From contig NC_006396.1 in the NCBI RefSeq assembly GCF_000011085.1, positions 496,001 through 560,000 on the forward strand: DNA of 64,000 nt, given 5' to 3'. Below are positions 1 to 64,000 of this stretch, piece after piece. Made by a program: the position numbers and the translations under genes. Origin of the DNA: Haloarcula marismortui ATCC 43049 (GTDB taxonomy: Archaea > Halobacteriota > Halobacteria > Halobacteriales > Haloarculaceae). The notes beneath the pieces are model-generated. The model worked only from the letters and a program-made list of their open reading frames with translations, had not been told where the DNA came from and made no database searches. Numbering within the stretch: the stretch's first letter is position 1; every line of letters starts with the position of its first letter.

Positions 1-145
1 CGTCGTACTGGTCGTCGGTGAATACGTGTGCGACGATAACCGTCGCATCGGCCGGGCTCGCGATATCAAGCACGGCGTCAGCGAGTTCGTCGATTCGGTC
101 GGCGTCGTTTGGTCCAACTGCGAGAAGAACTGTTTCGAGTGCCAT
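1..145 (-). CDS. Universal stress protein (UspA family), N-terminal part
   Basis: Only the first 48 codons are in the window; the gene continues past base 1. The visible residues begin MALETVLLAVGPNDADRIDE and continue with a strand-helix-strand pattern ending in ATVIVAHVFT. This is the usual N-terminal alpha/beta unit of UspA-type nucleotide-binding stress proteins. The start ATG is at 145-143. The role (stress tolerance, possibly ATP binding) is inferred from the family; the ATP-binding loop lies outside the window. Confidence 0.7.
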   Translation of the reverse strand, partial: MALETVLLAVGPNDADRIDELADAVLDIASPADATVIVAHVFTDDQYD

Positions 146-242
146 ACCGGCTACTCCGTGGGCAGACGCGTAAATCCTTCGATGGGTACTACCTTTGTAG
201 TAAGTTGTTACAACGACGCCTTGGCCGGCGTCGTTCAGTGGC

Positions 243-2939
243 TCACCCGGTGTTTTTCATTCCGGCCGCGATACCCTGAACGGTCAGCCGCAGAGTCCGG
301 CGCTCGGTTTCAGTCCGGTGGGACTGCTTGAGCAGGCGGACCTGCAACAGGTTCAGTGGGTCGACGTACGGGTTCCGGCGCTCCAAGTTCTCCTTGAGCC
401 AGTCCCGCGAGAGCAGGCCGTCCTGCCCGGTGATTTCGAGCACCTTCGCGACGGTGTTCTCGTACTCCTCGACGATACGCGGGTAGATGCGCTCGCGGAG
501 TTCGGGGTCAGCGAGGTCGGCGTACTCCTCGGCGATTCCGAGGTCAGTTCGGGCGAGCGCCAGCGACGCGTTGTCGAGTTTCGTCCGGAAGAACGGCCAG
601 TTCTCGTACATCTCCTGTAAGGTTTCCATGTCGCCGCCATTTTCCAGATAGGCGTCCAGCCCGGTCGAGATCGAGTACCAGCCAGGGATGATACAGCGGG
701 CCTGCGTCCAGGAGAACACCCACGGAATGGCACGGAGGTCCTCGACACTGCGGTCCTCACTTCGGGAAGCCGGCCGCGAGCCCATATTGAGGTTCTCGAT
801 GACGGTGATCGGCGTCGCCTGCTCGAAGAACTCGACGAAGCCGTCGGTCTCAAGCAGGTCCTGATACTCGTCGCGGGCGGCGTCGGCCGCTGTCTCCATC
901 GCCTCCGCCCACTCGTCGGGAATCTCTTCGACGGGCTCCTCGATTGCGTTTTGCCGCGCCCGTATCTGGGCGTTGAGCATCTGTTCGAGGTTCCGCTCGG
1001 CGATGTCGTGGTTGGCGTACTTCTCGGCGATGGCCTCGCCCTGCTCGGTGAACTTGATCTGGCCGGTCACCGTCTCGTTTGGCAGGGCCAGCATGGCGTC
1101 GTTCATCGGGCCGCCGCCGCGGGAGATGGAGCCGCCGCGGCCGTGGAACAGGCGCATCTCCACGTCGTAGTCGTCGGTGATGTCCGCCAGTCGCTTCTGG
1201 TTGTTGTACAGCGACCAGTTGGCGGCGAGGAAGCCGTTCTCTTTGTTCGAGTCGGAGTAGCCAAGCATGATCTCCTGAATGTTGTCCCGGGCTTCCAGCG
1301 CCTGGGAGTAGGCCTCGTTCTCGAACAGCGTGCCCATGATGCGGCGGGCTCCGGAGAGGGCGTACTCCGATTCCAGCAGCGGGACCACGTCGAACCCGCA
1401 GTAGCCGGGCAGGTCGACGATGTCGACCTGGTCAGCGAGGAACAGGACCTCAAGCGCGTGGCTGGGCTCTTCACACCACGAGATAGCGTAGGTGTCGATG
1501 GCGTCGATGCCGAACTCGTTTTGCCAGTCGGCGGTCGCACGGAAGCGGTCGAGGACGCGGGTAGCGTCCTCCGAGAGACCCTCGGTGTCTTCCATGTCGA
1601 TAACGGTGTTATCCTGGAGGATGGCCTCGGTCAGGAACTCGACGCGCTCGTCCTCGTCCATCGACGCGTAGTCGATGCCTTGCCGGTCGACAGCTTCGGC
1701 GATGGCGTCGGTATGCATCTTCCGGTGGTCGCGCAGGTCGAGGCTGGCGAGGGTGAAGCCGAACGTCTCGACCTTGCGGATCAGTGGGTCGACGTGGGCC
1801 TCGGCGATGACCTCGGCGTCATTTTCCCGGAGGCTGTCGGCGATGACGCGGAGGTCGGTCAGCAGTTCTTCCTCGCTCTCGTAGCCGCCTTGGCGGACAT
1901 CGCTGACCCGGATGACGGATTCGCGCATCAGCCGGAGCTTCTGGCGGTAGGGCTCGTCGGGATACCGCTCTTCGGCTTCCTTGGCGACGCCAGGGAGCTT
2001 GGACTTGTGACGGTCCAGTCGCTCGTTGAACAGCGCGTCGGTCGCGATGTTCGAGGCATCCTGACTCAGCACGCCGGAGAGTTCCTTGAGCTTGGTGCGG
2101 TACAGCGGCAGTACAGTCTCGCGCTGGCGCTCCAGCGTCTCCTCGGTCACGTCGGTCGTGACAAACGGGTTGCCGTCGCGGTCGGAGCCGGCCCACGAGC
2201 GGAACTCGTAGAGCGTGTCGATGTCGATGTCCTCGTCGTACACGTCTTCGAGGGTGTGTTCGAGTTCGTCGTACACCTCGTCGATAACGTCGAACAGGAC
2301 GTTTTCGAGGTACCACTGGACGTTCAGCGCTTCGTCGGTGACCTCCGGGCGGCGGTCCCGGACCTGTGGCGTCTGCCAGAGGCTCGTCACCTCGGCGTCG
2401 AGGTTCCGCTCGATGCGCTTCTGTTCGCGTTCGGTGAGTCGCCGCTCGTCGAGTCGTTCGATGTCACGGGCGACCGACCGGAGCTTCGCTTTCACCGTCT
2501 TCCGGCGGGCTTCGGTGGGGTGTGCCGTGAACGTCGGCTGGATGAGAACGTCTTCGAGTACCTGCTCGAACTCCTCCGGGTCAGCTCCGCGTTCGGCCAG
2601 ATCCCGGACGGCTTCCTCGACGCTGTCGGCCAGCACATCCCCCTGACTGCCCTCTCGGATTTCGCGGACCCGTTCGCGTTCCTCAGCGAGATTGATAAGC
2701 TCGAAGTACGTCGTAAACGCGCGTGCGACAATGTCCTGCGTTTCCGGATTCAGTCGGTTCAGCGCCCGGTGGACCTCGTCCCGTGTCTCGGCGTCACCGC
2801 GCCGGTAGTCGATACACGAGTTCCGGATAGTTTCTACCGTGTCAAACGCCTCGGTCGAGGTTTGTGCTTCCAGCACTTCGCCCAGGAGCGCACCCAACTC
2901 CCGTACGTCCTGGTTTATCTCTCTGGCGTGCAAAGTCAT
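243..2939 (-). CDS. ppc: Phosphoenolpyruvate carboxylase
   Basis: An 898-residue bacterial-type PEP carboxylase, which makes oxaloacetate from PEP and bicarbonate in the cytoplasm and so replenishes the TCA cycle. Visible signatures are TAHPTEARRKT near residue 140 (catalytic His), GSDRDGNPFVT near 250, the FHGRGGSISRGGGP loop near 600, GYSDSNKENGF just before it, and a C-terminal end rich in RNPYVDPLNLLQ near residue 855. The length is normal for the family. It stands alone between the stress protein and a divergent regulator. A 671-codon antisense open frame over this gene is a composition artefact. Confidence 0.97.
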   Translation of the reverse strand: MTLHAREINQDVRELGALLGEVLEAQTSTEAFDTVETIRNSCIDYRRGDAETRDEVHRALNRLNPETQDIVARAFTTYFELINLAEERERVREIREGSQGDVLADSVEEAVRDLAERGADPEEFEQVLEDVLIQPTFTAHPTEARRKTVKAKLRSVARDIERLDERRLTEREQKRIERNLDAEVTSLWQTPQVRDRRPEVTDEALNVQWYLENVLFDVIDEVYDELEHTLEDVYDEDIDIDTLYEFRSWAGSDRDGNPFVTTDVTEETLERQRETVLPLYRTKLKELSGVLSQDASNIATDALFNERLDRHKSKLPGVAKEAEERYPDEPYRQKLRLMRESVIRVSDVRQGGYESEEELLTDLRVIADSLRENDAEVIAEAHVDPLIRKVETFGFTLASLDLRDHRKMHTDAIAEAVDRQGIDYASMDEDERVEFLTEAILQDNTVIDMEDTEGLSEDATRVLDRFRATADWQNEFGIDAIDTYAISWCEEPSHALEVLFLADQVDIVDLPGYCGFDVVPLLESEYALSGARRIMGTLFENEAYSQALEARDNIQEIMLGYSDSNKENGFLAANWSLYNNQKRLADITDDYDVEMRLFHGRGGSISRGGGPMNDAMLALPNETVTGQIKFTEQGEAIAEKYANHDIAERNLEQMLNAQIRARQNAIEEPVEEIPDEWAEAMETAADAARDEYQDLLETDGFVEFFEQATPITVIENLNMGSRPASRSEDRSVEDLRAIPWVFSWTQARCIIPGWYSISTGLDAYLENGGDMETLQEMYENWPFFRTKLDNASLALARTDLGIAEEYADLADPELRERIYPRIVEEYENTVAKVLEITGQDGLLSRDWLKENLERRNPYVDPLNLLQVRLLKQSHRTETERRTLRLTVQGIAAGMKNTG

Positions 2940-3055
2940 ACCACTTCATCCAGAACCGAGCCCTAAAACACTATTGAAACGGTGTATCAGGGATAGACGT
3001 TCGTGAAGAACCCGGTTGCGAGAAATAGCTACTATTAATCGTGGGGTTCTTTACC

Positions 3056-3080
3056 GTATCACACGAATTGTTCGTGATAC
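3056..3080. promoter_or_regulatory. Inverted repeat upstream of HTH-10 regulator
   Basis: GTATCAC and GTGATAC form perfect 7-bp arms separated by 11 bp. They end 12 bp before the ATG of the downstream HTH-10 gene. Position and symmetry suggest an operator, possibly for autoregulation. This is inference from the repeat alone. Confidence 0.4.
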
Positions 3081-3092
3081 AGTGGACTGCCA

Positions 3093-3797
3093 ATGATAGA
3101 TATCGCTCTGGACATGGAGCAGTACGACTGCCCCTTCATCGACACGACGGCAGACCACGATGTCGCTTTTGCAGCGGTACACTGGGACTTCGACCAGCGT
3201 GCGCGGGAGTTGGAGACACGGATGGTTGTTGAGGCTGAGGATGCGGGGGTACTCGATACGGGGCTGGACAGCTTGCAGACCCACGAGAACATGAACGACT
3301 GTGTGCTGTTGCGCCGCGAGAACAACGCCGCTCACATCCGGACGACTATCGAGGAAACGGCGGCGATGCAGACCATCAGAGACAACGGCGGCTACATCAC
3401 CGGGCCCTTCCACATTGAGGCAGGCAGCGAGACCTGGCACGTCGGCTTCGACCGTGGCCGAGACGCCGACACGACGCTCTCGGAACTTGACCGTGACAAC
3501 GAGTACGACGTGGTTGAGCGGACGTCGGCGACGCTCCCACAACTGCAGGACCTCGTGCAGAACGCCGGCGCGGCGATGACACTCGTGGACGGCTGTCGGG
3601 ACCTCTCGGACACCGAACGCGAGACGCTGGAAACCGCCGTCTCCGAAGGCTACTTCGAGTCACCCCGGGACGCGACACTGGGGTCGCTGGCCGAGGACTT
3701 CGGCGTGTCCAAACCCGCCGTCTCGAAGAACCTCCGGCGCGGCGAGCGCAAGATGATCGAACGCGTCGTCGAAGCGCTTGATGACATCGAGGACTGA
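3093..3797 (+). CDS. HTH-10 (Bat-type) transcriptional regulator
   Basis: A 234-residue haloarchaeal regulator. Residues 1-165 form a sensor-like alpha/beta region. The C-terminal 55 residues are the HTH-10 domain: LSDTERETLETAVSEGYF, then a PRDATLGSLAEDFGVSK recognition helix region and a basic RRGERKM segment. It is clearly paralogous to the regulator at 59360-60064, which has the same length and the same YDCP(F/Y)IDTT start and ends. Both sit next to branched-chain-type ABC importer operons, so control of that transport is a reasonable guess. An inverted repeat lies just upstream. The ligand is unknown. Confidence 0.85.
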   Translation: MIDIALDMEQYDCPFIDTTADHDVAFAAVHWDFDQRARELETRMVVEAEDAGVLDTGLDSLQTHENMNDCVLLRRENNAAHIRTTIEETAAMQTIRDNGGYITGPFHIEAGSETWHVGFDRGRDADTTLSELDRDNEYDVVERTSATLPQLQDLVQNAGAAMTLVDGCRDLSDTERETLETAVSEGYFESPRDATLGSLAEDFGVSKPAVSKNLRRGERKMIERVVEALDDIED

Positions 3798-4183
3798 GTT
3801 CGGTGTTCCCGCCGGCCTGTTCGCTACTCTGTCCAGAATGACAGCTAGGTGCAATTGTCACAACGGCCGTACCTAGCTCCCACTGTAGGCCTTAGCGTTG
3901 TTTTACTGCATAACTGACACTCGTGAGAGCGACATCAATACAAGACAACACCGATTGTGTGGGCTGAGATATGAATCAGCAAATGCCGGTCAAACGAATC
4001 CTGAACTGTCCGCATATCTGTGCTGCTGGGTGGTGACCGCTGGTTCCACCCAGACGGATAGAGTAAGGGTTACTTCCATGCATGATTCCGAGATTGAGAC
4101 CTGCTTAAATCATATTCCCACGGCCGGACGCAATACGAGTGCAAAGGAGGGGACCGGTCAAATAAATATTTCGACCAAAGATA
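3798..4183. other. Intergenic region without a recognisable gene
   Basis: About 390 bp between the HTH-10 gene and a small membrane protein gene. It has lower GC than the neighbours and several short open frames without a credible start or codon bias. Nothing beyond the promoter at its right end could be recognised. Confidence 0.5.
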
Positions 4184-4191
4184 TTTTTATA
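4184..4191 (+). promoter_or_regulatory. TATA box for small membrane protein gene
   Basis: TTTTTATA is centred about 26 bp before the ATG at 4214. That spacing fits a leaderless haloarchaeal transcript. Confidence 0.5.
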
Positions 4192-4213
4192 CAAAAGCAA
4201 AGACAACATAATC

Positions 4214-4546
4214 ATGACTGCTGAAGAAGACGAATCATCATCTAGAAGAGCCATACCGGCTCTTGAGATGCTTTTCAAAACGGTATTCGGGTTGCTCTTG
4301 CGAATCATACTCGCACCGTACCGTCGGCTCGCAAGGCGGTTGCTTGTTGGAGTTATCCTGATACCAGTTGCCGTATTCCTCGGCGTGTTCATTTTTGCGG
4401 GGTTTGCGGGAGGAATGGAACTGTTTGACTTCCTCGGTGTGAACCGTCAGATTGGGTTTCTGATTTCAATCACCGTCGGAATGACCTTGCCGTGGGTGGT
4501 CATCCTCGGTATCCTGCATCGATACACTGACCACGAAATTCTCTAA
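4214..4546 (+). CDS. Small membrane protein, unknown function
   Basis: A 110-residue protein with a charged N-terminus (acidic residues 2-9), a basic amphipathic stretch around residues 30-47, and two clear hydrophobic segments (about 48-67 and 79-102). No family was recognised. A TATA box at leaderless spacing supports the ATG at 4214. It stands alone between the HTH-10 gene and the ABC importer, on the same strand as both. The function cannot be read from sequence. Confidence 0.6.
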   Translation: MTAEEDESSSRRAIPALEMLFKTVFGLLLRIILAPYRRLARRLLVGVILIPVAVFLGVFIFAGFAGGMELFDFLGVNRQIGFLISITVGMTLPWVVILGILHRYTDHEIL

Positions 4547-4872
4547 CTACCCGCAATGCGACTGGGACAGCGAATAGCGGCGTATTTTCGTCCGAACTCT
4601 GGTCGGGTTGATAAACAGTTCTCTGATGGACCTTTGTCGCAGGTATCTACTCCATTTCGTCTGACACACAGTTCGTGGTGGCCCTTGGACTGGGACTCTC
4701 TATTATTCCCCCGTTACTAACGTGGGTGACCGCTGAGATATACCGGGCAACAGTCGCTGAAGCAGCTACGTAGCAGATAGTCAAATCGGTGTGAGAGGAC
4801 AGTACGCAAGCGAGGGGCGAGATAGGCCGTCTACCGCCATTTTGTACCAATCCCGGTCCGGACGAGAACTGC
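4547..4872. other. Intergenic region upstream of ABC importer operon
   Basis: No credible gene. Short frames on both strands lack a ribosome binding site and haloarchaeal codon bias. The right end leads into a palindrome and TATA box for the transporter operon. Confidence 0.45.
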
Positions 4873-4886
4873 GTTAACATGTTAAC
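4873..4886. promoter_or_regulatory. Perfect 14-bp palindrome, probable operator
   Basis: GTTAACATGTTAAC reads the same on both strands. It ends about 9 bp before the TATA-like ACTATAT (4894-4900), itself at leaderless spacing from the solute-binding-protein start at 4927. A symmetric site over the BRE/TATA region is what a dimeric regulator would bind. The regulator could be the HTH-10 protein at 3093-3797, but that is inference. Confidence 0.55.
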
Positions 4887-4926
4887 TCAGAACACTATAT
4901 GGTCGGCGAGTCTACAATAATCTGTT

Positions 4927-6339
4927 ATGCAGAATACGGCTACACGGAGGCGCGTTCTCGGCGCGCTCGGTGCTGGCGTTGTCGGGCTCAGCGGCTGTGT
5001 CAGTGACGACTCATCCATGACTGAACAGGACGATTCGGACGGCGGGACGACGGACAGTAGCACGAACGGCGAATCGGGCGGCAGTGGTTCGGCACAGACC
5101 GTTAGTATCGGGGTCCTTCAGCCCCGCGCTGGTGACCTGAAGTACTACGGCGACCAGTCGCTGTGGGGGTTCCTCTCCGGGCTGGCGTACAAGGGTGATA
5201 CCGATCCGCCGACAGACCCCGGCAGCGGCGAGGTTACGATCACCGCCGGTGACACGGAGTATCGCCTGCTAATTCGGGACACGGAGTTCTCGGCGGACAC
5301 GGCACAGACGGCAGCGACGAACCTCGTCGAGAACGAAGACGTAGACATGCTCGCCGGCTGTGCGTCCTCGGCGGTCGCCAGCCGGGTCGTCACGACGGTC
5401 GTCAATCAGGCGCAGGTCCCCATCATGCTCGGTCCGGCGGCGTCGGCCGACATCACGTCCAACTCCGAGACCTGTAGCGACCTCGTCTACCGAGCGAGCG
5501 AGAACACCGCGATGGACGCCCGCTCGGGCGGGAAGTACGTCGCCAGAGAGACGGACGTATCGAGCGTCTATCTGTTCGGCGCGGACTACAGTTTCGGCCG
5601 CGCGGTCGTCAACAACTACCGGGACGTGCTGGAGGCCGAAGGCGTCGATATCGTCGGCGAACGCTTCGTCGAACAGGGCTACGCCGAGTGGGATGGGCTG
5701 CTTGACAACGCCGAGGAGGCCGGGGCCGAAGGCGTCGTCGGCGGGTTCACCGTTGCGACGCTTCCGGCGATGTTCAACGCCTTCCTCTCCGGTGAGTACT
5801 CCTATCGGGTGTTCGGCGGGTTCGCCACCAGAATCACCAACAGCGTCGTCGGTGGGACGATGCAGAGCGTGCTCGGCGAGCCCCTGACAGCGGAGAAGAT
5901 CAGGGACTCACAGCTCGGGCCGTTCACGACTCGCTACCACTGGAACCAGTACGACAACCCGATCAACGACGCGTTCGTCGAGAGCTACACCAACGCCTAC
6001 GGCGTCGTCCCGGACCTCTTCACGGCCGGGACGTTCACGGGCGCGTCGGCGATCCACCAGGCCGTCCAGGAGAGCGGGTCGACCGAGGGCGCGGACATCG
6101 CCGACGCCCTGAAGGGGATGACCGTCACCGACACGCCGAAAGGCGAGAACGGCTACACCTTCCAGGAGTACAACAACCAGGCACAGTCGGCGATGACCGT
6201 CGCGAACCCGATTCCGACGACCGACGAGTGGGCCGACAACTGGGGGGCCGCCATCATGCCCGGCGAACCGCTAGCCCGAATCAGTGCCGACGAGACGACT
6301 ATCCCACAGGATAGCGACCAGATGGACTGTTCACTGTAG
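4927..6339 (+). CDS. Branched-chain-amino-acid-type ABC transporter, substrate-binding lipoprotein
   Basis: A 470-residue periplasmic-binding protein of the Leu/Ile/Val-urea-amide class (type I fold). The N-terminus is a Tat signal with lipobox (TRRRVLGALG, then LSGC), so it is exported folded and anchored at Cys24. An acidic Ser/Gly linker covers about residues 27-58. The binding domain starts at TVSIGVLQPRAGDLKYYG and includes the typical middle segment VYLFGADYSFGRAVVNNYRD. It is first in a tightly spaced operon with two ATPases and two permeases. The substrate cannot be told from sequence: amino acids, amides, urea or aromatic acids are all known for this family. Confidence 0.9.
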   Translation: MQNTATRRRVLGALGAGVVGLSGCVSDDSSMTEQDDSDGGTTDSSTNGESGGSGSAQTVSIGVLQPRAGDLKYYGDQSLWGFLSGLAYKGDTDPPTDPGSGEVTITAGDTEYRLLIRDTEFSADTAQTAATNLVENEDVDMLAGCASSAVASRVVTTVVNQAQVPIMLGPAASADITSNSETCSDLVYRASENTAMDARSGGKYVARETDVSSVYLFGADYSFGRAVVNNYRDVLEAEGVDIVGERFVEQGYAEWDGLLDNAEEAGAEGVVGGFTVATLPAMFNAFLSGEYSYRVFGGFATRITNSVVGGTMQSVLGEPLTAEKIRDSQLGPFTTRYHWNQYDNPINDAFVESYTNAYGVVPDLFTAGTFTGASAIHQAVQESGSTEGADIADALKGMTVTDTPKGENGYTFQEYNNQAQSAMTVANPIPTTDEWADNWGAAIMPGEPLARISADETTIPQDSDQMDCSL

Positions 6340-6341
6340 GG

Positions 6342-7154
6342 ATGCTCAGAACACAGGGACTGACAAAGGAGTTCGGCGGACTCACCGCCGTCAACAGCGT
6401 CGACTTTGAACTCGAAGCGGAACTGTGCTCACTTATCGGCCCGAACGGGGCCGGCAAGACGACGTTCTTCAATCTGCTGACCGGGACCCTCTCGCCCACC
6501 GAGGGGACGGTCGAACTCCGGCGTGACAGAACTTGGCAGGACATCACCGACGCGTCGCCGCACGAGACGGCCAGCAAGGGCATCCACCGCTCCTATCAGG
6601 TGACGAACGTCTTCCCCAACAGCACGGTGCTTGAGAACGTCCGGGTCGCCGAACAGGCCCACAGCGACGACGCCACGACGTTCTGGCGCAACGTCGACCA
6701 CTACGACGAGTTCACGGAGCGCGCCCACGAGATTCTCGACCGGGTCGGGCTTGCCCACCGGGCCGAGGACCTCGCGAGCACGCTGAGCCACGGCGCAAAG
6801 CGCAAACTCGAAGTCGCCATCGCGCTGGCCGGCGACCCCGCAGTGCTCCTGCTGGACGAGCCAAACGCCGGCGTCTCCTCGGAGAGCGTCGACGAAATCC
6901 GGGACCTCATCGAAGCAGTGGCGGAGGACTACCCAGTCCTGCTGGTCGAGCACAATATGGACATCGTGATGGGCGTCTCCGACCGCGTCGTCGTGCTCCA
7001 TCAGGGTGCGGTCATCGCCGACGGACCGCCAGCAGAGGTACGGGCTAACCCCGACGTCCAGTCGGCGTATCTCGGCGGCTACGAACCGGGCAGTCTTGAC
7101 GACGATACGACTGCGGCGGGGTCCGAAACGGACTCGGAGGAGGGGACGGCGTGA
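6342..7154 (+). CDS. livG: ABC transporter ATP-binding protein, LivG type
   Basis: A 270-residue ABC ATPase. Visible are Walker A GPNGAGKTT near residue 32, the LivG-type Q-loop region HRSYQVTNVFPNSTVLENV, a signature-like LSHGAKRKLEVAIAL, and Walker B VLLLDEPNAGV, then EHNMDIVM. The signature motif reads LSHGA rather than LSGGQ, as is usual for LivG. An acidic tail of about 25 residues follows. It begins 2 bp after the binding-protein stop and overlaps livF by 4 bp. It powers import with LivF. Confidence 0.92.
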   Translation: MLRTQGLTKEFGGLTAVNSVDFELEAELCSLIGPNGAGKTTFFNLLTGTLSPTEGTVELRRDRTWQDITDASPHETASKGIHRSYQVTNVFPNSTVLENVRVAEQAHSDDATTFWRNVDHYDEFTERAHEILDRVGLAHRAEDLASTLSHGAKRKLEVAIALAGDPAVLLLDEPNAGVSSESVDEIRDLIEAVAEDYPVLLVEHNMDIVMGVSDRVVVLHQGAVIADGPPAEVRANPDVQSAYLGGYEPGSLDDDTTAAGSETDSEEGTA

Positions 7155-7849
7155 GCCTGCTCGAACTCGGCGGCGTCCACACGTACTACGGCGACAGCCA
7201 CATCCTCGAAGGCGTTGACCTCTCCGTCGAGGAGGGAGAGGTGGTCGCGCTGGCCGGCCGAAACGGCGTTGGCAAGACCACGACGCTCCGAACGATTCTA
7301 CAGCTGACGCCGCCCCGCGAGGGGTCGATCACGTTCCGCGATGAGTCGCTGGTCGGGCTGGAAACACACGAGGTTGCGACTCGGGGGCTGGGTTGGATTC
7401 CTGAGGACCGTCGGATGTTCAGCCAACTCAGTGTCGAGGAGAACCTCCGGGCGGCGATACCGGACCCCGACGATGTGAGCGACGGTCTGCAACTGGCGTT
7501 CGATTCGTTCCCGATTCTCGAAGAGCGGCGGGGGCAGGACGCCGGCACGCTGTCGGGCGGCCAACAGCAGATGCTCGCCATCGCTCGCGGGCTGGTCGGC
7601 GACAACGACCTGCTGCTGGTCGACGAACCGAGCGAGGGGCTAGCTCCCCAGATTGTCGCCGACGTGGCCGAGGCGCTGTCGAAGGCGAGCGAGGAGGTGA
7701 CGATGTTGCTGGTCGAGCAGAACCTTCCGCTGGCGCTCGACCTCGCCGACCGGTTCTACATCCTCGACAAGGGCCGCGTCGTCGACGACGGCGAGACAGC
7801 GGCGGTGACGGCTGACGACGAGCGGTTCAGGAGGTATCTATCGGCATGA
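7151..7849 (+). CDS. livF: ABC transporter ATP-binding protein, LivF type
   Basis: A 232-residue ABC ATPase with a GTG start overlapping the livG stop (GTGA). Walker A is GRNGVGKTT, the LivF-typical RGLGWIPEDRRMFSQLSVEENL follows, then signature LSGGQQQMLAIARGL and Walker B LLLVDEPSEGLAP. It overlaps the permease gene by 4 bp, so the cluster is translationally coupled. It forms the ATPase heterodimer with LivG. Confidence 0.93.
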   Translation: MSLLELGGVHTYYGDSHILEGVDLSVEEGEVVALAGRNGVGKTTTLRTILQLTPPREGSITFRDESLVGLETHEVATRGLGWIPEDRRMFSQLSVEENLRAAIPDPDDVSDGLQLAFDSFPILEERRGQDAGTLSGGQQQMLAIARGLVGDNDLLLVDEPSEGLAPQIVADVAEALSKASEEVTMLLVEQNLPLALDLADRFYILDKGRVVDDGETAAVTADDERFRRYLSA

Positions 7850-8835
7850 TTGTCGAAGCGCTCGCGGAGTTTTTGACCCTCGGTGAACTCGGCGGTGTCA
7901 TCGTCAACGGACTCGCCAAGTCGGCGCTGTACGTGATGATCGCCAGCGGCCTCACACTCATCTTCGGCCTCATGGGCGTGCTGAACTTCGCCCACGGGTC
8001 GCTGACGATGGTCGGGGCGTACCTCGGCGGCCTCCTGATGGTGGTCACAGTCACTGGCGGAACAGCGCCGCTGACCCGCCTCGGCCTGTTCTTCGTCGCC
8101 ATCGTCGTCGTCTTCGCACTGTTGACGATGCTGGGCGGGGCTATCGAGACAACCATCATCCGGCCGCTGTACGACCGGCCGCCAATATACCAGATCCTGC
8201 TGACGTTCGGCCTGACGCTCGTCATCGAGGAGGTCGTTCGCATTGTACTGGGTGTCTACGGCCTCCAGCCGCTGTCGGACTGGCAGGCCGCGCTGGCGAC
8301 CAAGCCCCAGTTCCTCCGCGAACCGGTCGCCCTCGGTCCCGTCAGCGTCGGCTGGATGTCGCTGTTCCAGATACTCCTTGGAACTATCACGGTGGTCGGC
8401 ATCTGGGCGTTCCTCACAAAGACCCGCTACGGCCTGTACATTCGGGCCGGCAGCGAGGACACGGAGATGGCGTCGGCGCTCGGCATCGACGTTCGGCAGG
8501 TGTTTACCGTCGTGTTCGCGCTGGGTATCGGGCTGGCCGGCGCGGCCGGAACGCTGCTGATGTGGGACCCGACGTGGGGTGCGAGCGTCCCGCTCGCGGC
8601 CGAGACGCTGCTGCCGGCGTTCATCGTCGTCATCGTCGGCGGCCTCGGAACGTTCCGTGGCACCGTCGTCGCCGCACTGGTCGTCGGCATGGCCGACGCG
8701 GTAACGACCTGGTGGTTCCAGAACGTCATCGAGTTCACGGGCCTGCCGGAACTCGTGCTGTTTCTGGTCCTCGTGGTGACACTCATCGTCCGCCCGCAAG
8801 GGCTATTCGGCGTCGAGGAGGTGGGGGGCCATTAG
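7846..8835 (+). CDS. livH: Branched-chain-type ABC transporter permease, LivH type
   Basis: A 329-residue integral membrane permease with about eight hydrophobic segments. LivH hallmarks are SGLTLIFGLMGVLNFAHGSL near residue 40, IVGGLGTFRGTVVAALVVG near 265, and the ending RPQGLFG. The start codon overlaps the livF stop (ATGA). It pairs with the LivM-type permease that follows. Confidence 0.93.
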   Translation: MIVEALAEFLTLGELGGVIVNGLAKSALYVMIASGLTLIFGLMGVLNFAHGSLTMVGAYLGGLLMVVTVTGGTAPLTRLGLFFVAIVVVFALLTMLGGAIETTIIRPLYDRPPIYQILLTFGLTLVIEEVVRIVLGVYGLQPLSDWQAALATKPQFLREPVALGPVSVGWMSLFQILLGTITVVGIWAFLTKTRYGLYIRAGSEDTEMASALGIDVRQVFTVVFALGIGLAGAAGTLLMWDPTWGASVPLAAETLLPAFIVVIVGGLGTFRGTVVAALVVGMADAVTTWWFQNVIEFTGLPELVLFLVLVVTLIVRPQGLFGVEEVGGH

Positions 8836-8887
8836 CGCCGAACCCGAGGCTGACGCCGAGGCGGCGTCCGAGCCACCGGCCACGACT

Positions 8888-10138
8888 GTGGAAACTGGAT
8901 GGCCCCGCGAATACCTGCGAGACCACACCGCCCACATCCTCGTCATTGCCCTGCTGGCGCTATACCCGCCGGTGTATCACACGCTGTTGAACTCGGCGGT
9001 CAGCGCCGAGACGCAGATGCTCCTGCCGACGGTGGAGACGATGGTCGGCGTGCTGTACTTCGGCCTTTTTGCTATCTCGTTTGACTTCATCAGCGGCTAC
9101 ACCGGCTACCTCTCGTTTGGCCACGCGGTGTTCTACGGCACCGGCGCGTACACCGTCATCCTCATCGCCAACGGGAAGCTGCCGCTGCTTGGCCCCGGGA
9201 CGCCGTTCATGCTGTCCCTGCTGGTCGGCGGTCTCATCGCCGTCGTGCTGGCGATGCTCGTCGGCCTCGTCTCGTTCCGCCTCTCTGGCGTCTACTTCGC
9301 GATGATTACGCTCGGCTTCGCGCAGGTGTTCTACGTGTTCGTCCGCGGCTGGGACTACGTGGCGACCAACCCCCGCGACGGTCCGGCGGTCGGGCCAAGC
9401 CACGCCGAGGGCTTTCAGATCGGGGTTCCCGGCATCGACCAGCTCTCGCTGTCAATCGGCGTCCTTACCGGCGACGAGGTCGCCCTGCTGGGGTCGACGC
9501 TGTCCGGCACAGAAGTGTCCTACTACATGATCGGCCTCGTCGTTCTGGCCTGCTACTTCGCTATGCAGCGCATCATCCACTCCCCCTTTGGCCGAGTGAT
9601 GCTCGCCATCCGGGAAAACGAGGAACGCGCCGTCGCCATCGGCTACAACACGTATCTGTACAAGCTCGGGGCCTTCGCCATCAGTGGCTTCTTCGCTGCC
9701 GTTGCCGGTGGCTTATTCGCCGGCTTCAAGCGCTCGGCAAGCCCGGAGAACTCCTTTTACTTCCTGGTGACTGGCGACGCCCTGCTTGCGAGTATCATCG
9801 GCGGTTTCGGCACGCTTGCCGGCTCGCTGTACGGGCATCTATTCGACGAGACCGTCCGAGAGTTCCTCTCGAAGGCCGGGCAGGGTGGCGGCCTGTTGCC
9901 CTATCTCCGTGCGCTGTTAGGGCAGGAAACCCTTGACGCGACGCTGGTCGGCGAGACGACCATCGGCGGGCTCATCGACCTGCTGTTGAACGGCCACGCG
10001 AGCCTCTACGTCGGAATCGTGTTTGTGCTGTTCGTGCTCTACGTCCCCGACGGGCTGCTTGGGACGCTCCGGGCACGTGTCGGTGGGACGTTCGCAGAGG
10101 CGCTGCCGGCGAAGGTCTGGGGTGAGTCCGACCAATGA
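8888..10138 (+). CDS. livM: Branched-chain-type ABC transporter permease, LivM type
   Basis: A 416-residue permease with LivM hallmarks: FDFISGYTGYLSFGHAVFYG near residue 70, a SGVYFAMITLGFAQ segment, the EENEERAVAIGY cytoplasmic loop and IIGGFGTLAGSLYG. GTG at 8888 is the first ordinary start. The frame is open and codes acidic, haloarchaeal-looking residues back to an ATT at 8831. That ATT follows a purine-rich GAGGAGGTG and lies over the livH stop, so the protein may be 19 residues longer through a rare ATT start. It is the last transporter gene of the operon. Confidence 0.9.
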   Translation: METGWPREYLRDHTAHILVIALLALYPPVYHTLLNSAVSAETQMLLPTVETMVGVLYFGLFAISFDFISGYTGYLSFGHAVFYGTGAYTVILIANGKLPLLGPGTPFMLSLLVGGLIAVVLAMLVGLVSFRLSGVYFAMITLGFAQVFYVFVRGWDYVATNPRDGPAVGPSHAEGFQIGVPGIDQLSLSIGVLTGDEVALLGSTLSGTEVSYYMIGLVVLACYFAMQRIIHSPFGRVMLAIRENEERAVAIGYNTYLYKLGAFAISGFFAAVAGGLFAGFKRSASPENSFYFLVTGDALLASIIGGFGTLAGSLYGHLFDETVREFLSKAGQGGGLLPYLRALLGQETLDATLVGETTIGGLIDLLLNGHASLYVGIVFVLFVLYVPDGLLGTLRARVGGTFAEALPAKVWGESDQ

Positions 10139-10331
10139 AACCCGTAAAAACGACAATCGAACCGCCTGACAGAACGACGACCTGGGCATGGAGCGGCCGG
10201 TCACTGCCCGGCTACCCGACAGAGACGTATCGACGGCGAAACGATACGCCGCGCGACCACCCGAACGCAGAGCCAGAGCAATGAACGCGGAACCGAACTA
10301 CTTGAAGAATATTCAACCAGAACCAGTCAGT

Positions 10332-11135
10332 ATGCACTACGCAACCAACGACGGCGTCTCGCTCGCTTACGAGCGCGAGGGGCCGCCTGACGCCGAAACC
10401 GTCGTCTTCGTTGAGGGCATCGGCTACGGCCGCTGGATGTGGCTGTGGCAACAGGAAGCGCTCGTTGAGGAGTACCAGACTATCGTGTGGGACAACCGCG
10501 GAACCGGCGATTCGGACGAACCCGGAGGTCCGTACACCATGAGCCAGATGGCGAGCGACCTGGAGGCCGTACTCGACGACGCCGGCATCGAGCAGGCCCA
10601 CGTCGTCGGGGCCAGCATGGGCGGGATGATCGCCCAGCAATACGCCCTGGAGTACGACCGGGCCAGGTCGCTGACGCTCATGTGTACCTCCCCAGGTGGT
10701 CCCGAAGCGGTCCCCGTCCCTGAGGAGACACAGCAGCGGATGTTCGCCGTCCCTGATGACCTCGACGAACGCGAACTCCGACGGTACAAGATGCAGCCGG
10801 CGCTCTCAGATTCGTTCATGGAAGCCCACGAGGACCTCATCGAGCGCATCATCGACTGGCGCATCGACAGCGACGCCAGCGACCAGGCACTGGACTGGCA
10901 AGGCGCGGCGGTTCAGGCGTTCAACGCGTCGGACCGCCTCGGTGAAATCACAGTCCCGGCCCTCGTCATCCACGGGACCGCCGACGAGGTGGTCCCCTAC
11001 GAGAACGGGAAGCTACTGGCACGCGGGCTCCCGAACGCCGACTTCATCACCGTCCACGGCGGCCCGCACCTGCTGTTCATCGAGGAGTACGAGCGCGTCA
11101 ACACACAGATACAGGAGTTTATCGACGATGTCTGA
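10332..11135 (+). CDS. Alpha/beta hydrolase
   Basis: A 267-residue alpha/beta-hydrolase-fold protein. The nucleophile elbow is GASMGGM near residue 95, the acid residue lies in HGTADEVVPY near 222, and the catalytic His is in HGGPHLLFIE near 247. The early WDNRGTGDSDEPGGPYT is the usual strand-4 region. The start at 10332 (MHYATNDGVSLAYE) fits the fold; the frame is open upstream, with an ATG at 10281 possible. Its stop overlaps the start of the acyl-CoA ligase gene. It may be an esterase or thioesterase acting with the ligase; the substrate is unknown. Confidence 0.85.
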   Translation: MHYATNDGVSLAYEREGPPDAETVVFVEGIGYGRWMWLWQQEALVEEYQTIVWDNRGTGDSDEPGGPYTMSQMASDLEAVLDDAGIEQAHVVGASMGGMIAQQYALEYDRARSLTLMCTSPGGPEAVPVPEETQQRMFAVPDDLDERELRRYKMQPALSDSFMEAHEDLIERIIDWRIDSDASDQALDWQGAAVQAFNASDRLGEITVPALVIHGTADEVVPYENGKLLARGLPNADFITVHGGPHLLFIEEYERVNTQIQEFIDDV

Positions 11136-12771
11136 ACTCGGCCCCGGTACCCCACAAAAGTGGGTCGGTGCCTGGAGCGAGCGCCGGGCCGCGCTCACGC
11201 CGGACCGCGAGGGATTGGTGGATGCGACCACCGGCGAGCGGTTCACGTACGCCGAACTGGACCGGCGAGCGAACCGGACCGCTCGCCTGCTTCGGCGGTA
11301 CGGCGTCGGCGACAGTGGTGAGTCTACCGGTACTGTCGCCGTCGTCTCGCGGAACCGCCCAGCTGTCGTCGACCTGTTCTTCGCCTCCGCCAAGACCGGG
11401 AGCCGACTGGCTCCGCTGTCCCACCGGCTTGCGCCCCCGGAACTCGCCGAACTCCTCGACCGCGTGGACCCGGAACTCCTCGTTGTCGAGGCTTCCTCCG
11501 CCGAGACTGTCTCGACTGCTCTGGAGACAGCCGATACGGCGGCTCCCCAGCTTATCCATCTCGGAACCGCCGCCGACAGCGCGTCCTCGGCTGCCACGCT
11601 CGACAGCACGCCCTACGCTTCGGCCCTCCCCGAGGACGACACACCCGTCGAGACAGCAACGCCGGCCCCCAGCGACACACATCTCCTCCTGCACACCGGT
11701 GGGTCGACTGGAACGCCAAAGGAGACGGAACTAACCCACCGCGGCATCGTCTGGAACTCTCTGAATACGATTACGGCCTGGGGACTGCGCGAGGACGACG
11801 TGACGCCGATGGTGTTTCCGATGTTTCACACCGGTGGCTGGAACGTTCTCACCGTCCCCCTGTGGCACATGGGCGGGACAGTGGTCATCGCCCGTGCGTT
11901 TGACCCTAGCGACGTACTGGAGATCATCGACTCGGAGGGCGGGACCGTCCTTGTCGCCGTCCCGGCAATCCTGCGGATGATGGCGAACCACGACCGCTGG
12001 GCGGAGACGGACCTCTCGTCGCTCCGCTTCGCCAAATCCGGCGGCGGCCCCTGTCGCAAAAGCGTGATGGAGACGTGGTGGGACCGGGGCGTCGACCTCT
12101 CACAGGGGTACGGCCTCACCGAGTGCGGGCCGAACAACTTCGCGATGCCCGAGGACTGGCCCCACGAGAAGGCTGATTCCGTCGGTAAGCCGGTGCTACA
12201 CGTCGACGCCAGAGTCGTCGAACCCGAAGATAGCGACGACGAAGGCAGCCCTGCCGGTTCACGGGACCCGGTCGACCCCGGCACCGTTGGCGAACTCCAG
12301 TTGCGCTCGCCCCACGCCGCGGCGGGCTACCTCGACAATCCGGACGCGACCGCCGAGACATTTGGCGACGGCTGGGTGTCGACCGGCGACCTCGCCCGCG
12401 TCGACGCGGACGGCTACTACTACATCGAGGGCCGCACCAAGCACATGTTCGTCAGCGGCGGCGAGAACGTCTTTCCCCCGGAGGTCGAGGACGCTATCGC
12501 CGACCATCCCATGGTCGGTGAAGTCGTCGTGATTCCGGTCCCCGACGACAGATGGGGGCAGGTCGGAAAGGCTGTCATCGAGCCCGCATCCACTGCTGTG
12601 ACCGACGGGGCTAGCGATCGACCGCTGACGCTTGACGACCTCCGAACGTTCCTCGACGACCGCCTGGCACGGTACAAACACCCCCACGATATCGCGTTCG
12701 TCGAGGCGATGCCGACCAGCGGCCCAGACAAGATTGATCGGGGTGCAGTTTCAGACCGCTTCGGTGCGTAA
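11128..12771 (+). CDS. Acyl-CoA ligase (AMP-forming)
   Basis: A 547-residue adenylate-forming enzyme. It activates a carboxylic acid with ATP and joins it to CoA. The P-loop is LLLHTGGSTGTPKE near residue 190, with YGLTECGPNNF near 330, STGDLARVDADGYYYIEGR near 415, a FVSGGENVFPPEVED hinge, and the C-terminal catalytic Lys in GPDKIDR. The length and motifs fit medium/long-chain or aromatic acid ligases. It overlaps the hydrolase gene by 8 bp and follows the ABC importer operon, which suggests that an imported acid is activated here. The substrate is inferred only by class. Confidence 0.88.
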   Translation: MSELGPGTPQKWVGAWSERRAALTPDREGLVDATTGERFTYAELDRRANRTARLLRRYGVGDSGESTGTVAVVSRNRPAVVDLFFASAKTGSRLAPLSHRLAPPELAELLDRVDPELLVVEASSAETVSTALETADTAAPQLIHLGTAADSASSAATLDSTPYASALPEDDTPVETATPAPSDTHLLLHTGGSTGTPKETELTHRGIVWNSLNTITAWGLREDDVTPMVFPMFHTGGWNVLTVPLWHMGGTVVIARAFDPSDVLEIIDSEGGTVLVAVPAILRMMANHDRWAETDLSSLRFAKSGGGPCRKSVMETWWDRGVDLSQGYGLTECGPNNFAMPEDWPHEKADSVGKPVLHVDARVVEPEDSDDEGSPAGSRDPVDPGTVGELQLRSPHAAAGYLDNPDATAETFGDGWVSTGDLARVDADGYYYIEGRTKHMFVSGGENVFPPEVEDAIADHPMVGEVVVIPVPDDRWGQVGKAVIEPASTAVTDGASDRPLTLDDLRTFLDDRLARYKHPHDIAFVEAMPTSGPDKIDRGAVSDRFGA

Positions 12772-12801
12772 TGTATCACTGCAGGCGTAGCTTCAAGAGG
12801 G

Positions 12802-14697
12802 ATGATGAATTTCTATTTACACAATATGTCTGACACATATGCGGCTGCGAATTCGATGCACGTGTTGCAGGTAGACGACAGGCCGCTACTCGACGAGACT
12901 GTCGAGTTCCCGGATAGTCGGGGCCCGGACTCGCTGACGCTGACGACGACCGACCGGGCAGACAGTGCGCTCGACCGTCTCGAAGGCACCGCTATCGATG
13001 GCATCGTTGCCGCCGACAACCTCCCGGACCGGTCCGGCCGTGAATTCGCTGAGATAGTCCGCGAGCGGGACAGTAATGTCCCGGTGTTGCTACTGACCGA
13101 GCCGGAATCCGTCGCCAGCGACGCAATCTCGAACGGGGTTACCGACGTTTTCAGAAGAGATACAGCTGTTGCCCGTCGCGACCTTCTCGCCAATCGGATT
13201 CGGTTACTCGTCGAACATCACCGGTCGACAGAACTCGCGAGTCGGACTAGACAGCAACTCACAGAACTGGCAGAACAGTCGAGCGAACTGCTGTGGGTGT
13301 TCTCCGGGGACTGGACCGAGATACAGTTCGTCAATTCGGCATACGAAACGCTCTACGGCCGCTCCGTCGAGTCGTTGCAGACCAGCCCCGATGAGTTCAT
13401 GACAGCGATTCATCCCACGGATCAGGATAGAGTCATCCAGTCGATGCAGCGCGTCTCAGCCGGAGAATCCGTCGAACTCGAATTCCAAATCACCAGACCG
13501 GATGGCGAACAGCGCTGGGTGCGAGCCAAGGCACAGCCCATTGTTGAAGATGGCACGGTCGCCAGAATCGTCGGTGCCTCGCGTGACATCACCGAACGGA
13601 AGCGATGCGAGTCCGAACATATTGCAGAAATAGACCGCCCTGACGCACCGGTCGATGCAGTGCCGGATCTGTTCTATGAACTCGATGAGAACGGCGAGCT
13701 GGCTCGCTGGAACGATGCACTGGCGGCAGCCACCGGATATACAGACGCTGATCTCGGGCCGATGTCGCTGACAGCACTCTTCGCCCCATCAGATCGTGAA
13801 ACCGTTCGACAGGGCATCGAGACGGCTTTTTCGACCGGTGAAACGTCGTTCGAGGCCGATCTGCTAACCGCCGATGGCACGACAGTGCCGTACGAATTCA
13901 CCGGGGGCCGGATAACAGCTGCTGACGGCTCGCCGCTCGGCGTGGTCGGTATCGGACGGGATATCTCCGCCCGCGAAAGCCGCCAACAGGCGCTTGAACA
14001 GCAAAACAAGCGCCTCGGAGAGTTTGCCAGCGTCGTCAGTCACGACCTCCGGAACCCGCTGGACGTTGCCCGGGGCCAGCTAGAACTCGCACAGATTGAG
14101 CACGATAGCGACCACCTCGACGCGGTCAAGCGAGCCCACGGCCGTATCGGACAGCTCATCGATGACCTCCTGACGCTGGCCCAGAACGGCGAGACAGCGC
14201 TCGACAGCGAGCCGGTGCCGCTCCAGACAGTCGTCGAGCAGTGCTGGCAAACTGTCGAGACCGGCGACACGACACTGGAACTACAGACCTCGACCGTGGT
14301 GCGGGCGGACCCAAGCCGGCTCCGGCAACTCTTCGGGAACCTGATCCGCAACAGCGTGGAACACGGACAGACGCCACACACCGAGAGACAAGACGACGCC
14401 GGCGAACAGCGTGCGACGACCTCTCTCTCACAGTCGCAGAGACCAGCCGCTGACCTGACGCTTACTGTTGGCGAACTGGACGACGGCTTCTACGTCGCGG
14501 ACGACGGCGTTGGGATTCCGGCCGGCGAGCGCGACACTGTGTTTGAGGGTGGCTACTCGCTGGCGTCGGGTCCCGGTTTTGGCCTCAGAATCGTCGATGA
14601 GATCGTCGATACCCACGGCTGGTCGATAACGGTCACAGAAAGCGACGCCGGCGGTGCTCGCTTCGAGATCACCGGCGTCGAGTTCGAGACGGCGTAA
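12802..14697 (+). CDS. PAS-domain sensor histidine kinase
   Basis: A 631-residue, apparently soluble kinase. Residues about 20-130 resemble a degenerate receiver domain (HVLQVDD start, IDGIVAADNLPDRSG at the phospho-Asp strand, where the site is altered). Two PAS domains follow (about 150-270, ending RDITERKR, and 285-395, ending GRDISARES). Then comes HisKA with the phospho-His in VVSHDLRNPLDVARG and HATPase with NLIRNSVEHG, DDGVGIPAGERD and GPGFGLRIVDEIV. No transmembrane segment is visible. ATGs at 12802, 12805 and 12826 are all possible starts. No partner response regulator is adjacent. Confidence 0.88.
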   Translation: MMNFYLHNMSDTYAAANSMHVLQVDDRPLLDETVEFPDSRGPDSLTLTTTDRADSALDRLEGTAIDGIVAADNLPDRSGREFAEIVRERDSNVPVLLLTEPESVASDAISNGVTDVFRRDTAVARRDLLANRIRLLVEHHRSTELASRTRQQLTELAEQSSELLWVFSGDWTEIQFVNSAYETLYGRSVESLQTSPDEFMTAIHPTDQDRVIQSMQRVSAGESVELEFQITRPDGEQRWVRAKAQPIVEDGTVARIVGASRDITERKRCESEHIAEIDRPDAPVDAVPDLFYELDENGELARWNDALAAATGYTDADLGPMSLTALFAPSDRETVRQGIETAFSTGETSFEADLLTADGTTVPYEFTGGRITAADGSPLGVVGIGRDISARESRQQALEQQNKRLGEFASVVSHDLRNPLDVARGQLELAQIEHDSDHLDAVKRAHGRIGQLIDDLLTLAQNGETALDSEPVPLQTVVEQCWQTVETGDTTLELQTSTVVRADPSRLRQLFGNLIRNSVEHGQTPHTERQDDAGEQRATTSLSQSQRPAADLTLTVGELDDGFYVADDGVGIPAGERDTVFEGGYSLASGPGFGLRIVDEIVDTHGWSITVTESDAGGARFEITGVEFETA

Positions 14698-14778
14698 CTG
14701 TGCCGTCGTGAGTACTATCGGGTGACCACCACGTCACCCGGTGCCGCCCCAGTCAACACCAACGATGGGGGTCGAACC

Positions 14779-16029
14779 TTACGCCTCGTCGAAGACGGTG
14801 TCGCCCTCGACAACGTGCTCTTCGACAGCGTCGAGGTCGAGCGTCAGCCCGAGACCCGGCTCCTCCGGAATCTCGATGTAACCGTTCTCGATGACGGTCT
14901 CCTCGACCAGGTCATCCCACCAACCAAGTTCGTAGGAGTGGTACTCGACGGCCAGTGAGTTCGGGACTGCAGCCCCGACGTGTGCGCTCGCCATCGTCGC
15001 GATCGGCGAGGAGACGTTGTGCATCGCGACTGGGATGTAGTACTGGTTCGCCACGTCGGCAACCTTGCGCGTCTCGCGCATTCCACCGACTTTCGGCATA
15101 TCCGGCGCGATCATATCGACAGCCTGGTTCTCGATAAGCCGTCGCTCCTCGGTGACGCGGTAGCGATTCTCGCCCACGGTGATCGGCGTGGTCGTGGACT
15201 TGGTGACTTCCTCCTGCACCTCGATGTTCTCCGGCGGAACGGGGTCTTCGAGCCACCAGACGTCGTACTCCTCGATGGCCTCCGCGAGGCGCTTCCCGGA
15301 GCTGCCCGAGAACGTCCAGTGACAGTCGAAGGCCACGTCAGCCTCGTCTTTGACCTCCTCGGTGACCTTCTCGACGATCTCGGCCTTGTGCCGGATTTCA
15401 CCCGGGCGGAGGTGTCGGTTCGCGCGGTCTTTCTCCAGGCCGCTTGGCACGTCGAGGTCGAACTTGAGTGCGTCGTAACCCAGTTCGTCGACGACGCGAC
15501 GGGCCTCCTCGGCGCAGGCCTCGGGGTCAGCCTCTTCTTCGGTGTGACAGTCACAATACACGCGCATCTCGTCGCGGTACTTCCCACCGAGCAACTGGTA
15601 TGCCGGTACTTCGAGGATCTTGCCCGCAAGGTCGTGTAGCGCGACCTCGATGCCAGCGATGGCCGTCACGGTGACACCCTCGACGCTCCCCTCGCCGCTC
15701 ATCTTCTGGATGAGGTGCTCGTACAGGCGGTCGATGTCCAGCGGGTTCTCGCCGACGACAAACGGCTTCATCCGCTCGATGAGTTCCGGGACGCCAGCGC
15801 CCCAGTAGGCCTCGCCCGTGCCGACGATGCCTGCGTCGGTGTAGATTCGGACGAGCGTCCACGGGAAGTTCCCGTCGACCATCGTCGTCTGAACGTCGGT
15901 GATCTCCACGTCGCGACCGCCGCCGCGCTTGGCGGTGACACCCATTGTCTCCGCAGAGAGCTCCCGCATGGTGTACTCTGCGTTCGGGTCGTGCAGGTCA
16001 GCGTAGTCTACGTCGTTTGCCTTTCCCAT
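14779..16029 (-). CDS. Enolase-superfamily enzyme, sugar-acid dehydratase-like
   Basis: A 416-residue member of the mandelate racemase / muconate-lactonizing group. An N-terminal capping domain is followed by a barrel carrying YDALKFDLDVP (catalytic Lys strand), AFDCHWTF (metal Asp), WWLEDPVPPEN (metal Glu), ITVGENRY (metal Glu), and AMHNVSSPI then VEYHS at the end. The pattern fits acid-sugar dehydratases (gluconate, galactonate or xylonate type), used in haloarchaeal Entner-Doudoroff and pentose routes. Substrate identity cannot be fixed by eye. ATG at 16029 is chosen; an in-frame upstream start at 16053 gives eight extra residues. It has no operon partner. Confidence 0.75.
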   Translation of the reverse strand: MGKANDVDYADLHDPNAEYTMRELSAETMGVTAKRGGGRDVEITDVQTTMVDGNFPWTLVRIYTDAGIVGTGEAYWGAGVPELIERMKPFVVGENPLDIDRLYEHLIQKMSGEGSVEGVTVTAIAGIEVALHDLAGKILEVPAYQLLGGKYRDEMRVYCDCHTEEEADPEACAEEARRVVDELGYDALKFDLDVPSGLEKDRANRHLRPGEIRHKAEIVEKVTEEVKDEADVAFDCHWTFSGSSGKRLAEAIEEYDVWWLEDPVPPENIEVQEEVTKSTTTPITVGENRYRVTEERRLIENQAVDMIAPDMPKVGGMRETRKVADVANQYYIPVAMHNVSSPIATMASAHVGAAVPNSLAVEYHSYELGWWDDLVEETVIENGYIEIPEEPGLGLTLDLDAVEEHVVEGDTVFDEA

Positions 16030-16136
16030 ACCCCCGCTTGCTAGTGGCGTCACAAAAGTGTAGAGGAAATCGGTCTCGTTCCGACACGGTCGACTGCGTC
16101 GATACCTGCGGGGAGCCCACGGCGTCCCGCGGGCCG

Positions 16137-17603
16137 CTACATTCCGCCGGTGTCCTGTGCGACAATCAGATCAAAGGGTGTGTCTGCCGGTTCGTCGTCC
16201 GGCGTGAGATAGCCCGCCGCAAAGGCGGTGTACCCGGTTTCGCCAGCCAGGCTAAGGTCGTACTCCGCGACAACGTCCCCGTCGTTGTCAGGTGTCGCTC
16301 CGCGGACCTGTATCGTATACTCACCCGCTGGCACCTCGACGCTGTCGAATTCCCGGAAGTCGGCAGCATCGAACAGCACGTCGCCGCTCGATCCGACTGT
16401 CACGTCGACTTGTGGGGCATCGGGCGAGAGGTGAACCAGTCGGAGGCGGGCTGTCCCATTGCTGGGTGCGGTGAGATTGTCGGCGAGCACGAGTGGCTGG
16501 AAGGAGTCACCGGTATCGTCGCCGATTTCGCCGGCCGCTGCGACGGTGTACGCCTGTCCGCCCTCAACGGTCACGTCACCCTCGAACACCGACGTGTCCG
16601 GGTCGCCGGCAGCAGTGATTTCGACCGTTCGCGCGCCAGCGGGGACCTCCAGATAGTCACTGACAGCGCCGAAGGGCACGTCTTCGAGCACGGCCGACCC
16701 GTCGACGTACACGTCAACGTTCGGGGCGTTCGGCGACATGTGTGCCACCCGGACATTCGCTGGCTCAGACTCTGTTTCAGTTTCCGTAGCGCTGCCGCCA
16801 GTGTCCTGTGTCACGAGCAGGTCGAAGGGCGCGTCCGCCGGGTCGTCGTCCGGCGTGAGATAGCCTGCTGCGAAGGCCGTGTACACCTCGCCACCGGACA
16901 GGCTCACGTCGAACTCCGCGGCGACGTCGCCGTCGTTGCTCTCCGTGTCACCACGTACTTGGAGCGTATAGTCCCCTGAAGGCACTTCAACGTAGCCGGA
17001 GCCGCCGTACTCGACGCCGTCGTACAGCGCATCTCCGTTCGACGCGAGGGTCACGTCGACGGCCGGCGCGTCGGGCGAAGCGTGGACCAGGCGGACGCGT
17101 GCGGTGTCGCCGCCGGGGTCGCTGTTGTCGTCTTCCAGGACCAGCGGTTCGAACGCCTGGTCGGCGTCATCGCCGATTTCACCGACTGCGGCGATGGTGT
17201 ACGCTGTGTCTGCTTCCACCGCAACAGGCCCCGAAAACACCGACGTGTCCGGATCACCAGCGGCGGTTATCTCGACCGACCGCTCTCCCGCGGGCACGTC
17301 GAGGTACTGACTCACCGCACCGAAGGGAACGTCTTCGAGGACTGCATCGCCCTCAAGATAGACGTCCACGTTCGGGGCGTTCGGCGACATGTGCGCCACT
17401 CGGACCGCCGCAGTCCCCGGATCGGTTTCCGCTTCGGTCTGAGTGTCTGTTTCGGTCTCCATCGGCGTGTCCATGCCGCTGTCCGTCTCGGTGTCTGGCT
17501 CTTCGGCACCGCCGTTACCGCCGCCGCTACAGCCAGCGATGCCGACTGTCACACCGGTTCCGATACCGAGCAAGATCCGTCGTCGGGTCGTGTCTGATGA
17601 CAT
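16137..17603 (-). CDS. Tat-exported DUF4397 lipoprotein with internal duplication
   Basis: A 488-residue surface lipoprotein. A Tat signal and lipobox (TTRRRILLG, then GIAGCSGGG) precede an acidic Thr/Glu linker (about 28-60). Four DUF4397-type beta domains follow, arranged as two copies of an A-B pair. VRVAHMSPNAPNVDVY opens residues near 66 and 283, and LVHASPDAPAVDV / LVHLSPDAPQVDV opens the second domain of each pair. The two halves are also close at DNA level. The function is unknown; exported adhesion or carbohydrate-related roles are suggested for the family only. The start is supported by a promoter at leaderless spacing. Confidence 0.85.
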   Translation of the reverse strand: MSSDTTRRRILLGIGTGVTVGIAGCSGGGNGGAEEPDTETDSGMDTPMETETDTQTEAETDPGTAAVRVAHMSPNAPNVDVYLEGDAVLEDVPFGAVSQYLDVPAGERSVEITAAGDPDTSVFSGPVAVEADTAYTIAAVGEIGDDADQAFEPLVLEDDNSDPGGDTARVRLVHASPDAPAVDVTLASNGDALYDGVEYGGSGYVEVPSGDYTLQVRGDTESNDGDVAAEFDVSLSGGEVYTAFAAGYLTPDDDPADAPFDLLVTQDTGGSATETETESEPANVRVAHMSPNAPNVDVYVDGSAVLEDVPFGAVSDYLEVPAGARTVEITAAGDPDTSVFEGDVTVEGGQAYTVAAAGEIGDDTGDSFQPLVLADNLTAPSNGTARLRLVHLSPDAPQVDVTVGSSGDVLFDAADFREFDSVEVPAGEYTIQVRGATPDNDGDVVAEYDLSLAGETGYTAFAAGYLTPDDEPADTPFDLIVAQDTGGM

Positions 17604-17625
17604 CCATCATCTGCTGGGATTGTCA

Positions 17626-17635
17626 GTTAAATAGT
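17626..17635 (-). promoter_or_regulatory. TATA box for DUF4397 lipoprotein gene
   Basis: Read on the minus strand as ACTATTTAAC, centred about 27 bp from the ATG at 17603. The spacing implies a leaderless transcript. Confidence 0.55.
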
Positions 17636-17728
17636 ACATTTCGTGACTCGGGCGAGACTCTCTCTCAATTCTCTCTCAAATCCGGCTAGAGAGCTCGAAC
17701 CCGCCGTTTGCTCGAATTCCCCGAAACT

Positions 17729-17737
17729 GTTTTATCG
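17729..17737 (+). promoter_or_regulatory. TATA box upstream of ATG at 17760
   Basis: TGTTTTATC is centred 27 bp before the ATG at 17760, which opens a 95-codon frame (17760-18047). That frame is different from the wHTH gene it overlaps. Either the promoter serves the wHTH gene with a long leader, or a decayed gene or upstream frame starts here. Confidence 0.4.
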
Positions 17738-17937
17738 AACATTCCCGGACGTTTGCAACATGGACAACAGGTTTCTCGCGCTGGGTGCGGCGACGGTTCT
17801 CAGACCCGGGCCAAACGGTGGTGTTTTCCACCCTGGCTGCCGCCCACTCAGCCGTGGGGCGCAATCTCCGGCCGTGCGCGGCCGGTCGTGCCCCATGTCG
17901 GTGGATTCTTGCCACCCCGTCCGGAAATGGAACCAGA

Positions 17938-18216
17938 ATGGAGACGGTCCTCTGGCAAACGCTTGCAGGTACCCGCGGAGGACCCAACCGTGCCCGCGTG
18001 CTTCGCGCGCTGGCCGACCAGCCGCGAAACGCCAACCAGCTCGCTGATGACCTTGACCTCGCGTACAACACAGTCCGATACCATCTCGATGTCCTCGAAG
18101 ACAACGGCGTCATCACCAGCAGCGATGCCGACTACGGCGTTATCTATCTCCCCAGTGAGCGCGCGAGAACCCACTGGGACACGGTCGAACAAATCCTCAC
18201 ACAGGTGGACGATTGA
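17938..18216 (+). CDS. ArsR-like winged-helix regulator
   Basis: A 92-residue winged helix: METVLWQTLAGTRGG, then NRARVLRALADQPRNANQLADDLDLAYNTVRYHLDVLEDNGVI and a short wing with YGVIYLPS. This is the common haloarchaeal small wHTH whose gene often precedes a small membrane protein gene, as it does here. ATG at 17938 matches the usual family N-terminus; the frame is open upstream to 17785 but that part looks non-coding. The regulated target is unknown. Confidence 0.75.
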   Translation: METVLWQTLAGTRGGPNRARVLRALADQPRNANQLADDLDLAYNTVRYHLDVLEDNGVITSSDADYGVIYLPSERARTHWDTVEQILTQVDD

Positions 18217-18276
18217 CATGAGCACGACACCACATCGCCGACAGTTGGCCACTGACCAACGACAGGAGCCCGCACC

Positions 18277-18558
18277 ATGAGTCTTGTATTGAACGGGGCT
18301 CGTATCGCCGCCGCAGTCAACATCCTGTTGCTGGGCGTCCTCATCAGCATCTGGGTGCAGACGTACCGGGAAATCCGTGCCCCGCTGACGCTTGGCTCTA
18401 TCGTGTTCGCGTCGTTCCTGCTGGCCGAAAACGCCGTTGCCCTGTACTTCTACTTCACCGCACCGGCGATGCCCGCGATTGCCGTTCAGGTGATGATGGT
18501 GCTCCAGATGCTCGAAACGATTGGTATCGGCGTGCTGACGTACTTCACCTGGAAGTGA
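18277..18558 (+). CDS. Small membrane protein paired with wHTH gene
   Basis: A 93-residue protein with three hydrophobic segments (about 5-27, 37-60 and 66-90). It lies 60 bp after the wHTH gene on the same strand, and a wHTH plus three-helix membrane protein pair is recurrent in haloarchaea. No enzymatic motif is visible. It is the last chromosomal gene before the left provirus boundary. Confidence 0.7.
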   Translation: MSLVLNGARIAAAVNILLLGVLISIWVQTYREIRAPLTLGSIVFASFLLAENAVALYFYFTAPAMPAIAVQVMMVLQMLETIGIGVLTYFTWK

Positions 18559-18621
18559 CGCGTGGCAGCTTTCATTGATTGCCTGTTTGAACGACTCCGT
18601 CGCTCGTTTCGCTTCGTGAAA

Positions 18622-18637
18622 AGTGGGACCGCCGAGA
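18622..18637. repeat. attL, provirus attachment site
   Basis: AGTGGGACCGCCGAGA, identical to 37864-37879 inside the 3' end of tRNA-Pro. It lies 75 bp from the integrase stop codon. This is the direct repeat expected from tyrosine-recombinase integration into a tRNA gene. Confidence 0.9.
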
Positions 18638-18711
18638 ATGCCCACGTAGGAAAATTGGCGCACTGTACCGCACTGAACCGCTTAATAGCTCTTTTGGTGA
18701 TGGTGGATTCA

Positions 18712-19746
18712 TCATGAATCGGCCTCTAAGTCGAGTTCTAAGTTGTTGATGTAGGGGCGGCGGCGCTCCTCCAACCGCTGGCGCTTCGTTGCCTGGTCGT
18801 AGTGCTTTTCGATGACTTCGAGAGTGGCGTTCACCCGTTCTGAAACCACCTCGGCCGGTAAGCCACAGTCACGCTGCCAGGTGATGCTCCCCGTCCGAAT
18901 CCGGTGGGGAGAGAGCGACGACGGACACTTACTCGCGCTGTGAATGTGGAGATACGAACAAGTCTCTCGCTCCTTCCCGTGGGGACACGGGCCATGCAGG
19001 CACGGCTGAGTAGCGAGATACGTCCACACCCGTGCAGTGTTCTCACTCGCGCGGCCCTGAGTCGTGGTGAACAACGGCTTGCGGCCATGATCGTCGTGGC
19101 TACTCTCCCGGTGATGCTCAATGTAGTAATCCAGCACCTCACAGACTGCCTCCGGTAGCCCAACCGCCCGCTCACCATCGCTATCGTTCTTCAACGGCGT
19201 CCCTTCTCGATGGTGGAAAGTCACGAACCGCTCGCCGCTGTGGTAGTCCCGTAGATCAAGGCTACGGGCTGCACCTACCCGGCATCCCGTAAACCAGAGA
19301 AGTTCGAGCAGAGCGTGCTTTACTGTCCCGTAGTGTGTAGGATCTGACCGCATAGCTCGAAGCAGTTTCTTGGCTGCCTCCGGTTCCAGCATCTCGTCGT
19401 TGGACTCTTCTCCATCGGGTATCGTAGGGACGTGGACTTTTTCGGGTAAGTCCTCATCAACCACGTCGATGCGTGCCAGATACTCCAACCAGTTCTTGAG
19501 AGTCTGCATCTCGCCGTTCAACGTGGCCGGCGAGACATCCGAGCCGCGACGGAAGGTCTCGTACTCATCGAGCTTCCAGCCAGTCAGCTCGCGCATGGCG
19601 GTGATATCGCGCTCTTCTGCCCACTCGACAAAGTGCTTCAGCCGATACCGAAACGATTTGATAGAGGCGTCGGCCGCGTCCGTCTGGCGGTGGGCAAGAT
19701 AGCGATCTCTCGCCTCTCGCGGAGAGAGTGACGGCCTCTCAGTCAT
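18712..19746 (-). CDS. int: Provirus tyrosine integrase
   Basis: A 344-residue tyrosine recombinase. A SAM-like N-terminal domain (about 1-105) is followed by the catalytic domain with Arg in FTGCRVGAARSLDLRD near residue 157, HRIR in SLSPHRIRTGSIT near 285, and the Tyr nucleophile in EVIEKHYDQAT near 317. It ends 75 bp from attL, the usual place for a tRNA-integrating element. It overlaps the upstream 113-residue gene by 8 bp and closes a four-gene operon that begins with an RHH protein. A Cys/His insertion (CLHGPCPHGKERETC, about 249-263) may bind zinc. Confidence 0.93.
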   Translation of the reverse strand: MTERPSLSPREARDRYLAHRQTDAADASIKSFRYRLKHFVEWAEERDITAMRELTGWKLDEYETFRRGSDVSPATLNGEMQTLKNWLEYLARIDVVDEDLPEKVHVPTIPDGEESNDEMLEPEAAKKLLRAMRSDPTHYGTVKHALLELLWFTGCRVGAARSLDLRDYHSGERFVTFHHREGTPLKNDSDGERAVGLPEAVCEVLDYYIEHHRESSHDDHGRKPLFTTTQGRASENTARVWTYLATQPCLHGPCPHGKERETCSYLHIHSASKCPSSLSPHRIRTGSITWQRDCGLPAEVVSERVNATLEVIEKHYDQATKRQRLEERRRPYINNLELDLEADS

Positions 19747-20080
19747 CAGCGACCACGGCCTCGTCGGCCCCGTCGACGTCGGTGGTTCCGGAAGTCATCT
19801 CCCGTGCTCGCCGCCGCCAATCCTCGTCCTCGATGCGCTGGGGCTTCATCCCGCTGCTGCCGGCTTCGCCGTACCGCTCCTTCCGGATTCTCTGGACAGC
19901 GTTCACGCGGTGAGGGGGCAGTTTGAACGTCTGCCCGTCCCACTGCTTGAGCCACAGCCAGCCGTTTTCGCGGACCTTCGCCGAAACGACATACACGTTC
20001 CCAGACCCGTCCACGTCAACGACGGCAGGCTTGTCGGCGTTGGTAAGGTTCTCCGGGTCCGGGTTGTCGGCAAGGCTCAT
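19739..20080 (-). CDS. Provirus protein of unknown function, coupled to integrase
   Basis: A 113-residue acidic protein. The middle part reads as a small beta-rich domain (GSGNVYVVSAKVRENGWLWL, then LPPHRVNAVQ), and the end is a charged tail. The stop overlaps the integrase start and the ATG overlaps the stop of the preceding 28-codon gene (ATGA). No family was recognised. Position suggests an integration or excision accessory factor, which is only inference. Confidence 0.65.
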   Translation of the reverse strand: MSLADNPDPENLTNADKPAVVDVDGSGNVYVVSAKVRENGWLWLKQWDGQTFKLPPHRVNAVQRIRKERYGEAGSSGMKPQRIEDEDWRRRAREMTSGTTDVDGADEAVVADD

Positions 20081-20163
20081 GGGCCGTCCTCCGTGTCGCT
20101 GTCGCCACTCTCTTGGTCGCTCGAATCGTCATCAGAAACTGGGGCCTCAGAGCTACTGGACAT
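20077..20163 (-). CDS. 28-residue acidic Ser/Asp-rich peptide
   Basis: ATG at 20163 opens a frame coding a Ser/Asp/Glu-rich peptide. It ends with a TGA that overlaps the next gene's ATG, and it starts 3 bp after the RHH gene stop. The exact fit between two coupled genes supports it as a real small gene. Function unknown. Confidence 0.5.
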   Translation of the reverse strand: MSSSSEAPVSDDDSSDQESGDSDTEDGP

Positions 20164-20166
20164 AGT

Positions 20167-20373
20167 TTACGCGGCCCCCGTTTTCGACTCTTCAGTTCGT
20201 CGGTTTTCGTCTGTACACAGTTCGGTTTCTGGAACATCAAACGGAGAGTCGTGCGCCTGGCGAATGAGATGGCGAATATACTCGGCCCGACTCATTCCGT
20301 GTCGTTTCCTTTCCTCTTCGATGTCCGCGAGCATCGACGGCTCCATGCCCACGGTCACATTTGCATGTGGCAT
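20167..20373 (-). CDS. Ribbon-helix-helix regulator
   Basis: A 68-residue protein. An RHH pattern fills the first 45 residues: a VTVGMEPSML strand, then LADIEEERKRHGMSRAEYIRHLI helices. It heads the integrase operon and is transcribed away from the phiH1-repressor-like genes. Its start codon touches one arm of a 17-bp inverted repeat shared with the divergent repressor start, so it may take part in the lysogeny control. ATG at 20373 is preferred over TTG at 20385. Confidence 0.7.
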   Translation of the reverse strand: MPHANVTVGMEPSMLADIEEERKRHGMSRAEYIRHLIRQAHDSPFDVPETELCTDENRRTEESKTGAA

Positions 20374-20374
20374 T

Positions 20375-20391
20375 GCATGAATCAATCGTTG
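20375..20391. promoter_or_regulatory. Left operator arm of divergent switch region
   Basis: GCATGAATCAATCGTTG is the inverted copy of 20478-20494 with one mismatch in 17 bp. It abuts the ATG of the RHH/integrase operon. See the finding on the paired operators. Confidence 0.6.
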
Positions 20392-20477
20392 CCCTTGTCA
20401 GATATAGTTTACGGCAGCAATATTAGGGGCCAGTTGAATTAGATACAGACAATCCGCCCTATTATGGACTATGGCAT

Positions 20478-20494
20478 CAATGATTGATTCATGC
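20478..20494. promoter_or_regulatory. Right operator arm of divergent switch region
   Basis: CAATGATTGATTCATGC overlaps the ATG at 20491 of the first phiH1-repressor-like gene. Together with 20375-20391 it brackets the 86-bp divergent promoter region. Confidence 0.6.
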
Positions 20495-20808
20495 GCTATT
20501 CGGGCGGCTGGATGGTACTAGCTGATGACCGGATTCTCGAATATATCCGAGAAGAAGGATCTGGTCGTCCAACCGAAATGCAAGAGAGTGGATACGTCCG
20601 CTACTCTAAGCAGTATATCAGTACTCGATGTAAGAAGCTCTCAGATCATGGACTGCTTGATGACCTTGGGAATGGTGTCTACGTCATCACGGAACGTGGA
20701 GAACGATACTTAGACGGTGAAATTGATACCTCAGAGGACTCCCCCGACGAAGTTGAGTCGGTATTTGAGGGAGAGTCCAAATCCGGAGAAAATCACGAGC
20801 AGGTCTAA
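20491..20808 (+). CDS. PhiH1-repressor-like winged-helix protein (first copy)
   Basis: A 105-residue wHTH. MRYSGGWMVLADDRILEYIREEG is the usual start of this haloarchaeal family. YSKQYISTRCKKLSDHGLLDD is the recognition region, and VYVITERGERYLDGEID forms the wing. An acidic tail follows. It is divergent to the integrase operon and its start lies inside an operator arm, so it is the likely lysogeny repressor. The second, related wHTH gene starts 4 bp after its stop. Confidence 0.8.
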   Translation: MRYSGGWMVLADDRILEYIREEGSGRPTEMQESGYVRYSKQYISTRCKKLSDHGLLDDLGNGVYVITERGERYLDGEIDTSEDSPDEVESVFEGESKSGENHEQV

Positions 20809-20811
20809 AAC

Positions 20812-21102
20812 ATGAGCAGGCGAAAGTCGGCATTCTGGATGAAGCAGTTGGACGAACGGATTCTTGAACATCTTGACCGCGAGGGCTGGGCTACCCCATC
20901 AATTATGGCCAAAACAAAGGGTTTCAGCGCCTCAGAGGGACATATTCGGGAGCGGTGTCTGATGCTACAGTACACCGGTTTCGTCGCGCCCATCACAAGC
21001 GATATGTACGAACTAACGACTGATGGGATACAGTATCTTAGAGGGCAGATCGACGCAAGGCATCGGCCAAAACCGACCGTGGAGCGGGTATTAAACGGAT
21101 AA
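20812..21102 (+). CDS. PhiH1-repressor-like winged-helix protein (second copy)
   Basis: A 96-residue wHTH, related to the preceding gene: FWMKQLDERILEHLDREGWATPS, GHIRERCLMLQYTGFV, then MYELTTDGIQYLRGQID. It has a basic tail. It lies in an operon with the first copy (4-bp gap) and a multi-span membrane protein 13 bp downstream. It may bind the same or a second operator. Confidence 0.75.
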   Translation: MSRRKSAFWMKQLDERILEHLDREGWATPSIMAKTKGFSASEGHIRERCLMLQYTGFVAPITSDMYELTTDGIQYLRGQIDARHRPKPTVERVLNG

Positions 21103-21115
21103 CTCGTTTTGACCA

Positions 21116-22087
21116 ATGACCGAAGATAACGAGGAACTCAGTCAGTTAGCGGGTATTGAAAGGGGAATTGATGATCACGATGAGTTCCAAACACTTCTAA
21201 ACCATAAAATTCAGATATTTGAATCGCTGGCGAACGACTCTCTAAAGATATTAAGTATACAGCTGTTCATAGTGCCAATCTCTTTAAGTATTATCTCTTT
21301 AATTGAGCAGGGTAACTTACCTTTTGTCGGCACCTCATCCGCATTATCGAAAGAGAATATTGCTCCACCGGAACTTAGTGGATTGATTATAGCTTTCTCG
21401 TTTGCCATAGTTGCGATAATTTCTGTTATTTCCTCGTACCACTACTGCAGATGGAGAGCTAATACGTTGCCAGCGTTATTACTCTACAGAAAGGGGCTTG
21501 CAAAAAAACCGGCTCCAAAATTGACTCGTTTAGTTACATACCTGAGCAGTGAGGAAACGGCTAAAGAATTAGAATCCGTCCCAGAGGAACAGACTGCACA
21601 GGAGCAACTCTTATACGGCTATCCCGGAATGGGTTCAATTGAAGCATTCGTTAGGGGCGTTCTTTCCCTATCACTCTTAGTATCATTTGGCTCGCTAGCC
21701 TACCTGCTGAGGGATATCTTGGATGCTGACTTCCCAGTATGGCTGCGAATATCTCTACTTGCTATAATAATCCTATCACTAACTCCCTATATGTACGCAG
21801 CTGGACACATATATGCTGTCTTGGAGGGGAGTGCAGGATTCATTTTTAGATTTATCAACCTTCTTCGTGAATTATTATACCGTCTGTTTCGGAGACAGGC
21901 TACGACGGTCTTCGCTTGGACACTTGATAATCCAATGAAATCGCTATCCGGGTCAACTGGTCTGTATCTATTCGGTATGGCATTATTCATGAGCGATATT
22001 TGGACGGAAAGCGCATTATTGGTCGCATTCTCATTATTTATTGGTATCTACGGAATCATACCATTGTCAATTAATCTAATAAAGTAA
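21116..22087 (+). CDS. Multi-span membrane protein expressed with the repressors
   Basis: A 323-residue protein with about six hydrophobic segments (roughly 43-62, 88-110, 178-198, 208-232, 280-297 and 300-322) and two charged cytoplasmic-type loops. GC content is clearly lower than in the viral operon. It lies directly downstream of two repressor-like genes, so it would be made in the lysogen. That fits a superinfection-exclusion or membrane-guard role, but no known family was recognised and this is inference. Confidence 0.6.
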   Translation: MTEDNEELSQLAGIERGIDDHDEFQTLLNHKIQIFESLANDSLKILSIQLFIVPISLSIISLIEQGNLPFVGTSSALSKENIAPPELSGLIIAFSFAIVAIISVISSYHYCRWRANTLPALLLYRKGLAKKPAPKLTRLVTYLSSEETAKELESVPEEQTAQEQLLYGYPGMGSIEAFVRGVLSLSLLVSFGSLAYLLRDILDADFPVWLRISLLAIIILSLTPYMYAAGHIYAVLEGSAGFIFRFINLLRELLYRLFRRQATTVFAWTLDNPMKSLSGSTGLYLFGMALFMSDIWTESALLVAFSLFIGIYGIIPLSINLIK

Positions 22088-22121
22088 AAATAAGATATTG
22101 TGTGCTCCCAACCAGTAGAGT

Positions 22122-22313
22122 TTATCTACAGGTACTTCGAGCTTCTGTAATCCCCATTGTACCGGGATGAACCACCTCTGTGCCCTCGTCGCCGCCCCCG
22201 AGAAAGTCGACCTTCCCGCGCTCTCGCAGTTGCGCCTCGGGCGTATGCGTCCCGCGGTAGTGGTCGAGGAACGTCTGTAGACCGTCCCAGCCGCTCCAGT
22301 CACAGACTATCAT
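22122..22313 (-). pseudogene. 3' fragment of a tyrosine recombinase gene
   Basis: About 60 residues that match the C-terminal end of the integrase at 23012-23668. It keeps the Tyr in FLDHYRGTH, the block LRERGKVDFLGGGDEG and EVVHPGTM. Nucleotide identity is high around 22170-22225 versus 23050-23115. The rest of the gene, including the Arg and HxxR parts, is missing. It lies on the far side of vapBC from the complete copy. Confidence 0.8.
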
Positions 22314-22342
22314 AACGTCCAGTAAATGAAGCCTCAGCAAGA

Positions 22343-22744
22343 TTAGGCGGTATGCACAACATCCACGTCGGTAAGTTCCAGAAGGGGCTCCTTGTCGAAA
22401 TCATTCTTGTTGTGGGTAATGAAGGTGCCACCCTCAGTGTGTGCGGTAGCCAGATTCAGGAGGTCCGCGGAGTCAAGAGTCACGCCTTGGGACTGTAGTT
22501 TCTCATCGAGATAGGCGGCTTCGAGTGCGGTGTCCGACGTGAACGGGAGTATCCGGTCAAGACTTGACCGGAGATGCTGTTGCTCTTGAAGCATATCGCT
22601 CCGACTGTCGTAGCGCTGAAACGACTCCCACGCGACGTGAGAGGGGATTGTCCATTCGTCGGTACGGTACTGCTTCAAATGCTCAACCACCGCTGCCTCG
22701 GAATTTCGAAGCTTAACCAGAATATCTCTGTCGAGAACAATCAT
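22343..22744 (-). CDS. vapC: VapC-type PIN-domain toxin
   Basis: A 133-residue PIN nuclease, a probable tRNA or rRNA endonuclease. Acidic residues sit at the expected places: Asp in MIVLDRDILVKL, Glu in SHVAWESFQRY, Asp in LDSADLLNLATA, and Asp in THNKNDFDKE. It starts directly after the vapB stop (TAGATG), forming a type II toxin-antitoxin operon. The module is flanked by homologous integrase 3' ends. Confidence 0.85.
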   Translation of the reverse strand: MIVLDRDILVKLRNSEAAVVEHLKQYRTDEWTIPSHVAWESFQRYDSRSDMLQEQQHLRSSLDRILPFTSDTALEAAYLDEKLQSQGVTLDSADLLNLATAHTEGGTFITHNKNDFDKEPLLELTDVDVVHTA

Positions 22745-22960
22745 CTACCGGCGGTCCTCCAGCGATTCATTCAGCCGTTCGCGGGCTTCGTCCATTTGCT
22801 CGATCTCTTTCTCGTCGACAGAGGGAATTGACTCGGCTATTGCTTCTACGTCTTTCTCGCTTCGACTGAGTCGGTCCAGAAGGTCGTTGAAGCTTTCGTC
22901 GTCTCGCTTCAGGTCACGCAGTCGTTCTTTCACTTCGTCGGTGACTCGGATAGTGCTCAT
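22745..22960 (-). CDS. vapB: VapB-type antitoxin
   Basis: A 71-residue protein beginning MSTIRVTDEVKERLRDLKRD, an RHH-type DNA-binding start. An acidic, helical C-terminal part would wrap the toxin. The stop abuts the VapC start. An imperfect palindrome just upstream (22963-22977) is a candidate site for autoregulation. Confidence 0.83.
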   Translation of the reverse strand: MSTIRVTDEVKERLRDLKRDDESFNDLLDRLSRSEKDVEAIAESIPSVDEKEIEQMDEARERLNESLEDRR

Positions 22961-22962
22961 AT

Positions 22963-22977
22963 GTATACGTTGTGTAC
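22963..22977. promoter_or_regulatory. Imperfect palindrome upstream of vapB
   Basis: GTATACGTTGTGTAC gives two 6-bp arms with one mismatch around a 3-bp centre, 3 bp from the vapB start codon. Toxin-antitoxin operons are usually self-repressed from such sites. Low confidence because the repeat is short. Confidence 0.3.
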
Positions 22978-23011
22978 AAGAGGTTGGTATCTGTTTCGGT
23001 GACTGAGAGAA

Positions 23012-23668
23012 TTAGTCCGCTGTATGGTGAGAGGCCGGCGGCATCGTACCTGGATGTACCACCTCCGCGCTCTCGTCGCCGCCCTCGAGGAAGTCGACCT
23101 TCCCGCGCTCTCGTCGAATCGCCTCCGGGCTGAACTCACCGAGGTAGTGCTTCCTGAACGTGTCCCAGTCCTCCCAACCTCCGAAGGACATCACGACCGA
23201 CGGGATCACACCCTGTTCCAGTAGGTACGTGCCCCAAGTCCGGCGGAGATCGTGAACGTCGAGGTACTGCCAACCCCTGTCGCCGGTTTCTTCCTCCAGT
23301 TCGTCAGCTGCACGCCGGACCCAGCGGTACACAGTTGACCCAGCCACGTCCAGCAGCGGCTCGTCGTCGTCCTGCTGGTACGCCAGCGTCTCCGCGATGG
23401 TAACGACTTCCTGCGGGACTGGCGGCTCTCGGTACTTGTCCCGCTTCGCGTAGCTCTCCCAGACTCGGATGTGATCGCCAGTCGGTCCGTCGACGAGGTC
23501 TTGCGGACATACCTCGATGATTTCCGAGCGCCGGAGTCCGACCCGACCGGCGAGCAGGAAGGCAAGCCGCTGGTGTGGTGTCTCAGCCTGCTCGATGAAT
23601 CTCGTTAGTTCGTCGTCCGACAGCCACACCCGTTTCCCGTCGTCGTTGTCGTAGTCCTTCAGCCTCAT
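23012..23668 (-). CDS. Tyrosine recombinase, short haloarchaeal type
   Basis: A 218-residue, catalytic-domain-only integrase beginning MRLKDYDNDDGKRVWLSDDEL. Arg lies in LAGRVGLRRSEI, HDLRR in YLDVHDLRRTWGTYL, and Tyr in FRKHYLGEFSPEA. The frame is open upstream to 23857, but that part is non-coding in character and would run into the divergent HEPN-like gene. It is unrelated in detail to the provirus integrase at 18712. Its 3' end is duplicated beyond vapBC. It may belong to an element that inserted into the provirus. Confidence 0.82.
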   Translation of the reverse strand: MRLKDYDNDDGKRVWLSDDELTRFIEQAETPHQRLAFLLAGRVGLRRSEIIEVCPQDLVDGPTGDHIRVWESYAKRDKYREPPVPQEVVTIAETLAYQQDDDEPLLDVAGSTVYRWVRRAADELEEETGDRGWQYLDVHDLRRTWGTYLLEQGVIPSVVMSFGGWEDWDTFRKHYLGEFSPEAIRRERGKVDFLEGGDESAEVVHPGTMPPASHHTAD

Positions 23669-23847
23669 GCACTCGTTCCCCAGTTCTATTGCAAAACATC
23701 TAGTTTTTTCGGTCAACTCGGGGGGTAACAGGGCCCAGATTTGGCCAGATTGCACCAGAATGCCGGGTTCTCGGGCGTTGTCGATACTGAACTGAAGCCA
23801 AGTAACCACCGGAATAGATTTTAATTCAGACAATCTTAATTCAAAAT

Positions 23848-24351
23848 ATGGATCCATATTGTGAGTCCGCAGAGAACTTAGATAGATTGCGATTGAAAAT
23901 CGGGCATCTTGAAGAAGAGTGGCAGGAAATTTACGAAAATTGGGATGACCGGGAGAACATACGGTCTGTGGAGGAAGATATTATACCGCTCATTATTTCC
24001 ACCCACGCAGCTATTGAAGACCTCACAGCACACCTAATTCTTGCTTTCGTTGTCAAAGATTCCTTCTCTGAACGCGCCTTCGAGTATTTTTATTCTGGAA
24101 TGAGCCAGTCGCATAGGGAGAGGTTGCTAGTCAATTGCGAAATACTTTCAAATCAGACACAGGGTCGAATTAGCAATTTCAAGGGTCTGAGGAACGATGT
24201 CGCACATGGCACGTTTATGCAGATTGGTTGGCATCGAGATGATGTTCCAAAGAAGATGAATGACGCATTTGAGGTTCTAAACAAATTTGAGAGGGCATTC
24301 ACTGACCGTGAATTCATAGAAGAAATATACCAAGGAAATAATAAGATATGA
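23848..24351 (+). CDS. HEPN-like protein, candidate RNase
   Basis: A 167-residue, all-helical, low-GC gene product. IISTHAAIEDLTAHLILAF near residue 50 resembles the first HEPN helix. FKGLRNDVAHGTF near 115 has the HEPN RX4H active-site pattern (Arg, four residues, His). HEPN proteins are common RNases in toxin-antitoxin and abortive-infection systems. No MNT partner is adjacent, since the neighbours are a divergent integrase and a convergent unknown gene. The family call is by motif only. Confidence 0.6.
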   Translation: MDPYCESAENLDRLRLKIGHLEEEWQEIYENWDDRENIRSVEEDIIPLIISTHAAIEDLTAHLILAFVVKDSFSERAFEYFYSGMSQSHRERLLVNCEILSNQTQGRISNFKGLRNDVAHGTFMQIGWHRDDVPKKMNDAFEVLNKFERAFTDREFIEEIYQGNNKI

Positions 24352-24434
24352 ATCTGGGTGTGGCAATGCATCTGCGGATTTGAACGGTAATGGAGGATTC
24401 TGGTGCGACGGCTTATAGAGTTGCAGTAGCCAGT

Positions 24435-25274
24435 TTATGATGTGATATCAGGTAGTGAATGGGGATGTATCCGGACATAGAGGTTATCTCCGTCGCTCCA
24501 TTGATCGTAGTCAATACCAATATACTCTTCTTCTAGGTTTGTCAGAGCCCCATCAATGATTTCTTCACATTGATCACCAATGCCCCTCATATCTAACCAT
24601 TCGTTTACCGGCTCTTTACGCTGGTATAGCGCAAGCCTCTGGATGGTTTCCTGTGTAACATCGTGAATAGTGTCATCATTCTCAACAAAGATACACAGTA
24701 ATTTTTTGCCAACTAATTCCTCAAGACGTTCTTGAAATTTATATCGGTCGTACTGGTCATTGAGTTCCATTCCGACATAAATGTCTCTCACACCGCCATC
24801 TGGATCAAAATAACCAGCCGTAACTAGTGACGATAGATAGAATGCATCAGTTCCGTATTTTTTTGCAATATCCTTTTTTCTCTCATGAATCTCGTCTCTA
24901 TCTATATCCTTCTGGTTAATGAGAGCCCTCAAATATAAAGACGCATCTACGATAGAGAGGTAATTTTCGGACAAAATCCCATCAAAATAGTCTATGATCT
25001 CATCAGCAGACTCATCATACCCTTGTTCGATCGCGTTGGCGTCTGACTCCTCTTTTTCATCAAGGACCCGTCCTTGAATCTCGAATTGCTCAGGAGGGAC
25101 ATTGAGCAATTCTCTCCGCTCTTTTTCTGATAATTCGCTAATGTTTATTTTTAACGAGTCGCCTTCTTTTTGAAGCTTGTCTCGGCTTTCATAATTAATT
25201 AGACTAACATTACGGATATCAATGTTGGGTCGAAAATTGATATCTAAGATTTTTTCTAAAGCCTCAAGAACCAT
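24435..25274 (-). CDS. Unknown 279-residue protein, second gene of cargo pair
   Basis: A low-GC, acidic protein without membrane segments. Residues 1-110 are strand/helix-rich with ELSEKERRELLNVPPEQF. Residues 100-165 (YFDGILSENYLSIVDASLYL, then HERKKDIAKKYG and LSSLVTAGYF) look helical. The C-terminal part has a KFQERLEELVGKKLLCIFVE segment. It starts immediately after the stop of the 79-residue gene upstream, so the two are coupled. No family was recognised. Location in viral cargo suggests defence or toxin-antitoxin, not proven. Confidence 0.6.
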   Translation of the reverse strand: MVLEALEKILDINFRPNIDIRNVSLINYESRDKLQKEGDSLKINISELSEKERRELLNVPPEQFEIQGRVLDEKEESDANAIEQGYDESADEIIDYFDGILSENYLSIVDASLYLRALINQKDIDRDEIHERKKDIAKKYGTDAFYLSSLVTAGYFDPDGGVRDIYVGMELNDQYDRYKFQERLEELVGKKLLCIFVENDDTIHDVTQETIQRLALYQRKEPVNEWLDMRGIGDQCEEIIDGALTNLEEEYIGIDYDQWSDGDNLYVRIHPHSLPDITS

Positions 25275-25275
25275 A

Positions 25276-25515
25276 TTAGTCCTGACGACGACGCTTCACG
25301 TGTTCTACCAGTGTAGTGAAATCATCGTCAAGGAATAGCTGGGATCCCTTTTCAACCCCAGCAAAATCATCAATATGAATCTCGTTTCCTTCTGGAGTTG
25401 TTTCGCGCTCATTGCGCTGAGGGTCAACTATGTATCCCTCACCATCGGTTGTTTTTCCGAATGATTCGATGATGAATTCAGCCGCACTTTCATCGAAAGT
25501 TAATGTAGTGGACAT
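25276..25515 (-). CDS. Unknown 79-residue protein, first gene of cargo pair
   Basis: A small acidic protein beginning MSTTLTFDESAAEFIIESFG, with GEGYIVDP and GNEIHIDDFAGVEKGSQLFL in the middle and a basic KRRRQD end. It lies directly upstream of the 279-residue gene. The frame is open to 25806 but that stretch is unlike coding sequence. ATG at 25515 is chosen. A small protein coupled to a larger one resembles antitoxin-toxin order; the families are unknown. Confidence 0.6.
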   Translation of the reverse strand: MSTTLTFDESAAEFIIESFGKTTDGEGYIVDPQRNERETTPEGNEIHIDDFAGVEKGSQLFLDDDFTTLVEHVKRRRQD

Positions 25516-25806
25516 GATTGATCGGTCGGACGTACTATTGTTCTCGTAACACTCTAGCTTACACGCGGTTGTTATATCTGCCCATTCTCTGTCGGCAGCG
25601 TGGTACTGTATATCGTACTCTACGAGGTGTGAAGAATAAAAAAGTATGGCCAGTTTACAACATTTGAAAACACTTGAGATAGTTTGTCCGGTAAACAATG
25701 TTCGCGGTTTTAGAGAGTTACTCCTAGCTGTAGGATTGACAATATAGGTCATAAGTGGAGAATCACTATGCAAAAGATGTCCCATTTTCCCCACAGAACC
25801 GGACAC
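25516..25806. other. AT-richer spacer between viral operon end and cargo
   Basis: 290 bp that separate the last gene of the viral operon from the 79-residue gene. Composition is low in GC, and no credible gene was found. It probably holds the promoter of the cargo pair and the end of the long viral transcript. Confidence 0.4.
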
Positions 25807-25932
25807 CTACCGCGGCGGTTCGACAGCAGCCGACGGATCCGCTCGTAGTACCTCGTCGGTCCCGTCGACCGTCACGAGTAGCCGCCCGTCGACCTTCTCG
25901 AACCGGAGCGGTGGCGCGTCGTCAGACGGCAT
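25807..25932 (-). CDS. 41-residue protein at the end of the viral operon
   Basis: ATG at 25932 overlaps the 3' end of the 143-residue membrane protein gene by 11 bp. The product is short and polar with an RFEKVDGRLLVTVDGTDEV core that reads as a beta hairpin. Codon use matches the viral operon. Function unknown. Confidence 0.5.
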   Translation of the reverse strand: MPSDDAPPLRFEKVDGRLLVTVDGTDEVLRADPSAAVEPPR

Positions 25933-26353
25933 TTGCCACCACTTCCGCCGCGTTGACCATCGCCCGCCGGCCGCCGGCCTTCCACACCGAATCTATCGGC
26001 GTGTGCCAGCCCAGCGCGTGCTGTAGCGAGTCGTCGGCCGCCAGCAGTGCTAGCAGTACCACCGCGACCGCGTGCCGCCGGGGCCACTCGCGCCACCCTG
26101 GACGGAACGGGGCGAGTAGCACCACCGCGTTCGCCGCCAGCGTCAGACTCGCGCCGATGACCGGATACCGGGGCCATATCAGAGCGAAGCTCACGAGACC
26201 ACCCAGCACGCCGCACAGCGCCACCCATGGCTCTCGGCGCGGGTAGTTGTCCCACACGATGAGGATAGGCACCAGCGCCGCCAGCGTGGCCCACAGGTAG
26301 TGATGTGGGAGTACCGCCGACCCATCCGGCACAGTATGGTACGGGAAGCTCAC
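25922..26353 (-). CDS. Viral membrane protein, about four segments
   Basis: A 143-residue protein with hydrophobic segments at about 18-36, 45-62, 68-82 and 92-106. The first residues are neutral and the loops are Arg-rich. It overlaps the preceding gene by 4 bp (ATGA). The late position suggests a virion membrane protein or release factor. No family was recognised. Confidence 0.6.
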   Translation of the reverse strand: MSFPYHTVPDGSAVLPHHYLWATLAALVPILIVWDNYPRREPWVALCGVLGGLVSFALIWPRYPVIGASLTLAANAVVLLAPFRPGWREWPRRHAVAVVLLALLAADDSLQHALGWHTPIDSVWKAGGRRAMVNAAEVVANAV

Positions 26354-26565
26354 TTATCGCCCTCCTGCGTTGCTTGCATTGCGGTCTCCTCGTCTGTACC
26401 CGGCGGAGCCTTGTATGGGAGCTTCGACGCCACCAGCCGCCCGAAGCCCTCGATGCGCTCCATCCCGTAGCGGGTCGGCACTGCCATGCCCGAAATGAAA
26501 AACAGCAGGCACAGCGCGACGGTCTGCGGGTCCGGTATTTGCGGCAGTGCTTGGAGAGGAATCAT
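26350..26565 (-). CDS. Small viral membrane protein
   Basis: A 71-residue protein with one hydrophobic segment (about 15-30, TVALCLLFFISGMAV) and a charged C-terminal tail. It is coupled on both sides by ATGA overlaps. Probably an internal-membrane protein of the virion; this is inferred from position. Confidence 0.6.
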   Translation of the reverse strand: MIPLQALPQIPDPQTVALCLLFFISGMAVPTRYGMERIEGFGRLVASKLPYKAPPGTDEETAMQATQEGDK

Positions 26566-27014
26566 CGCTGAACCACCACCGCGACCCCGAGCAGGGCCAG
26601 CCCGCCAATCAACAGCAGGTTGCCCATGCCGTCGTCGCCGTCTCCTGTCGACGGCAGGATGATAGGAGGCTGTCCAGTGCCTCCCGAATCGCTCGACCCC
26701 GAACCGCTCGAACCCGTGTCGTCGGGAGTGGTCGCGGTCTCGTCGCTGTCGTCACCGCCGTCCGATAGGCTGCCGTTGCTGGCCTCAACCAGTGCCTCTA
26801 CCTCGTCTTGCGAGAGGCTGCTGTCGGACGACTGGACGGACTCGGCCAGATGCTCGACGTTGGATACCTCGTCGGCCCACTCGTCGGTCATGGCCTCGTC
26901 GTTCGCATCGTTTAGCTCTTCCGTCGAGTCGTAGTCGCCTGCGTCGATGACTACCCCGTCGTACGATTCTCCAGCGTCTCCCTCGTATGCTCCTCCTGTG
27001 ATTAGCGTGCCCAT
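26562..27014 (-). CDS. Viral protein with acidic domain and C-terminal anchor
   Basis: A 150-residue protein. An acidic N-terminal domain (about 1-85) is followed by a Gly/Ser/Asp/Thr-rich linker (about 86-125) and a single C-terminal membrane segment (NLLLIGGLALLGVAVVV) ending in a basic tip. The architecture of exposed domain, linker and tail anchor matches a virion surface or membrane-attached protein. It overlaps the upstream gene by 13 bp. Confidence 0.62.
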   Translation of the reverse strand: MGTLITGGAYEGDAGESYDGVVIDAGDYDSTEELNDANDEAMTDEWADEVSNVEHLAESVQSSDSSLSQDEVEALVEASNGSLSDGGDDSDETATTPDDTGSSGSGSSDSGGTGQPPIILPSTGDGDDGMGNLLLIGGLALLGVAVVVQR

Positions 27015-27544
27015 ATCAATAGTGCAAGCGCGGCGATGCCGGCCGCCGCAACCGTCTTTGTCGGGACTGTGCTACGCTGCTGATTGCTCTCCGAGCCGCC
27101 TGCGGACGGCTGTGTGCCGGGTTGCTCGTCGGTCCCTGTCGTGCCGGGCACCTCCGGGTCCGGCTGGCTGTCAGTGTCCGGCTTGGGTGGGTCGTCGGGG
27201 TTGTAGATTTGAACCGTCGAAACCGTCGTGCCGTCGACCGTGATGGCATGTTGACCGGACCCCAAAGTTAACGGGATGTCGACAAGCTGGAAACCGCCGA
27301 AATCCTCGGCTCCGGGCACATCGACCATCCGAGTCGGCACTCCGCCAATCTCGACCGGGAGGCGCTGGCCGGCACGACTGCTGTACTGATAACCGTTGCC
27401 GGTCCACTCACGAGAGGAGACCCCGATGGGAATCTGGTCCCGGAATGAGTGCCACGAACCATCGGGACCGCTCGGCTCTGGACCGATGGATGATATGCCG
27501 GCTTTGACCGGGATACCGGTATCTGAGATGGTTGTGAGGGTCAT
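27002..27544 (-). CDS. Viral beta-rich protein with C-terminal anchor
   Basis: A 180-residue protein. Residues 1-115 look like a beta domain with many Gly and aromatic residues (WTGNGYQYSSRAG, then FQLVDIPLTLG). A Pro/Asp/Thr/Gly linker covers about 116-155. A tail anchor (TVAAAGIAALALLIW) closes the protein. It has the same plan as the next gene, so the two may form a surface or spike-base complex. It is coupled to the spike-like gene by an ATGA overlap. Confidence 0.62.
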   Translation of the reverse strand: MTLTTISDTGIPVKAGISSIGPEPSGPDGSWHSFRDQIPIGVSSREWTGNGYQYSSRAGQRLPVEIGGVPTRMVDVPGAEDFGGFQLVDIPLTLGSGQHAITVDGTTVSTVQIYNPDDPPKPDTDSQPDPEVPGTTGTDEQPGTQPSAGGSESNQQRSTVPTKTVAAAGIAALALLIWAR

Positions 27545-28383
27545 ATCTGATGAGAGTGGCCGGGGCCGGTCGGCAGCGAGATGGTCAGGTCGACGTTGCC
27601 CGAGAGCAGCCCGCCGGAAGTGGCGGTCATCTCAACGGTTATCTCGCTGATGATGCCGTCGACCTGCACGGTTTGGGTCCCGTCACTGACCGAGACACTG
27701 CCGTGGGTCTGCGTCGAACCCTCAACCGTGGCATCTACCGTGTGGGCGGTCGATACGTCGACAGACGTTGCAGCCGTCCAGACTGTGACGGTTTGAGTCG
27801 ACCCCTCGCTGATGTTCTCACTGACTGTTACGGTCGGCGCGTCGGCACTGGCAGATTGGGTCTGGGTCGGCTTGCTGTGATGGGCCGTCGAATCGCTCGC
27901 ATGATTTGACAGGGCCGTGGCAGCGCCGGTCTGGTCGTCCGTAACGTTGTGCGGGTTGCCAGTGTCCCCGGCGTGACTGTCTAACTCCGACTGAGTGGCC
28001 GTGTCAAAGCCTAAATCGCCGGTCCCGATGGGATACCCCGACAGGTTCGACAGCGAGATATTGCCCTCCGCGACGGCGAGGTCGTCGTTGCTATCCAGCG
28101 TCAGCGCGTTGCCGAGTGCCAGTGCAAGAGCCTGCCCCGACCGAGTGAGCGGTGAAGAGACCGTCACCGGGTCGTGGTGGTCGCCGGGCGAGACGTTCGT
28201 GAGTTGGTCGTGGCTGACGTAGCCGGTCGTGTCCCACTGGCTGCCGTCGTAGACCTTCACCTCGCCGTTGCGGTCGGTCCCGCCGTCCGTGTCGAACCAG
28301 AGTTCGGCGTTCTTCGGGTCTGCTGGCTCGGCGCTCTGGATGTAGTCGAAGCCACCGCCGGAGGTAGCGGAGAGTCCCGCCAT
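27541..28383 (-). CDS. Putative viral spike / host-recognition protein
   Basis: A 280-residue protein. The N-terminal AELWFDTDGGTDRNGEVKVYDGSQW resembles attachment domains of tail and spike proteins. The middle carries HAGDTGNPHNVT and HASDSTAHHS, repeats typical of phage fibre tips. The rest is Thr/Val-rich beta sequence ending in HSHQI. ATG at 28383 with GGAGGG upstream is preferred over TTG at 28401. SH1-type viruses carry vertex spikes that bind the host; this is the best candidate here. Confidence 0.65.
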   Translation of the reverse strand: MAGLSATSGGGFDYIQSAEPADPKNAELWFDTDGGTDRNGEVKVYDGSQWDTTGYVSHDQLTNVSPGDHHDPVTVSSPLTRSGQALALALGNALTLDSNDDLAVAEGNISLSNLSGYPIGTGDLGFDTATQSELDSHAGDTGNPHNVTDDQTGAATALSNHASDSTAHHSKPTQTQSASADAPTVTVSENISEGSTQTVTVWTAATSVDVSTAHTVDATVEGSTQTHGSVSVSDGTQTVQVDGIISEITVEMTATSGGLLSGNVDLTISLPTGPGHSHQI

Positions 28384-28384
28384 C

Positions 28385-28774
28385 TCAGGTCCCTCCTTCA
28401 AAGACGATGCCCACGCCGTCGCCGGCCGTGTTGGTCCTGATGTGCAGGTCCGACAGCGTGGCTCCTTCCCACTCGAAGACGTGGCCCGCGTCGGTCAGCG
28501 GGATAAACTGGTCGTCTGTGTCTCCGAGAAACACGTCTCCGCTGTTGGCGGGCAGGTAGACGACGAGTGCCGTCACCCCGTCCGGGATGGAGAGATCGGG
28601 CAGCTGCTCGGCGGCCGTTCCGCCGGTCGTGTAGGTCTCGATGGTCGCCCCCGACGGGTTCCCGACGGCCCTCTGAATCGCCTGCTGCCGGTCCTCGTTG
28701 GCCGGCGTGGTGTCTTCGCCGTCGGAGTCCTGCACCTTGTTGATACGCTCGACTGCCGCGTTTGTGTCGAGCAT
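28385..28774 (-). CDS. Viral structural protein candidate, beta-rich
   Basis: A 129-residue protein. A helical N-terminus (residues 1-40, AAVERINKVQDSDGE) is followed by a beta domain (GVTALVVYLPANSGDVFLGD, then LHIRTNTAGDGVGIVFEGG). It lies directly upstream of the spike-like gene, with a TAATG overlap to the gene before. Likely a small virion component; no family was recognised. Confidence 0.6.
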   Translation of the reverse strand: MLDTNAAVERINKVQDSDGEDTTPANEDRQQAIQRAVGNPSGATIETYTTGGTAAEQLPDLSIPDGVTALVVYLPANSGDVFLGDTDDQFIPLTDAGHVFEWEGATLSDLHIRTNTAGDGVGIVFEGGT

Positions 28775-29130
28775 TATCCGCTCACCTCCCAGCCGATGGG
28801 CTGAATCGAGTAGGTCCGCGTCGTCGTGTCTCCAAGGTTGCGGACGATGATACGGAGCTTGCTGGAAAACCGCCGGGCCGGAAGCCATGTCGCCGTCAGG
28901 TCGTCAATGTCGGTCGGCGGTATTGGGGCCGGTCCGTAAATCTTCTCGCCGTCTTGCCACACCTCATAACTGCTGTTAGGATGCTTCGAAACGGCCAGAA
29001 TCGGCAGCACAAACTCCGTCACCTGCTTGGTCGGCTCGAAGGTCACGGTCAGCTGTGATCCGGGGTCGAGCGACCGAGAGATAGGGTCGTTGTACGGCAC
29101 GTCGTCAGCCGCCGGCTGGGGGACGATCAC
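28774..29130 (-). CDS. Viral structural protein candidate
   Basis: A 118-residue, GTG-start protein with alternating beta pattern (LTVTFEPTKQVTEFVLPI, LRIIVRNLGDTTTRTYSI). Such domains are common in minor capsid and spike-base proteins. The GTG overlaps the TGA of the 31-codon gene upstream. The role is inferred from operon position. Confidence 0.6.
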   Translation of the reverse strand: MIVPQPAADDVPYNDPISRSLDPGSQLTVTFEPTKQVTEFVLPILAVSKHPNSSYEVWQDGEKIYGPAPIPPTDIDDLTATWLPARRFSSKLRIIVRNLGDTTTRTYSIQPIGWEVSG

Positions 29131-29222
29131 GCCGCACCCCCCTCCCCGTCGATTTGACGGCGTTGCTCCTCGATCTCCTCCTCGGATAGCTCTCTCGTTT
29201 CTGCTGTTACGTCAGTTCTCAT
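29127..29222 (-). CDS. 31-residue charged peptide in the structural operon
   Basis: ATG at 29222 overlaps the end of the 65-residue membrane protein gene, and the TGA overlaps the next gene's GTG. The product is one Glu/Arg-rich helix (RELSEEEIEEQRRQI). The exact fit into the coupled gene chain supports translation. Function unknown. Confidence 0.5.
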   Translation of the reverse strand: MRTDVTAETRELSEEEIEEQRRQIDGEGGAA

Positions 29223-29409
29223 CTTTCTCCGTACCGCGTAGATGCTCGTTCACCAGCACAGCGATTCCCTTCCGATGGTCGCTTCCGTTTAGCTGCCGGT
29301 CGTGCCGTAGGACTGCCTTGTGCGTCCATCTGGCTTCGATAGCGATAGCTGACAGTGCTCCCGCGATTACGATGGCCGCAGTCTGGTAGACAATTGGGTC
29401 GGGAAGCAT
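29212..29409 (-). CDS. Small viral membrane protein
   Basis: A 65-residue protein with an N-terminal hydrophobic segment (YQTAAIVIAGALSAIAIEA) and a basic/polar tail. ATG at 29409 forms ATGA with the previous stop; a GTG one codon earlier is possible. Size and topology fit an internal-membrane protein or holin-like factor, not distinguishable here. Confidence 0.58.
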   Translation of the reverse strand: MLPDPIVYQTAAIVIAGALSAIAIEARWTHKAVLRHDRQLNGSDHRKGIAVLVNEHLRGTEKDEN

Positions 29410-29921
29410 CACGCGCTCCCTCCTGTTGCCGATGCGGCCGCTTGGACGTAGGGAGCGCCAAGCAACAGCAGCGCCACCACGACGACGATACCGCCGGCTT
29501 CCCGAGCGCCGACCATGCCGTAGCCGAGCAGGCCGCTCCCGGCGTCCGGGTCAGATTGTCGACGAAACACCGGCTCATCGCTCTCAGCGTCAAGAGCGGC
29601 CCCCAAGTCCACGGATGGGCCAGCGAGGTCGTGCTGATCGTCCTGACCGCCCCACTCGCCATCATAGTCGAAAGCGTAGTCGTAGGCGTCCCGTGCGGGG
29701 CCGGTCAGAACCGCGTCTTGGTTGTACTCCTCGCCCTCCTCGGGCGGGGTGCCGTAGGCCCCGACTATGAAGTCAGCCGTTTCAGAGGCCGTGGGGCCGA
29801 CTCCGGTGGCCTCCTGGACTGGTGAGAGTGCCCAATCGGCATATGTGCCGGTCGCGTCGGCCGCCGAGTCTGCCAGCGTCCCATCTTCGGGTTCGAGGTC
29901 GTCGGGTAGCCACTCGGCCAT
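29409..29921 (-). CDS. Viral protein with C-terminal membrane anchor
   Basis: A 170-residue, strongly acidic protein (MAEWLPDDLEPEDG start) with a C-terminal hydrophobic segment AGGIVVVVALLLLGAPYV. Its ATG overlaps the previous stop (TAATG). A longer frame to 30014 exists but would overlap the upstream gene. Probably a virion membrane protein. Confidence 0.62.
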   Translation of the reverse strand: MAEWLPDDLEPEDGTLADSAADATGTYADWALSPVQEATGVGPTASETADFIVGAYGTPPEEGEEYNQDAVLTGPARDAYDYAFDYDGEWGGQDDQHDLAGPSVDLGAALDAESDEPVFRRQSDPDAGSGLLGYGMVGAREAGGIVVVVALLLLGAPYVQAAASATGGSA

Positions 29922-30184
29922 TAGGTACCCTCCTGCACGGACAGGTACAGCAGGATGGCGAACATCAGGACGTTCAGCGCCGACAGCGCCATCATCACAT
30001 CGTCGGTCGTCCATCCCGACTGCTCGACTGTCGCGGTCAGCGGGCCGTTCGTCTCGCTGTTGCTGCCGGCCACTTCGTCGGGGTCAGCGTCGGTCGTCGT
30101 GAACGTTACCGAGTCCTCGAAGTCGCCGCTCTCTGTTGCCGATGCTCCTTCTTCCCATACTGGCGTGTAGTCAGCCGAAAACAT
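29921..30184 (-). CDS. Small viral membrane protein after the major capsid gene
   Basis: An 87-residue protein: an acidic exposed part (1-60) and one membrane segment near the end (MALSALNVLMFAILLYLSV). It lies 14 bp after the large capsid gene. In SH1-like viruses small membrane proteins follow the capsid genes; the match is by order and type. Confidence 0.6.
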   Translation of the reverse strand: MFSADYTPVWEEGASATESGDFEDSVTFTTTDADPDEVAGSNSETNGPLTATVEQSGWTTDDVMMALSALNVLMFAILLYLSVQEGT

Positions 30185-30198
30185 GGCTAAGAAGTCTC

Positions 30199-30924
30199 CT
30201 ACTGCCGTCCCATGTCTGCCGCGACGGCCGAGGTGAGGCCCTGTATCTCACTCTGGCCGACCATGGCAGGGACGTGCAGGAGTGCGTTCGTCGGCTCTGT
30301 CCCGTCGCCGTTGGTGTCCGTCCAGCGGACGGTGTACGGCGCATCGAGGTACACGTCGACGGTCATGTCCGTGCCGACCCAGTTGTGCAGCGGGGTCTGA
30401 TTCAGCCGTAGGTACTCGGGCTGCTCGATCTGCGGAGCCTCGTGTACCAGCCCGAGGTTCCCCGTGTACACCCGCTGAGAACCTGTATCGGCGTTGCTCG
30501 CCGCCTTGCGGATTTCGAGAGAGGCGGCGGCGTCACTGATGTAGTAGATGTGGACGGTGCTGTCGGTTCCCGAGTCGGTTACGGTGATGGTGTCGTTGTC
30601 GTAGTCCACCGAGTCCGGCGTGCCGTAGTACTCGCCGTCGAGCCACACGACGACCGGCTGCGTGACCGGCGTGTCGGTCACGGAGTGGCCGAGGTTGAAC
30701 TGCTCGGAGTCGTCAGCCGTCGCGTTGGTCGTCTCCTGCTGGTAGGCAGGAATAGCGATTTTGAGAGGGTTCTGCCGGCCCTCGCGGAGCATGTGGGCCG
30801 TGGTGGCCCGGTAGCGGCCGATGCGCGACCGCTGGCCCTGCGAGTTGACCGAGGTGTCCATCTCGTCGGGCGTGATGTGGCCGGGCTGTCGGCGAGCGTC
30901 GGCCAGTCGGTCCATCAGTCCCAT
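30199..30924 (-). CDS. Major capsid protein, large type (VP4-like)
   Basis: A 241-residue protein. A polar N-terminus is followed by a beta-rich body (PVVVWLDGEYYGTPDSVDYD, then STVHIYYISDAAASLEIRK) and MTVDVYLDAPYTVRWTDTNG. Size, beta content and place directly after the smaller capsid gene match VP4 of SH1. ATG at 30924 with GGTGAT upstream is chosen over a longer frame into the neighbour. The two proteins would form the single-beta-barrel hexamers of the shell. Confidence 0.72.
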   Translation of the reverse strand: MGLMDRLADARRQPGHITPDEMDTSVNSQGQRSRIGRYRATTAHMLREGRQNPLKIAIPAYQQETTNATADDSEQFNLGHSVTDTPVTQPVVVWLDGEYYGTPDSVDYDNDTITVTDSGTDSTVHIYYISDAAASLEIRKAASNADTGSQRVYTGNLGLVHEAPQIEQPEYLRLNQTPLHNWVGTDMTVDVYLDAPYTVRWTDTNGDGTEPTNALLHVPAMVGQSEIQGLTSAVAADMGRQ

Positions 30925-30929
30925 CGGAA

Positions 30930-31460
30930 TCACCGCCGTCCGTGCTGCTCGACTGCGTTGCTCTCGATGTACACCTCGGACTGCGCCCAATCGATTTGGG
31001 CAGGCGAGTCGCACATCAGGTACAGCGTGTCGATGTCGCGCACATCGACCTTGGGCACGGAGTCGCCGCCGTTCGGGGCGTTCTCCGGGGCCTGTAGCTC
31101 GATTTTCACGCTGTCGATGTTGTCGACGTTGCGCTGCTCGGAAATGCCGAGCTTGACGTACTGGCTGATGTTCTTCAGCACCTCGGAGACCTTCATCGCC
31201 GATTCGTGACCGGACGGCTCGACGGCGAAGTACAGCGAGGTGCTGGTCGGGAGCTTGTCGCCGTTGGAGTCGCGCAGGTCCATGTAGACGGGCATCCCGT
31301 CCTGCTCGCCCTGTGCGACTCGGTTCAGGAACCGGAGGAACTGGCCCCGCTCCGGCGTGATTTCGAGGATAGGGGTGGGCCGAGGGCTGGCCGGCGCGTT
31401 CTGCGCGACCGTGACCGCCTCGGCCGTGCTGCCCTCAGACGCGAATAGGTCTTCGGACAT
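30930..31460 (-). CDS. Major capsid protein, small type (VP7-like)
   Basis: A 176-residue protein with a beta-sandwich pattern: TPILEITPERGQFLRFLNRV, GMPVYMDLRDSNGDKLP, TSLYFAVEPSGHE, VKIELQAPENAP and DTLYLMCDSPAQIDW. The size equals that of the small capsid protein of SH1-like viruses (about 185 residues). It precedes the large capsid gene by 5 bp, the usual order. Assignment is by size, order and fold pattern, not by alignment. Confidence 0.72.
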   Translation of the reverse strand: MSEDLFASEGSTAEAVTVAQNAPASPRPTPILEITPERGQFLRFLNRVAQGEQDGMPVYMDLRDSNGDKLPTSTSLYFAVEPSGHESAMKVSEVLKNISQYVKLGISEQRNVDNIDSVKIELQAPENAPNGGDSVPKVDVRDIDTLYLMCDSPAQIDWAQSEVYIESNAVEQHGRR

Positions 31461-31462
31461 GC

Positions 31463-31726
31463 TCAGTCATCCCCCATGAACCGGGTGCGAAGCGACTCCA
31501 CGACGTGGACACCGCCACCGAGCGCGACTTTGCGTCCCTCCCCTCCGTAGAGAGCGCCACCGACCGCGACGGTCGCGCCGTACGCCTCGTCGGGCAGGTC
31601 CTTGCCCATCTTGTTCTCGACTCCGTACTTGACAGCAGCAGGGGCCACGAACCCGCCCATCACGAGGGCTACGTCCACAACGTAGTCCTCCGAGGCGAGT
31701 GTGCCCATCGCATTACCAAAATCCAT
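31463..31726 (-). CDS. Small viral protein before the capsid genes
   Basis: An 87-residue, Gly/Ala/Val-rich protein (VDVALVMGGFVAPAAVKYGVEN, then GATVAVGGALYGGEGRKVALGGG) with two weakly hydrophobic stretches. It ends 2 bp before the capsid gene. A TATA element at leaderless spacing suggests that it heads the structural transcript. It may be a minor capsid or membrane-associated protein. Confidence 0.62.
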   Translation of the reverse strand: MDFGNAMGTLASEDYVVDVALVMGGFVAPAAVKYGVENKMGKDLPDEAYGATVAVGGALYGGEGRKVALGGGVHVVESLRTRFMGDD

Positions 31727-31747
31727 GCAATCACCCCGTTTAGACCG

Positions 31748-31756
31748 GTATATATT
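31748..31756 (-). promoter_or_regulatory. TATA box of the structural gene transcript
   Basis: On the minus strand AATATATAC lies about 26 bp before the ATG at 31726. It falls in an 82-bp gap, the largest break in the gene chain between the ATPase block and the capsid genes, so it is a natural late promoter. Confidence 0.55.
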
Positions 31757-31808
31757 CAAGAACCGACGAAAAAGCGGAGTGGTCTGCTTCGGGGTGCTTC
31801 GGAGTGGG

Positions 31809-31949
31809 TCAGTACTGCGAGTCGTCCAGCAGGATACGCACCACCTCAGCGTTTGAGGGGCTGCTGCCGGGAAGGTCTCGGTCGATTCGCTCGCGTGCAT
31901 CCTCGAACCGTTCGCTGTCGTCGCCTCGTAGGGTAATCTGTGTCATCAT
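31809..31949 (-). CDS. 46-residue ribbon-helix-helix-like protein
   Basis: ATG at 31949 overlaps the ATPase stop (ATGA). The peptide starts with a strand, MTQITLRGDDSERFEDARER, and ends with a helix, NAEVVRILLDD, an RHH-like arrangement. It may regulate the late promoter that lies just downstream; this is inference from position. Confidence 0.6.
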   Translation of the reverse strand: MMTQITLRGDDSERFEDARERIDRDLPGSSPSNAEVVRILLDDSQY

Positions 31950-32746
31950 GCGTACTCCGGTGGGTTGAGGTCGTTGCCTTCGCTGCCGTAGTGCGTGCTG
32001 CTCATCTTGACGCCGCCAGTGTCGACACGCCGCCGGTTCCCGTCGTCGTCTGAGTAAATCCACTCGCTCCCGACGGTCTGGCCCTCGTCGTTCTTGTGCT
32101 TTTGGAGCGATGTGGGCCGCTCTCTTCCGCTCGGTAGCAGTTCCTCGGGTAGCGTCGACGGGGCCGGGTCTGCTCGCGGGTCGTGGAGTTCGGCAGGGTA
32201 CTCTATCGACGTGGAGAGCGGGCCGATCTCCCCGCCGTCGAAGCCCCCGACCATGCGGGCCTGACACTGCGTTAGGATGGTCTTGTCTATCTCAGCCGTC
32301 CGTTGCGTTACCCACATGGTCGACGTGCCAGCGCCCCGGCCGGTCGTCGCCAGTTCCTTGATGGGTTTCGGCAGCTTCTCGCGTTGGGGAGCGACGAAGT
32401 GGGCTTCGTCGACGACCACCAACTGGTCACGGTCGAGGCGACGGAGCGCCGAGGCAATGCGGGTAGCGATTTCCCGCCAGCGGTCGGTCCCGATCTTCGC
32501 TTTGTGCCGTTCCAGCACGACGTAGGGGTTCGCTCTCAGGACCGCCATCCAGTCCTGTACGGACCATTGCGCTTCGACGGGGCCGACTATCAGGTGGTCG
32601 GCCACGCCGGCTTTGACGAGTCCCCGGTACTCCGCGCAGTAGTCCAGGACGGCCAGCGCGTCGTAGTCCTTGGCGTTGCTTTCCATCCAGCTTTGGGCAT
32701 GGAACCCCTTACCCCAGCCGCTCTGTGCGACAAACGCGAGGTTCAC
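31946..32746 (-). CDS. Genome-packaging ATPase (FtsK/HerA, A32-like)
   Basis: A 266-residue P-loop ATPase that would pump viral DNA into the preformed capsid. The start is GTG at 32746, overlapping the TGA of the zinc-finger gene (GTGA). Walker A is the variant AQSGWGKGFHAQ, right at the N-terminus. Walker B is QLVVVDEAHFVAP near residue 105, followed by GRGAGTSTMWVTQR. The place upstream of capsid genes is typical of Halopanivirales and tectivirus-like viruses. Confidence 0.85.
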   Translation of the reverse strand: MNLAFVAQSGWGKGFHAQSWMESNAKDYDALAVLDYCAEYRGLVKAGVADHLIVGPVEAQWSVQDWMAVLRANPYVVLERHKAKIGTDRWREIATRIASALRRLDRDQLVVVDEAHFVAPQREKLPKPIKELATTGRGAGTSTMWVTQRTAEIDKTILTQCQARMVGGFDGGEIGPLSTSIEYPAELHDPRADPAPSTLPEELLPSGRERPTSLQKHKNDEGQTVGSEWIYSDDDGNRRRVDTGGVKMSSTHYGSEGNDLNPPEYA

Positions 32747-32970
32747 CCGTCTCCCTCCGTGCAGACGCCGGTTCTTGGTGTGTCGCCGAGCCGGAGCGGT
32801 CGGAGTCGGAGCCGCTTGCGGAACCGGCACCACCACGACGGGCAGCGGTAGGTCCACGAGAGCGGACCGACCGAGTGGGCACGCCGCACCATGCACCGGC
32901 TACAGCGCCGGCAGATAGGGCGGCCGCAGGCGTCACACTCCCGGCGCGAGTTGGTGCAGTCGTCGCTCAT
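32743..32970 (-). CDS. Small zinc-binding viral protein
   Basis: A 75-residue, Cys- and Arg-rich protein: RRECDACGRPICRRCSRC then CPSWWC, giving several CxxC pairs for zinc. It overlaps both neighbours by 4 bp. The basic character suggests nucleic-acid binding. Function unknown. Confidence 0.65.
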   Translation of the reverse strand: MSDDCTNSRRECDACGRPICRRCSRCMVRRAHSVGPLSWTYRCPSWWCRFRKRLRLRPLRLGDTPRTGVCTEGDG

Positions 32971-33212
32971 TCGTCGGTGTTGGTCTCCACGTCGACGGCT
33001 TCGAGACGGTACAGGTCTCCGGTCCCGCTGGTGCGGATGGTCTGAGCGTCCCCGTCTGCGAGGGCTTGCAGGTCGCACTCGGTGAGGGTCGCCCAGTCGG
33101 GCCGGTCGTCGCGGTCGCCGTCGGTTGAGCGCGTCCCGGTCAGCACCTCGTAGACGGCACAGGAGAGCAGTGCCGCTCCCATTGCTTCGAGCCAAATGTC
33201 AGTGTGCCTCAT
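32967..33212 (-). CDS. Small viral protein with N-terminal hydrophobic stretch
   Basis: An 81-residue protein: a short hydrophobic helix (EAMGAALLSCAVYEVL, about 9-24), then an acidic polar domain. It is coupled by ATGA overlaps upstream and downstream. It may be membrane-associated. No family was recognised. Confidence 0.6.
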   Translation of the reverse strand: MRHTDIWLEAMGAALLSCAVYEVLTGTRSTDGDRDDRPDWATLTECDLQALADGDAQTIRTSGTGDLYRLEAVDVETNTDE

Positions 33213-33781
33213 GCCATCGCCTCCGTATTTGCTTCGATGGCCTGCTTGGTCTCTTTCGACGGACCGGCGAGCAGGTCTTCTATAGCCTTCTCACCGTCGA
33301 ACTCCACAATGGTTCCCTCGAACTCGGAGAGCGAGACACCCCACTTCTGGCTGATGTGATGGTCGGCGAGGTCTCGGTCGGTCGCGTCGATTTCGCCGGC
33401 TTCGGCGTTGCGGTAGGTGTCTGCCCAGCGGCCGATTTGAGCCGCCCATTCATCGCTGTCCATCGCCGAGTAGTGCGAGAGCGCCGCCGGGTCGCCGTCG
33501 ATGTCGACACACTGCTCTATCCACGTCTCTGCCAGCGACGGGCCGCCGGGGGTCTGTGCGTCGACCACATCGAGGATGGCCCCCACTCGCTCCTGCTTGT
33601 CGAGGTTGGTCCGGCCGTCGCCAGTTTCGAGCTCTAGTTCGGCCCGCTGCTCCATGACCGCCCGCCGCTGGGCTGTCTCGATTTCTGCCAGCACCTCCGC
33701 TATGACCCTGATATGGTCACTTTCGCGGGGGTTTTCGAGTTCGGCCTTTGCTCGCTGAATCTGCTTGAGTTTGTCCATCAT
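33209..33781 (-). CDS. Viral protein with coiled-coil N-terminus
   Basis: A 190-residue, mainly helical protein. Heptad-like charged helices cover residues 1-60 (KQIQRAKAELENPRESDHI, then ETAQRRAVMEQRAELE), and a mixed domain with a Trp-rich centre follows. No membrane segment and no known family. It sits in the block upstream of the packaging ATPase and may be a scaffold or internal protein. Confidence 0.6.
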   Translation of the reverse strand: MMDKLKQIQRAKAELENPRESDHIRVIAEVLAEIETAQRRAVMEQRAELELETGDGRTNLDKQERVGAILDVVDAQTPGGPSLAETWIEQCVDIDGDPAALSHYSAMDSDEWAAQIGRWADTYRNAEAGEIDATDRDLADHHISQKWGVSLSEFEGTIVEFDGEKAIEDLLAGPSKETKQAIEANTEAMA

Positions 33782-33785
33782 GGTC

Positions 33786-34346
33786 TTAGAGTAGGTCTGC
33801 GTCGGTCAGTTGGTCGCTCAGTCCATCCATCAGGTCGCTCGCTGCGTCGGTCTCGGTCAGCAGGACCACCGCGACGAGACCGGCCGTGCCGATGGCGACG
33901 GCCTTGCCGGGGGGCACATCGGCCCCCATGCCGGCCTGCTGTAGCCACTCGTCCACGTTCTCGTCAAGTTCGACCGGCGGAGCGCGGGCCAGTTCCTCGA
34001 TGTCCTCGGCGGTCTTGCCCGGCTCGCCGTCGGTCGACTCCGCAATTTCGCCGAGCAGGAGCGCCAGCATCGAAACGTACTGGTCGCCCCATGTCTCGCC
34101 GTCGTGCATGGCCGGCTGGCTGGCCGTCTCGTCGGTCCCCTGCTCGTCCGTATCGTCTTGGTCGTCGGGGTCGCTCTCGTCGGCGCTGGCGGCCCCTGCT
34201 TCCTCCTCGACGTCGTCGGGGTCTACATCCAACTCGTCTAGCGATATGTCCGCTTTCTCGTCGGGGTCGATGTCGGGCGCGTCTTCCTCGGTCTCTCCCT
34301 CGTCGCTCTCCTGCTCGGCCGGGTCGACCTGTTCGGTCTCTACCAT
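33786..34346 (-). CDS. Acidic viral protein with one membrane segment
   Basis: A 186-residue protein with an extremely acidic first half (Asp/Glu about 45 percent), a helical middle (GDQYVSMLALLLGEIAES), and a hydrophobic segment near the end (AVAIGTAGLVAVVLL). It overlaps the upstream gene by 7 bp. Likely a virion membrane protein; no family was recognised. Confidence 0.58.
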   Translation of the reverse strand: MVETEQVDPAEQESDEGETEEDAPDIDPDEKADISLDELDVDPDDVEEEAGAASADESDPDDQDDTDEQGTDETASQPAMHDGETWGDQYVSMLALLLGEIAESTDGEPGKTAEDIEELARAPPVELDENVDEWLQQAGMGADVPPGKAVAIGTAGLVAVVLLTETDAASDLMDGLSDQLTDADLL

Positions 34347-34954
34347 GCTACATCAGCCTCCGGGTCGTCGGCAACTGGGTCGGCCTGCTCGGTCTCCTCG
34401 GTCACTTCGCTGTCTACCTCGGTCGGCTGGTCGTCGCCCCCGGAGAGGGCAACGAGCAGCAGCCCGAGCAGCAGGATACCAGCCACGAGGGGGACCACAG
34501 GCACCCCTCGGCCGCTGGTCGTCTGGCTGGTCTGTCCTCCCTGCTGTCCCCCGCTTTGGCTGCTGTCGTTGAGGTCGTCTGGCTGGTCGTTTGCCTGCTG
34601 TGCCTGCTGTACCTGCTGGTCGTACTCGTCGGATTGGTCCATGTCTTGCTGGTCGTTCTCCCCGTTCTGGGGGGTTTCAGTCTGCTCTACCCCCTCGGTT
34701 TGCTGGTCGTCGTCGCTGTCCCCTTCGCTACCAGCCGCGCCCCCCGTGCCGGGCGGGTCGTCGTCGGGGTCGCCCTGCTGGTCGTCTGGCTGGTCGTCGT
34801 TGCTCTCTCCCTGCTCGTGCAGGAGCGGTTTGAGGCTGCCCCAGTCGTGATCGTCCCCCAGTGCGTTGATGTGAGAGCGGACAGCCGCGAGGGACTTGTC
34901 CGATTCTGTGCCGTAGTCGCACCCCTCTGCGGGGCAGTAGTATGGCTCTTTCAT
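34340..34954 (-). CDS. Zinc-finger, low-complexity membrane protein of provirus
   Basis: A 204-residue protein. The start YYCPAEGCDYGTESDKSL then HINALGDDH is a C2H2-like finger. A long Asp/Gln-rich low-complexity stretch (about 50-140) follows, then a membrane segment (VPVVPLVAGILLLGLLLVAL) and an acidic tail. It is coupled to the 446-residue gene by ATGA. The mix of a DNA-type finger and a membrane anchor is odd and could link genome and virion membrane. Confidence 0.6.
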   Translation of the reverse strand: MKEPYYCPAEGCDYGTESDKSLAAVRSHINALGDDHDWGSLKPLLHEQGESNDDQPDDQQGDPDDDPPGTGGAAGSEGDSDDDQQTEGVEQTETPQNGENDQQDMDQSDEYDQQVQQAQQANDQPDDLNDSSQSGGQQGGQTSQTTSGRGVPVVPLVAGILLLGLLLVALSGGDDQPTEVDSEVTEETEQADPVADDPEADVAW

Positions 34955-36291
34955 GCGTACTCCATCAGCCCGCCCTCATCGTCGGGCAGGGCTTCGCTCT
35001 TGGCCGCTGCTGCTGCTTCCTGTAGGGTTGCGTCGGCGTTGTGGCCCGTCACCTCGTCAGGCTGGACTCGCTCGGTGATGCCAACGGCCACCGTCTCGGC
35101 CACGGTCGGGTCGGGCAGGTTGGTAGCGAGGTCGAGCGGGCCGGCTGGGCCGGTCAGTTTGACGTTCCATTTGCCGCGCTGGTGGCTGTCCAGTGCGATT
35201 TTGTGAGGGCCGCCGGTCCACGTCGTCCCCTTCTGCCGCCACGCCTTCGGGGCCACCTCGTTACCTGCTTCGTCGCCACCTGCAAGCGTGACCTGCTTTT
35301 CCTCGGCCACCTGCTCGGCGTCGGTGTCGATCCCGAGCGTTCCCTGCTGCTCAGTGGCGAACTGGTCCGGTTCGTCGGCCTGCTCGTCGGCAGTCTCGGT
35401 CTGAGTGAAGTGATCGAGCGTCCGCACCTCGGGGATGCTGTCGGGCATGGTGTCGAGGGCGTCGAGCAGCGTATGCAGCCGGTCGGGATGCATCGGCTCT
35501 TGGCCGTTCGCCTCTCGAATCCGGTTGATGGCTCGCCATGCCTGCCGGGCGTTGATGACTGCTTCCCTCGCTTTCGTGAGGGCGTCGTCTAGCTGTCCCA
35601 TGCCGGCTTTGTAGCCGGTCCAGGAGTCGCGGAGCGCCCCGGCTACCTCCGGCGTCACTTCCATCTCGGGGTACTCGTCGCCGCCGACAGTCACGAGTAC
35701 GTCCTGCTCGTTCGCATGGCGCTGGTCATCGAGCAGCAGTGATACCTCGTCGTCGTCGTAGCCACAGGACTGCTGAAGGAACTCGCAGGCTTCGGGGTCG
35801 CCGTTCTCGCAGTGCCCTCGGGCGTGGTCGCACTGGCTGGATTGGGCGGCTCGGGCTGCACGGCCGGCCTTCTCCTCGACGGACTCCTCGGCCGTCCGGC
35901 TGCCGCTCTCTCGGGCGGCGTCGGCCATCACCTCCCGGTGCTCGTCTACGGTCAGGGTCGGGTCGTAGTAGCTCGTCCAGTCCTCTACGCCCTCAGACTG
36001 TGCGATGCCCTTTACAGAGCGGGCGTGTAGGACGTTGGCCCGGCCGTCGGAGAAGTCGATGCCGTCGCGCTCAGTGTCCGAGAGAGCGACCTGTCCGCCG
36101 TCGTCGCCGCCGTCGTCGCGGCTGTCGGCCGCTTCCAGTCGCTCCTGCTCTAAGACCCACTCAGGTGTGCCGCTCTCCGCCCACGCCACGGTCTTGAGCC
36201 GGCGGTCGTCATCGCTACACAGATACTCACTGTGTCGGTCTCTCGCGGCATCTGCGGCGTCCTTACTTCCGTACTCTATTCGCTCCGTCAA
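34951..36291 (-). CDS. Largest viral protein, unknown function
   Basis: A 446-residue protein, the largest in the provirus. TTG at 36291 with GGTGAT 3 bp before it is the best start; the longer frame to 36447 would overlap the zinc-ribbon gene. A charged N-terminus is followed by a Cys-rich block (CDHARGHCENGDPEACEFLQ, about residues 180-200), then a helical stretch (LRDSWTGYKAGMGQLDDALT), and a C-terminal beta part. It may be a virion or DNA-associated protein. No known family was identified. Confidence 0.65.
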   Translation of the reverse strand: MTERIEYGSKDAADAARDRHSEYLCSDDDRRLKTVAWAESGTPEWVLEQERLEAADSRDDGGDDGGQVALSDTERDGIDFSDGRANVLHARSVKGIAQSEGVEDWTSYYDPTLTVDEHREVMADAARESGSRTAEESVEEKAGRAARAAQSSQCDHARGHCENGDPEACEFLQQSCGYDDDEVSLLLDDQRHANEQDVLVTVGGDEYPEMEVTPEVAGALRDSWTGYKAGMGQLDDALTKAREAVINARQAWRAINRIREANGQEPMHPDRLHTLLDALDTMPDSIPEVRTLDHFTQTETADEQADEPDQFATEQQGTLGIDTDAEQVAEEKQVTLAGGDEAGNEVAPKAWRQKGTTWTGGPHKIALDSHQRGKWNVKLTGPAGPLDLATNLPDPTVAETVAVGITERVQPDEVTGHNADATLQEAAAAAKSEALPDDEGGLMEYA

Positions 36292-36385
36292 ATTATCACC
36301 ACTCGATGAACGAGCATACGCAGAAACAGAATTGCTAAAACCCCGTAAAACGCGCCGCTGAATGGGTGAATGACTGATTAGGCCA

Positions 36386-36553
36386 TTACTCTGGAAGAAC
36401 TTCCGGCTCCTCAAGCCGCCGCGTGTTGGTACCGCCGCAGTGTCCACAGACTACCGAGACACTGTCGTCGTTGCGGTCGTCGTATAGTAACGAGAGTGGT
36501 TCCTCGCAGTCGTCACAGTAGTGCGTGTGTTCAGCGCCAGACTGTTCACACAT
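36386..36553 (-). CDS. Small zinc-ribbon protein
   Basis: A 55-residue protein with two CxxC knuckles, HYCDDCEEPL and VVCGHCGGTN, about 20 residues apart. It overlaps the end of the RHH gene by 8 bp. Probably a DNA- or protein-binding early factor. Confidence 0.7.
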   Translation of the reverse strand: MCEQSGAEHTHYCDDCEEPLSLLYDDRNDDSVSVVCGHCGGTNTRRLEEPEVLPE

Positions 36554-37001
36554 CGGCTTTTGCACCTCCCTGAGCGGGGTCGTGGCGGGAGAACGGCCGA
36601 ACGTGGACCGCCATGTAGTCGCTTGGGGGAATCCCGTTCTGTAGGTGGACGTACCCACGCTTCGCCAGTCGGTTGAGAAGACGCTGTGCGCCTTGCTGGT
36701 CGATGTTGTCGACGGCTTGGGCCAGTGCCCGCTTGGCGGTTTCGCCCCGGACGATTCCACCCTTCGTACGCTTCTTGCACAGCGTTCGGTAGGCGACGGC
36801 GAGGTCTCGGTCGTCGGGGTCGGCGTAGGGTTCCACGCCACCGTCTTCGGTCGGCTCCGAAACTTTCCGTCGCACGTACTCTTCGAGGTCAGCACTCATG
36901 TTGTCGACCTGCTCCTTGTACTGCTCTTTCAGGTGAGTCGGCAGTCGGAAGGTGATCTTGTCGCTGCCGGTCTCCTCGTGGAGCTGGGAACCGCCAGTCA
37001 T
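36546..37001 (-). CDS. RHH plus winged-helix early regulator
   Basis: A 151-residue protein. Residues 15-55 look like an RHH (KITFRLPTHLKEQYKEQVDN, then LEEYVRRKV). The second half resembles a winged helix (KRALAQAVDNIDQQGAQRLL, then RLAKRGYVHLQNGIPPSDY), as in replication or transcription factors of haloarchaeal viruses. It sits in the first operon block after attR and is coupled on both sides. Its role in early control or replication is inference. Confidence 0.65.
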   Translation of the reverse strand: MTGGSQLHEETGSDKITFRLPTHLKEQYKEQVDNMSADLEEYVRRKVSEPTEDGGVEPYADPDDRDLAVAYRTLCKKRTKGGIVRGETAKRALAQAVDNIDQQGAQRLLNRLAKRGYVHLQNGIPPSDYMAVHVRPFSRHDPAQGGAKADV

Positions 37002-37144
37002 GTCTGACTAGGCACCTCCTCGTAAGACGGGGCCGAATCCCCATACGGCGCGGTGACGGACGCCGATGTTGGTACTTGTAGGACAGCCCCCCGTGGGGTC
37101 GCCAGAAGGTCTCGCGTGAGGGCGGGCGGGTGTGTGCGCGTCAT
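36998..37144 (-). CDS. 48-residue protein, early operon
   Basis: ATG at 37144 overlaps the SWIM-gene stop (ATGA), and the TGA overlaps the next ATG. The product is Thr/Pro/Ala-rich without clear structure. It fits exactly between two coupled genes. Function unknown. Confidence 0.5.
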   Translation of the reverse strand: MTRTHPPALTRDLLATPRGAVLQVPTSASVTAPYGDSAPSYEEVPSQT

Positions 37145-37695
37145 AGGCGGCCCTCCGTTTTCTTTCGGGCATCCGTCAGCAGGTTTCCGATGGTGCCGGC
37201 CGCCCGGTCGGTGTAGCGGGCGAACTCCCGAACACCGAAGCTACCGAGGTCACAGGCGAGGTAGGCATCGAGTTGAGCGGGAGGAAGGTGATCGTAGGCG
37301 GTCGGGTCGTCGTCGAGGCGGAGCCATGCTGGTGGCGCTGGGTACTCGCGGCCGGTGTCGAGGTGGGCCACGACGATCTGCCCACGGACCCACTGCCACC
37401 ACAGCGAAGCGACGTGGGCACACCACCCGTCGCTGTAGTGGTAGCCCTGACAGTCGCACTCAGCGACGAGTGTACGGCTCTTGAGCGCCCAGAGAACGCG
37501 GTGGTAGTCGTCGCCGTCGGACAGACTCACGATACGCTCGGCGTCGTTGATAGCGCCGCCGTCGTCGCTCTCTTGCTGGGCACGCTGCCACGGCGTCGAC
37601 AGCGTCCAGTCGTCAGGCATCGACAGCGTAGACGGCCCGCCGACCGTTCCGGGGAGGTCGTTGCTCGGTTGCCAGCTGCGCTCGGCACGGCTCAT
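37141..37695 (-). CDS. SWIM zinc-finger protein
   Basis: A 184-residue protein with a SWIM motif, AECDCQGYHYSDGWCAHV (CxCx8CxH), near residue 95, and a helical C-terminal half. SWIM fingers bind DNA or protein and accompany recombination or replication factors. ATG at 37695 (ATGA with the preceding gene) is preferred over GTG at 37704. It is the second gene after the right provirus end. Confidence 0.75.
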   Translation of the reverse strand: MSRAERSWQPSNDLPGTVGGPSTLSMPDDWTLSTPWQRAQQESDDGGAINDAERIVSLSDGDDYHRVLWALKSRTLVAECDCQGYHYSDGWCAHVASLWWQWVRGQIVVAHLDTGREYPAPPAWLRLDDDPTAYDHLPPAQLDAYLACDLGSFGVREFARYTDRAAGTIGNLLTDARKKTEGRL

Positions 37696-37805
37696 GGCCG
37701 ACACACCCCCTCATCCAGCGCAGGACAGCGTTTCAACTCACGGTCGATGACGAAGCCACAGAACCGGCAGATTTGCCGGGTGGAGGGGTCAGCCGTGTGG
37801 CTCAC
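37692..37805 (-). CDS. 37-residue zinc-ribbon protein, first gene after attR
   Basis: GTG at 37805 has GAGGTG upstream. The product has ICRFCGFVIDRELKRC and a later Cys, a possible four-Cys zinc site. Its TGA overlaps the next ATG. It is the first gene of the long viral operon, with a promoter that touches the right att site. Confidence 0.6.
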   Translation of the reverse strand: MSHTADPSTRQICRFCGFVIDRELKRCPALDEGVCRP

Positions 37806-37852
37806 GCTGACCACCTCGTTGCAGTGAGAAAGCGGCAGAGAAGGCCGCTATC

Positions 37853-37862
37853 CTTTATTTTG
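37853..37862 (-). promoter_or_regulatory. Early promoter next to attR
   Basis: On the minus strand CAAAATAAAG lies about 50 bp before the GTG at 37805. The element ends 2 bp from the att core. Excision would join it to different upstream DNA, so promoter strength may change with the state of the provirus. Confidence 0.4.
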
Positions 37863-37863
37863 G

Positions 37864-37879
37864 AGTGGGACCGCCGAGA
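37864..37879. repeat. attR, provirus attachment site in tRNA-Pro
   Basis: A 16-bp copy of AGTGGGACCGCCGAGA, identical to 18622-18637. It covers the discriminator base, the 3' strand of the acceptor stem and part of the T arm of tRNA-Pro, so the tRNA gene is kept whole after integration. Confidence 0.9.
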
Positions 37880-37936
37880 TTCGAACTCAGGTCCGACGCA
37901 CCCCATGCGCCGAGGATACCGCTACCCCACGGTCCC
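37866..37936 (-). tRNA. tRNA-Pro (anticodon GGG)
   Basis: A 71-nt cloverleaf with discriminator A. The acceptor stem is GGGACCG/CGGTCCC. The anticodon stem is GGCGC/GCGTC around loop ATGGGGT, giving anticodon GGG. The T loop is TTCGAAT. No intron is present. It is the integration target of the provirus. Confidence 0.95.
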
Positions 37937-38031
37937 GCACTCTGGGAGAGGGGGGTGTTTTAATTAAGGGCTTCGCTTTGGTGACGAGATTGGCAGCCTG
38001 TGACGGGGAAGACACCGCCAGCGTGGTCCCG

Positions 38032-39117
38032 TCACTCGGCAACTTCGATGCCGGGGCTTTCGATGGTGACATCGGTAAGCGACCAGTCCCCACTCGCGGA
38101 CCGGGCGTCGACACCGATGGCATTTTGCTCTGCGGTCACGGAGATAGTCGACTCGGAGACAGTCCATGACGCGTTCGTGTTGACGGCGTGGATTCCCTGC
38201 TGTTGGCTCTCAATGGTCGTATTCTGGATAGTCCATGCTCCGGTCGTTCGAGCGGTGAAGACACCGATGTCTCGGGTTTCAAGGGTAGAATCTTCAAGTG
38301 TCCACGCACCTCCAGAGAAGGCGGTTACGAGGCCGGTATCGCTTCGGTGGACCGTCAGGTCAGTCACCGTCCAGTTGCCGCCACTGTCGATGGCTTTGAC
38401 GCCGGTGTTGCTTCGGCGGACCTCTGTGTTCCGGACCGTCCAGTCGCCAGTTGTCCCGGAGGCGTCGACTCCGTCTGCGCCGGACCGGTCGACGACAACC
38501 GTTGCGACTGTCCAGTCACCGGAGGACTTGCGGACATCGACGCCGTCGCCACCGACATTGACGAATCGGGTGTCGCGAATCGTCCAGTCGCCGCTGGTGC
38601 CGCGGACGAACACGCCGCTGTAGGTTGTGCTGGCGACGGCGGCGTCCTCGATAGTCCAGTTTCCAGCCGTATTCGGCGCGTAGACCCCGACATCGGCAGC
38701 GATAACAGTCGTGTCAGTGACTGTCCAGTCACCGCTGGTTTCGTTGGCGGCGACGCCAAAGCGGTAGTTACGCACGGTGAATCCGGTGACGTTCGCGTCG
38801 GCTGCGCCGGCCACCGTGACGCCGGTTCCGTTGACGAACCGCGAACCGCCCAGTATCGCCCGGTCGGGTGCGACGAGGGTAATACTCTCGTTGATTCGGA
38901 CTTCTTCGCGGTAGGTGCCCGGCCGGACCTCGACGGTGTCACCGCTGTCGGCAGCGTTCACAGCGGCCTGTATTGACTGGTACTCGGCACTCCCGTCTTT
39001 ATCGACGGTCAGTGTGTCCTGCGCCGTCTGTGTTCCGGCCACGCCGGCTGGCACGACAGCCAGCGTCAACACTAGCGACAGCAAGAGGGCAGGCAATGTC
39101 GTTCGGGCGTCGTCCAT
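38032..39117 (-). CDS. Secreted right-handed beta-helix repeat protein
   Basis: A 361-residue exported protein. A Sec signal peptide (LPALLLSLVLTLAVVPAGVAG, split at AGT) is followed by the NosD-like start YQSIQAAVNAADSGDTVEVRPGTYRE. At least nine turns of about 23 residues then follow, each containing a (S/G)(G/D)xWT(I/V) motif. The regular Trp-Thr at each turn would stack along one face of a beta-helix. No catalytic residues are visible; probably a cell-surface protein. It lies 95 bp from the tRNA outside the provirus. Confidence 0.82.
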   Translation of the reverse strand: MDDARTTLPALLLSLVLTLAVVPAGVAGTQTAQDTLTVDKDGSAEYQSIQAAVNAADSGDTVEVRPGTYREEVRINESITLVAPDRAILGGSRFVNGTGVTVAGAADANVTGFTVRNYRFGVAANETSGDWTVTDTTVIAADVGVYAPNTAGNWTIEDAAVASTTYSGVFVRGTSGDWTIRDTRFVNVGGDGVDVRKSSGDWTVATVVVDRSGADGVDASGTTGDWTVRNTEVRRSNTGVKAIDSGGNWTVTDLTVHRSDTGLVTAFSGGAWTLEDSTLETRDIGVFTARTTGAWTIQNTTIESQQQGIHAVNTNASWTVSESTISVTAEQNAIGVDARSASGDWSLTDVTIESPGIEVAE

Positions 39118-39188
39118 AGTTGGAGGTGTAGGGGGCGAATAGATGTAAACTGTAGTGTTCATTCACCTGCTGGCGACGTGACGCTGAG

Positions 39189-40601
39189 ATGAAGCTGAGA
39201 GTCCCGGCGACACACAGCGATACAGCCCGCGAAAGCGTTATCAGCCGGACCGGCGAACCCCGGAGTGTGCTGGAGCTGACGTACGAGTCAGGGACCATTC
39301 GCGTGTCGGGAGACCTGCCGTCGGACCTGCCCGGCGTCGAGTACGACCGGCGTTCACAGACAGGGCGAGCGCCGGCCTACCGGTACGCCGACCTCCGAAG
39401 CGCGCTTGACGATCGTGAGGTGGCGTATGAGGACCACGTCTGTTCGCTCCCGTCATTGTCGCTCTCGACGGCGTACGACCTCAGAGACTACCAGCAGGCA
39501 GCGCTAGACGCCTGGCGTGAAGCCGAGGACAGGGGCTGTCTCGAACTACCGACCGGGAGCGGCAAGACCGTCATCGGCATCGCGGCGATGGTCGCACTGG
39601 GGACGCCAACGCTGGTCGTCGTCCCGACCATCGACCTGCTGGAGCAGTGGCAGCGCGAGCTACAGCGGGAGTTCGACCGGCCCATTGGCTGCATGGGAGG
39701 GGGCGAGCAGCGCGTCGAGGATATCACGGTGTCGACGTACGACTCGGCGTACCTGCGGGCCGACGAACTCGGCGACCGCTTCGGACTCGTGGTCTTCGAC
39801 GAGGTCCACCATCTTGGTGGAAAAGGGTATCGGGATATCGCTCGACTGCTCGCTGCGCCGCCGCGGCTCGGACTGACAGCGACGTTCGAGCGGCCGGACG
39901 GAGCCCACGAAGCCATTGCGGACCTCGTTGGACCGCTCGTCCAGCGGGTCAGCGTCGACGAGTTGGCTGGCGAGCACCTCGCTGACTACGATATCAAGCG
40001 GCTCGAAGTTTCACTCACGCCGGACGAACGGGACCGCTACGAAGAGCATCAGGGGACGTTCACCGACTACCTCAAACAATCCAACATCCAGCTCCGGTCC
40101 GGCAGCGATTATCAGGAACTCGTCAAGCGGTCCGGCAACGACCCGGCGGCCCGCGAGGCGCTGCTGGCGAAACAGCGCGCCCGCGAGGTGATGATGAATG
40201 CCCAGCGAAAGGTCGACCGGCTGGCGACGATTCTGGACCGCCACCGCGAGGACCGGATAATCGTCTTCACCGCCCACACCGACCTCGTGTATCGCCTCTC
40301 CGAGCGGTTTCTCATTCCGGCGATAACGCATGAAACCGGCGCGAGCGAGCGCCGGGAGATACTAGAGCGGTTCCGCGACGGGACGTACTCCCGGGTCGTA
40401 ACCGCGAACGTCCTCGACGAAGGAGTGGACGTGCCCGACGCGAACGTCGCCGTTCTCCTCTCTGGGAGCGGCTCGGAGCGGGAGTTTACCCAGCGACTTG
40501 GCCGTGTTCTCCGACCGAAAGCCGACGGCGGGCGGGCACTGCTGTACGAACTTGTGACTGAGGAAACCGCGGAGGAGCGAGTCGCCAGGCGACGCAGATA
40601 G
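39189..40601 (+). CDS. rad25: XPB/Rad25-type DNA helicase
   Basis: A 470-residue SF2 helicase. The damage-recognition-like N-terminal region is followed by YDLRDYQQAALDAW, motif I LPTGSGKTVIG near residue 120, motif II VVFDEVHHLGG near 200, LGLTATFERPDG, and the C-terminal motifs FTAHTDLVYRLSERF and QRLGRVLRPK. Archaeal XPB acts with Bax1 nuclease in DNA unwinding and incision; the bax1 gene lies two genes downstream. ATG at 39189 is taken, though GTG at 39267 also fits the family start. Confidence 0.92.
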   Translation: MKLRVPATHSDTARESVISRTGEPRSVLELTYESGTIRVSGDLPSDLPGVEYDRRSQTGRAPAYRYADLRSALDDREVAYEDHVCSLPSLSLSTAYDLRDYQQAALDAWREAEDRGCLELPTGSGKTVIGIAAMVALGTPTLVVVPTIDLLEQWQRELQREFDRPIGCMGGGEQRVEDITVSTYDSAYLRADELGDRFGLVVFDEVHHLGGKGYRDIARLLAAPPRLGLTATFERPDGAHEAIADLVGPLVQRVSVDELAGEHLADYDIKRLEVSLTPDERDRYEEHQGTFTDYLKQSNIQLRSGSDYQELVKRSGNDPAAREALLAKQRAREVMMNAQRKVDRLATILDRHREDRIIVFTAHTDLVYRLSERFLIPAITHETGASERREILERFRDGTYSRVVTANVLDEGVDVPDANVAVLLSGSGSEREFTQRLGRVLRPKADGGRALLYELVTEETAEERVARRRR

Positions 40602-40738
40602 CAGGCGGTCCGTCGTTGTCCAAGCGTTCTCCCACGCTGAGCGGGATTACCTCCTTGATAACTATGGCTCTCCCTGGCGAGAAGCAGAGAAATGTTCGAT
40701 GCTAATCGCCAGTGTTGCGGGTCGCGAGGTGCGTCCGA

Positions 40739-42010
40739 GTGCGGTTGATACACATCCGTGTTCCCGATGCCGTCCTCGACAGCGTCCGCGACGTGCTGGA
40801 CGACCGTGACATCAGCTACGTTCAGACCAAGGAGACGAGCGACGACGAGGCGGCGTGGCTGTTGCAGTTTCCGCTCCTGCCGGAAGCCGTCGACGAGGTA
40901 CTTGACGACCTCGAAGCGACCGGGCTCGACGCCGACCGGTACACTGTTGTCGGGAACGCCGAGACCGCCCGGCCAGACCAGTCGAACTCCGCCCGCCGCC
41001 ACGAGGACCGCATCTCCCACGATGAACTCCGCGATCGTGCGGTCGGCATGAACCCCGGACAAGGGACATACTACGGACTGACGGTCCTGAGTGCGATCGT
41101 CGCAACGGCGGGTCTGCTCCTCGATTCTCCGGCTATCGTCGTCGGCTCGATGGTCATCGCACCACAGGTCGGATCCGCACTCATCGCCAGCGTCGGGACG
41201 ACGCTCAGCGACCGCCGGCTCATTGTCGATGGCGTCCGCGACCAGTTGCTCGGGCTCGCTGTCGCCATCGGGAGCGCGGCCCTGTTCGGACTGTTCATCC
41301 GGTACAGCGGGTTTGTCCCCGGACAGCTCCGTGTCACGACAGTCCAGCAGATCGTCCAGCGTATTTCACCGGGGTTTCTCTCGCTTGTGGTCGGCCTCTG
41401 TGCGGGAGCCGCCGGGGCGTTTGGACTGGCAACGGCGCTACCGGTCTCACTGGTCGGTGTGATGATTGCCGCCGCGCTCATTCCTGCCGCCGCGGCCATC
41501 GGGGTCGGTATCGCCTGGGGACTGCCGGCCGTCGCACTTGGGGCGGGTATTCTCCTGCTGGTCAACGTCGCGTCAATCAACCTCACCGGCGTTCTCGTCC
41601 TCTGGGGGCTCGGATTCCGTCCGCTAAACTGGGCGGCTGACCGCCCGCCGAGCGAGACGGTCCGGACGTACGCACCGACCGTCGTCGCCGTCCTGACGCT
41701 GCTGGTCGCGTTCGCCGGTGCCGGGACGGTCACCGCCCAACAGATGCAGGTCGAAACGTCTGTAAACAACGCTGTTACCGAAGCATTATCCAACGAATCA
41801 TACGAACGGCTCCGATTACAGTCGGTCCAGACCCGGTTCGGCGGCGTCTCGGTGTACCGGCCTGACCGGGTGGTCACCGTTACGGTCAGTCGGCCCGCCG
41901 ACCGGCCGTATCCGGCTCTGGTTTCCGACCTTGAACGTGCCGTTGGCCGGTCGATAGCGGACGACACAACTGTCGAAGTCACTTTCGAGGACAGACATCC
42001 GACGGAATGA
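40739..42010 (+). CDS. DUF389 membrane protein (TIGR00341 type)
   Basis: A 423-residue protein. The N-terminal domain (RLIHIRVPDAVLDSVRDVLD) has a ferredoxin-like pattern and is followed by about six membrane segments. These start at YGLTVLSAIVATAGLLLDSPAIVVGSMVIAP and include a Gly/Ala-rich block near residue 245. A beta C-terminal domain follows. The start is GTG at 40739 with GAGGTG upstream. The biochemical function is unknown. It sits between rad25 and bax1 on the same strand. Confidence 0.85.
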   Translation: MRLIHIRVPDAVLDSVRDVLDDRDISYVQTKETSDDEAAWLLQFPLLPEAVDEVLDDLEATGLDADRYTVVGNAETARPDQSNSARRHEDRISHDELRDRAVGMNPGQGTYYGLTVLSAIVATAGLLLDSPAIVVGSMVIAPQVGSALIASVGTTLSDRRLIVDGVRDQLLGLAVAIGSAALFGLFIRYSGFVPGQLRVTTVQQIVQRISPGFLSLVVGLCAGAAGAFGLATALPVSLVGVMIAAALIPAAAAIGVGIAWGLPAVALGAGILLLVNVASINLTGVLVLWGLGFRPLNWAADRPPSETVRTYAPTVVAVLTLLVAFAGAGTVTAQQMQVETSVNNAVTEALSNESYERLRLQSVQTRFGGVSVYRPDRVVTVTVSRPADRPYPALVSDLERAVGRSIADDTTVEVTFEDRHPTE

Positions 42011-42088
42011 TGCTGGCTGCTACGGGCGTCTCGACCGGGGGCGTCGTCACTCCCCGTGTTTTTGTTGCTCCGTGGCGGAGATAGGCGC

Positions 42089-43654
42089 GTGCTGACGAAA
42101 GACCTCCTGCGGGTGTCCCGCGCTGGCGGCGGCTATCACCTGCAGTTCGCCGACGCCGACGCGGAGCGACTGGCGGCCCGCGTGCTCGGTATCTATCAGG
42201 GCCACGTCGGCGAGTCCCGAGAGATGCTGGAAACGGCACTCGCGGATGTCGAACAGGAGGCCGACGATTTCAAGCTGGTCCGCGGGCTGGCGAAACTCGT
42301 CGAACGGGAGGCAACATTTGAGACACAAGCCCCGATCGACCCTGTTCGAGCCCGTCGGCGGGTGTTCGAAGCCGCTTCGGACGTTGGCGTCGTGACCGAA
42401 GCCGAACGCGAGCAGGCACTCGCCGAGGCGGCCGATCACTTCGGAACGGACGCCGCGTCGCTAGCCGACACGCTGTACGCCGACCGGGACTCTCGACAGG
42501 TCCTTACTGCGGTGGACTCTCGCTGGGGGCCGGCCGAACTGCGGACCCAGTACAACCTCTCACTGGCGCAGACAGCGCTGTTCGATGCCACCGAGGTACG
42601 AGTCCGCTCGTCGGACCCGAAAGCGCTCGTCTCGGCGGTCAAACGCTGCCGGCTGATGTACGAGATTCGCCGGACAGGGAACGGCCGGGAAGTCGTCGTT
42701 ACAGGACCCGACGCGCTGTTCTCGAACACGCGCCGGTACGGCACCCGCTTCGCTCGCCTCCTGCGAACGGTCGCGACCGCGAACGAGTGGGAGCTGACGG
42801 CGACCGTCGATGACCGGGGCACCGAGCGGAAACTCACGCTCTCAGATGGAGATGTCTCCGTGCCGGGTGTCGAGCCCGTAACAGAGGTCAGCTACGATAG
42901 CGGCGTCGAAGCCGACTTCGCCGGCCGGTTTGCCGCGCTGGACCTCGACTGGGACCTGATACGCGAACCGGAGCCGCTGGCGGCCGGCGAACACGTCGTC
43001 ATTCCGGACTTCGCATTCGAGTGGCGGCCCGGCGCTGACACCGGTGTTCAAGACACGGGACGTGGAGAGAGCACAGACCGGACCGACGGCGACACACCCT
43101 TCCGCATCTTCTTCGAAATTATGGGGTTCTGGACGCCGGAGTATGTCAAGAAGAAACTCACCCGCCTCGACGCACTGGAGGATGTCGAGATGCTGGTCGC
43201 CGTCGACGAATCACTTGGCGTCGGCGAGGAAATCGAGGCGACGGACAACCGGGCAATTCCGTACTCCGGCACAGTCAGAGTAAAAGATGTGCGGGACGCC
43301 CTGCGACCCTACGAGGAGCGACTCGTGCGTGAGAGCGTTGCGGAGATACCCGACGAACTGCGGCCGGACGCTGACGTTATCTCGCTCACCGACCTCGCCG
43401 CGGAGCACGGTGTCAGCGAGGATGCGCTGGAAGACGTGGCCTTTCCGGCGCACGAGCGCGTCGGCCGCACGCTTATCGACCCAGTTGTGCTGGACGAACT
43501 GGCCGAGGAGATTGAACCCGAAATGGCGTATCAGGCGGCGATTGGCCGACTCTCCGCGCACGGAATCGAGGACGACAGCGCTGCGCTCGCACACCTTGGC
43601 TACCGCGTCGCTTGGGAAGGACTTGGGAAGGGGACAATCCAGCCACGGGAGTGA
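42089..43654 (+). CDS. bax1: Bax1-type nuclease (DUF790)
   Basis: A 521-residue protein of the family that binds archaeal XPB and cuts DNA. The start VLTKDLLRVSRAGGGYHLQF is typical; the middle carries EVVVTGPDALFSNTRRYGTRFA. The nuclease-like region has VIPDFAFEWRP (catalytic Asp), FEIMGFWTPEYVKKKL (Glu and Lys) and MLVAVDESLG. The pattern PD-(x)n-E-x-K-like is visible. GTG at 42089 is chosen. It is normally adjacent to the XPB gene, but here one gene intervenes. Confidence 0.88.
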   Translation: MLTKDLLRVSRAGGGYHLQFADADAERLAARVLGIYQGHVGESREMLETALADVEQEADDFKLVRGLAKLVEREATFETQAPIDPVRARRRVFEAASDVGVVTEAEREQALAEAADHFGTDAASLADTLYADRDSRQVLTAVDSRWGPAELRTQYNLSLAQTALFDATEVRVRSSDPKALVSAVKRCRLMYEIRRTGNGREVVVTGPDALFSNTRRYGTRFARLLRTVATANEWELTATVDDRGTERKLTLSDGDVSVPGVEPVTEVSYDSGVEADFAGRFAALDLDWDLIREPEPLAAGEHVVIPDFAFEWRPGADTGVQDTGRGESTDRTDGDTPFRIFFEIMGFWTPEYVKKKLTRLDALEDVEMLVAVDESLGVGEEIEATDNRAIPYSGTVRVKDVRDALRPYEERLVRESVAEIPDELRPDADVISLTDLAAEHGVSEDALEDVAFPAHERVGRTLIDPVVLDELAEEIEPEMAYQAAIGRLSAHGIEDDSAALAHLGYRVAWEGLGKGTIQPRE

Positions 43655-43731
43655 GTGGTCTGTGAGAAACGGTGGGGAACCCGGTCTCAGATACAGCATC
43701 TCCACATCGCTATCAAACGAGCAATCGTCGT

Positions 43732-44955
43732 TCAGGTCGCTTCGTCACGTCGCTCCTCGGAAAGCTGTCGCCGCCACTGTGGTGTTTCGAGGAGGAGTCG
43801 GAGCGGCCAGATGACGTAGTACAGCGGGTGCATCGGGCCGGGAAGCGGGCAAAACTGGTACTCCGAGTAGGTCGGGTGAAGTGACGAATGCAACAGTAGG
43901 AGCGGTACCAGCGCAGTCATCGAATCGCTGGCCGCCAGGTAAAATCGAGCGGCCTCAAACTGCGTGGGTGCCTGTGGCGTCCCAGCGGCCAGCGACTCAA
44001 CGACGGCCTCAGCTAATTCGGAGATGCGGCCGTCCGTGCGAAGGCGGTCCAGGAGCGGCGCTGGGAGGGCGTATCCGAAGACAGCACGGGCGAGCGCGGC
44101 CCCGAGTAATAGGTTCCGCTCAACGCCGGTTTCCCGCGCCCGAACGAGGACGTGTGGCCAGTCGGTTTCCGCTGCCTCCAGTGCCGCAACGAAATCACAG
44201 AGCCACTTCAGGAGATACCAGCGGTGCTTGGTGCCATGGAACGCTAATACGAGTAGCCGATCTGGCTGTGCAAGCGCCGGAAGCGGTTGGCCGCCGACCG
44301 ATACGGTGTCGCGGCGGTCCCAGAGTTCACCGAAGGATGTGGAGAACGGTCGCTCGGCATCGCCAACGCGCCAGCGAAGTTCCACGTCGAACTCCGGACC
44401 GCGCATTTCGTACTCGTGAACGATAGCCTTCGTCACAGGACCGCCTAACAGCGCGGCATCATCCAACCGCGGCGTGCCCCCGCGCCACTCGTATCCTCGC
44501 TCTTCGAGAATATCCGCAGCGGCGGGGATATCTTCCGGATGGACGAGCAGATCCAGGTCATTATATTCACGCACCGTTGCGTCGTCGTAAGCAGCGGCGG
44601 ACAGCGCCGGTCCCTTGAACGGTACCGCACGCACACCACGTGTCTCGAAGCGTTCTAGTATCTCCTGTAGCTCGGTCGTGAACGCGAGATTCCGCATCCG
44701 TTTTCCCTGTACGATGCTGCTAAGTCGGGTCAACACGGCCGCCGGCACGGTGAACTCATCACCACTCTCGCGTGCCATTGCTTCCAGTCCCTCGTAGAGG
44801 AGTTGCACGATGCCGTGATACCGGGCGAGTGCAACGACACGGTCCCAGTCTGGCGCGTCATCAAGCGGGGGCGGGTCGGGAGCGGCGTCGGTGACGATCG
44901 CGGTACGAGCACAGTCGACCACCACCTGAAGTTCGGGTTCAGCCTCCGTCAGCAT
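43732..44955 (-). CDS. Nucleotidyltransferase-fold tailoring enzyme of RiPP locus
   Basis: A 407-residue protein of the uncharacterised nucleotidyltransferase family (PF14907-like). VRAVPFKGPALSAAAYDD then REYNDLDLLVHPEDI (near 125-140) supplies the DxD metal site. WRGGTPRLDDAALL and VDVELRWRVGDAERPF-type segments follow. Such a gene is known beside HPr-kinase-like kinases in phosphorylated lasso peptide clusters (paeninodin/pseudomycoidin type). It overlaps the kinase gene by 7 bp. It probably modifies the peptide or its phosphate; donor and product are unknown. Confidence 0.78.
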   Translation of the reverse strand: MLTEAEPELQVVVDCARTAIVTDAAPDPPPLDDAPDWDRVVALARYHGIVQLLYEGLEAMARESGDEFTVPAAVLTRLSSIVQGKRMRNLAFTTELQEILERFETRGVRAVPFKGPALSAAAYDDATVREYNDLDLLVHPEDIPAAADILEERGYEWRGGTPRLDDAALLGGPVTKAIVHEYEMRGPEFDVELRWRVGDAERPFSTSFGELWDRRDTVSVGGQPLPALAQPDRLLVLAFHGTKHRWYLLKWLCDFVAALEAAETDWPHVLVRARETGVERNLLLGAALARAVFGYALPAPLLDRLRTDGRISELAEAVVESLAAGTPQAPTQFEAARFYLAASDSMTALVPLLLLHSSLHPTYSEYQFCPLPGPMHPLYYVIWPLRLLLETPQWRRQLSEERRDEAT

Positions 44956-45863
44956 GACTCACTCTTGAGCTCAGACTGAACTCGGGCTGCGACATCCGGA
45001 AGCATATCGAGAGTGCGCGGCCGGCGGAGCCGTTTTATTTCGGTCATATCGACAATCTCACCGCAGGCAGTGAAGTTGGACACGGCCTGGCCGTCGGCCT
45101 CCAGCGCGCCCAGCGTGTACGTATTATCCACGAGCGCCATGACCTGCTTGTCCGGCCTGACTGCGTCCACCTCGATTGTCTCGCCGTCTTCGAGCAGGTA
45201 AATCCGTTCTAGCGGCACCGGGGTTGCGGGCTGGTCGTGCCTGAGTCCGTAGAAGTGTCGAGGGCGTCCGCTGTGGACCTGTTCCGGCGGTTCGACCGGA
45301 GGGTCAAATGCTTCAACTGCCTCCGGATCGAGTTTCATCGACGGGTAGCCGCTCCGGACGACCGGCCCCGCATCGTCCAGCGCTATCGCAGCCACGTCGT
45401 CGCTCAGGATACGATGTCCGTCGAGCAGGCAGGCCATCGCAGTCGTCGTTTTTCCGACCCCCGACTCTCCGACGAAGGCAACTGCACGCCCGTCGATACT
45501 GACGGTACTGGCGTGCAGCACGAAGTAGCCCCGTTGATCCAGCAGGTGGTTCAACGCCGGGCCGACCAGTACGTGGCGGAGGACTTCGCTTGGCACGTCC
45601 GGAGCCGGGTCTACAGCGATGGATTTACCGTCGAGAATTCTGACCGTTGCGGCGTCGTATAGAAGGTAGTATTCGCGCTCGGTTACCGCGTGAAAGGTCG
45701 ACCCGGACGCAGCAGACAGAGGGCGAGGAATCCGTTCCTCAGTGATGGTGACATCAGCCCGCCCGCCAGGCGCTGTCTCAGCGGACGGAAGCTCTGGTAC
45801 GTCGAAGGCCGAGCGGACTGTCAGTCCAAAGGCTTCGTACGTGGCTGTGTTCGCCGTCGCCAT
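44949..45863 (-). CDS. HPr-kinase-like peptide kinase of RiPP locus
   Basis: A 304-residue protein. Walker A is FVGESGVGKTTTA near residue 129, then HRILSDDVAAIAL, SGYPSMKLDPEAVEAF and a C-terminal lid. This is the HprK-related kinase type (PadeK/ThcoK) that phosphorylates the C-terminal Ser of lasso precursors. The precursor in this locus ends with Ser. ATG at 45863 is preferred; one at 45905 is also in frame. It is coupled to the nucleotidyltransferase gene. No HPr or PTS gene is nearby, which argues against classic HPr kinase. Confidence 0.82.
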   Translation of the reverse strand: MATANTATYEAFGLTVRSAFDVPELPSAETAPGGRADVTITEERIPRPLSAASGSTFHAVTEREYYLLYDAATVRILDGKSIAVDPAPDVPSEVLRHVLVGPALNHLLDQRGYFVLHASTVSIDGRAVAFVGESGVGKTTTAMACLLDGHRILSDDVAAIALDDAGPVVRSGYPSMKLDPEAVEAFDPPVEPPEQVHSGRPRHFYGLRHDQPATPVPLERIYLLEDGETIEVDAVRPDKQVMALVDNTYTLGALEADGQAVSNFTACGEIVDMTEIKRLRRPRTLDMLPDVAARVQSELKSESC

Positions 45864-46096
45864 CCTGCTAGTTTCCCCCTTGCGTAGTTGTCCATCTATT
45901 CCGTCCATCCTGAAACACACCCCATCTACGACACCCCTGATTCATACCAGAGCGCTTGACTGCTGTGGTGGATAAGAATGCGCTCTCTACTTCCATCACA
46001 CAGCCACGAAACCATCGCGATGTATCCACTGCACGGTGCCAGTGTCGAGGACCGATAAAAGAGGGATCAGTTAGATGTGTGAACCGGCTGTGGACG

Positions 46097-46195
46097 TTAA
46101 CTCCACTTCCCGTATCCGTCGTCGTGGTCCCACCAGTTCGTCTTCTCTTCAACAGTTCCGTACGTTTCGACCGACGGCGTTTCGTATTCCTTCAT
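46097..46195 (-). CDS. RiPP precursor peptide, lasso-type leader (32 residues)
   Basis: ATG at 46195 has a perfect GGAGGT 5 bp upstream and a TATA at 46236-46245. The 32-residue product has Y4, P7, V9, G13 and T19 at the exact spacing of the lasso leader motif YxxPx(L/V)x3Gx5T. The predicted core begins at residue 21: WWDHDDGYGKWS, ending in Ser, the residue used by HprK-like peptide kinases. The core has no Asp or Glu at positions 7-9, so a lasso ring cannot form by the usual rule. It lies between the B2 and kinase genes on their strand. Confidence 0.8.
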   Translation of the reverse strand: MKEYETPSVETYGTVEEKTNWWDHDDGYGKWS

Positions 46196-46200
46196 TGGTT

Positions 46201-46206
46201 ACCTCC
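46201..46206 (-). promoter_or_regulatory. Strong ribosome binding site of the precursor gene
   Basis: GGAGGT on the minus strand, 5 bp before the ATG at 46195. Most starts in this window are leaderless or coupled; a full-strength site here supports high translation of the peptide. Confidence 0.7.
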
Positions 46207-46235
46207 ACGCCTGCTTTCAGATATCATTGTATTTG

Positions 46236-46245
46236 TTATATTATC
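46236..46245 (-). promoter_or_regulatory. TATA box of the precursor gene
   Basis: GATAATATAA on the minus strand within an AT-rich 60-bp stretch. It predicts a transcript start near 46213-46220 with a short leader containing the GGAGGT site. Confidence 0.45.
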
Positions 46246-46287
46246 TATTACTCTTGAATTTCCACAGAATGTGGTGTTTACTATCTG

Positions 46288-46752
46288 TTAGCCACGTACT
46301 TCGCGTTCCGTGAGTGCTCGGAAACGCCCAAAGTCGTCGACATCCCCGATAAGGACATCACCGTTTGACTCGACCCAAGCATGAGCCTCGAACGTATCGG
46401 ACTGTGTATCCACACCGAAGCGGAGACAATGTGGGAAGTCACTCGCCTCCAGCAAGGTACTCCCGGTGAGTGCTCGCTCAAGACAATCGTAAGTGCCCGG
46501 AAGACGCGACCCTGCTGTTAAAACCGCCCAGCGTACTGACTTCGGTGCTTCAGGCTGACGATGACACGGGAGGAACTGAGAGACCGTGCCGAAACAGCGC
46601 TCTGCGTCCTCCAGCCCAACGACTGTAAGCAGTACTTTGCTCGCAACGATCAGTGCCACTGCTTCACAGAGTAATAGCTTCTGCGCCCGTGACAACGCCC
46701 TGAACTCACGGAATCGGGCTCGCATCGACCTTGATGAGTTGCTCCGCGGCAA
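46288..46752 (-). CDS. Lasso-type B2 leader peptidase (transglutaminase-like)
   Basis: A 154-residue cysteine protease of the lasso B2 family. Catalytic residues are Cys90 in GTYDCLERALTGSTLLEAS, His124 in FEAHAWVESNGD, and a following Asp (132). The N-terminal helix RAQKLLLCEAVALIVASKVLL is common in this family. It would cut the leader between residues 20 and 21 of the precursor. It overlaps the B1 gene by 47 bp from ATG 46752, or by 20 bp from ATG 46725. Confidence 0.85.
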   Translation of the reverse strand: MPRSNSSRSMRARFREFRALSRAQKLLLCEAVALIVASKVLLTVVGLEDAERCFGTVSQFLPCHRQPEAPKSVRWAVLTAGSRLPGTYDCLERALTGSTLLEASDFPHCLRFGVDTQSDTFEAHAWVESNGDVLIGDVDDFGRFRALTEREVRG

Positions 46753-47002
46753 GCGTTTTCAGAAAGCGTTCCACATCATTTGCCACTCGGTCTCTCTCGA
46801 CATCGTACTCCCCGACCAGCGCCGAGACGATGTCCACTGGCTCAGTCGGTTCCTGAATTCGCTCCCAGATATCCGGGCCGACCCCTGACAGGCCCTGATA
46901 CCGCCCCGTCTCGTTGTTGAGCAACACGATCTCCCCGTCGATAGTCGTAGTGACACAGTCGTCAGTTGCGACAACAGCCGACTCGAAATCTATCGCGACC
47001 AT
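46706..47002 (-). CDS. Lasso-type B1 RiPP recognition element (PqqD-like)
   Basis: A 98-residue PqqD-like domain: TIDGEIVLLNNETGRYQGLSG near residue 20, then PDIWERIQEP and VSALVGEYDVERDRVANDVE followed by FLKTLAAEQLI. The fold holds the leader peptide and presents it to B2. It is encoded separately from B2, the split arrangement of Gram-positive and archaeal clusters. It is the first gene of the minus-strand half, divergent from the exporter. Confidence 0.85.
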   Translation of the reverse strand: MVAIDFESAVVATDDCVTTTIDGEIVLLNNETGRYQGLSGVGPDIWERIQEPTEPVDIVSALVGEYDVERDRVANDVERFLKTLAAEQLIKVDASPIP

Positions 47003-47083
47003 GTGGCTATCGGCGATACTCGTACTATTTGTTATAGCCTCTTTTCGCCCCCGTGGTAACTCTGACTGCCGTTAGACGTGCCC

Positions 47084-47099
47084 TTCGTTCCAGAACGAA
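47084..47099. promoter_or_regulatory. Inverted repeat in divergent RiPP promoter region
   Basis: TTCGTTC-CA-GAACGAA: perfect 7-bp arms, 2-bp centre, 52 bp before the exporter start and 82 bp before the B1 start. The placement between divergent operons suggests an operator controlling both. Confidence 0.5.
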
Positions 47100-47150
47100 C
47101 CGACCGTAGTAAGTCGGTAACTATGCCCCATAGAAACCGCATGCCGAACA

Positions 47151-48959
47151 ATGGCTGCTACTCCTTCCGTCAGTGAAAAATACGCATCGTTGCGCCGCGT
47201 GGCGCTGTATCGGCCGGCGCTGACGGGGAGTATCGTTGCCGCCAGCCTCTTTGTAATGCTACTCGAAGGTGTTGGCCTCTCGTTCCTGTTTCCGATACTC
47301 GACGCCGCACAGGCCGGGCAGAGCCTTCCGCTTCAGGCAAACGGCGTCACCGGCCGGTTTCTTTCCGTGTACGTCGCTGCAGGGCTGCCGGTCACACTCG
47401 AATTCCTGTTGGTCGGCCTCGCGTGCGTGATGGTCATCCGGTTTACGGCGTCGTTTGCGGTGAAATGGCTCGCAGCAAAACTCACACAGACGTACGAGCG
47501 TGACCTCAAAGACCGGGCCTACGAACTGGCGATGGGCGCATCAGTCGCCTACTACGACGACAAGGGGTCCGACGACATCATGAACACGATTCTGACACAG
47601 ACCCGCTACGCCGGGCGTGTCATCGGCCGGATTATCCAGTTCTTCCAGCAGGCAATCCTCTGTCTGGTGTATATCGGGATCGCACTCGCTATCGCTCCGG
47701 TGCTGGCAGTCGGTGCAGCTGTCGCTCTCGGCGGTGTCACGGCGATCATCAGATACGGCATCGAGCCCGGGTACGCCGTTGGCGACCGTGTGGCGACGGC
47801 AAACGAACAGCTACAGGAGACAACACAGGCGGGGACGCAAGGTATCCGTGACGTGAAGCTGTTTGGTATGCGCGACGGGCTGCTTGCCGAGTTCCGGTCC
47901 ACACTCGACCGGTACACTTCGACTAGCGTCGCCGTTCGCCGGAACCAGGTTGCAATCGGAAGCCTCTATCGGCTCTCGGTCTCGCTGCTCCTGTTTGGCC
48001 TTGTCTACGTCGCCATCAGTTTCCGGGCGCTGTCTATCGCGGAACTCGGCGTGTTCCTGTTCGCGATGCTCCGACTCGCCCCCCGGCTGAGTTCGCTCAG
48101 CTCCACCATCTACGCGATCGAGGGAGAACTCCCACATCTGGTCCGAACTCACCAGTTCATCGACCGCCTCGAAGCCCAGCAGGAACCAACTGGCGGGCAG
48201 TCGGTCCCGGACAGCATTGAGGAAATCGCGTTCGAGAACGTCTCGTTCGCCTACGAGGACGAGCCAGTGCTTGCGGACTTTTCGATGGCCGTCGACCGAG
48301 GGGAGTTCGTCGGCATCGTCGGCAAGTCCGGCGGCGGCAAATCGACAGTCGTCTCACTGCTCACGCGACTCTATACCCCGGATAGCGGTGAGGTTCTGGC
48401 GAACGGGACGCCAATTTCGGCCTATGCGCTTGAGGAATGGCGTGAGGCTGTTGCGATGGTTCGACAGGACCCGCATATCTTCAACGATACGCTGCGGTAC
48501 AATCTCACTGCCGGTCGGGATATCACCGAGGAAACGCTCTATGAAGTCGCTGAGAAGGCACTCATCCTCGAATTCCTTGACGACCTTCCGCAGGGACTCG
48601 ACACGGTACTGGGCGACGACGGCGTGAAACTGTCCGGCGGGCAGCGCCAGCGCGTCGCACTAGCTCGCGCGCTTCTGGCCGATGCGGAGGTACTCGTGCT
48701 TGATGAGGCCACCAGCGACCTCGACTCGAATCTGGAACAGCAAATCCATCGAACCGTTGAGACGCTTGACGGGGACCAGACTGTGATCGCGATCGCCCAC
48801 CGACTCTCGACGGTTTCAAACGCCGACCGGATATACACTGTTGAGGACGGGCAGGTCACAGAGCGAGGCAGCCACGCCGAGCTGCTCAACGACAACGGGA
48901 CGTACGCGGAGCTGTACGCGATGCAGGGAACGGCAGCCGCACAGTCTTCCAGTGGCTAA
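47151..48959 (+). CDS. ABC exporter (permease-ATPase fusion) of RiPP locus
   Basis: A 602-residue half-transporter. Six membrane segments occupy about 20-320. The ATPase has Walker A VGKSGGGKST near 393, a Q-loop in VAMVRQDPHIFND, signature LSGGQRQRVALARALL near 498, Walker B VLVLDEATSDLD, and AHRLST. This is the MsbA/lasso-D type that exports mature peptide and often gives immunity. It is divergent from B1 across a 148-bp region with an inverted repeat. Confidence 0.88.
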   Translation: MAATPSVSEKYASLRRVALYRPALTGSIVAASLFVMLLEGVGLSFLFPILDAAQAGQSLPLQANGVTGRFLSVYVAAGLPVTLEFLLVGLACVMVIRFTASFAVKWLAAKLTQTYERDLKDRAYELAMGASVAYYDDKGSDDIMNTILTQTRYAGRVIGRIIQFFQQAILCLVYIGIALAIAPVLAVGAAVALGGVTAIIRYGIEPGYAVGDRVATANEQLQETTQAGTQGIRDVKLFGMRDGLLAEFRSTLDRYTSTSVAVRRNQVAIGSLYRLSVSLLLFGLVYVAISFRALSIAELGVFLFAMLRLAPRLSSLSSTIYAIEGELPHLVRTHQFIDRLEAQQEPTGGQSVPDSIEEIAFENVSFAYEDEPVLADFSMAVDRGEFVGIVGKSGGGKSTVVSLLTRLYTPDSGEVLANGTPISAYALEEWREAVAMVRQDPHIFNDTLRYNLTAGRDITEETLYEVAEKALILEFLDDLPQGLDTVLGDDGVKLSGGQRQRVALARALLADAEVLVLDEATSDLDSNLEQQIHRTVETLDGDQTVIAIAHRLSTVSNADRIYTVEDGQVTERGSHAELLNDNGTYAELYAMQGTAAAQSSSG

Positions 48960-48991
48960 TCGGTTCTCAGTGGGACGGGTGGGTCCTCGGG

Positions 48992-49492
48992 TTAGACGTC
49001 TCGACGGCGCCCTTTCGGCACCTGTGACCTGAGTTCGCCGTAGACGTACAGGCCGACGCCGACCGGTTCAGCCGCACCAGCAAGGTCGTGGGTGACGACC
49101 AGATACCCCCAGTCGCCGTCCCAGTCGAGTTCATGGTCTTCGCCGGCCACAAACGCCCGGGCAGCGTCCTCGTCAAGATGGATGACGTTCTGGCTGGCGT
49201 GCTCGCCGAACCGTTGGACGGCCTCCAGCGTCGGTTTCCAGTGTTCCTGTCGCGTTCGTAGGAACGTCATTCCCAGTCCTTCGATGTCTACCGGCGACGG
49301 CGGGCTGCCTTGATACAGCCACAGTTTGCCAGCGCCCCGTTCCCAGAAGGTGTACCCCTCGAACGTCTCCGAAGGGACGCCAAAGCGGTCCGCCCAGAAG
49401 TCGAGCACTTCCTCGCGGGTCGCTCGCTCGGGGTCGTCTCGCTCTTCATTCGTTTCTGGGAGCCGCGTGAACTCCGTGCTCTGGTCGCTCAT
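48992..49492 (-). CDS. Conserved protein coupled to rRNA methyltransferase
   Basis: A 166-residue acidic protein with a KLWLYQGSPPSPVDIEGLGM segment and a WGYLVVTHDLAGAAEPVGVG then LYVYGELRSQVPKGRRRDV end. The C-terminal part resembles a PUA-like RNA-binding domain as found attached to RsmF/NSUN enzymes. It overlaps the methyltransferase gene by 4 bp. Probably its RNA-binding partner. Confidence 0.65.
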   Translation of the reverse strand: MSDQSTEFTRLPETNEERDDPERATREEVLDFWADRFGVPSETFEGYTFWERGAGKLWLYQGSPPSPVDIEGLGMTFLRTRQEHWKPTLEAVQRFGEHASQNVIHLDEDAARAFVAGEDHELDWDGDWGYLVVTHDLAGAAEPVGVGLYVYGELRSQVPKGRRRDV

Positions 49493-50445
49493 TCTGCGGG
49501 CACCTCCAGTTTCGCACAGAAGAACCCGCCCGTGTCGTTGTGATGCGGGTATATGCGCTTGGCGTCTGCCACGCTGGGGTCGAAGCTCTCGTCTTCCCAG
49601 TCGGTGATTCCCGGTGCGTGGTTGAGCGGGAGGTCGTAGTCCACGATTTCACAGGCCACCTCGTCGAGCACGTAGTCCAGCACGGCCTCGTTTTCCTCCG
49701 GGGCGAACGTACAGGTGGAGTAGACGACGGTTCCCCCGGGCTCGGTCACTTCGACGGCCCGCTTGAGGATACCCTTCTGCACGCCGGAGATGCCCTCGAC
49801 GTGCGAGAGCGACCAGTCTTCCAGCGTATCCGGGTTCTTTCTGATTGTTCCCTCACAGGAGCAAGGGACGTCGACGAGCGCACGGTCGTATCCCTCGCCG
49901 TCGAAGGGCTTGAGCGAGTGGTTGCGCCCGTCCTCGTGGGTGACGGCGACCGTCGTCGCACCCAGCCGCTCGGTGTTGGTCCGCAGCGCCGAAATCCGCC
50001 CGAGATTGTTGTCGGTTGCGACGACTTCGCCGGTATCCTCCATCAGGGCGGCGAGCTGGGTCGTCTTGCTCCCCGGTGCCGCACAGGCGTCCCAGACTCG
50101 TTCGCCGGGTTGGGGGTCCAGTACGGTCGCTGGAATCACGGATACTTCCTCCTGACCGTGAATCCAGCCGTGGAAGTACGGCCAGTTCGCGCCGGGAGAG
50201 TCCTCGGGCAGGACGAACAGGCCGTCGTGCCAGTCGACGGGGTCGTAGGCGATGTCTGCATCCGCAAGCGCCGTCCGGACCCGCTCGACGGTGGCTTTGA
50301 TCGTGTTGACCCTGATAGCCGACGGCAGCGGGCGTTCACACGCGTCGATGAACGCCTCGAAGTCGTCGATGATGGGCCGGTAGCGGTCGAGTGGTTCCAT
50401 TGTCCGGCGTTCGCTGGCGGTCGGTTTGTGGGTTTCGAACGGCAT
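49489..50445 (-). CDS. RNA m5C methyltransferase (NOL1/NOP2/Sun family)
   Basis: A 318-residue SAM-dependent methyltransferase for rRNA or tRNA cytosines. The SAM loop is VWDACAAPGSKTTQLAALM near residue 115, the first Cys motif is VDVPCSCEGTIRKNP near 194, and the catalytic Cys is in VVYSTCTFAPEENEA near 245. ATG at 50445 is used; ATG at 50400 is also possible. It is divergent from the PAC2 gene. Confidence 0.87.
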   Translation of the reverse strand: MPFETHKPTASERRTMEPLDRYRPIIDDFEAFIDACERPLPSAIRVNTIKATVERVRTALADADIAYDPVDWHDGLFVLPEDSPGANWPYFHGWIHGQEEVSVIPATVLDPQPGERVWDACAAPGSKTTQLAALMEDTGEVVATDNNLGRISALRTNTERLGATTVAVTHEDGRNHSLKPFDGEGYDRALVDVPCSCEGTIRKNPDTLEDWSLSHVEGISGVQKGILKRAVEVTEPGGTVVYSTCTFAPEENEAVLDYVLDEVACEIVDYDLPLNHAPGITDWEDESFDPSVADAKRIYPHHNDTGGFFCAKLEVPAE

Positions 50446-50487
50446 CGGCCCATGGCTTTCAAGCCGTCGGCGGACGATATCCGAGGT

Positions 50488-51225
50488 ATGGCACACATAC
50501 AGGTCCACCGCGAGGATATGTCCCTCGACTCACCGACACTGATCGAGGGACTCCCAGGGGTCGGACTCGTCGGCAAGATAGCCGCTGACCATCTTGTCGA
50601 TGTCTACGACATGGAGTACTACGCGTCGGCCCACTGCGAAGGGTTGCCAGAAATCGCCGTGTACGGAACGGACGACCCAGAGGTTCGCCCGCCGGTCCGG
50701 CTGTACGCGGACGAAGACCGCGACCTGCTCGTCCTCCAGAGCGATGCCCCGATCTCCCCGTCCGGCGCGACGGAGTTCGCCGGCTGTATGGTTAGCTGGT
50801 TTGAGGCCAACGATGCAACGCCGGTCTACCTCAGCGGCCGTCCCGCCGAGAAAGACGGCGTTCCGGACGTGTACGGCATCTCGACGGGCGACGGGGCGGC
50901 AATGCTTGCGGAGGCGGACGTAGATCCGCCCTCGGAGAACGGCGCGATTACCGGGCCGACCGGCGCGCTAGTTCATGAATCACAGCGAACCGGGTTGACG
51001 AGTGTCGGACTCATCGTCGAAGCCGACCAGCGGTTCCCCGACCCCGAAGCGGCGCGAGCCCTGCTGCAGACAGCGATCAGCCCACTGGCAGATTTTGATA
51101 TCGACACCGAGGCACTGGTCGAGCAGGCCGAAGAAATCGGTCGCGCCAAGGCACAGCTCGCACAGCAACTCCAGGAAAACCAGGAGGAAAGCACGAGCGC
51201 ACAGCCGCTCGGGATGTATCAGTAA
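50488..51225 (+). CDS. PAC2-family proteasome assembly chaperone homologue
   Basis: A 245-residue PAC2-domain protein: PTLIEGLPGVGLVGKIAADHLV near residue 16, LLVLQSDAPISPSG, DVYGISTGDGAAM, GPTGALVHESQRTGL and a C-terminal acidic coiled segment (EQAEEIGRAKAQLAQQLQEN). Archaeal homologues bind proteasome core particles. It forms a coupled pair with the SppA-like gene (TAATG). Confidence 0.88.
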   Translation: MAHIQVHREDMSLDSPTLIEGLPGVGLVGKIAADHLVDVYDMEYYASAHCEGLPEIAVYGTDDPEVRPPVRLYADEDRDLLVLQSDAPISPSGATEFAGCMVSWFEANDATPVYLSGRPAEKDGVPDVYGISTGDGAAMLAEADVDPPSENGAITGPTGALVHESQRTGLTSVGLIVEADQRFPDPEAARALLQTAISPLADFDIDTEALVEQAEEIGRAKAQLAQQLQENQEESTSAQPLGMYQ

Positions 51226-52220
51226 TGGCGGGCGCAGATGACATCGTTCGTGGGTTGCTGGTGGTGCTTGTCGTCGGTATCGGCACGGTCCTTGGGTGGG
51301 TGTTGTTTGTCAGAACACCCGACAACCTTGCTCAGTTGTTCGGCGTCCTGCTGGTCGTTGCTGTCGCCGTTGCTACAGCCCGTATCGGCAGCAACATCGC
51401 CGGCTCCCTCCTCCCAGCACACAACGTCGCGGAAGTCGCCGTCGAAGGGCCGATCAGTCGTGACGGCGGTGGCGGCATCACCAGTCCGCCGGTCGGTGCG
51501 TCGGCCGACGACATCGTCGAACAGATCGAGCGCGCTGATTCCGACCGGGGCTCGGAGGCACTGCTTCTGAAGCTGAACACGCCGGGCGGCGAAATCGTCC
51601 CCAGCGAGGACATCCGCATCGCCGCCGAGCAGTTCGACGGCCCGACTATCGCCTATGCGACGGATGTCTGTGCCAGCGGCGGCTACGACATCGCCGCCGG
51701 CTGCGACGAGCTATGGGCTCGTGAGGGCTCTATCGTCGGCTCCATCGGCGTCGTCGGCTCGCGGGTCAACGCCAAGGAACTGGCCGACCGAGTCGGCCTC
51801 TCCTACGAGCAGTTCACCGCTGGCGAGTACAAAGACGCCGGCGTCCCGCTAAAGGAGATGACTGCGGACGAGCGCGAGTATCTCCAGAGTATTGTCGACG
51901 ACTACTACGACCAGTTCATCGACACCGTAGCCGAAGGCCGCGAGATGGACGCCGAGGCGCTCAAAGACACCGAAGCGCGCATCTTCCTCGGCGATGAGGC
52001 GGAAGAACGTGGGCTCGTCGACCGACTCGGGACGCGAGACGATGTCGAGGCGAGCCTGGAGCAACGCCTTGGCGAGGACGTGACGATCAAGGAGTACGAG
52101 CCCGAGCGCGGATTGACGGGCAAGCTCCGCGGGGGCGCACAGCAGGTCGCGTTCGCGCTGGGAGCAGGTATCGCCGGCGTCGCTGACGGCGATATCGAGG
52201 GGCTCTCCTTCCGTCGATAG
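51225..52220 (+). CDS. sppA: SppA-like S49 membrane protease
   Basis: A 331-residue protein. Two membrane segments (about 6-30 and 33-58) are followed by a Ser-Lys dyad protease domain: LLKLNTPGGEIVPSE, YATDVCASGGYDIAAGCDEL with the Ser in CASGGY, and SIVGSIGVVGSRVNAKEL leading to KDAGVPLKEMTADERE. It degrades signal peptides or other membrane fragments. The start overlaps the PAC2 stop. Confidence 0.88.
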   Translation: MAGADDIVRGLLVVLVVGIGTVLGWVLFVRTPDNLAQLFGVLLVVAVAVATARIGSNIAGSLLPAHNVAEVAVEGPISRDGGGGITSPPVGASADDIVEQIERADSDRGSEALLLKLNTPGGEIVPSEDIRIAAEQFDGPTIAYATDVCASGGYDIAAGCDELWAREGSIVGSIGVVGSRVNAKELADRVGLSYEQFTAGEYKDAGVPLKEMTADEREYLQSIVDDYYDQFIDTVAEGREMDAEALKDTEARIFLGDEAEERGLVDRLGTRDDVEASLEQRLGEDVTIKEYEPERGLTGKLRGGAQQVAFALGAGIAGVADGDIEGLSFRR

Positions 52221-52230
52221 CCTCGGGAGG

Positions 52231-52239
52231 TTTTTTATC
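52231..52239 (+). promoter_or_regulatory. TATA box for DUF373 gene
   Basis: TTTTTTATC is centred about 27 bp before GTG 52262, leaderless spacing. The T-run can also end the sppA transcript. Confidence 0.45.
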
Positions 52240-52261
52240 CGGGGACCGCCTTCGCGGTAGT

Positions 52262-53383
52262 GTGACCACGCTGGTGGTGTGTATCGACAGGGACAGCCCG
52301 GCCACAGCCGCGTGTCCCGTCGTCGGCCGCGACGCCGTCGAGTCACTCATCACGCAGACAGGAGTCGTTGACCCGGAAGACAGCCGAGTCAACTGCCTCC
52401 TCGAAGGGCTCGCAGTCGCGGATGAACTCGAAGCCGAGGAGTCTGCGCCGGTCCTCGCCGTCGTCGGTGGCGGGAGTGACAGCGTCGGCTCGGACCGGGA
52501 GATCGCCAGCCAGATCGACAGTCTGGTCGCCGAGCACAACCCGGACTCCGCGGTCGTCGTCGTCGACAGCGCCGACGACGAGCGGCTGGTTCCCATCATC
52601 GAGAGCCGCGTTCAGGTCGATGCCGTCGACCGCGTTGTCGTTCGCCAGGCCCGCGACATCGAGTCGACGTACTATCTGCTCAAGCAGTTTCTGGCTGACG
52701 AGGAACTGCGCAAGACGGTGCTGGTCCCCGTCGGCATCATCATGCTCGCGTTCCCGCTGTTGCTCGTCGTCACCAGCCCGACCATCGCCGTCGGCGCTAT
52801 CGCGGCCGCCATCGGCGTCTTCCTCATCTACAAGGGACTGGGTATCGACGCGTACCTGTCGCGACTCCCCAGTCAGACCCGGGAAGCGCTGTACTCGGGG
52901 CAGGTGTCGCTTGTGACCTACGTCGTCGCGGCCGGCCTCTCGCTCGTCGGCGTCTTCGCCGGCGTGCTGGGCGTTTCTGCGGTCGGCGATATCAGTCCCT
53001 TCCTGCTTGCGAACCGCTTTGCCTTCGCGTCCGTCCCGTGGCTGACCGGCGCGGCACTGGCCGCCTCGCTGGGCCGCCTGCTGGACGAACTCATCCAGCA
53101 AGAGGGGGTCCGGAGCGCGTACGTGAACCTTCCGTTCGGTGCGGTCGCGGTCGGGCTCGTCGTTCGCGGCTTTTCTGCGTACTTCCTCGAACGCGGTGGC
53201 GTGTTCGAGCCGTTTCAGGTGCCGGAGACGAACCTCGGCATCGTACAGATTCAGGGGTTCTCGCTGGAGGCTGGCACCCGTCTCGCGCTGTTCATCCTCG
53301 CAGGCATTCTCATCAGCCTCGTTGGCGTCCGGGTGGCGACCTACGTCAGCCACACCGATATCGAGGACGAACTGGTGGAATAG
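52262..53383 (+). CDS. DUF373 membrane protein
   Basis: A 373-residue protein with GTG start. The N-terminal soluble domain TTLVVCIDRDSPATAACPVVGRDAV covers about 1-150 and includes APVLAVVGGGSDSVGSDREIA and SRVQVDAVDRVVVRQAR. Six or so membrane segments follow (starting at VLVPVGIIMLAFPLLLVV). DUF373 is an archaeal family without known activity. It stands between sppA and dph6 with its own promoter. Confidence 0.85.
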   Translation: MTTLVVCIDRDSPATAACPVVGRDAVESLITQTGVVDPEDSRVNCLLEGLAVADELEAEESAPVLAVVGGGSDSVGSDREIASQIDSLVAEHNPDSAVVVVDSADDERLVPIIESRVQVDAVDRVVVRQARDIESTYYLLKQFLADEELRKTVLVPVGIIMLAFPLLLVVTSPTIAVGAIAAAIGVFLIYKGLGIDAYLSRLPSQTREALYSGQVSLVTYVVAAGLSLVGVFAGVLGVSAVGDISPFLLANRFAFASVPWLTGAALAASLGRLLDELIQQEGVRSAYVNLPFGAVAVGLVVRGFSAYFLERGGVFEPFQVPETNLGIVQIQGFSLEAGTRLALFILAGILISLVGVRVATYVSHTDIEDELVE

Positions 53384-53418
53384 ACAGCGATTTACGCCGC
53401 CGACGGCTACCGGCGGCT

Positions 53419-54138
53419 ATGACAGACGGCGCGTGGGTTTCGCTGTTCTCCGGCGGCAAAGACTCTTCGTGGGCGTTGTACCGGGCACTGGAGCGGGGCC
53501 ACCCCGTCGAGCGTCTGGTGACGGTCCACCCAGAGGGCGACTCCTACATGTACCACGTTCCGGCGACCCGGTTAGCCCGCCTGGCCGCCGAGAGTATCGG
53601 CATCCAACTGGTCGAAATCGAGCCCGATGACTTCGAGGCCGACGACGTGCCTGACTCGGGCGAGCAGGGCGATGCCGAACTCGAACCGCTGGAAGCAGCA
53701 CTGCACGAACTCGACACCGAACTTGACGGCGGTATCAGCGGTGTCACCGCCGGGGCTGTCGAAAGCGAGTACCAGACGACTCGCATCGAGTCGATGGCCG
53801 ACCGCCTCGAAGCCAACGTGTTTGCGCCGCTGTGGCAGGAGAACCCCCGTGACCTCGCCGACGCAATGCTGGATGCTGGCTTCGAGATACAGATCATCCG
53901 CGTGGCCGCTTACGGCCTCGACGAGTCCTGGCTGGGTCGCACGCTCGACGCCGACGCGCTCGACGAACTGGAGGCGCTCAACGACGAGTACGGCGTCCAC
54001 ATCCTTGGGGAAGGCGGCGAGTTCGAGACGCTCGTCACCGATGGTCCGCACATGGACCGCCGGATCGAAATTGAGTACGAGACGGAGTGGGACGGCAGTC
54101 GCGGGACGGTACAGATCGAAGACGCGTGGCTGGCGTGA
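53419..54138 (+). CDS. dph6: Diphthine-ammonia ligase
   Basis: A 239-residue ATP-pyrophosphatase-type amidase that completes diphthamide on EF-2. The PP-loop is VSLFSGGKDSSWALYRAL near residue 7, then YHVPATRLARLAAESIGI, GGISGVTAGAVESEYQ, APLWQENPRDLADAM and HILGEGGEFETLVTDGP. These are diagnostic for Dph6. ATG at 53419 follows the DUF373 gene by 35 bp. Confidence 0.9.
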   Translation: MTDGAWVSLFSGGKDSSWALYRALERGHPVERLVTVHPEGDSYMYHVPATRLARLAAESIGIQLVEIEPDDFEADDVPDSGEQGDAELEPLEAALHELDTELDGGISGVTAGAVESEYQTTRIESMADRLEANVFAPLWQENPRDLADAMLDAGFEIQIIRVAAYGLDESWLGRTLDADALDELEALNDEYGVHILGEGGEFETLVTDGPHMDRRIEIEYETEWDGSRGTVQIEDAWLA

Positions 54139-54166
54139 CTTGCGGAGCGTGCGGAATCGGCGGCCG

Positions 54167-55135
54167 TTAGCTCTCGTCCGTCAACTGCGTGTGCGCACCG
54201 ATGAGCGCGCCGGCGAGGTCTAAACTCTCGACCTGTGTATCCCGGTCGATAATGGACTGACGGATATCCGAATCGAGGATAGTCGTGTCCGGGAACACGA
54301 TGGTGCCGTCGAGACTGGAGTTGACGACCTCAGCCCCGGAAAGGATGTGGACGTTCTCGCCGAGCGTAGTGTTCTCGATGGTAGCGTCCTCCGCGACGAC
54401 GTTGTCCCCGTCAAGTTCCCACGCGACGGCCTCCAGATAGCTTTCGGGCGTCCCGATGTCGTACCAGGCGTCGTCGAAGGTGAACGCACGAACGGGACCG
54501 TCGTCGACGAGCCACTGGATGAACCAGCCCGGTTCGTCCGGATTGTTCCCGTCTTCGAGGTACTCGTCGAAGCGGATCGCATCGGCTGGGAACGCGTAGC
54601 AGGCAATCGAGACGAGGGTGCTGTTAGGGTCGTCAGGTTTCTCTTGGAAGTCTGTGACTTCCTCGCCGTCGAGTTCGACGAGGCCGTAGGAGCTGGCCTT
54701 TTCTAGGGACCCGACATCGTAGGCGGCAAGCGTGGGGTCGTCGTACTGCTCGAAGTAATCGATGAACTCGGCGATGTCGAAGCTGATGAGATTGTCGCCG
54801 GCGATGACGAGCAGGTCCTCGTCACCGAGTCCTTCCCGGTTGACTAGCTGGGCAAGCGCACCGACGACGCCGAACTTCTCGTCTTCCTCGGCAGTTTCCT
54901 CGACGGTCAGGGATGCTTTCTCGAAGCGACTCGCAGCGATGTGGTCTCGGAAATCGCCGGCAAATCGCTGGTTCGTACTGACGAACACGTCAGTGATGCG
55001 ATCGTCCTCCTCTAACTCCCCGAGAATCCGGTCGATGACGGTTGTTTCACCGACAGGGAGCAGCATCTTGGGCCGGTTCTTAGTGACAGGCCAGAGCCGG
55101 GTGGCGTACCCGCCTGCAAGGACAATCGCTTTCAT
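54167..55135 (-). CDS. Sugar-1-phosphate nucleotidyltransferase
   Basis: A 322-residue enzyme: MKAIVLAGGYATRLWPVTKN with the G-x-T/R-L activation motif, LLVIAGDNLISFDI, GLVELDGEEVTDFQEKPDDP, and a left-handed beta-helix end (NVVAEDATIENTTLGENVHI). It makes NDP-sugars for glycan or S-layer glycosylation (AglF/RmlA type). ATG 55135 is set by the MKAIVLAGG start. Confidence 0.88.
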   Translation of the reverse strand: MKAIVLAGGYATRLWPVTKNRPKMLLPVGETTVIDRILGELEEDDRITDVFVSTNQRFAGDFRDHIAASRFEKASLTVEETAEEDEKFGVVGALAQLVNREGLGDEDLLVIAGDNLISFDIAEFIDYFEQYDDPTLAAYDVGSLEKASSYGLVELDGEEVTDFQEKPDDPNSTLVSIACYAFPADAIRFDEYLEDGNNPDEPGWFIQWLVDDGPVRAFTFDDAWYDIGTPESYLEAVAWELDGDNVVAEDATIENTTLGENVHILSGAEVVNSSLDGTIVFPDTTILDSDIRQSIIDRDTQVESLDLAGALIGAHTQLTDES

Positions 55136-55219
55136 GTCCGGAAGGAGACAACCAGAATACAAGTTCTTTTTCATCGACTGGACCACGGCACTTATCGGTG
55201 GCCCGGAGTACAACCTCGT

Positions 55220-55867
55220 ATGACTGACGACGCTGACGGCCCTGAGGCTGGAGCGGGAGATGTGAACCTCACGGAGAAAATCAATCAGACGAACGTTGAT
55301 GAACGTATTTCGAGTCTGGAAGCGGCCTACGACAAGGTGCCGGTCACCGAGGAGACCTTCGAGCTATCGCCCGATGAATACGCTGATGTGTTCGCTGCGA
55401 CCCGCGGGACTGGCTACTCCGGGAACAGCGTCGTGTTCGTCACGCGTGATGGCACCGATTTCCCGGAACTGAGCGACCAGATACCCGACCAGGCGGCCGG
55501 CGACACCCGCGACCGGGTCTTGCTGGTGCTGGGCCGCGGCGCTGATATGTGGGCGCTGCCGGGCGGCGGCAAGGGAGACGAGTACGAGTCTGTTCAGGGG
55601 ACTGCTGTGCGCCGTGTCAACGAACAGACTGGCATCCGCTGCACAGTTACCGGCGTCGCGGAAGTCGTCCATTCGAAGTACTATCCCGACACTGACGCGC
55701 AGGGGTCGGTGCACACGCTAGACATCTACCTCGAAGCGGAGTACAAGAAGGGAAGTCTCGATGTGGACGAATCGGAACTCGTCGGCGCGGCGTGGTTCGC
55801 GGAGCCGCCAGAGCAGCTAACTCCCGGGGCCGAAGAACGGTTTGCGGCCTTCCGAAACGACGAGTGA
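55220..55867 (+). CDS. Nudix-fold protein with altered catalytic box
   Basis: A 215-residue protein. The Nudix box region is GGGKGDEYESVQGTAVRRVN then EQTGI (residues about 115-138). The consensus REUxEE is changed to RRVNEQ, losing two of the usual metal-binding Glu residues. Substrate and activity are thus doubtful. It is divergent from the nucleotidyltransferase gene. Confidence 0.75.
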   Translation: MTDDADGPEAGAGDVNLTEKINQTNVDERISSLEAAYDKVPVTEETFELSPDEYADVFAATRGTGYSGNSVVFVTRDGTDFPELSDQIPDQAAGDTRDRVLLVLGRGADMWALPGGGKGDEYESVQGTAVRRVNEQTGIRCTVTGVAEVVHSKYYPDTDAQGSVHTLDIYLEAEYKKGSLDVDESELVGAAWFAEPPEQLTPGAEERFAAFRNDE

Positions 55868-55886
55868 AGCCGGGACCGGATGTCGT

Positions 55887-56276
55887 TCAGTGTTCAACTA
55901 ACTCCACGAGCACCCCGCCGGTCGTCTTCGGATGGAGAAACGCCACGTCGTGGCCCCACGCACCCGGCCGTGGCTCCTCGTCTATGAGGTCGATCCCACA
56001 GTCGCTGACCGTCTCTAGCGCGGCGGCGATGTCGTCTGTCTCCAGAGCCACGTGATGGATGCCCGGCCCGTTGCTGTCGAGGTATCTGGGAATCGCGCCG
56101 TCGGCGTCCGGCAACGGTTCTAGCAGTTCGAAGTAGCCGTTGTCCATCTCCAGAAACGTCACCTGCAGGCCGTCGAACGTCTCGTCGTGGACGACCGGTG
56201 TTTCGAAAGCCTCGGCGAACAGTTCCGCGAGCGGGGCGGCGTCGTCAGTTGCGATACCGGCGTGGTCGAATTGCAT
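55887..56276 (-). CDS. mce: Methylmalonyl-CoA epimerase
   Basis: A 129-residue glyoxalase-fold enzyme. MQFDHAGIATDDAAPLAEL begins with the metal His, QVTFLEMDNGYFELLEPL is the first Glu strand, and GPGIHHVALETDDI is the second His; GGVLVELVEH ends with the last Glu. It interconverts the methylmalonyl-CoA epimers for the mutase encoded next to it (83-bp gap). Confidence 0.9.
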   Translation of the reverse strand: MQFDHAGIATDDAAPLAELFAEAFETPVVHDETFDGLQVTFLEMDNGYFELLEPLPDADGAIPRYLDSNGPGIHHVALETDDIAAALETVSDCGIDLIDEEPRPGAWGHDVAFLHPKTTGGVLVELVEH

Positions 56277-56358
56277 GGACGGCCGTACACCGGGGTAGCT
56301 TATAATTCTGGGAGCACAGATGGCTCGAAAACAGGACGGCCACGCGGTTCGACTGACC

Positions 56359-58041
56359 TTACATCGACGAACCGGGCTGATACTCGCCGAACACGTCCCG
56401 GAGCACGTCACACACCTCACCGGTCGTGGCGTACACCTTCACGGCGTCGATGATGTAGGGCATGACGTTCTCGTCGCCCTCGGCGGCCCCCCGGAGCGCG
56501 TCAAGTTTCGCCTCGACTGCCTCGTCGTCACGCTCCTCCCGGACGGTGGCCACGTTGTCCTGCTGGGCCTGCTCGACGGCCTCGTCGACCTCTTCGATGT
56601 CCTGCTCGCCCTCTTCCTCGACCTGATACTCGTTGACGCCGACGATGATGCGGTCGCCAGCTTCCTGTTCGCGCTGGCGCTCGAAGGCCACGTCCTGAAT
56701 CTGGCGCTGGACCCACTGCTCCTCGATGGAGCGGCGCATCCCGCCGCGTTCGTCGACTTCCTCGATGAGTTCGCGGGCCTCGGCTTCGAGTTCGTCGGTC
56801 AGCGACTCGACGTAGTAGCTCCCGGCCAGTGGGTCGATTGTGTCGGCCGCGCCGGACTCGTGAGCGAGAATTTGCTGGGTCCGCAGCGCGGTTCTGACAG
56901 ACTGCTCGGTCGGCAGGCCGATGGCCTCGTCCTTGCCGTTGGTGTGGAGGCTCTGAGTCCCGCCCAGAACGGCCGCCAGCGCCTGGTAAGACACGCGAAC
57001 GACGTTGTTCTCGATTTGCTGGGCGGTCAACGTCGATCCGGCAGTCTGGGTGTGGAACTTCAACTGTTTGGACTTGGGGTTCTGGGCGTCGAAGCGCTCG
57101 TCCATGATTTTCGCCCAGAGACGCCGCGCCGCCCGGAACTTCGCCACCTCCTCGAAGATATTGTTGTAGGAGGCAAAGAAAAAGGAGAGTTGCGGGGCGA
57201 ATTCGTCCACGTCGAGCCCGGCCTCGATAGCGGCCTCGACGTACTCGATGCCGTCACCGAGGGTGAACGCGATTTCCTGGGCGGCCGTCGAGCCGGCCTC
57301 CCGGATGTGATACCCAGAGATGGAGATGGTGTTGAACTTCGGCGTTTCGGCGGCACAGAACTCGAAGATGTCGGTGATGAGCCGCATCGACGGCTCCGGC
57401 GGGTAGATGAACGTGTTCCGAGCGATGTACTCCTTGAGCACGTCGTTCTGGATAGTCCCGCGGAGTTCCTCGCGGTCGACGCCTTGCTTGTCGCCGACGG
57501 CGATGTACATCGCCAGCAGCACCGACGCGGGGGCGTTGATTGTCATGCTCGTCGACACCTCGTCCAGCGGGATGCCGTCGAACACGGTCTCCATGTCGTC
57601 AAGCGAGTCGATGGCGACGCCGGTTTTGCCGACCTCGCCGGCGGCCATCGCGTGGTCGGAGTCGTAGCCCATCTGCGTGGGGAGGTCAAACGCCATCGAC
57701 AGCCCGGTCTGGCCCTGGTCAAGCAGATAGTTGAACCGCTCGTTGGTCTCCGTCGCAGTCCCCATCCCGGCGTACTGGCGCATCGTCCAGAGCCGGCCCC
57801 GATAGCCGGTCGGATACACGCCGCGGGTGTACGGTTCCTGACCGGGAAACCCTAGGTCCTCCTCGTAGTCGAGATCGGAGATGTCGGCCGGGGTGTACAG
57901 GCGGTCTACCTCGTGACCTTCGGTGTCCGTGGTGAACGTCTCCTTGCGTTCGCCAAAGCGGTCGACGGTGGGCTGGACGTCGTCTTCCTCCCACTGAGCC
58001 TTCGACTCCCGTATCTCCTCCAGCTCGTCGGGGTCAAACAT
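56359..58041 (-). CDS. mcmA: Methylmalonyl-CoA mutase, large (catalytic) subunit
   Basis: A 560-residue catalytic subunit converting methylmalonyl-CoA to succinyl-CoA in propionate use. It has [22 protein letters not shown] near residue 70, [18 protein letters not shown] near 115, [20 protein letters not shown] near 240 and [18 protein letters not shown] near 360. The B12-binding domain is absent, as is usual in archaea where it is a separate protein; that gene is not in the window. ATG at 58041 is chosen over the longer frame. Confidence 0.93.
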
Positions 58042-58142
58042 GGACGGATTGTCGGACGGCGGAGGCTTAAGGGTTCTTAAATCCTTCACGATTTGTAATA
58101 CGCGTCTCGCCGTGGTATGGCGGCGCGCTGTTCCGAGGTGGG

Positions 58143-58150
58143 TTTATATC
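58143..58150 (+). promoter_or_regulatory. TATA box for FKBP gene
   Basis: TTTATATC lies about 26 bp before the ATG at 58172, the leaderless spacing. Confidence 0.6.
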
Positions 58151-58171
58151 TTCGCCATCTACCGAGGGCGT

Positions 58172-58645
58172 ATGCCAATCGAACCGGGTGACGGCGTTAC
58201 CATCGAGTACGTCGGCCGCTTCGAGGACGGGACCATCTTCGATACGTCACGTCCCGAAGTCGCCAGGGAGCACGGACTCATCGAGGCACAGGGCGTCGAT
58301 GTGAGCGAGTATGCACCGCTTTCTTTCACTGTCGGTGCAGGAGAAATCATTGAGGGAATTGACGAGGCGCTCGTCGGCATGGTCGCGGGCGAGGAGGCCA
58401 CTATCACGGTACCCCCGGCGAAAGCCTACGGTGAGTTTCAGACCGACCGCGTCCGCGAGTACGACCCCGAAACGTTCGAAGGTATGGTGGGAAAAGAGCC
58501 GGAAGTCGGAACCCATGTTGAGGCCGAAAACGGGCTTCATGGGGACGTAACTGCTGTCCGAGACGACGCCGTCGAGGTGGATTTCAACCACGAGTTGGCC
58601 GGCAAGACGCTCGTGTTCGATATCGAAGTCGTCGACGTCAGATAA
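58172..58645 (+). CDS. FKBP-type prolyl isomerase, SlyD-like
   Basis: A 157-residue folding helper. DGVTIEYVGRFEDGTIFDTS near residue 7, FTVGAGEIIEGIDEALVGM near 52, EEATITVPPAKAYGEF near 73, and an inserted chaperone flap (RVREYDPETFEGMVGKE). The end DFNHELAGKTLVFDIEVVDV is typical of archaeal SlyD-like FKBP. Divergent to mcmA, with a promoter at leaderless spacing. Confidence 0.92.
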   Translation: MPIEPGDGVTIEYVGRFEDGTIFDTSRPEVAREHGLIEAQGVDVSEYAPLSFTVGAGEIIEGIDEALVGMVAGEEATITVPPAKAYGEFQTDRVREYDPETFEGMVGKEPEVGTHVEAENGLHGDVTAVRDDAVEVDFNHELAGKTLVFDIEVVDVR

Positions 58646-58667
58646 TCGGTCCGCCGTCAGCAGATTA

Positions 58668-59252
58668 TCAGTCGCCCGTGTCGTACTTGTAGGTCGCTTC
58701 GTCGGGGTCGATGCCGAAGTCCTCGGGACCCTCCTCTGGCTCAGGTTCCTCGGACTCGCCGGCACTGGCCTGCTTGAACTGCTTGCGGAGGTGGCCGGGC
58801 ACCTCGAAGCGGTCAACGGCCACCCGGAGTGGCACCGCGTCCGGCTGGATGTTCTCCTGTTTGGTCGCGAGCCGGTCCCGGAGCGCGTCGGGGAGTTGTG
58901 CCGGCTCGATGCGCTCGAAGCCGAACTGCGCGAGAAATTCTGAGGCGTTCGTCAGTGAGTAGACGGTGTCAAACCCCTCGTCGCCCGCGTACTCGACCAG
59001 CCGTTCGATGACGTGTGCGCCGACGCCCTGATTGCGCCATTCGGGCAGGACGCCGATGCTGGTCAGTTCACAGACTGGCTCGTCGCCGCCCTTGTGAATA
59101 CGGATGCGGCCGAAGCCGGCCTTCTCGTGGCTCTCCTCGTCGATAGCGACGACGTAGTCCCGGGATCTAAAAGCCGTCTCGTCCAGCCCCATCTCTTCGA
59201 TACGGTCGAGCAACCAGACTTCCTCGCGGTTTTTCGCATCCCGGACGTACAT
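58668..59252 (-). CDS. GNAT-family N-acetyltransferase
   Basis: A 194-residue protein with the acetyl-CoA loop ELTSIGVLPEWRNQGVGAHVIERLVEYA near residue 65 (Q/RxxGxG/A pattern QGVGAH). A C-terminal extension of about 70 acidic residues follows the domain. The target of acetylation is unknown. It is convergent with the FKBP gene and divergent from the HTH-10 gene. Confidence 0.85.
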   Translation of the reverse strand: MYVRDAKNREEVWLLDRIEEMGLDETAFRSRDYVVAIDEESHEKAGFGRIRIHKGGDEPVCELTSIGVLPEWRNQGVGAHVIERLVEYAGDEGFDTVYSLTNASEFLAQFGFERIEPAQLPDALRDRLATKQENIQPDAVPLRVAVDRFEVPGHLRKQFKQASAGESEEPEPEEGPEDFGIDPDEATYKYDTGD

Positions 59253-59359
59253 GCTCTAAACTTGACTGCCGCAGTCAAAAGGGTTTGCGGCGTGATTGAG
59301 ACTGGAGACGATCTAGCGGAGAGGCAATCACTAAGACAGTTCAACATGATTGATTGTTC

Positions 59360-60064
59360 ATGATATCGCTCGAGATGGACATGGTCCAGTACGACTGTCC
59401 GTACATCGACACGACACGGGACTACGAGGTGTCGTTTCTGGCCAAGCAGTGGGATTTCCACCCTGTCGAGCGGGAGCTGGAGACGCGGATCATGGTCAAC
59501 GGCGCGGACCGGGAAGAGCTGGACCGCGGGCTGAACGCACTGGAGACGCACGACCACATGGAGTCCTATCAGCTTCTCCGCCGGAAGGGCGACCTGGCGC
59601 TCATCCGCTCGCGCATCGATGAGACGAACGCGATGAGCGTCATCCGCGACCACAGTGGCTACATCACCGGCCCGTTCCGCATCCGTGACGGGTCGGAAAT
59701 CTGGCACGTTGGCTTCGACACCGAACGCGTCGCGGAAGGGACCCTGTCTGAACTAGAGCGCGACAATGACTACACTATCAGGTCCCGCGAATCGGTCGAT
59801 CTGGAGGACTACTACGACCTGCTACAGAACATCGACTCGGCGAAGCGGCTGGTCGATGGCTGTCGGGAACTCTCGGAAGTAGAGCGAAACACGCTGGAGA
59901 AGGCCGTCGAAGGCGGCTACTTCGACACGCCGCGGGACGCGACCCTGTCATCACTTGCCGAAGAGTTCGACGTGTCCAAGATGGCTATCTCGAAGAACCT
60001 CCGGCGCAGTCAGCGGAAGATACTCGACCGCGTCACGACGGCGATGAACGACGTGACCGAGTGA
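59360..60064 (+). CDS. HTH-10 (Bat-type) transcriptional regulator, second copy
   Basis: A 234-residue regulator. MISLEMDMVQYDCPYIDTTRDYEVSF start, GYITGPFRIRDGSEIWHVGFDTERV middle, and a C-terminal HTH-10 domain with PRDATLSSLAEEFDVSKMAI then RRSQRKIL. ATG at 59360 gives exactly the length of its paralogue at 3093-3797. It is convergent with a branched-chain-type ABC operon, as the paralogue is upstream of another. Ligand unknown. Confidence 0.86.
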   Translation: MISLEMDMVQYDCPYIDTTRDYEVSFLAKQWDFHPVERELETRIMVNGADREELDRGLNALETHDHMESYQLLRRKGDLALIRSRIDETNAMSVIRDHSGYITGPFRIRDGSEIWHVGFDTERVAEGTLSELERDNDYTIRSRESVDLEDYYDLLQNIDSAKRLVDGCRELSEVERNTLEKAVEGGYFDTPRDATLSSLAEEFDVSKMAISKNLRRSQRKILDRVTTAMNDVTE

Positions 60065-60089
60065 GAGCAGCGGTTGGGGCTGTGTGCTG

Positions 60090-60827
60090 CTACTCCGCTC
60101 CGCTACCCTGCATCAGTTTCTGGATGTCCTCGTCGGCCGCCAGCTCTTCCGGGTCACCGCTGGCGACGATATCCCCACGCTCAATGACGTAGAGACGGTC
60201 AACGACCTCAGGCACGTGTGTGACGTTGGACTCAGCGATGAGCACCGCAATGCCGCGTTCGTTGATGGCCCGGATGTGGCGCTTGAGGTTCTCAACGACG
60301 ACCGGAGCTAATCCCTCCAGCGGTTCATCGAGGATGAGCAGGTCGGGCTGAAGCGCGAGCGCCCGACCGATAGCGACCATCTTCGCCTGGCCGCCGCTGA
60401 GGTTCTGGACTTTCGCATCCCGGCGCTCATCGAGTTCGGTGAGCACGTCGTAGACGCTCTCGATGACCGCGTCCTCGTCGTCGATACCGCGGGCTTTCCC
60501 GCTGGTCCAGATCGGGAGGCGGAAGTTCTCGTCGACGGTCATCCCGGTGAACAGCTTCCGGTCTTCGGGCTGGTAACCGATGCCCCGCTTGGGAATCAGC
60601 TCCGAGCGAATGCTGGTCAGCTCCTCGCCGCGGAACCTGACTGAGCCGCTCCAGACCGGTGTCAAACCCATGATTCCCCGGAAGGTACTCGTCTTGCCGG
60701 CCCCGTTGCGGCCAACGAGGCCGACCGCCTCCCCGGCGTTCACGTCAAGGTCGATGTCCTCGGTAACCTGAAACCCCTCGACAGCGGCGTTGAGCCCGCG
60801 AACGGACAGCAGTGGTTCGCTACTCAT
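60090..60827 (-). CDS. livF: ABC transporter ATP-binding protein, LivF type (second system)
   Basis: A 245-residue ATPase: Walker A GRNGAGKTS, LivF-typical GIGYQPEDRKLFTGMTVDEN, signature NLSGGQAKMVAIGRAL and Walker B LLILDEPLEGLAP. It overlaps livG by 8 bp. The last gene of a five-gene operon running leftward from the right window edge. Confidence 0.92.
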   Translation of the reverse strand: MSSEPLLSVRGLNAAVEGFQVTEDIDLDVNAGEAVGLVGRNGAGKTSTFRGIMGLTPVWSGSVRFRGEELTSIRSELIPKRGIGYQPEDRKLFTGMTVDENFRLPIWTSGKARGIDDEDAVIESVYDVLTELDERRDAKVQNLSGGQAKMVAIGRALALQPDLLILDEPLEGLAPVVVENLKRHIRAINERGIAVLIAESNVTHVPEVVDRLYVIERGDIVASGDPEELAADEDIQKLMQGSGAE

Positions 60828-61590
60828 CCTCGCCCACCCCCAGGAGGAGTCGCCGGAGTTCGTCGTCGGTTTCGAGCATCGTCGGCGGGCCGACCCCGTG
60901 GACAGCCCCCTGATGAAGGGCGACGACGCGGTCGGCGTACTCCGTGACGATGTCCATATCGTGCTCGATGGTCACTGTCGTCACGCCCTCCGCCCGGCCG
61001 ACCTCGACAATCGTTTCGATGACGTACTCCTTTTCGCGGGTCGACACGCCCGAGGTCGGCTCGTCGAGCAGGAGATAGTCCGGGTCGAGACCGAACGACA
61101 TCGCCACGTCGAGCAGTTTCCGGTCACCGTGGGGCAGTTCCTCGGCGACGGTGTCAGCCGCGTCTCCGAGCCGGAACTTCTCCAACAGCTCGTTGACCTG
61201 CGCCTCCACCTCTTCGTGGCCGTCGGCCATCGAAAACAGGCTCCAGGTCTTGCCCTGTTCGGTCAGCACCACCGTCCGGAGATTCTCACGGACCGTCATC
61301 TCCTCGAATACCTTGACGACCTGAAAGCTCCGGGCGATGCCGGCGTCGACACGACCGTTTGCCGACATGCCGGTAATCTCGTCGCCGTCGAGGACGATGG
61401 ACCCCTCGTCCGGCGAGAGAAAACCGGTGAGGAGGTTGATGAACGTCGTCTTCCCGGCCCCGTTCGGACCGACGATGAAGACGAGTTCACCCTCCTCTTT
61501 GCCGAACTCGAGCGTAATGTCGTCAGTTGCGACCAGTTCACCGAAGGACTTCTGCAGATTGCGTGCTTCGAGCATCTCAGTCGACTCCAA
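60820..61590 (-). CDS. livG: ABC transporter ATP-binding protein, LivG type (second system)
   Basis: A 256-residue ATPase: Walker A GPNGAGKTT near residue 38, ARSFQVVKVFEEMTVRENL, a signature-like LPHGDRKLLDVAMSF and Walker B YLLLDEPTSGVS, then EHDMDIVTEYADRVV. Coupled to livF and to the LivM-type permease gene (overlap of 14 bp). Confidence 0.92.
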   Translation of the reverse strand: MESTEMLEARNLQKSFGELVATDDITLEFGKEEGELVFIVGPNGAGKTTFINLLTGFLSPDEGSIVLDGDEITGMSANGRVDAGIARSFQVVKVFEEMTVRENLRTVVLTEQGKTWSLFSMADGHEEVEAQVNELLEKFRLGDAADTVAEELPHGDRKLLDVAMSFGLDPDYLLLDEPTSGVSTREKEYVIETIVEVGRAEGVTTVTIEHDMDIVTEYADRVVALHQGAVHGVGPPTMLETDDELRRLLLGVGEDE

Positions 61591-62725
61591 AGAGGATTAT
61601 CCGCAGGCTAGTCAGCGCCTCTGTCACCTTCCGTTCAATCGACTGCGCGGCGCTCCGGCCCCACGCCGACAGGACGGACGGCTCACGACGCAGTTCACTG
61701 AGCCGTGCATTGACGATGCCGCCGGACCGGAGCGACCCGACGATGCCCCGCGGGAAGCCATACACGAGTATCAGGAGCACCACACCGGTCAGGAACTCGT
61801 AGTACTGGGTCACGTCTTGCCCCACGTCCTGCAGGAAGACGAGGACGACACCGCCGATGAGCGGGCCGACCAGCGTCCGGAACCCGCCCAGTATCGCCAT
61901 GAACAGGATGTCGCCCGACCGGAGGAAAAACAGCGTCCCCTCCGGACGGACGTACTGGCGGACGACGGCGAACAGCCCGCCCGCGACGCCGCCGTAGATG
62001 CCCGAGATGACGAACGCGGCCCAGACGTAGCGGCGGACCGGCAGGCCGATGAACCGCGCCCGGGTCCGTTCCTGCCCGATGGCGTCGAGGGCGTTTCGGA
62101 ACGGCGACTGCGTGATGCGGTACATCACGAACAGGCCGATGAGGATGACGACCACTGTCAGGTAGTACGTCAGAATCTGGTACACGTCGGGGCTGAACGC
62201 GGTCCCGAACAGGAGCGGCTGGTTCGCCGGCCCCGGCCGGACCGGGAGCCCGTCGCTCCCGCCGAGTGCGCTCTGGCCCAGCGCGATGGCGTACAGGAGT
62301 TGGCCGAAGGCCAGCGTCAGGAGCGCGAAGTACAGCCCCGTATGTCGCAGCGACAGCACTCCGATGATGGCCGCCATCACCGTCGCGGCGGCGATGGCTC
62401 CGAGCAACAGCAAGCCGACGCTCTGGACGCCGGCATAGCGTGCGAGGACCGCGGTCGCGTACGCGCCGGTGCCGAAGAAGGCCGCGTGGCCGAACGAGGT
62501 TAGCTTCGTGTGCCGAAGCAAGAGATTCAGCCCGACCGCCGCGAAGCCGAACAGCAGGCCCTGGTGGATGACGCTGAGCTGGAGGCTGTCGGAGAGGCTT
62601 GCGATATCTGGAATGACGAACAGGAACACGACTCCAAGGACGAGGAAGACCGCTTCTCGGCGGGTCACCTCGACCCCGAGGACGCGATACGCCGGCGTCC
62701 CGTCGCGGTCGACGCGCTCCGGCAT
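61577..62725 (-). CDS. livM: Branched-chain-type permease, LivM type (second system)
   Basis: A 382-residue permease with about nine hydrophobic segments: LNLLLRHTKLTSFGHAAFFG near residue 70, SLRHTGLYFALLTLAFGQLL near 125, IGLPVRRYVWAAFVISGIYG and ILGGFRTLVGPLIGG. ATG 62725 overlaps the livH stop. Confidence 0.91.
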   Translation of the reverse strand: MPERVDRDGTPAYRVLGVEVTRREAVFLVLGVVFLFVIPDIASLSDSLQLSVIHQGLLFGFAAVGLNLLLRHTKLTSFGHAAFFGTGAYATAVLARYAGVQSVGLLLLGAIAAATVMAAIIGVLSLRHTGLYFALLTLAFGQLLYAIALGQSALGGSDGLPVRPGPANQPLLFGTAFSPDVYQILTYYLTVVVILIGLFVMYRITQSPFRNALDAIGQERTRARFIGLPVRRYVWAAFVISGIYGGVAGGLFAVVRQYVRPEGTLFFLRSGDILFMAILGGFRTLVGPLIGGVVLVFLQDVGQDVTQYYEFLTGVVLLILVYGFPRGIVGSLRSGGIVNARLSELRREPSVLSAWGRSAAQSIERKVTEALTSLRIILFGVD

Positions 62726-63669
62726 CACGCCGTCTCACCCCACGTCCCGAACAGCCCTTCGGGTTTGACCAGCAGGATGAGTGCCATGATGGCGAACGGG
62801 GCCGCAATCTCGCCCGGCGGGTACAGCGTAATCATCCAGCTTCGGATGACGCCGACCAGAAGTGCGCCGACGAACGCCCCGCGAAGGCTGCCGAGGCCGC
62901 CGATGACGATGACGACAAAGGACAACACCAGCGGATTGGTGCCCATCTCCAGCGTCGCCGATGTCGGCGGGACGGCCATCGCGCCGGCAAAGCCGGCGAG
63001 GAACGCCCCCAACGCGAACACGAGCGTGAACACGCGGTCGGTGCTGACGCCAATCGCGGTCGCCATCTCACGGTCGATAGCCGTCGCTCTGATGATGCGC
63101 CCGGTCTTCGTGCGCTCGAAGAACCAGAACAGGCCCGCGACGACGGCCGAGCCGACGAGGATGACGAACACGTTGTAAGTCGGGTAGTTCAGTCCGACGA
63201 GTTCGCTCGTCGGAATCGCGTTGATGGCGCTGTAGACGGCGTCAGTCCGGATCGAACTGTCCCCCCAGATGAACTTCTTCACGTCGAGGAGGATGAGCAA
63301 GAGGGCGAAGGTCAGCACCAGCTGGTACACCTGGTCGCGGTCGTAAATCTGGCGCAGGAACACCGCTTCGAAGAGGGTTCCCACGGGAAGGAGGATGGCT
63401 GCCGTCACCAGCACGGCCGCGAGAACCGCGAGTATGAACACGGCGGTGCCGACGACGCCGCCCCCCGGCGGGCCGATGATGCCGATAATAAACCCGAACA
63501 CGCCGATGGCGGTGTACGCGCCCAGCGAGAACAGTTCCCCGTGGGCGAGGTTCAGGACATCCAGAATCCCCAGGATGACGGTGAGTCCTGAGGCGATCAT
63601 GAACAGGATAAACCCGAACTGAATGCCGTTGAGCGTCTGGACGAGCGCGGCTGTGGGTGTTACGGCCAT
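62725..63669 (-). CDS. livH: Branched-chain-type permease, LivH type (second system)
   Basis: A 314-residue permease: SGLTVILGILDVLNLAHGEL near residue 23, RATAIDREMATAIGVSTDRV cytoplasmic loop near 195, VIGGLGSLRGAFVGALLVG near 255, ending KPEGLFG. It follows the binding-protein gene by 9 bp. Confidence 0.92.
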   Translation of the reverse strand: MAVTPTAALVQTLNGIQFGFILFMIASGLTVILGILDVLNLAHGELFSLGAYTAIGVFGFIIGIIGPPGGGVVGTAVFILAVLAAVLVTAAILLPVGTLFEAVFLRQIYDRDQVYQLVLTFALLLILLDVKKFIWGDSSIRTDAVYSAINAIPTSELVGLNYPTYNVFVILVGSAVVAGLFWFFERTKTGRIIRATAIDREMATAIGVSTDRVFTLVFALGAFLAGFAGAMAVPPTSATLEMGTNPLVLSFVVIVIGGLGSLRGAFVGALLVGVIRSWMITLYPPGEIAAPFAIMALILLVKPEGLFGTWGETA

Positions 63670-63678
63670 GGCTCGGTA

Positions 63679-64000
63679 TCAGGCGCTCCAGCTATCCAGC
63701 CAGTCGCTCCCGGTGACACCGGGTGGCGGCGCTGTCTCGGTGGCTGCGTATGTGTTCACGTCTTCAAGCCTGGCCGCCCCGAGGTCGTCATCATACACCA
63801 TCTGGCCGGCGAAGGAGTTCGACGCGCCCTGATGGTCCTCGGCGATGTTGTGGTAGCCGGCCGGCGTGAAGAAGCCGTGGCCCTCCAGCACCTGCGCGAT
63901 CTGCTCCTGAGTCGGATAGGTGCCCAGCAGGTCGATGGCCTTCTCGACGGCCGTTGCCCAGGCGGTGACCGCCCCGTACCCGCTCATGTAGTGCGCCGTC
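63679..64000 (-). CDS. Branched-chain-type substrate-binding protein, C-terminal part
   Basis: Only the last 107 or so residues are in the window; the gene continues beyond base 64000. The visible part, MSGYGAVTAWATAVEKAIDL then QIAQVLEGHGFFTPAGYHNI, is the helix-strand end typical of these binding proteins. It heads the second transporter operon. Confidence 0.8.
   Translation of the reverse strand, partial: TAHYMSGYGAVTAWATAVEKAIDLLGTYPTQEQIAQVLEGHGFFTPAGYHNIAEDHQGASNSFAGQMVYDDDLGAARLEDVNTYAATETAPPPGVTGSDWLDSWSA

Follow-up and report, generated by a model that had tools for sequence, protein, structure and literature searches.

A six-gene locus of Haloarcula marismortui ATCC 43049 probably encodes a derived, functional RiPP pathway built from lasso peptide machinery, one that appears to dispense with the macrolactam cyclase and would give a short, linear, tailored and exported peptide. 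The clade formed by loci of this cyclase-less kind, the lengths of their cores and the conservation of the precursor point to a derived pathway rather than to a cluster awaiting its cyclase or to a relic. All six genes were found at the positions first given for them in an earlier note on this DNA, within the window (the whole stretch analysed, 64,000 nucleotides, to which all coordinates refer), and the gene set proposed there, namely nucleotidyltransferase (NT), kinase (K), precursor (A), B2, B1 and exporter (D), is borne out by profile matches, by the fold of K and by the conservation of the precursor. The locus thus combines a short precursor gene, a leader-recognition element (RRE) and modifying enzymes that are conserved and co-inherited, as expected of a RiPP system.

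The PqqD-type RRE, B1 (46706-47002, minus strand), matches PF05402 with 66.6 bits (cut-off 23.4) and NF033536 with 68.9 bits, under the 80-bit cut-off of that family, and its best solved relative is TbiB1 (5v1u, E 2e-15). The transglutaminase-like leader peptidase B2 (46288-46752, minus strand) scores 85.4 bits with NF033537 (cut-off 33) and 63 bits with PF13471, has no sequence match of note among solved structures, and probably starts at ATG 46725 rather than at TTG 46752; its active-site Cys and His are invariant in the 15 aligned loci. Profile searches thus confirm the B1 and B2 assignments of the earlier note, and K (44949-45863, minus strand) is supported by fold and motif: its match to the HPr-kinase P-loop family (28.2 bits) lies under the Pfam gathering score of 33.3, while its AlphaFold model adopts the HPrK/PEPCK fold (Z 18.2) and the His-Lys-Asp-Asp motif is present as H117, K138, D155 and D156, as numbered in the 304-residue form. 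For K the probable start is ATG 45863, the longer form from GTG 45920 being unlikely. Bacteria predominate among the matches listed in a scan with the K alignment. NT (43732-44955, minus strand) is a PF14907 nucleotidyltransferase by profile (221.8 bits, cut-off 31.2); it has no sequence match among solved structures and shows a pol-beta nucleotidyltransferase fold with a KGP...DxD motif, its structural relatives being ANT(2'') (Z 12.9), LnuA and FKRP. D, encoded divergently on the plus strand (47151-48959), is by profile matches an ABC exporter with transmembrane and nucleotide-binding domains. An HprK-related kinase and a PqqD-like protein likewise occur together in the HPr-rel-A system (TIGR04352/TIGR04353), to which the locus does not belong, with K at 36.3 bits against a cut-off of 200 and B1 at 13 against 35.

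The precursor gene (46097-46195, minus strand) encodes the 32-residue peptide MKEYETPSVETYGTVEEKTNWWDHDDGYGKWS and is preceded by GGAGGT at 46201-46206. Its leader carries the motif YxxPxVxxxG.....T with Thr at the penultimate position, as in lasso leaders, and by analogy cleavage is predicted after Thr19-Asn20, leaving the core WWDHDDGYGKWS, in which positions 7-9 hold neither Asp nor Glu. The peptide is identical in 9 of the 11 locus-bearing Haloarcula species and differs by one residue in a tenth, whereas for the enzymes of the locus the differences amount to 4-20%, with one species excepted. Seven of the eight variable precursor codons among ten Haloarcula species change synonymously (p = 7e-5), and a search of 32 Haloarcula genomes found the precursor in exactly the 11 that carry the locus; because of these two observations we regard the reading frame as real, and it is under purifying selection. 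A 94-residue reading frame at 45868-46152, considered as a precursor instead, has no family match, and the frame that is conserved here is the 32-residue one. The 11-mer TATAACAAATA precedes both minus-strand units, upstream of A (46230-46240, minus strand) and upstream of B1 (47026-47036, minus strand); the 4.27-Mb genome has four copies, of which this locus accounts for two, and the element is probably a promoter element common to A and B1. Between A and K, a non-coding block (45941-45980, minus strand) kept in 10 of 11 Haloarcula is possibly a promoter or leader for K and NT. A 25-residue reading frame that starts in this block is open in the species inspected (by eye, in an alignment) and is not claimed as a gene because many of its changes are non-synonymous.

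In the pathway that these parts suggest, B1 would bind the YxxPxVxxxG leader, K would phosphorylate the core on a hydroxyl group (that of the DDGYG Tyr, that of the C-terminal Ser or both), NT would cap this phosphate with a nucleotidyl or a sugar-type moiety, following the proposal made for PsmK and PsmN in pseudomycoidin, B2 would cut after Thr19-Asn20 to release a linear peptide of about 12 residues, and D would export it. The earlier expectation of a leader-cleaved, exported, non-lasso peptide remains the best reading of the sequence, its description as Ser-tailored being doubtful. The C-terminal Ser of this and eight other Haloarcula species is Asp in two (G055 and G184), and 7 of 16 cores, from five genomes that include G317, G436 and G461, contain no Ser or Thr and yet stand beside an intact kinase motif; the usual hydroxyl of the cores is that of Tyr.

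Linearity of the product is probable, being deduced from the missing known cyclase, and another enzyme could crosslink the core. The encoded enzymes might themselves close a non-lasso ring, for instance if NT nucleotidylated a carboxylate that Lys10 or the N-terminus then attacked, and the conserved Asp residues of the core, the presence of Lys10, the pol-beta fold of NT and its occurrence in every cyclase-less locus that has a precursor would suit such chemistry. We nevertheless judge this unlikely: PF14907 nucleotidyltransferases also occur in cyclase-containing loci, the G317 and G461 cores have no Lys, and PsmN has been tied to hexosylation of phosphoserine in pseudomycoidin (PMC9266682). 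Somewhat more remote is a role of the precursor as a scaffold for a small molecule, with a modified core residue excised as a cofactor in the manner of PQQ; the core is indeed very short, Tyr-containing and strongly conserved, and the chaperone is of PqqD type, but the cyclase-less loci share no further modifying enzyme, an exporter is encoded, and the cores differ strongly from genus to genus. PsmN itself is presumably a PF14907 protein.

The tailored linear peptide remains the preferred product. Trees of K, of NT and of B1 with B2 each recover one deep haloarchaeal clade of cyclase-less loci, joining 11 of the 12 cyclase-less rows in the K tree (support 98/93), forming a core clade in the NT tree (100/99), and separating cyclase-less (93/88) from cyclase-containing loci (92/83) in the B1+B2 tree; the cyclase-less loci share common ancestry. 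Their cores measure 8-17 residues against 22-32 in cyclase-containing loci, ranges that do not overlap in a comparison that includes related sequences, so that its p value assumes more independence than there is; their precursors retain the lasso leader. The earlier note foresaw neither this monophyletic lineage with short precursors of its own nor how little the precursor varies within Haloarcula. Some members deviate: L114 (G440) groups with the clade by B1 and B2 and has no recognisable precursor, the G436 locus contains a generic, frame-split AsnB gene, and D is not universal, as no exporter lies within 10 kb of L060 or on the stretch of contig examined for L115. Since the G036 and G436 cores have an Asp as residue 7 or 9, followed by what could be a tail, these two could by sequence still be competent for ring formation. 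With no more than 11 of the 32 Haloarcula genomes carrying it, the locus might be taken for a lasso cluster in decay that has been drifting since the loss of its cyclase, a reading that we consider very improbable in view of the strictly conserved precursor, of K, NT and B2 active-site motifs that are intact in 18 of 18 cyclase-less loci, and of a deep clade that spans several family-level groups with distinct cores.

The cyclase itself is absent well beyond the locus and its surroundings, where the earlier note had already recorded its absence. The lasso cyclase profile NF033535 (cut-off 525 bits) has no match in the whole H. marismortui genome, and the PF00733 matches there are a widespread 390-residue AsnB-like protein, LarE and argininosuccinate synthase, none of them a lasso cyclase; the suggestion of a distant cyclase is thereby refuted for AsnB-type enzymes in this genome. 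None of 17 further genomes with cyclase-less loci passes the cut-off, compared with five of five control genomes, and a search across Haloarcula found no lasso cyclase that co-occurs with the locus. A lasso peptide made after all by a cyclase encoded elsewhere is the least probable reading and, save for an enzyme unrelated to AsnB, already refuted for this genome: most other locus-bearing Haloarcula do have full-length AsnB genes elsewhere, but these reach at most 186 bits, this genome and G055, G036, G440 and G461 give no NF033535 match at all, the 390-residue protein also occurs in Haloarcula that lack the locus, and the core offers no Asp or Glu at positions 7-9. Outside haloarchaea, the statement that such gene sets always include a cyclase comes close to the truth: of 15 loci there that combine K, B1 and B2, 14 have an AsnB-type gene (the exception is L097), as do six of six annotated K loci on plasmids. 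Within haloarchaea it does not hold.

The locus resembles the paeninodin and pseudomycoidin lasso clusters in its B1, B2, HprK-like kinase with the His-Lys-Asp-Asp motif, nucleotidyltransferase and ABC exporter, in the YxxPx[LV]xxxG...T leader and in the C-terminal Ser of 9 of 11 Haloarcula cores; it differs from them in the genome-wide lack of an AsnB-type lasso cyclase, in a predicted 12-residue core that offers no ring-acceptor Asp or Glu at positions 7-9 and in an acceptor Ser that is not conserved. Cyclase-containing haloarchaeal clusters such as L055, L047 and L057 share the leader motif and have related B1, B2, K, NT and D proteins; unlike the present locus they encode a lasso cyclase, which scores 588 bits in L055 and 586 in L047, and have 22-32-residue cores. 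In the same genus, an antiSMASH RRE-dependent RiPP cluster of Haloarcula hispanica Boch-4 had already been flagged with B1, B2 and a kinase (PMC10093198); it is probably the same locus, and the portions of that article covered here do not describe the precursor, the missing cyclase, the distribution or the evolution. In a literature search of a library with few subscription journals and no bioRxiv preprints, we found no report of comparable loci without a cyclase.

That the core hardly varies suggests that its physiological role is fixed, and one may speculate that the peptide serves as an extracellular signal or as a metal- or envelope-binding ligand rather than as a diversifying toxin. More tentatively, the cyclase-less loci could constitute a class of haloarchaeal RiPPs that is both ancient and separate and consists of short, linear peptides for export; a core Tyr, rather than Ser, would receive a phosphate that the nucleotidyltransferase-fold enzyme then caps, and one of these peptides would be kept nearly invariant in its genus as a signal or as a metal or envelope ligand; the His-rich bacterial L097 may be separate in origin. 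Lasso clusters are usually defined by their cyclase, and mining based on that enzyme would miss this group for that very reason. The loci further suggest that the modules for leader recognition, cleavage, phosphorylation and nucleotidyl transfer are able to work as a unit without cyclisation, which would allow the parts played by K and NT to be tested with a peptide of 12 residues, in an archaeon that is sequenced and can be grown in culture. To our knowledge, few archaeal chemical signals have been described at the level of the molecule; a peptide that is exported and hardly varies would be a strong candidate for such a signal.

The locus spans 43732-48959 and, as the earlier note had recognized, assembles a lasso-type gene set without a cyclase in 5.2 kb: B1, B2, the precursor, K and NT follow one another on the minus strand, and the ABC exporter D (47151-48959) is divergent from these five genes on the plus strand. 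The DNA belongs to Haloarcula marismortui ATCC 43049, a 20-kb piece of contig C7 matching NZ_CP039137.1 at 100% identity. Profiles identify the PqqD-type protein B1 (46706-47002), with the lasso protein TbiB1 as its best relative among solved structures, the leader peptidase B2 (46288-46752; NCBIfam lasso B2 model, 85.4 bits versus a cut-off of 33) and NT (43732-44955; PF14907, 221.8 bits), which models as a pol-beta nucleotidyltransferase with structural matches to ANT(2'') (Z 12.9), LnuA and FKRP. K (44949-45863) is identified by motif and predicted fold: it matches the HPr-kinase P-loop weakly in sequence, retains the His-Lys-Asp-Asp residues named as essential in lasso kinases (PMC9266682) invariantly across an alignment of 11 loci, and its AlphaFold model displays the HPrK/PEPCK fold (Z 18.2, 268 residues, rmsd 4.1). 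The 11-mer TATAACAAATA, with four copies in the genome, precedes two minus-strand units of the locus, and its pre-B1 copy reads CATAACAAATA or is altered in most other species. Between the precursor (46097-46195, minus strand, 32 aa) and K, a non-coding block of ~40 nt (45941-45980, minus strand) is conserved amid variable surroundings in 10 of 11 Haloarcula and is a possible promoter or leader of K-NT.

The absence of a cyclase in or near the locus, also proposed earlier, extends genome-wide: the lasso cyclase model NF033535 (cut-off 525 bits) has no match in the H. marismortui genome, and PF00733 retrieves three non-lasso proteins, named from sequence reading in context as a 390-aa AsnB-like protein, LarE and argininosuccinate synthase. 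The first lacks an amidotransferase domain and scores under every curated cut-off tried, and matches of its type also occur in Haloarcula genomes without the locus. The NF033535 cut-off is passed by none of the 17 other genomes with cyclase-less loci and by all five control genomes with haloarchaeal lasso clusters; two control cyclases scored directly reach 588 and 586 bits. An AsnB gene inside the cyclase-less locus of genome G436 (L112, 11215-13105, minus strand) was rejected as a lasso cyclase, being a generic asparagine synthase gene broken by a frame change.

Of the 391 genomes sampled from the class, 33 contain B2. Among 32 Haloarcula genomes searched, the precursor occurs in exactly the 11 bearing the locus, and a further one, G395, carries a cyclase-containing cluster instead; beyond the genus, cyclase-less loci with precursors are found in G036, G436, G317, G461, G322 (two loci) and G390. 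Outside haloarchaea, 15 loci combine K, B1 and B2, and an AsnB-type gene accompanies 14 of them, one of these from a methanogen; it also accompanies all six annotated plasmid K loci, two other plasmid hits being an unannotated stretch and a fragment. The exception, L097 of a Competibacteraceae MAG (1074-5643, order B2-A-K-B1-D-NT), encodes a His-rich core with a His-Gly repeat and no acidic residues, GGRLPHHPIFNPWGHGHGHGHGHSGS, but its contig begins 0.6 kb upstream of B2. Other arrangements include a complete lasso-type set (B1, B2, C, K, D, NT) in a Methanobacteriaceae MAG (L098); B1, B2 and NT without K in genome G002 (L045, 9489-11229), the nearest AsnB-type gene lying ~20 kb off amid polysaccharide genes; and two or three kinase genes in some haloarchaeal lasso loci (L053, L063, L064), with two cyclases each in L053 and L063.

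In trees omitting six near-identical Haloarcula rows, 11 of 12 cyclase-less kinases form one clade (98/93), with only L065 of G390 elsewhere; one kinase each of L053, L063 and L064 adjoins this clade. The NT tree yields a core clade (100/99) with L061 and L062 adjacent (87/72), and the concatenated B1+B2 tree separates haloarchaeal cyclase-less rows (93/88) from the remainder (92/83), where L065 again sits. The latter tree also places in the cyclase-less clade L114, a B1-B2 pair with no visible precursor that had been counted as cyclase-containing. The most economical interpretation is a single ancient loss, or an early split, with G390 and L097 as separate cases; gain and loss are not distinguished by the trees. 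The L065 locus (9418-13764) features poly-Gly or Gly-Lys-rich cores and second-kinase gene fragments.

The lasso leader motif is retained in every cyclase-less precursor of the clade, but the cores that follow Thr-x measure 8-17 aa and do not overlap in length with the 22-32-aa cores of cyclase-containing loci (p = 3.6e-8, ignoring sequence relatedness and with L065 and L097 outside the comparison). Positions 7-9 of the H. marismortui core, WWDHDDGYGKWS, contain neither Asp nor Glu. The G322 locus L061 (14926-18629) encodes six short precursors whose leaders are nearly identical (YExPTLETYGR) and whose cores, 8-12 aa long, diverge; a GSEP-like motif occurs in most of them.

The earlier note had described the product as Ser-tailored; the paeninodin kinase targets the C-terminal Ser (PMC9266682). 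Because Ser/Thr is missing from seven of 16 cores (G055, G184, G436, G317, G461), every one of the 18 cyclase-less loci retains an intact kinase motif and Tyr occurs in 15 of 16 cores, composition points to Tyr as the likelier acceptor in the clade. Ser is a possible acceptor in cores that have it and doubtful as a general one; a leader Thr or a carboxylate may serve instead.

By analogy with characterized lasso enzymes, B1 would bind the leader, K and NT would then tailor the peptide, B2 would cleave it and D would export it last. In H. hispanica Boch-4, an RRE-dependent RiPP cluster containing B1, B2 and a kinase had already been flagged by antiSMASH (PMC10093198), and lassopeptide clusters were known from archaea (PMC12144867); the consulted passages of both papers describe neither the precursor nor the missing cyclase, and a literature search, its scope excluding most subscription journals and bioRxiv, found no lasso loci without cyclase. 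The precursor is letter-for-letter identical in nine of 11 locus-bearing Haloarcula species; that of G055 (L037) has a single change, C-terminal Ser to Asp, and that of G184 (L043) is a 30-aa form with one core Asp fewer and a C-terminal Asp. Across the ten species aligning without gaps, seven of eight variable precursor codons are synonymous (p = 7e-5), and the five enzymes differ from those of the window at 4-20% of residues, more in G184. It is this near-invariance that suggests a fixed role for the peptide, for example as a signal or ligand.

Follow-up and report, generated by a model that had tools for sequence, protein, structure and literature searches.

Organization of the locus

A set of six genes, encoding a precursor peptide (A), a discrete RRE protein (B1), a leader peptidase (B2), a kinase, an NTP_transf_5 protein and an ABC exporter, lies between conserved DUF790 and DUF7122 genes in Haloarcula marismortui. 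B1, B2, A, kinase and NTP_transf_5 follow one another on the minus strand, and the exporter diverges on the plus strand. Coordinates refer to the window, that is, the whole stretch of 64,000 nucleotides that was analyzed.

47151..48959, plus strand: ABC exporter, membrane and ATPase domains, no peptidase domain (PF00664, PF00005; MsbA/HepA-like)
46706..47002, minus strand: B1, discrete RRE of the PqqD family (PF05402, E = 2.5e-18; TbiB1 structure 5v1u, E = 2e-15)
46288..46752, minus strand: B2, leader peptidase, Transglut_core3/lasso B2 (PF13471, E = 3e-17; NF033537, E = 4e-24, above cut-off)
46234..46240, minus strand: TATA-like promoter element TATAACA, 45 nt before the ATG of A
46201..46206, minus strand: Shine-Dalgarno-like GGAGGT, 5 nt before the ATG of A
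46097..46195, minus strand: precursor peptide A, 32 aa, MKEYETPSVETYGTVEEKTNWWDHDDGYGKWS, ATG start and TAA stop
46136..46195, minus strand: predicted leader MKEYETPSVETYGTVEEKTN, residues 1-20, with Y4xxP7xV9 (RRE-binding), G13 and T19 at -2 (motif scan)
46100..46135, minus strand: predicted linear core WWDHDDGYGKWS, 12 aa (sequence and orthologues)
46055..46062, minus strand: T-rich stretch TCTTTTAT, 3' of the stop codon, its T-run conserved in sister species
44949..45920, minus strand: HprK/PEPCK-fold kinase with His-Lys-Asp-Asp residues (HprK_C, 28 bits, below GA)
43732..44955, minus strand: NTP_transf_5 nucleotidyltransferase-like protein, PsmN/LppN type (PF14907, E = 1.4e-65)

The pair of B1 RRE and B2 leader peptidase that characterizes lasso systems is thus present, and the sequence-only reading, which had placed A beside B1, B2 and kinase genes, named its neighbors correctly. 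B1 scores 59.9 bits against the lasso RRE TbiB1, 41.5 bits against 9x90 (lasso PqqD) and 21.1 bits against 9x8z (PqqD family). In the alignment, B2 keeps its Cys-His-Asp residues. The predicted model of the kinase (pLDDT 91) matches PEPCK and HprK/P in Foldseek with E values of 4e-8 to 1e-5, and 23 relatives all keep its residues H117, K138, D155 and D156, the counterparts of the H, K, D and D described in lasso kinases (PMC9266682); both the kinase and B1 score under the NCBIfam family cut-offs. No radical SAM, YcaO or oxidase gene was found at the locus.

The precursor and its expression signals

The open reading frame proposed for A was read from ATG to TAA on the minus strand, and Y4, P7, V9, G13 and T19 all stand at the lasso-leader spacing that had been claimed for them. 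Counting T19 as -2 puts Y4, P7 and V9 at positions -17, -14 and -12, where lasso leaders contact the RRE (PMC10368454), and the leader thereby conforms to Y(-17)xxP(-14)x[LV](-12) with T(-2). The pattern YxxPx[LV]xxxGxxxxxT has a single exact match across the six frames of the window, namely A; 60 Markov-1 random windows average 0.08 occurrences per 64 kb over all frames, and in none of them does it lie within a short ORF that has a start codon. The proposal could have fallen to a better-fitting small frame, but none was found near the locus. The lasso leader model NF033521 gives A 15.4 bits, below its cut-off of 19.

As the sequence-only reading had it, residues 7-9 of the predicted core WWDHDDGYGKWS are G, Y and G, and Asp occurs at positions 3, 5 and 6 only. 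Hence the core lacks the lasso acceptor (Asp/Glu at core position 7-9, with a threadable tail), a statement that hinges on the predicted cleavage site. The only Ser of the predicted core is the C-terminal S32, and there is no Ser3. Cleavage after residue 20 holds as the predicted boundary but not as an exact one: haloarchaeal lasso precursors follow the T(-2) rule only roughly, and the exact core boundary of A is therefore itself a prediction.

The claim that A has its own TATA box was borne out, TATAACA being kept in all Haloarcula loci and in L048 and L059, with 13 of the 20 columns around it invariant. The ribosome-binding signal fared less evenly: GGAGGT is present upstream of A, but most sister species have GGGGGT in its place. 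The T-rich stretch TCTTTTAT is a possible archaeal terminator.

Conservation and dynamics of the locus in Haloarcula

A collection-wide scan with B2 returned Haloarcula argentinensis and H. sebkhae as close relatives. A itself is present in 11 of the 32 Haloarcula genomes, exactly those with a B2 of this type; at the locus of one further genome with B2, the twelfth (G395), the precursors are of lasso type. The 32-mer is identical in nine Haloarcula species and differs by S32D alone in G055; in G184 the core lacks one Asp and has Asp as its last residue. Over ten species, in which all genes of the locus are open, A has a dN of 0.005 and a dS of 0.12, and B1, B2, the kinase, NTP_transf_5, the exporter and the flanking genes have dN of 0.03-0.07 and dS of 0.30-0.45; the dN/dS ratio is 0.04 for A versus about 0.1-0.23 for the other locus genes. 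No neighboring 32-codon window has a pS below that of A, and 86 of its 96 coding columns (about 89-90%) are invariant, compared with 30-47% in most flanking blocks. Far from lacking conservation in related loci, which would have counted against the frame, A is strongly conserved and, judged by this pattern, is a real gene.

A also keeps synonymous codons such as GGA, GGG and ACT unusually well. Its low synonymous divergence could reflect an RNA-level or expression constraint and points to a possible constraint beyond the protein sequence, on RNA or DNA. Precursor A is identical in L044 (G051), where the otherwise conserved Gly-Asp after the catalytic His region of B2 reads Gly-Gly, so that the protease may be altered there.

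In six of the seven locus-free Haloarcula genomes inspected, the DUF790 and DUF7122 genes adjoin with no locus genes between them. The seventh, G187 (L086, 2181-3323), contains a real remnant of a decayed locus, in which a truncated NTP_transf_5 abuts the end of the ABC gene and A, B1, B2 and the kinase are gone. The empty sites and this remnant together indicate that gain or loss affects the gene set as a whole.

Absence of a cyclase

No lasso cyclase (the Asn-synthetase homologue, or C protein) was found at the locus or elsewhere in the genome of H. marismortui (4,274,642 bases in 9 contigs, 99.99% complete). PF00733 gives four matches in three proteins of this genome: a 390-aa AsnB-like protein, a counterpart of which recurs in the searched haloarchaea, and two proteins that are LarE-like and argininosuccinate-synthase-like by sequence. 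The cyclase is thus missing as had been claimed. At most other haloarchaeal B2 loci a cyclase of 620-730 aa lies close by, and on Halopiger xanaduensis plasmid pHALXA01, the only locus that the plasmid search returned, an asnB-type cyclase directly follows B2.

A branch of cyclase-less loci in haloarchaea

B2 was found in 33 of the 391 sampled genomes of the class. In a tree of concatenated B1, B2, kinase, NTP_transf_5 and exporter sequences, built without a bacterial outgroup and hence with its root not fixed, the cyclase-less loci (Haloarcula, G036, G317, both loci of G322, and G390) all fall on one side of a split (ultrafast bootstrap 96) and span several genera. A profile of A retrieved orthologues in Haloarcula, G036 and G317 only, weaker leader matches lying mostly in other B2 loci. 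The sequence-only reading had suggested looking for the leader motif beside B1, B2 and kinase genes in other haloarchaea and aligning the cores; the haloarchaeal loci show a cyclase-less branch whose cores are mostly short and without the ring motif.

Predicted cores of cyclase-less loci have 8-26 residues, mostly 8-17, versus 22-32 in loci with a cyclase, and nearly all of the latter contain an 8-residue ring motif, [N/D]KxGxxxD (for example, NKIGSGED). This motif, which was defined after the cores had been seen, occurs in 1 of 7 cyclase-less and 15 of 16 cyclase lineages (p = 0.0005). Asp or Glu at positions 7-9 was found in 1 of 15 cyclase-less precursors versus 14 of 27 from cyclase loci (p = 0.006, with paralogues that are not independent), a separation that is partial because the ring motifs start 0-4 residues later in cyclase loci. 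Some cyclase-less relatives have no Asp or Glu whatever (WGRRRRWGGGWKYNRS) or cores of 8-10 residues. The agreement that had been noted between missing acceptor and missing cyclase holds across the cyclase-less branch as a whole, but not without exception, as G036 (Halobacteria) has Asp9 in its core yet no cyclase.

The sampled loci display several further precursor arrangements. In cyclase loci L037-L045, L058-L065 and L083, the motif [NDE]K.....D begins 1-4 residues past the T(-2)-predicted site, and leader cleavage in haloarchaeal lasso peptides may depart from the T(-2) rule. The cyclase-less locus L035 (G322:C1, 14726-18429) encodes at least six precursors with lasso leaders, whose cores of 8-12 aa each contain GSEP, GSYP or YSEP; the Ser common to them may be a kinase target. 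Three precursors are encoded in another cyclase-less locus, L049 (G390:C5, 9733-11178), one of them with 19 consecutive Gly in its core. A second precursor type with the core G[RN]HFS[RA]VDGNSGTTGNRG is found in L038 (14892-15038) and L043 (4812-4946) beside an additional divergent kinase gene. Finally, L061 (G002) is a B1/B2/NTP_transf_5 locus with no recognized precursor nearby and with a cyclase and a leader-like match about 20 kb away.

Proposed biosynthesis

Starting from the conservation of A, the operon, the domain identities of its products, the missing cyclase and the branch of cyclase-less loci, we consider A to be probably the precursor of a linear, lasso-derived, phosphorylated and exported RiPP, whose leader would be bound by B1 and cleaved by B2. 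The individual steps are modeled on characterized homologues. A would be transcribed from its own promoter, and B1 would bind the leader through Y(-17)xxP(-14)xV(-12). The HprK/PEPCK-fold kinase would then phosphorylate the precursor, most likely at the C-terminal Ser32, by analogy with PadeK, which phosphorylates a C-terminal Ser; NTP_transf_5 may subsequently add a sugar or a nucleotide to the phosphate, sugar addition having been proposed for PsmN (PMC9266682). Cleavage by B2 at residue 20 or close to it would free the core from the leader, and a short linear peptide of about WWDHDDGYGKWS would then be exported by the ABC transporter. No macrolactam ring is expected, because the genome lacks a lasso cyclase and the core lacks an acceptor at positions 7-9; the earlier interpretation of A as a precursor whose core cannot form a lasso ring is supported.

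The phosphorylation step calls for some caution. In G055 and G184, S32 is replaced by Asp, which leaves the core without any Ser or Thr, but the kinase and its HKDD residues are kept, which renders the phosphorylation site, or the role of the kinase, uncertain. The Ser/Asp exchange fits replacement of a phosphosite by a constant negative charge, in which case the retained kinase would need another role. In the linear polyphosphorylated peptide (LPP) system, Tyr and Thr did not substitute for Ser (PMC13381572).

As to function, we speculate that the near-frozen core serves a conserved purpose, such as signaling or cell-envelope chemistry, rather than that of a diversifying toxin. A more far-reaching version, which we regard as possible but less likely than not, would make the product an archaeal peptide hormone or envelope factor, a near-invariant linear phospho- or glycopeptide from lasso machinery that, after a single loss of its cyclase, diversified across haloarchaea. 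Under this tentative version, leader recognition, kinase and export would have been kept for short linear cores as different as WWDHDDGYGKWS, tandem GS[EY]P, polyglycine and Arg/Trp cores.

Alternative explanations

The alternative that best withstands the data, although we regard it as unlikely, is a PQQ-like or cross-linked product, in which the core would be modified by an enzyme encoded elsewhere into a cofactor, metal ligand or structural peptide. A core rich in Trp, Tyr, His and Asp and nearly constant between species, as for a cofactor- or hormone-like product, would suit this explanation, and the authors of the LPP study suspect partner enzymes outside the core cluster (PMC13381572). 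Against it, the Haloarcula locus holds the six described genes only, with no radical SAM, YcaO or oxidase gene among them.

A is considerably less likely to give rise to a lasso peptide after all, its ring being closed by an unrecognized or distant ATP-dependent ligase, perhaps following a shifted cleavage. All of B1, B2, the kinase, NTP_transf_5 and the exporter are lasso-type parts, and, given the looseness of the T(-2) rule in haloarchaea, a core starting at T19 (position 1) would put Asp26 at position 8; the Asp9 of the cyclase-less G036 core also speaks in favor of a ring. However, every PF00733 protein of the genome is assigned to another family, the deletion of one Asp in L048 is incompatible with the shifted frame, and the cyclase-less relatives that have 8-10-residue cores or lack any Asp or Glu argue against ring closure.

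It is highly improbable that this is a lasso locus in decay, deprived of its cyclase and without a product. G187 demonstrates that such loci do decay, and many species have no locus, but purifying selection acts on the open genes in ten species, the precursor is the most conserved part, and cyclase-lessness spans several genera. That A, being just 32 aa long, is a chance ORF with a fortuitous leader match is refuted by its conservation, and, given also its perfect co-occurrence with this B1/B2 type and the lack of any comparable ORF in 60 random windows, we reject this explanation as next to impossible.

Comparison with known systems

Among known systems, the closest is that of the LPPs, which lacks a cyclase and gives linear polyphosphorylated intermediates (Popov et al. 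2026, PMC13381572). The Haloarcula system resembles it in its discrete RRE, HprK-like kinase, NTP transferase, MsbA-like exporter and YxxPxV leader, and in having no macrolactam cyclase, so that the gene complement expected of an LPP system is present. The linear nature of the product has been characterized for LPPs, whereas for Haloarcula it is suggested by the genes. The two systems differ in leader removal, which a SipW-like signal peptidase carries out in LPPs, whereas the Haloarcula locus has a lasso B2 in its place and no further gene. They also differ in the leader itself, since of the LPP motif YxxPxVLxHQxIxFETxxS Haloarcula A has the YxxPxV part only and keeps the lasso G(-8)/T(-2) spacing. 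Thus, both the SpI (SipW)-like peptidase and the full leader motif of LPPs are missing. Furthermore, LPP cores are variable and carry phospho-Ser3, whereas the 12-aa predicted core of A is almost invariant and without Ser3, and LPPs are stated to be restricted to Bacillota (PMC13381572), whereas Haloarcula is an archaeon.

Kinase-tailored lasso peptides (paeninodin, pseudomycoidin and Bsf) share with Haloarcula the set of A, B1, B2, kinase, NTP_transf_5 and exporter together with the leader motif, and in paeninodin the kinase acts on the linear precursor, at its C-terminal Ser (PMC9266682). Unlike these systems, the Haloarcula locus has neither a cyclase gene nor a ring acceptor, and hence no lasso. 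Haloarchaeal cyclase loci such as that of Halopiger xanaduensis pHALXA01 have homologous B1, B2, kinase, NTP_transf_5 and ABC genes and the same leader type, but differ in the asnB-type cyclase after B2 and in cores of 22-32 aa with the [N/D]KxGxxxD ring motif. In the literature on archaeal lasso or cyclase-less RiPPs in haloarchaea, we found nothing direct beyond a genome note on Haloarcula hispanica Boch-4, the accessible text of which describes an antiSMASH RRE-dependent RiPP cluster with B1, B2 and kinase, 18% similar in its genes to the lasso cluster of Halopiger (Lach et al. 2023, PMC10093198). Very probably this is the same locus as the one described here; that text names no precursor and makes no mention of an absent cyclase. 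In view of the LPPs and of the H. hispanica cluster, the Haloarcula system is not without precedent.

Because the system lacks two LPP features (the peptidase and the full leader motif) and two lasso features (the cyclase and the acceptor), we class it as a lasso relative, by its sequences an archaeal, B2-processed and cyclase-less one that appears LPP-like in its working. If correct, this assignment would add archaea to Bacillota as hosts of linear phosphopeptide RiPPs and would provide a second route to linear phosphopeptides, in which a B2-type lasso system minus its cyclase does what a signal peptidase system does in LPPs. Bacterial systems, in contrast to the near-invariant Haloarcula core, are reported to have an extremely patchy history of gain and loss. 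In haloarchaea that can be grown in culture, such a core allows a conserved biological role to be put to a direct test.
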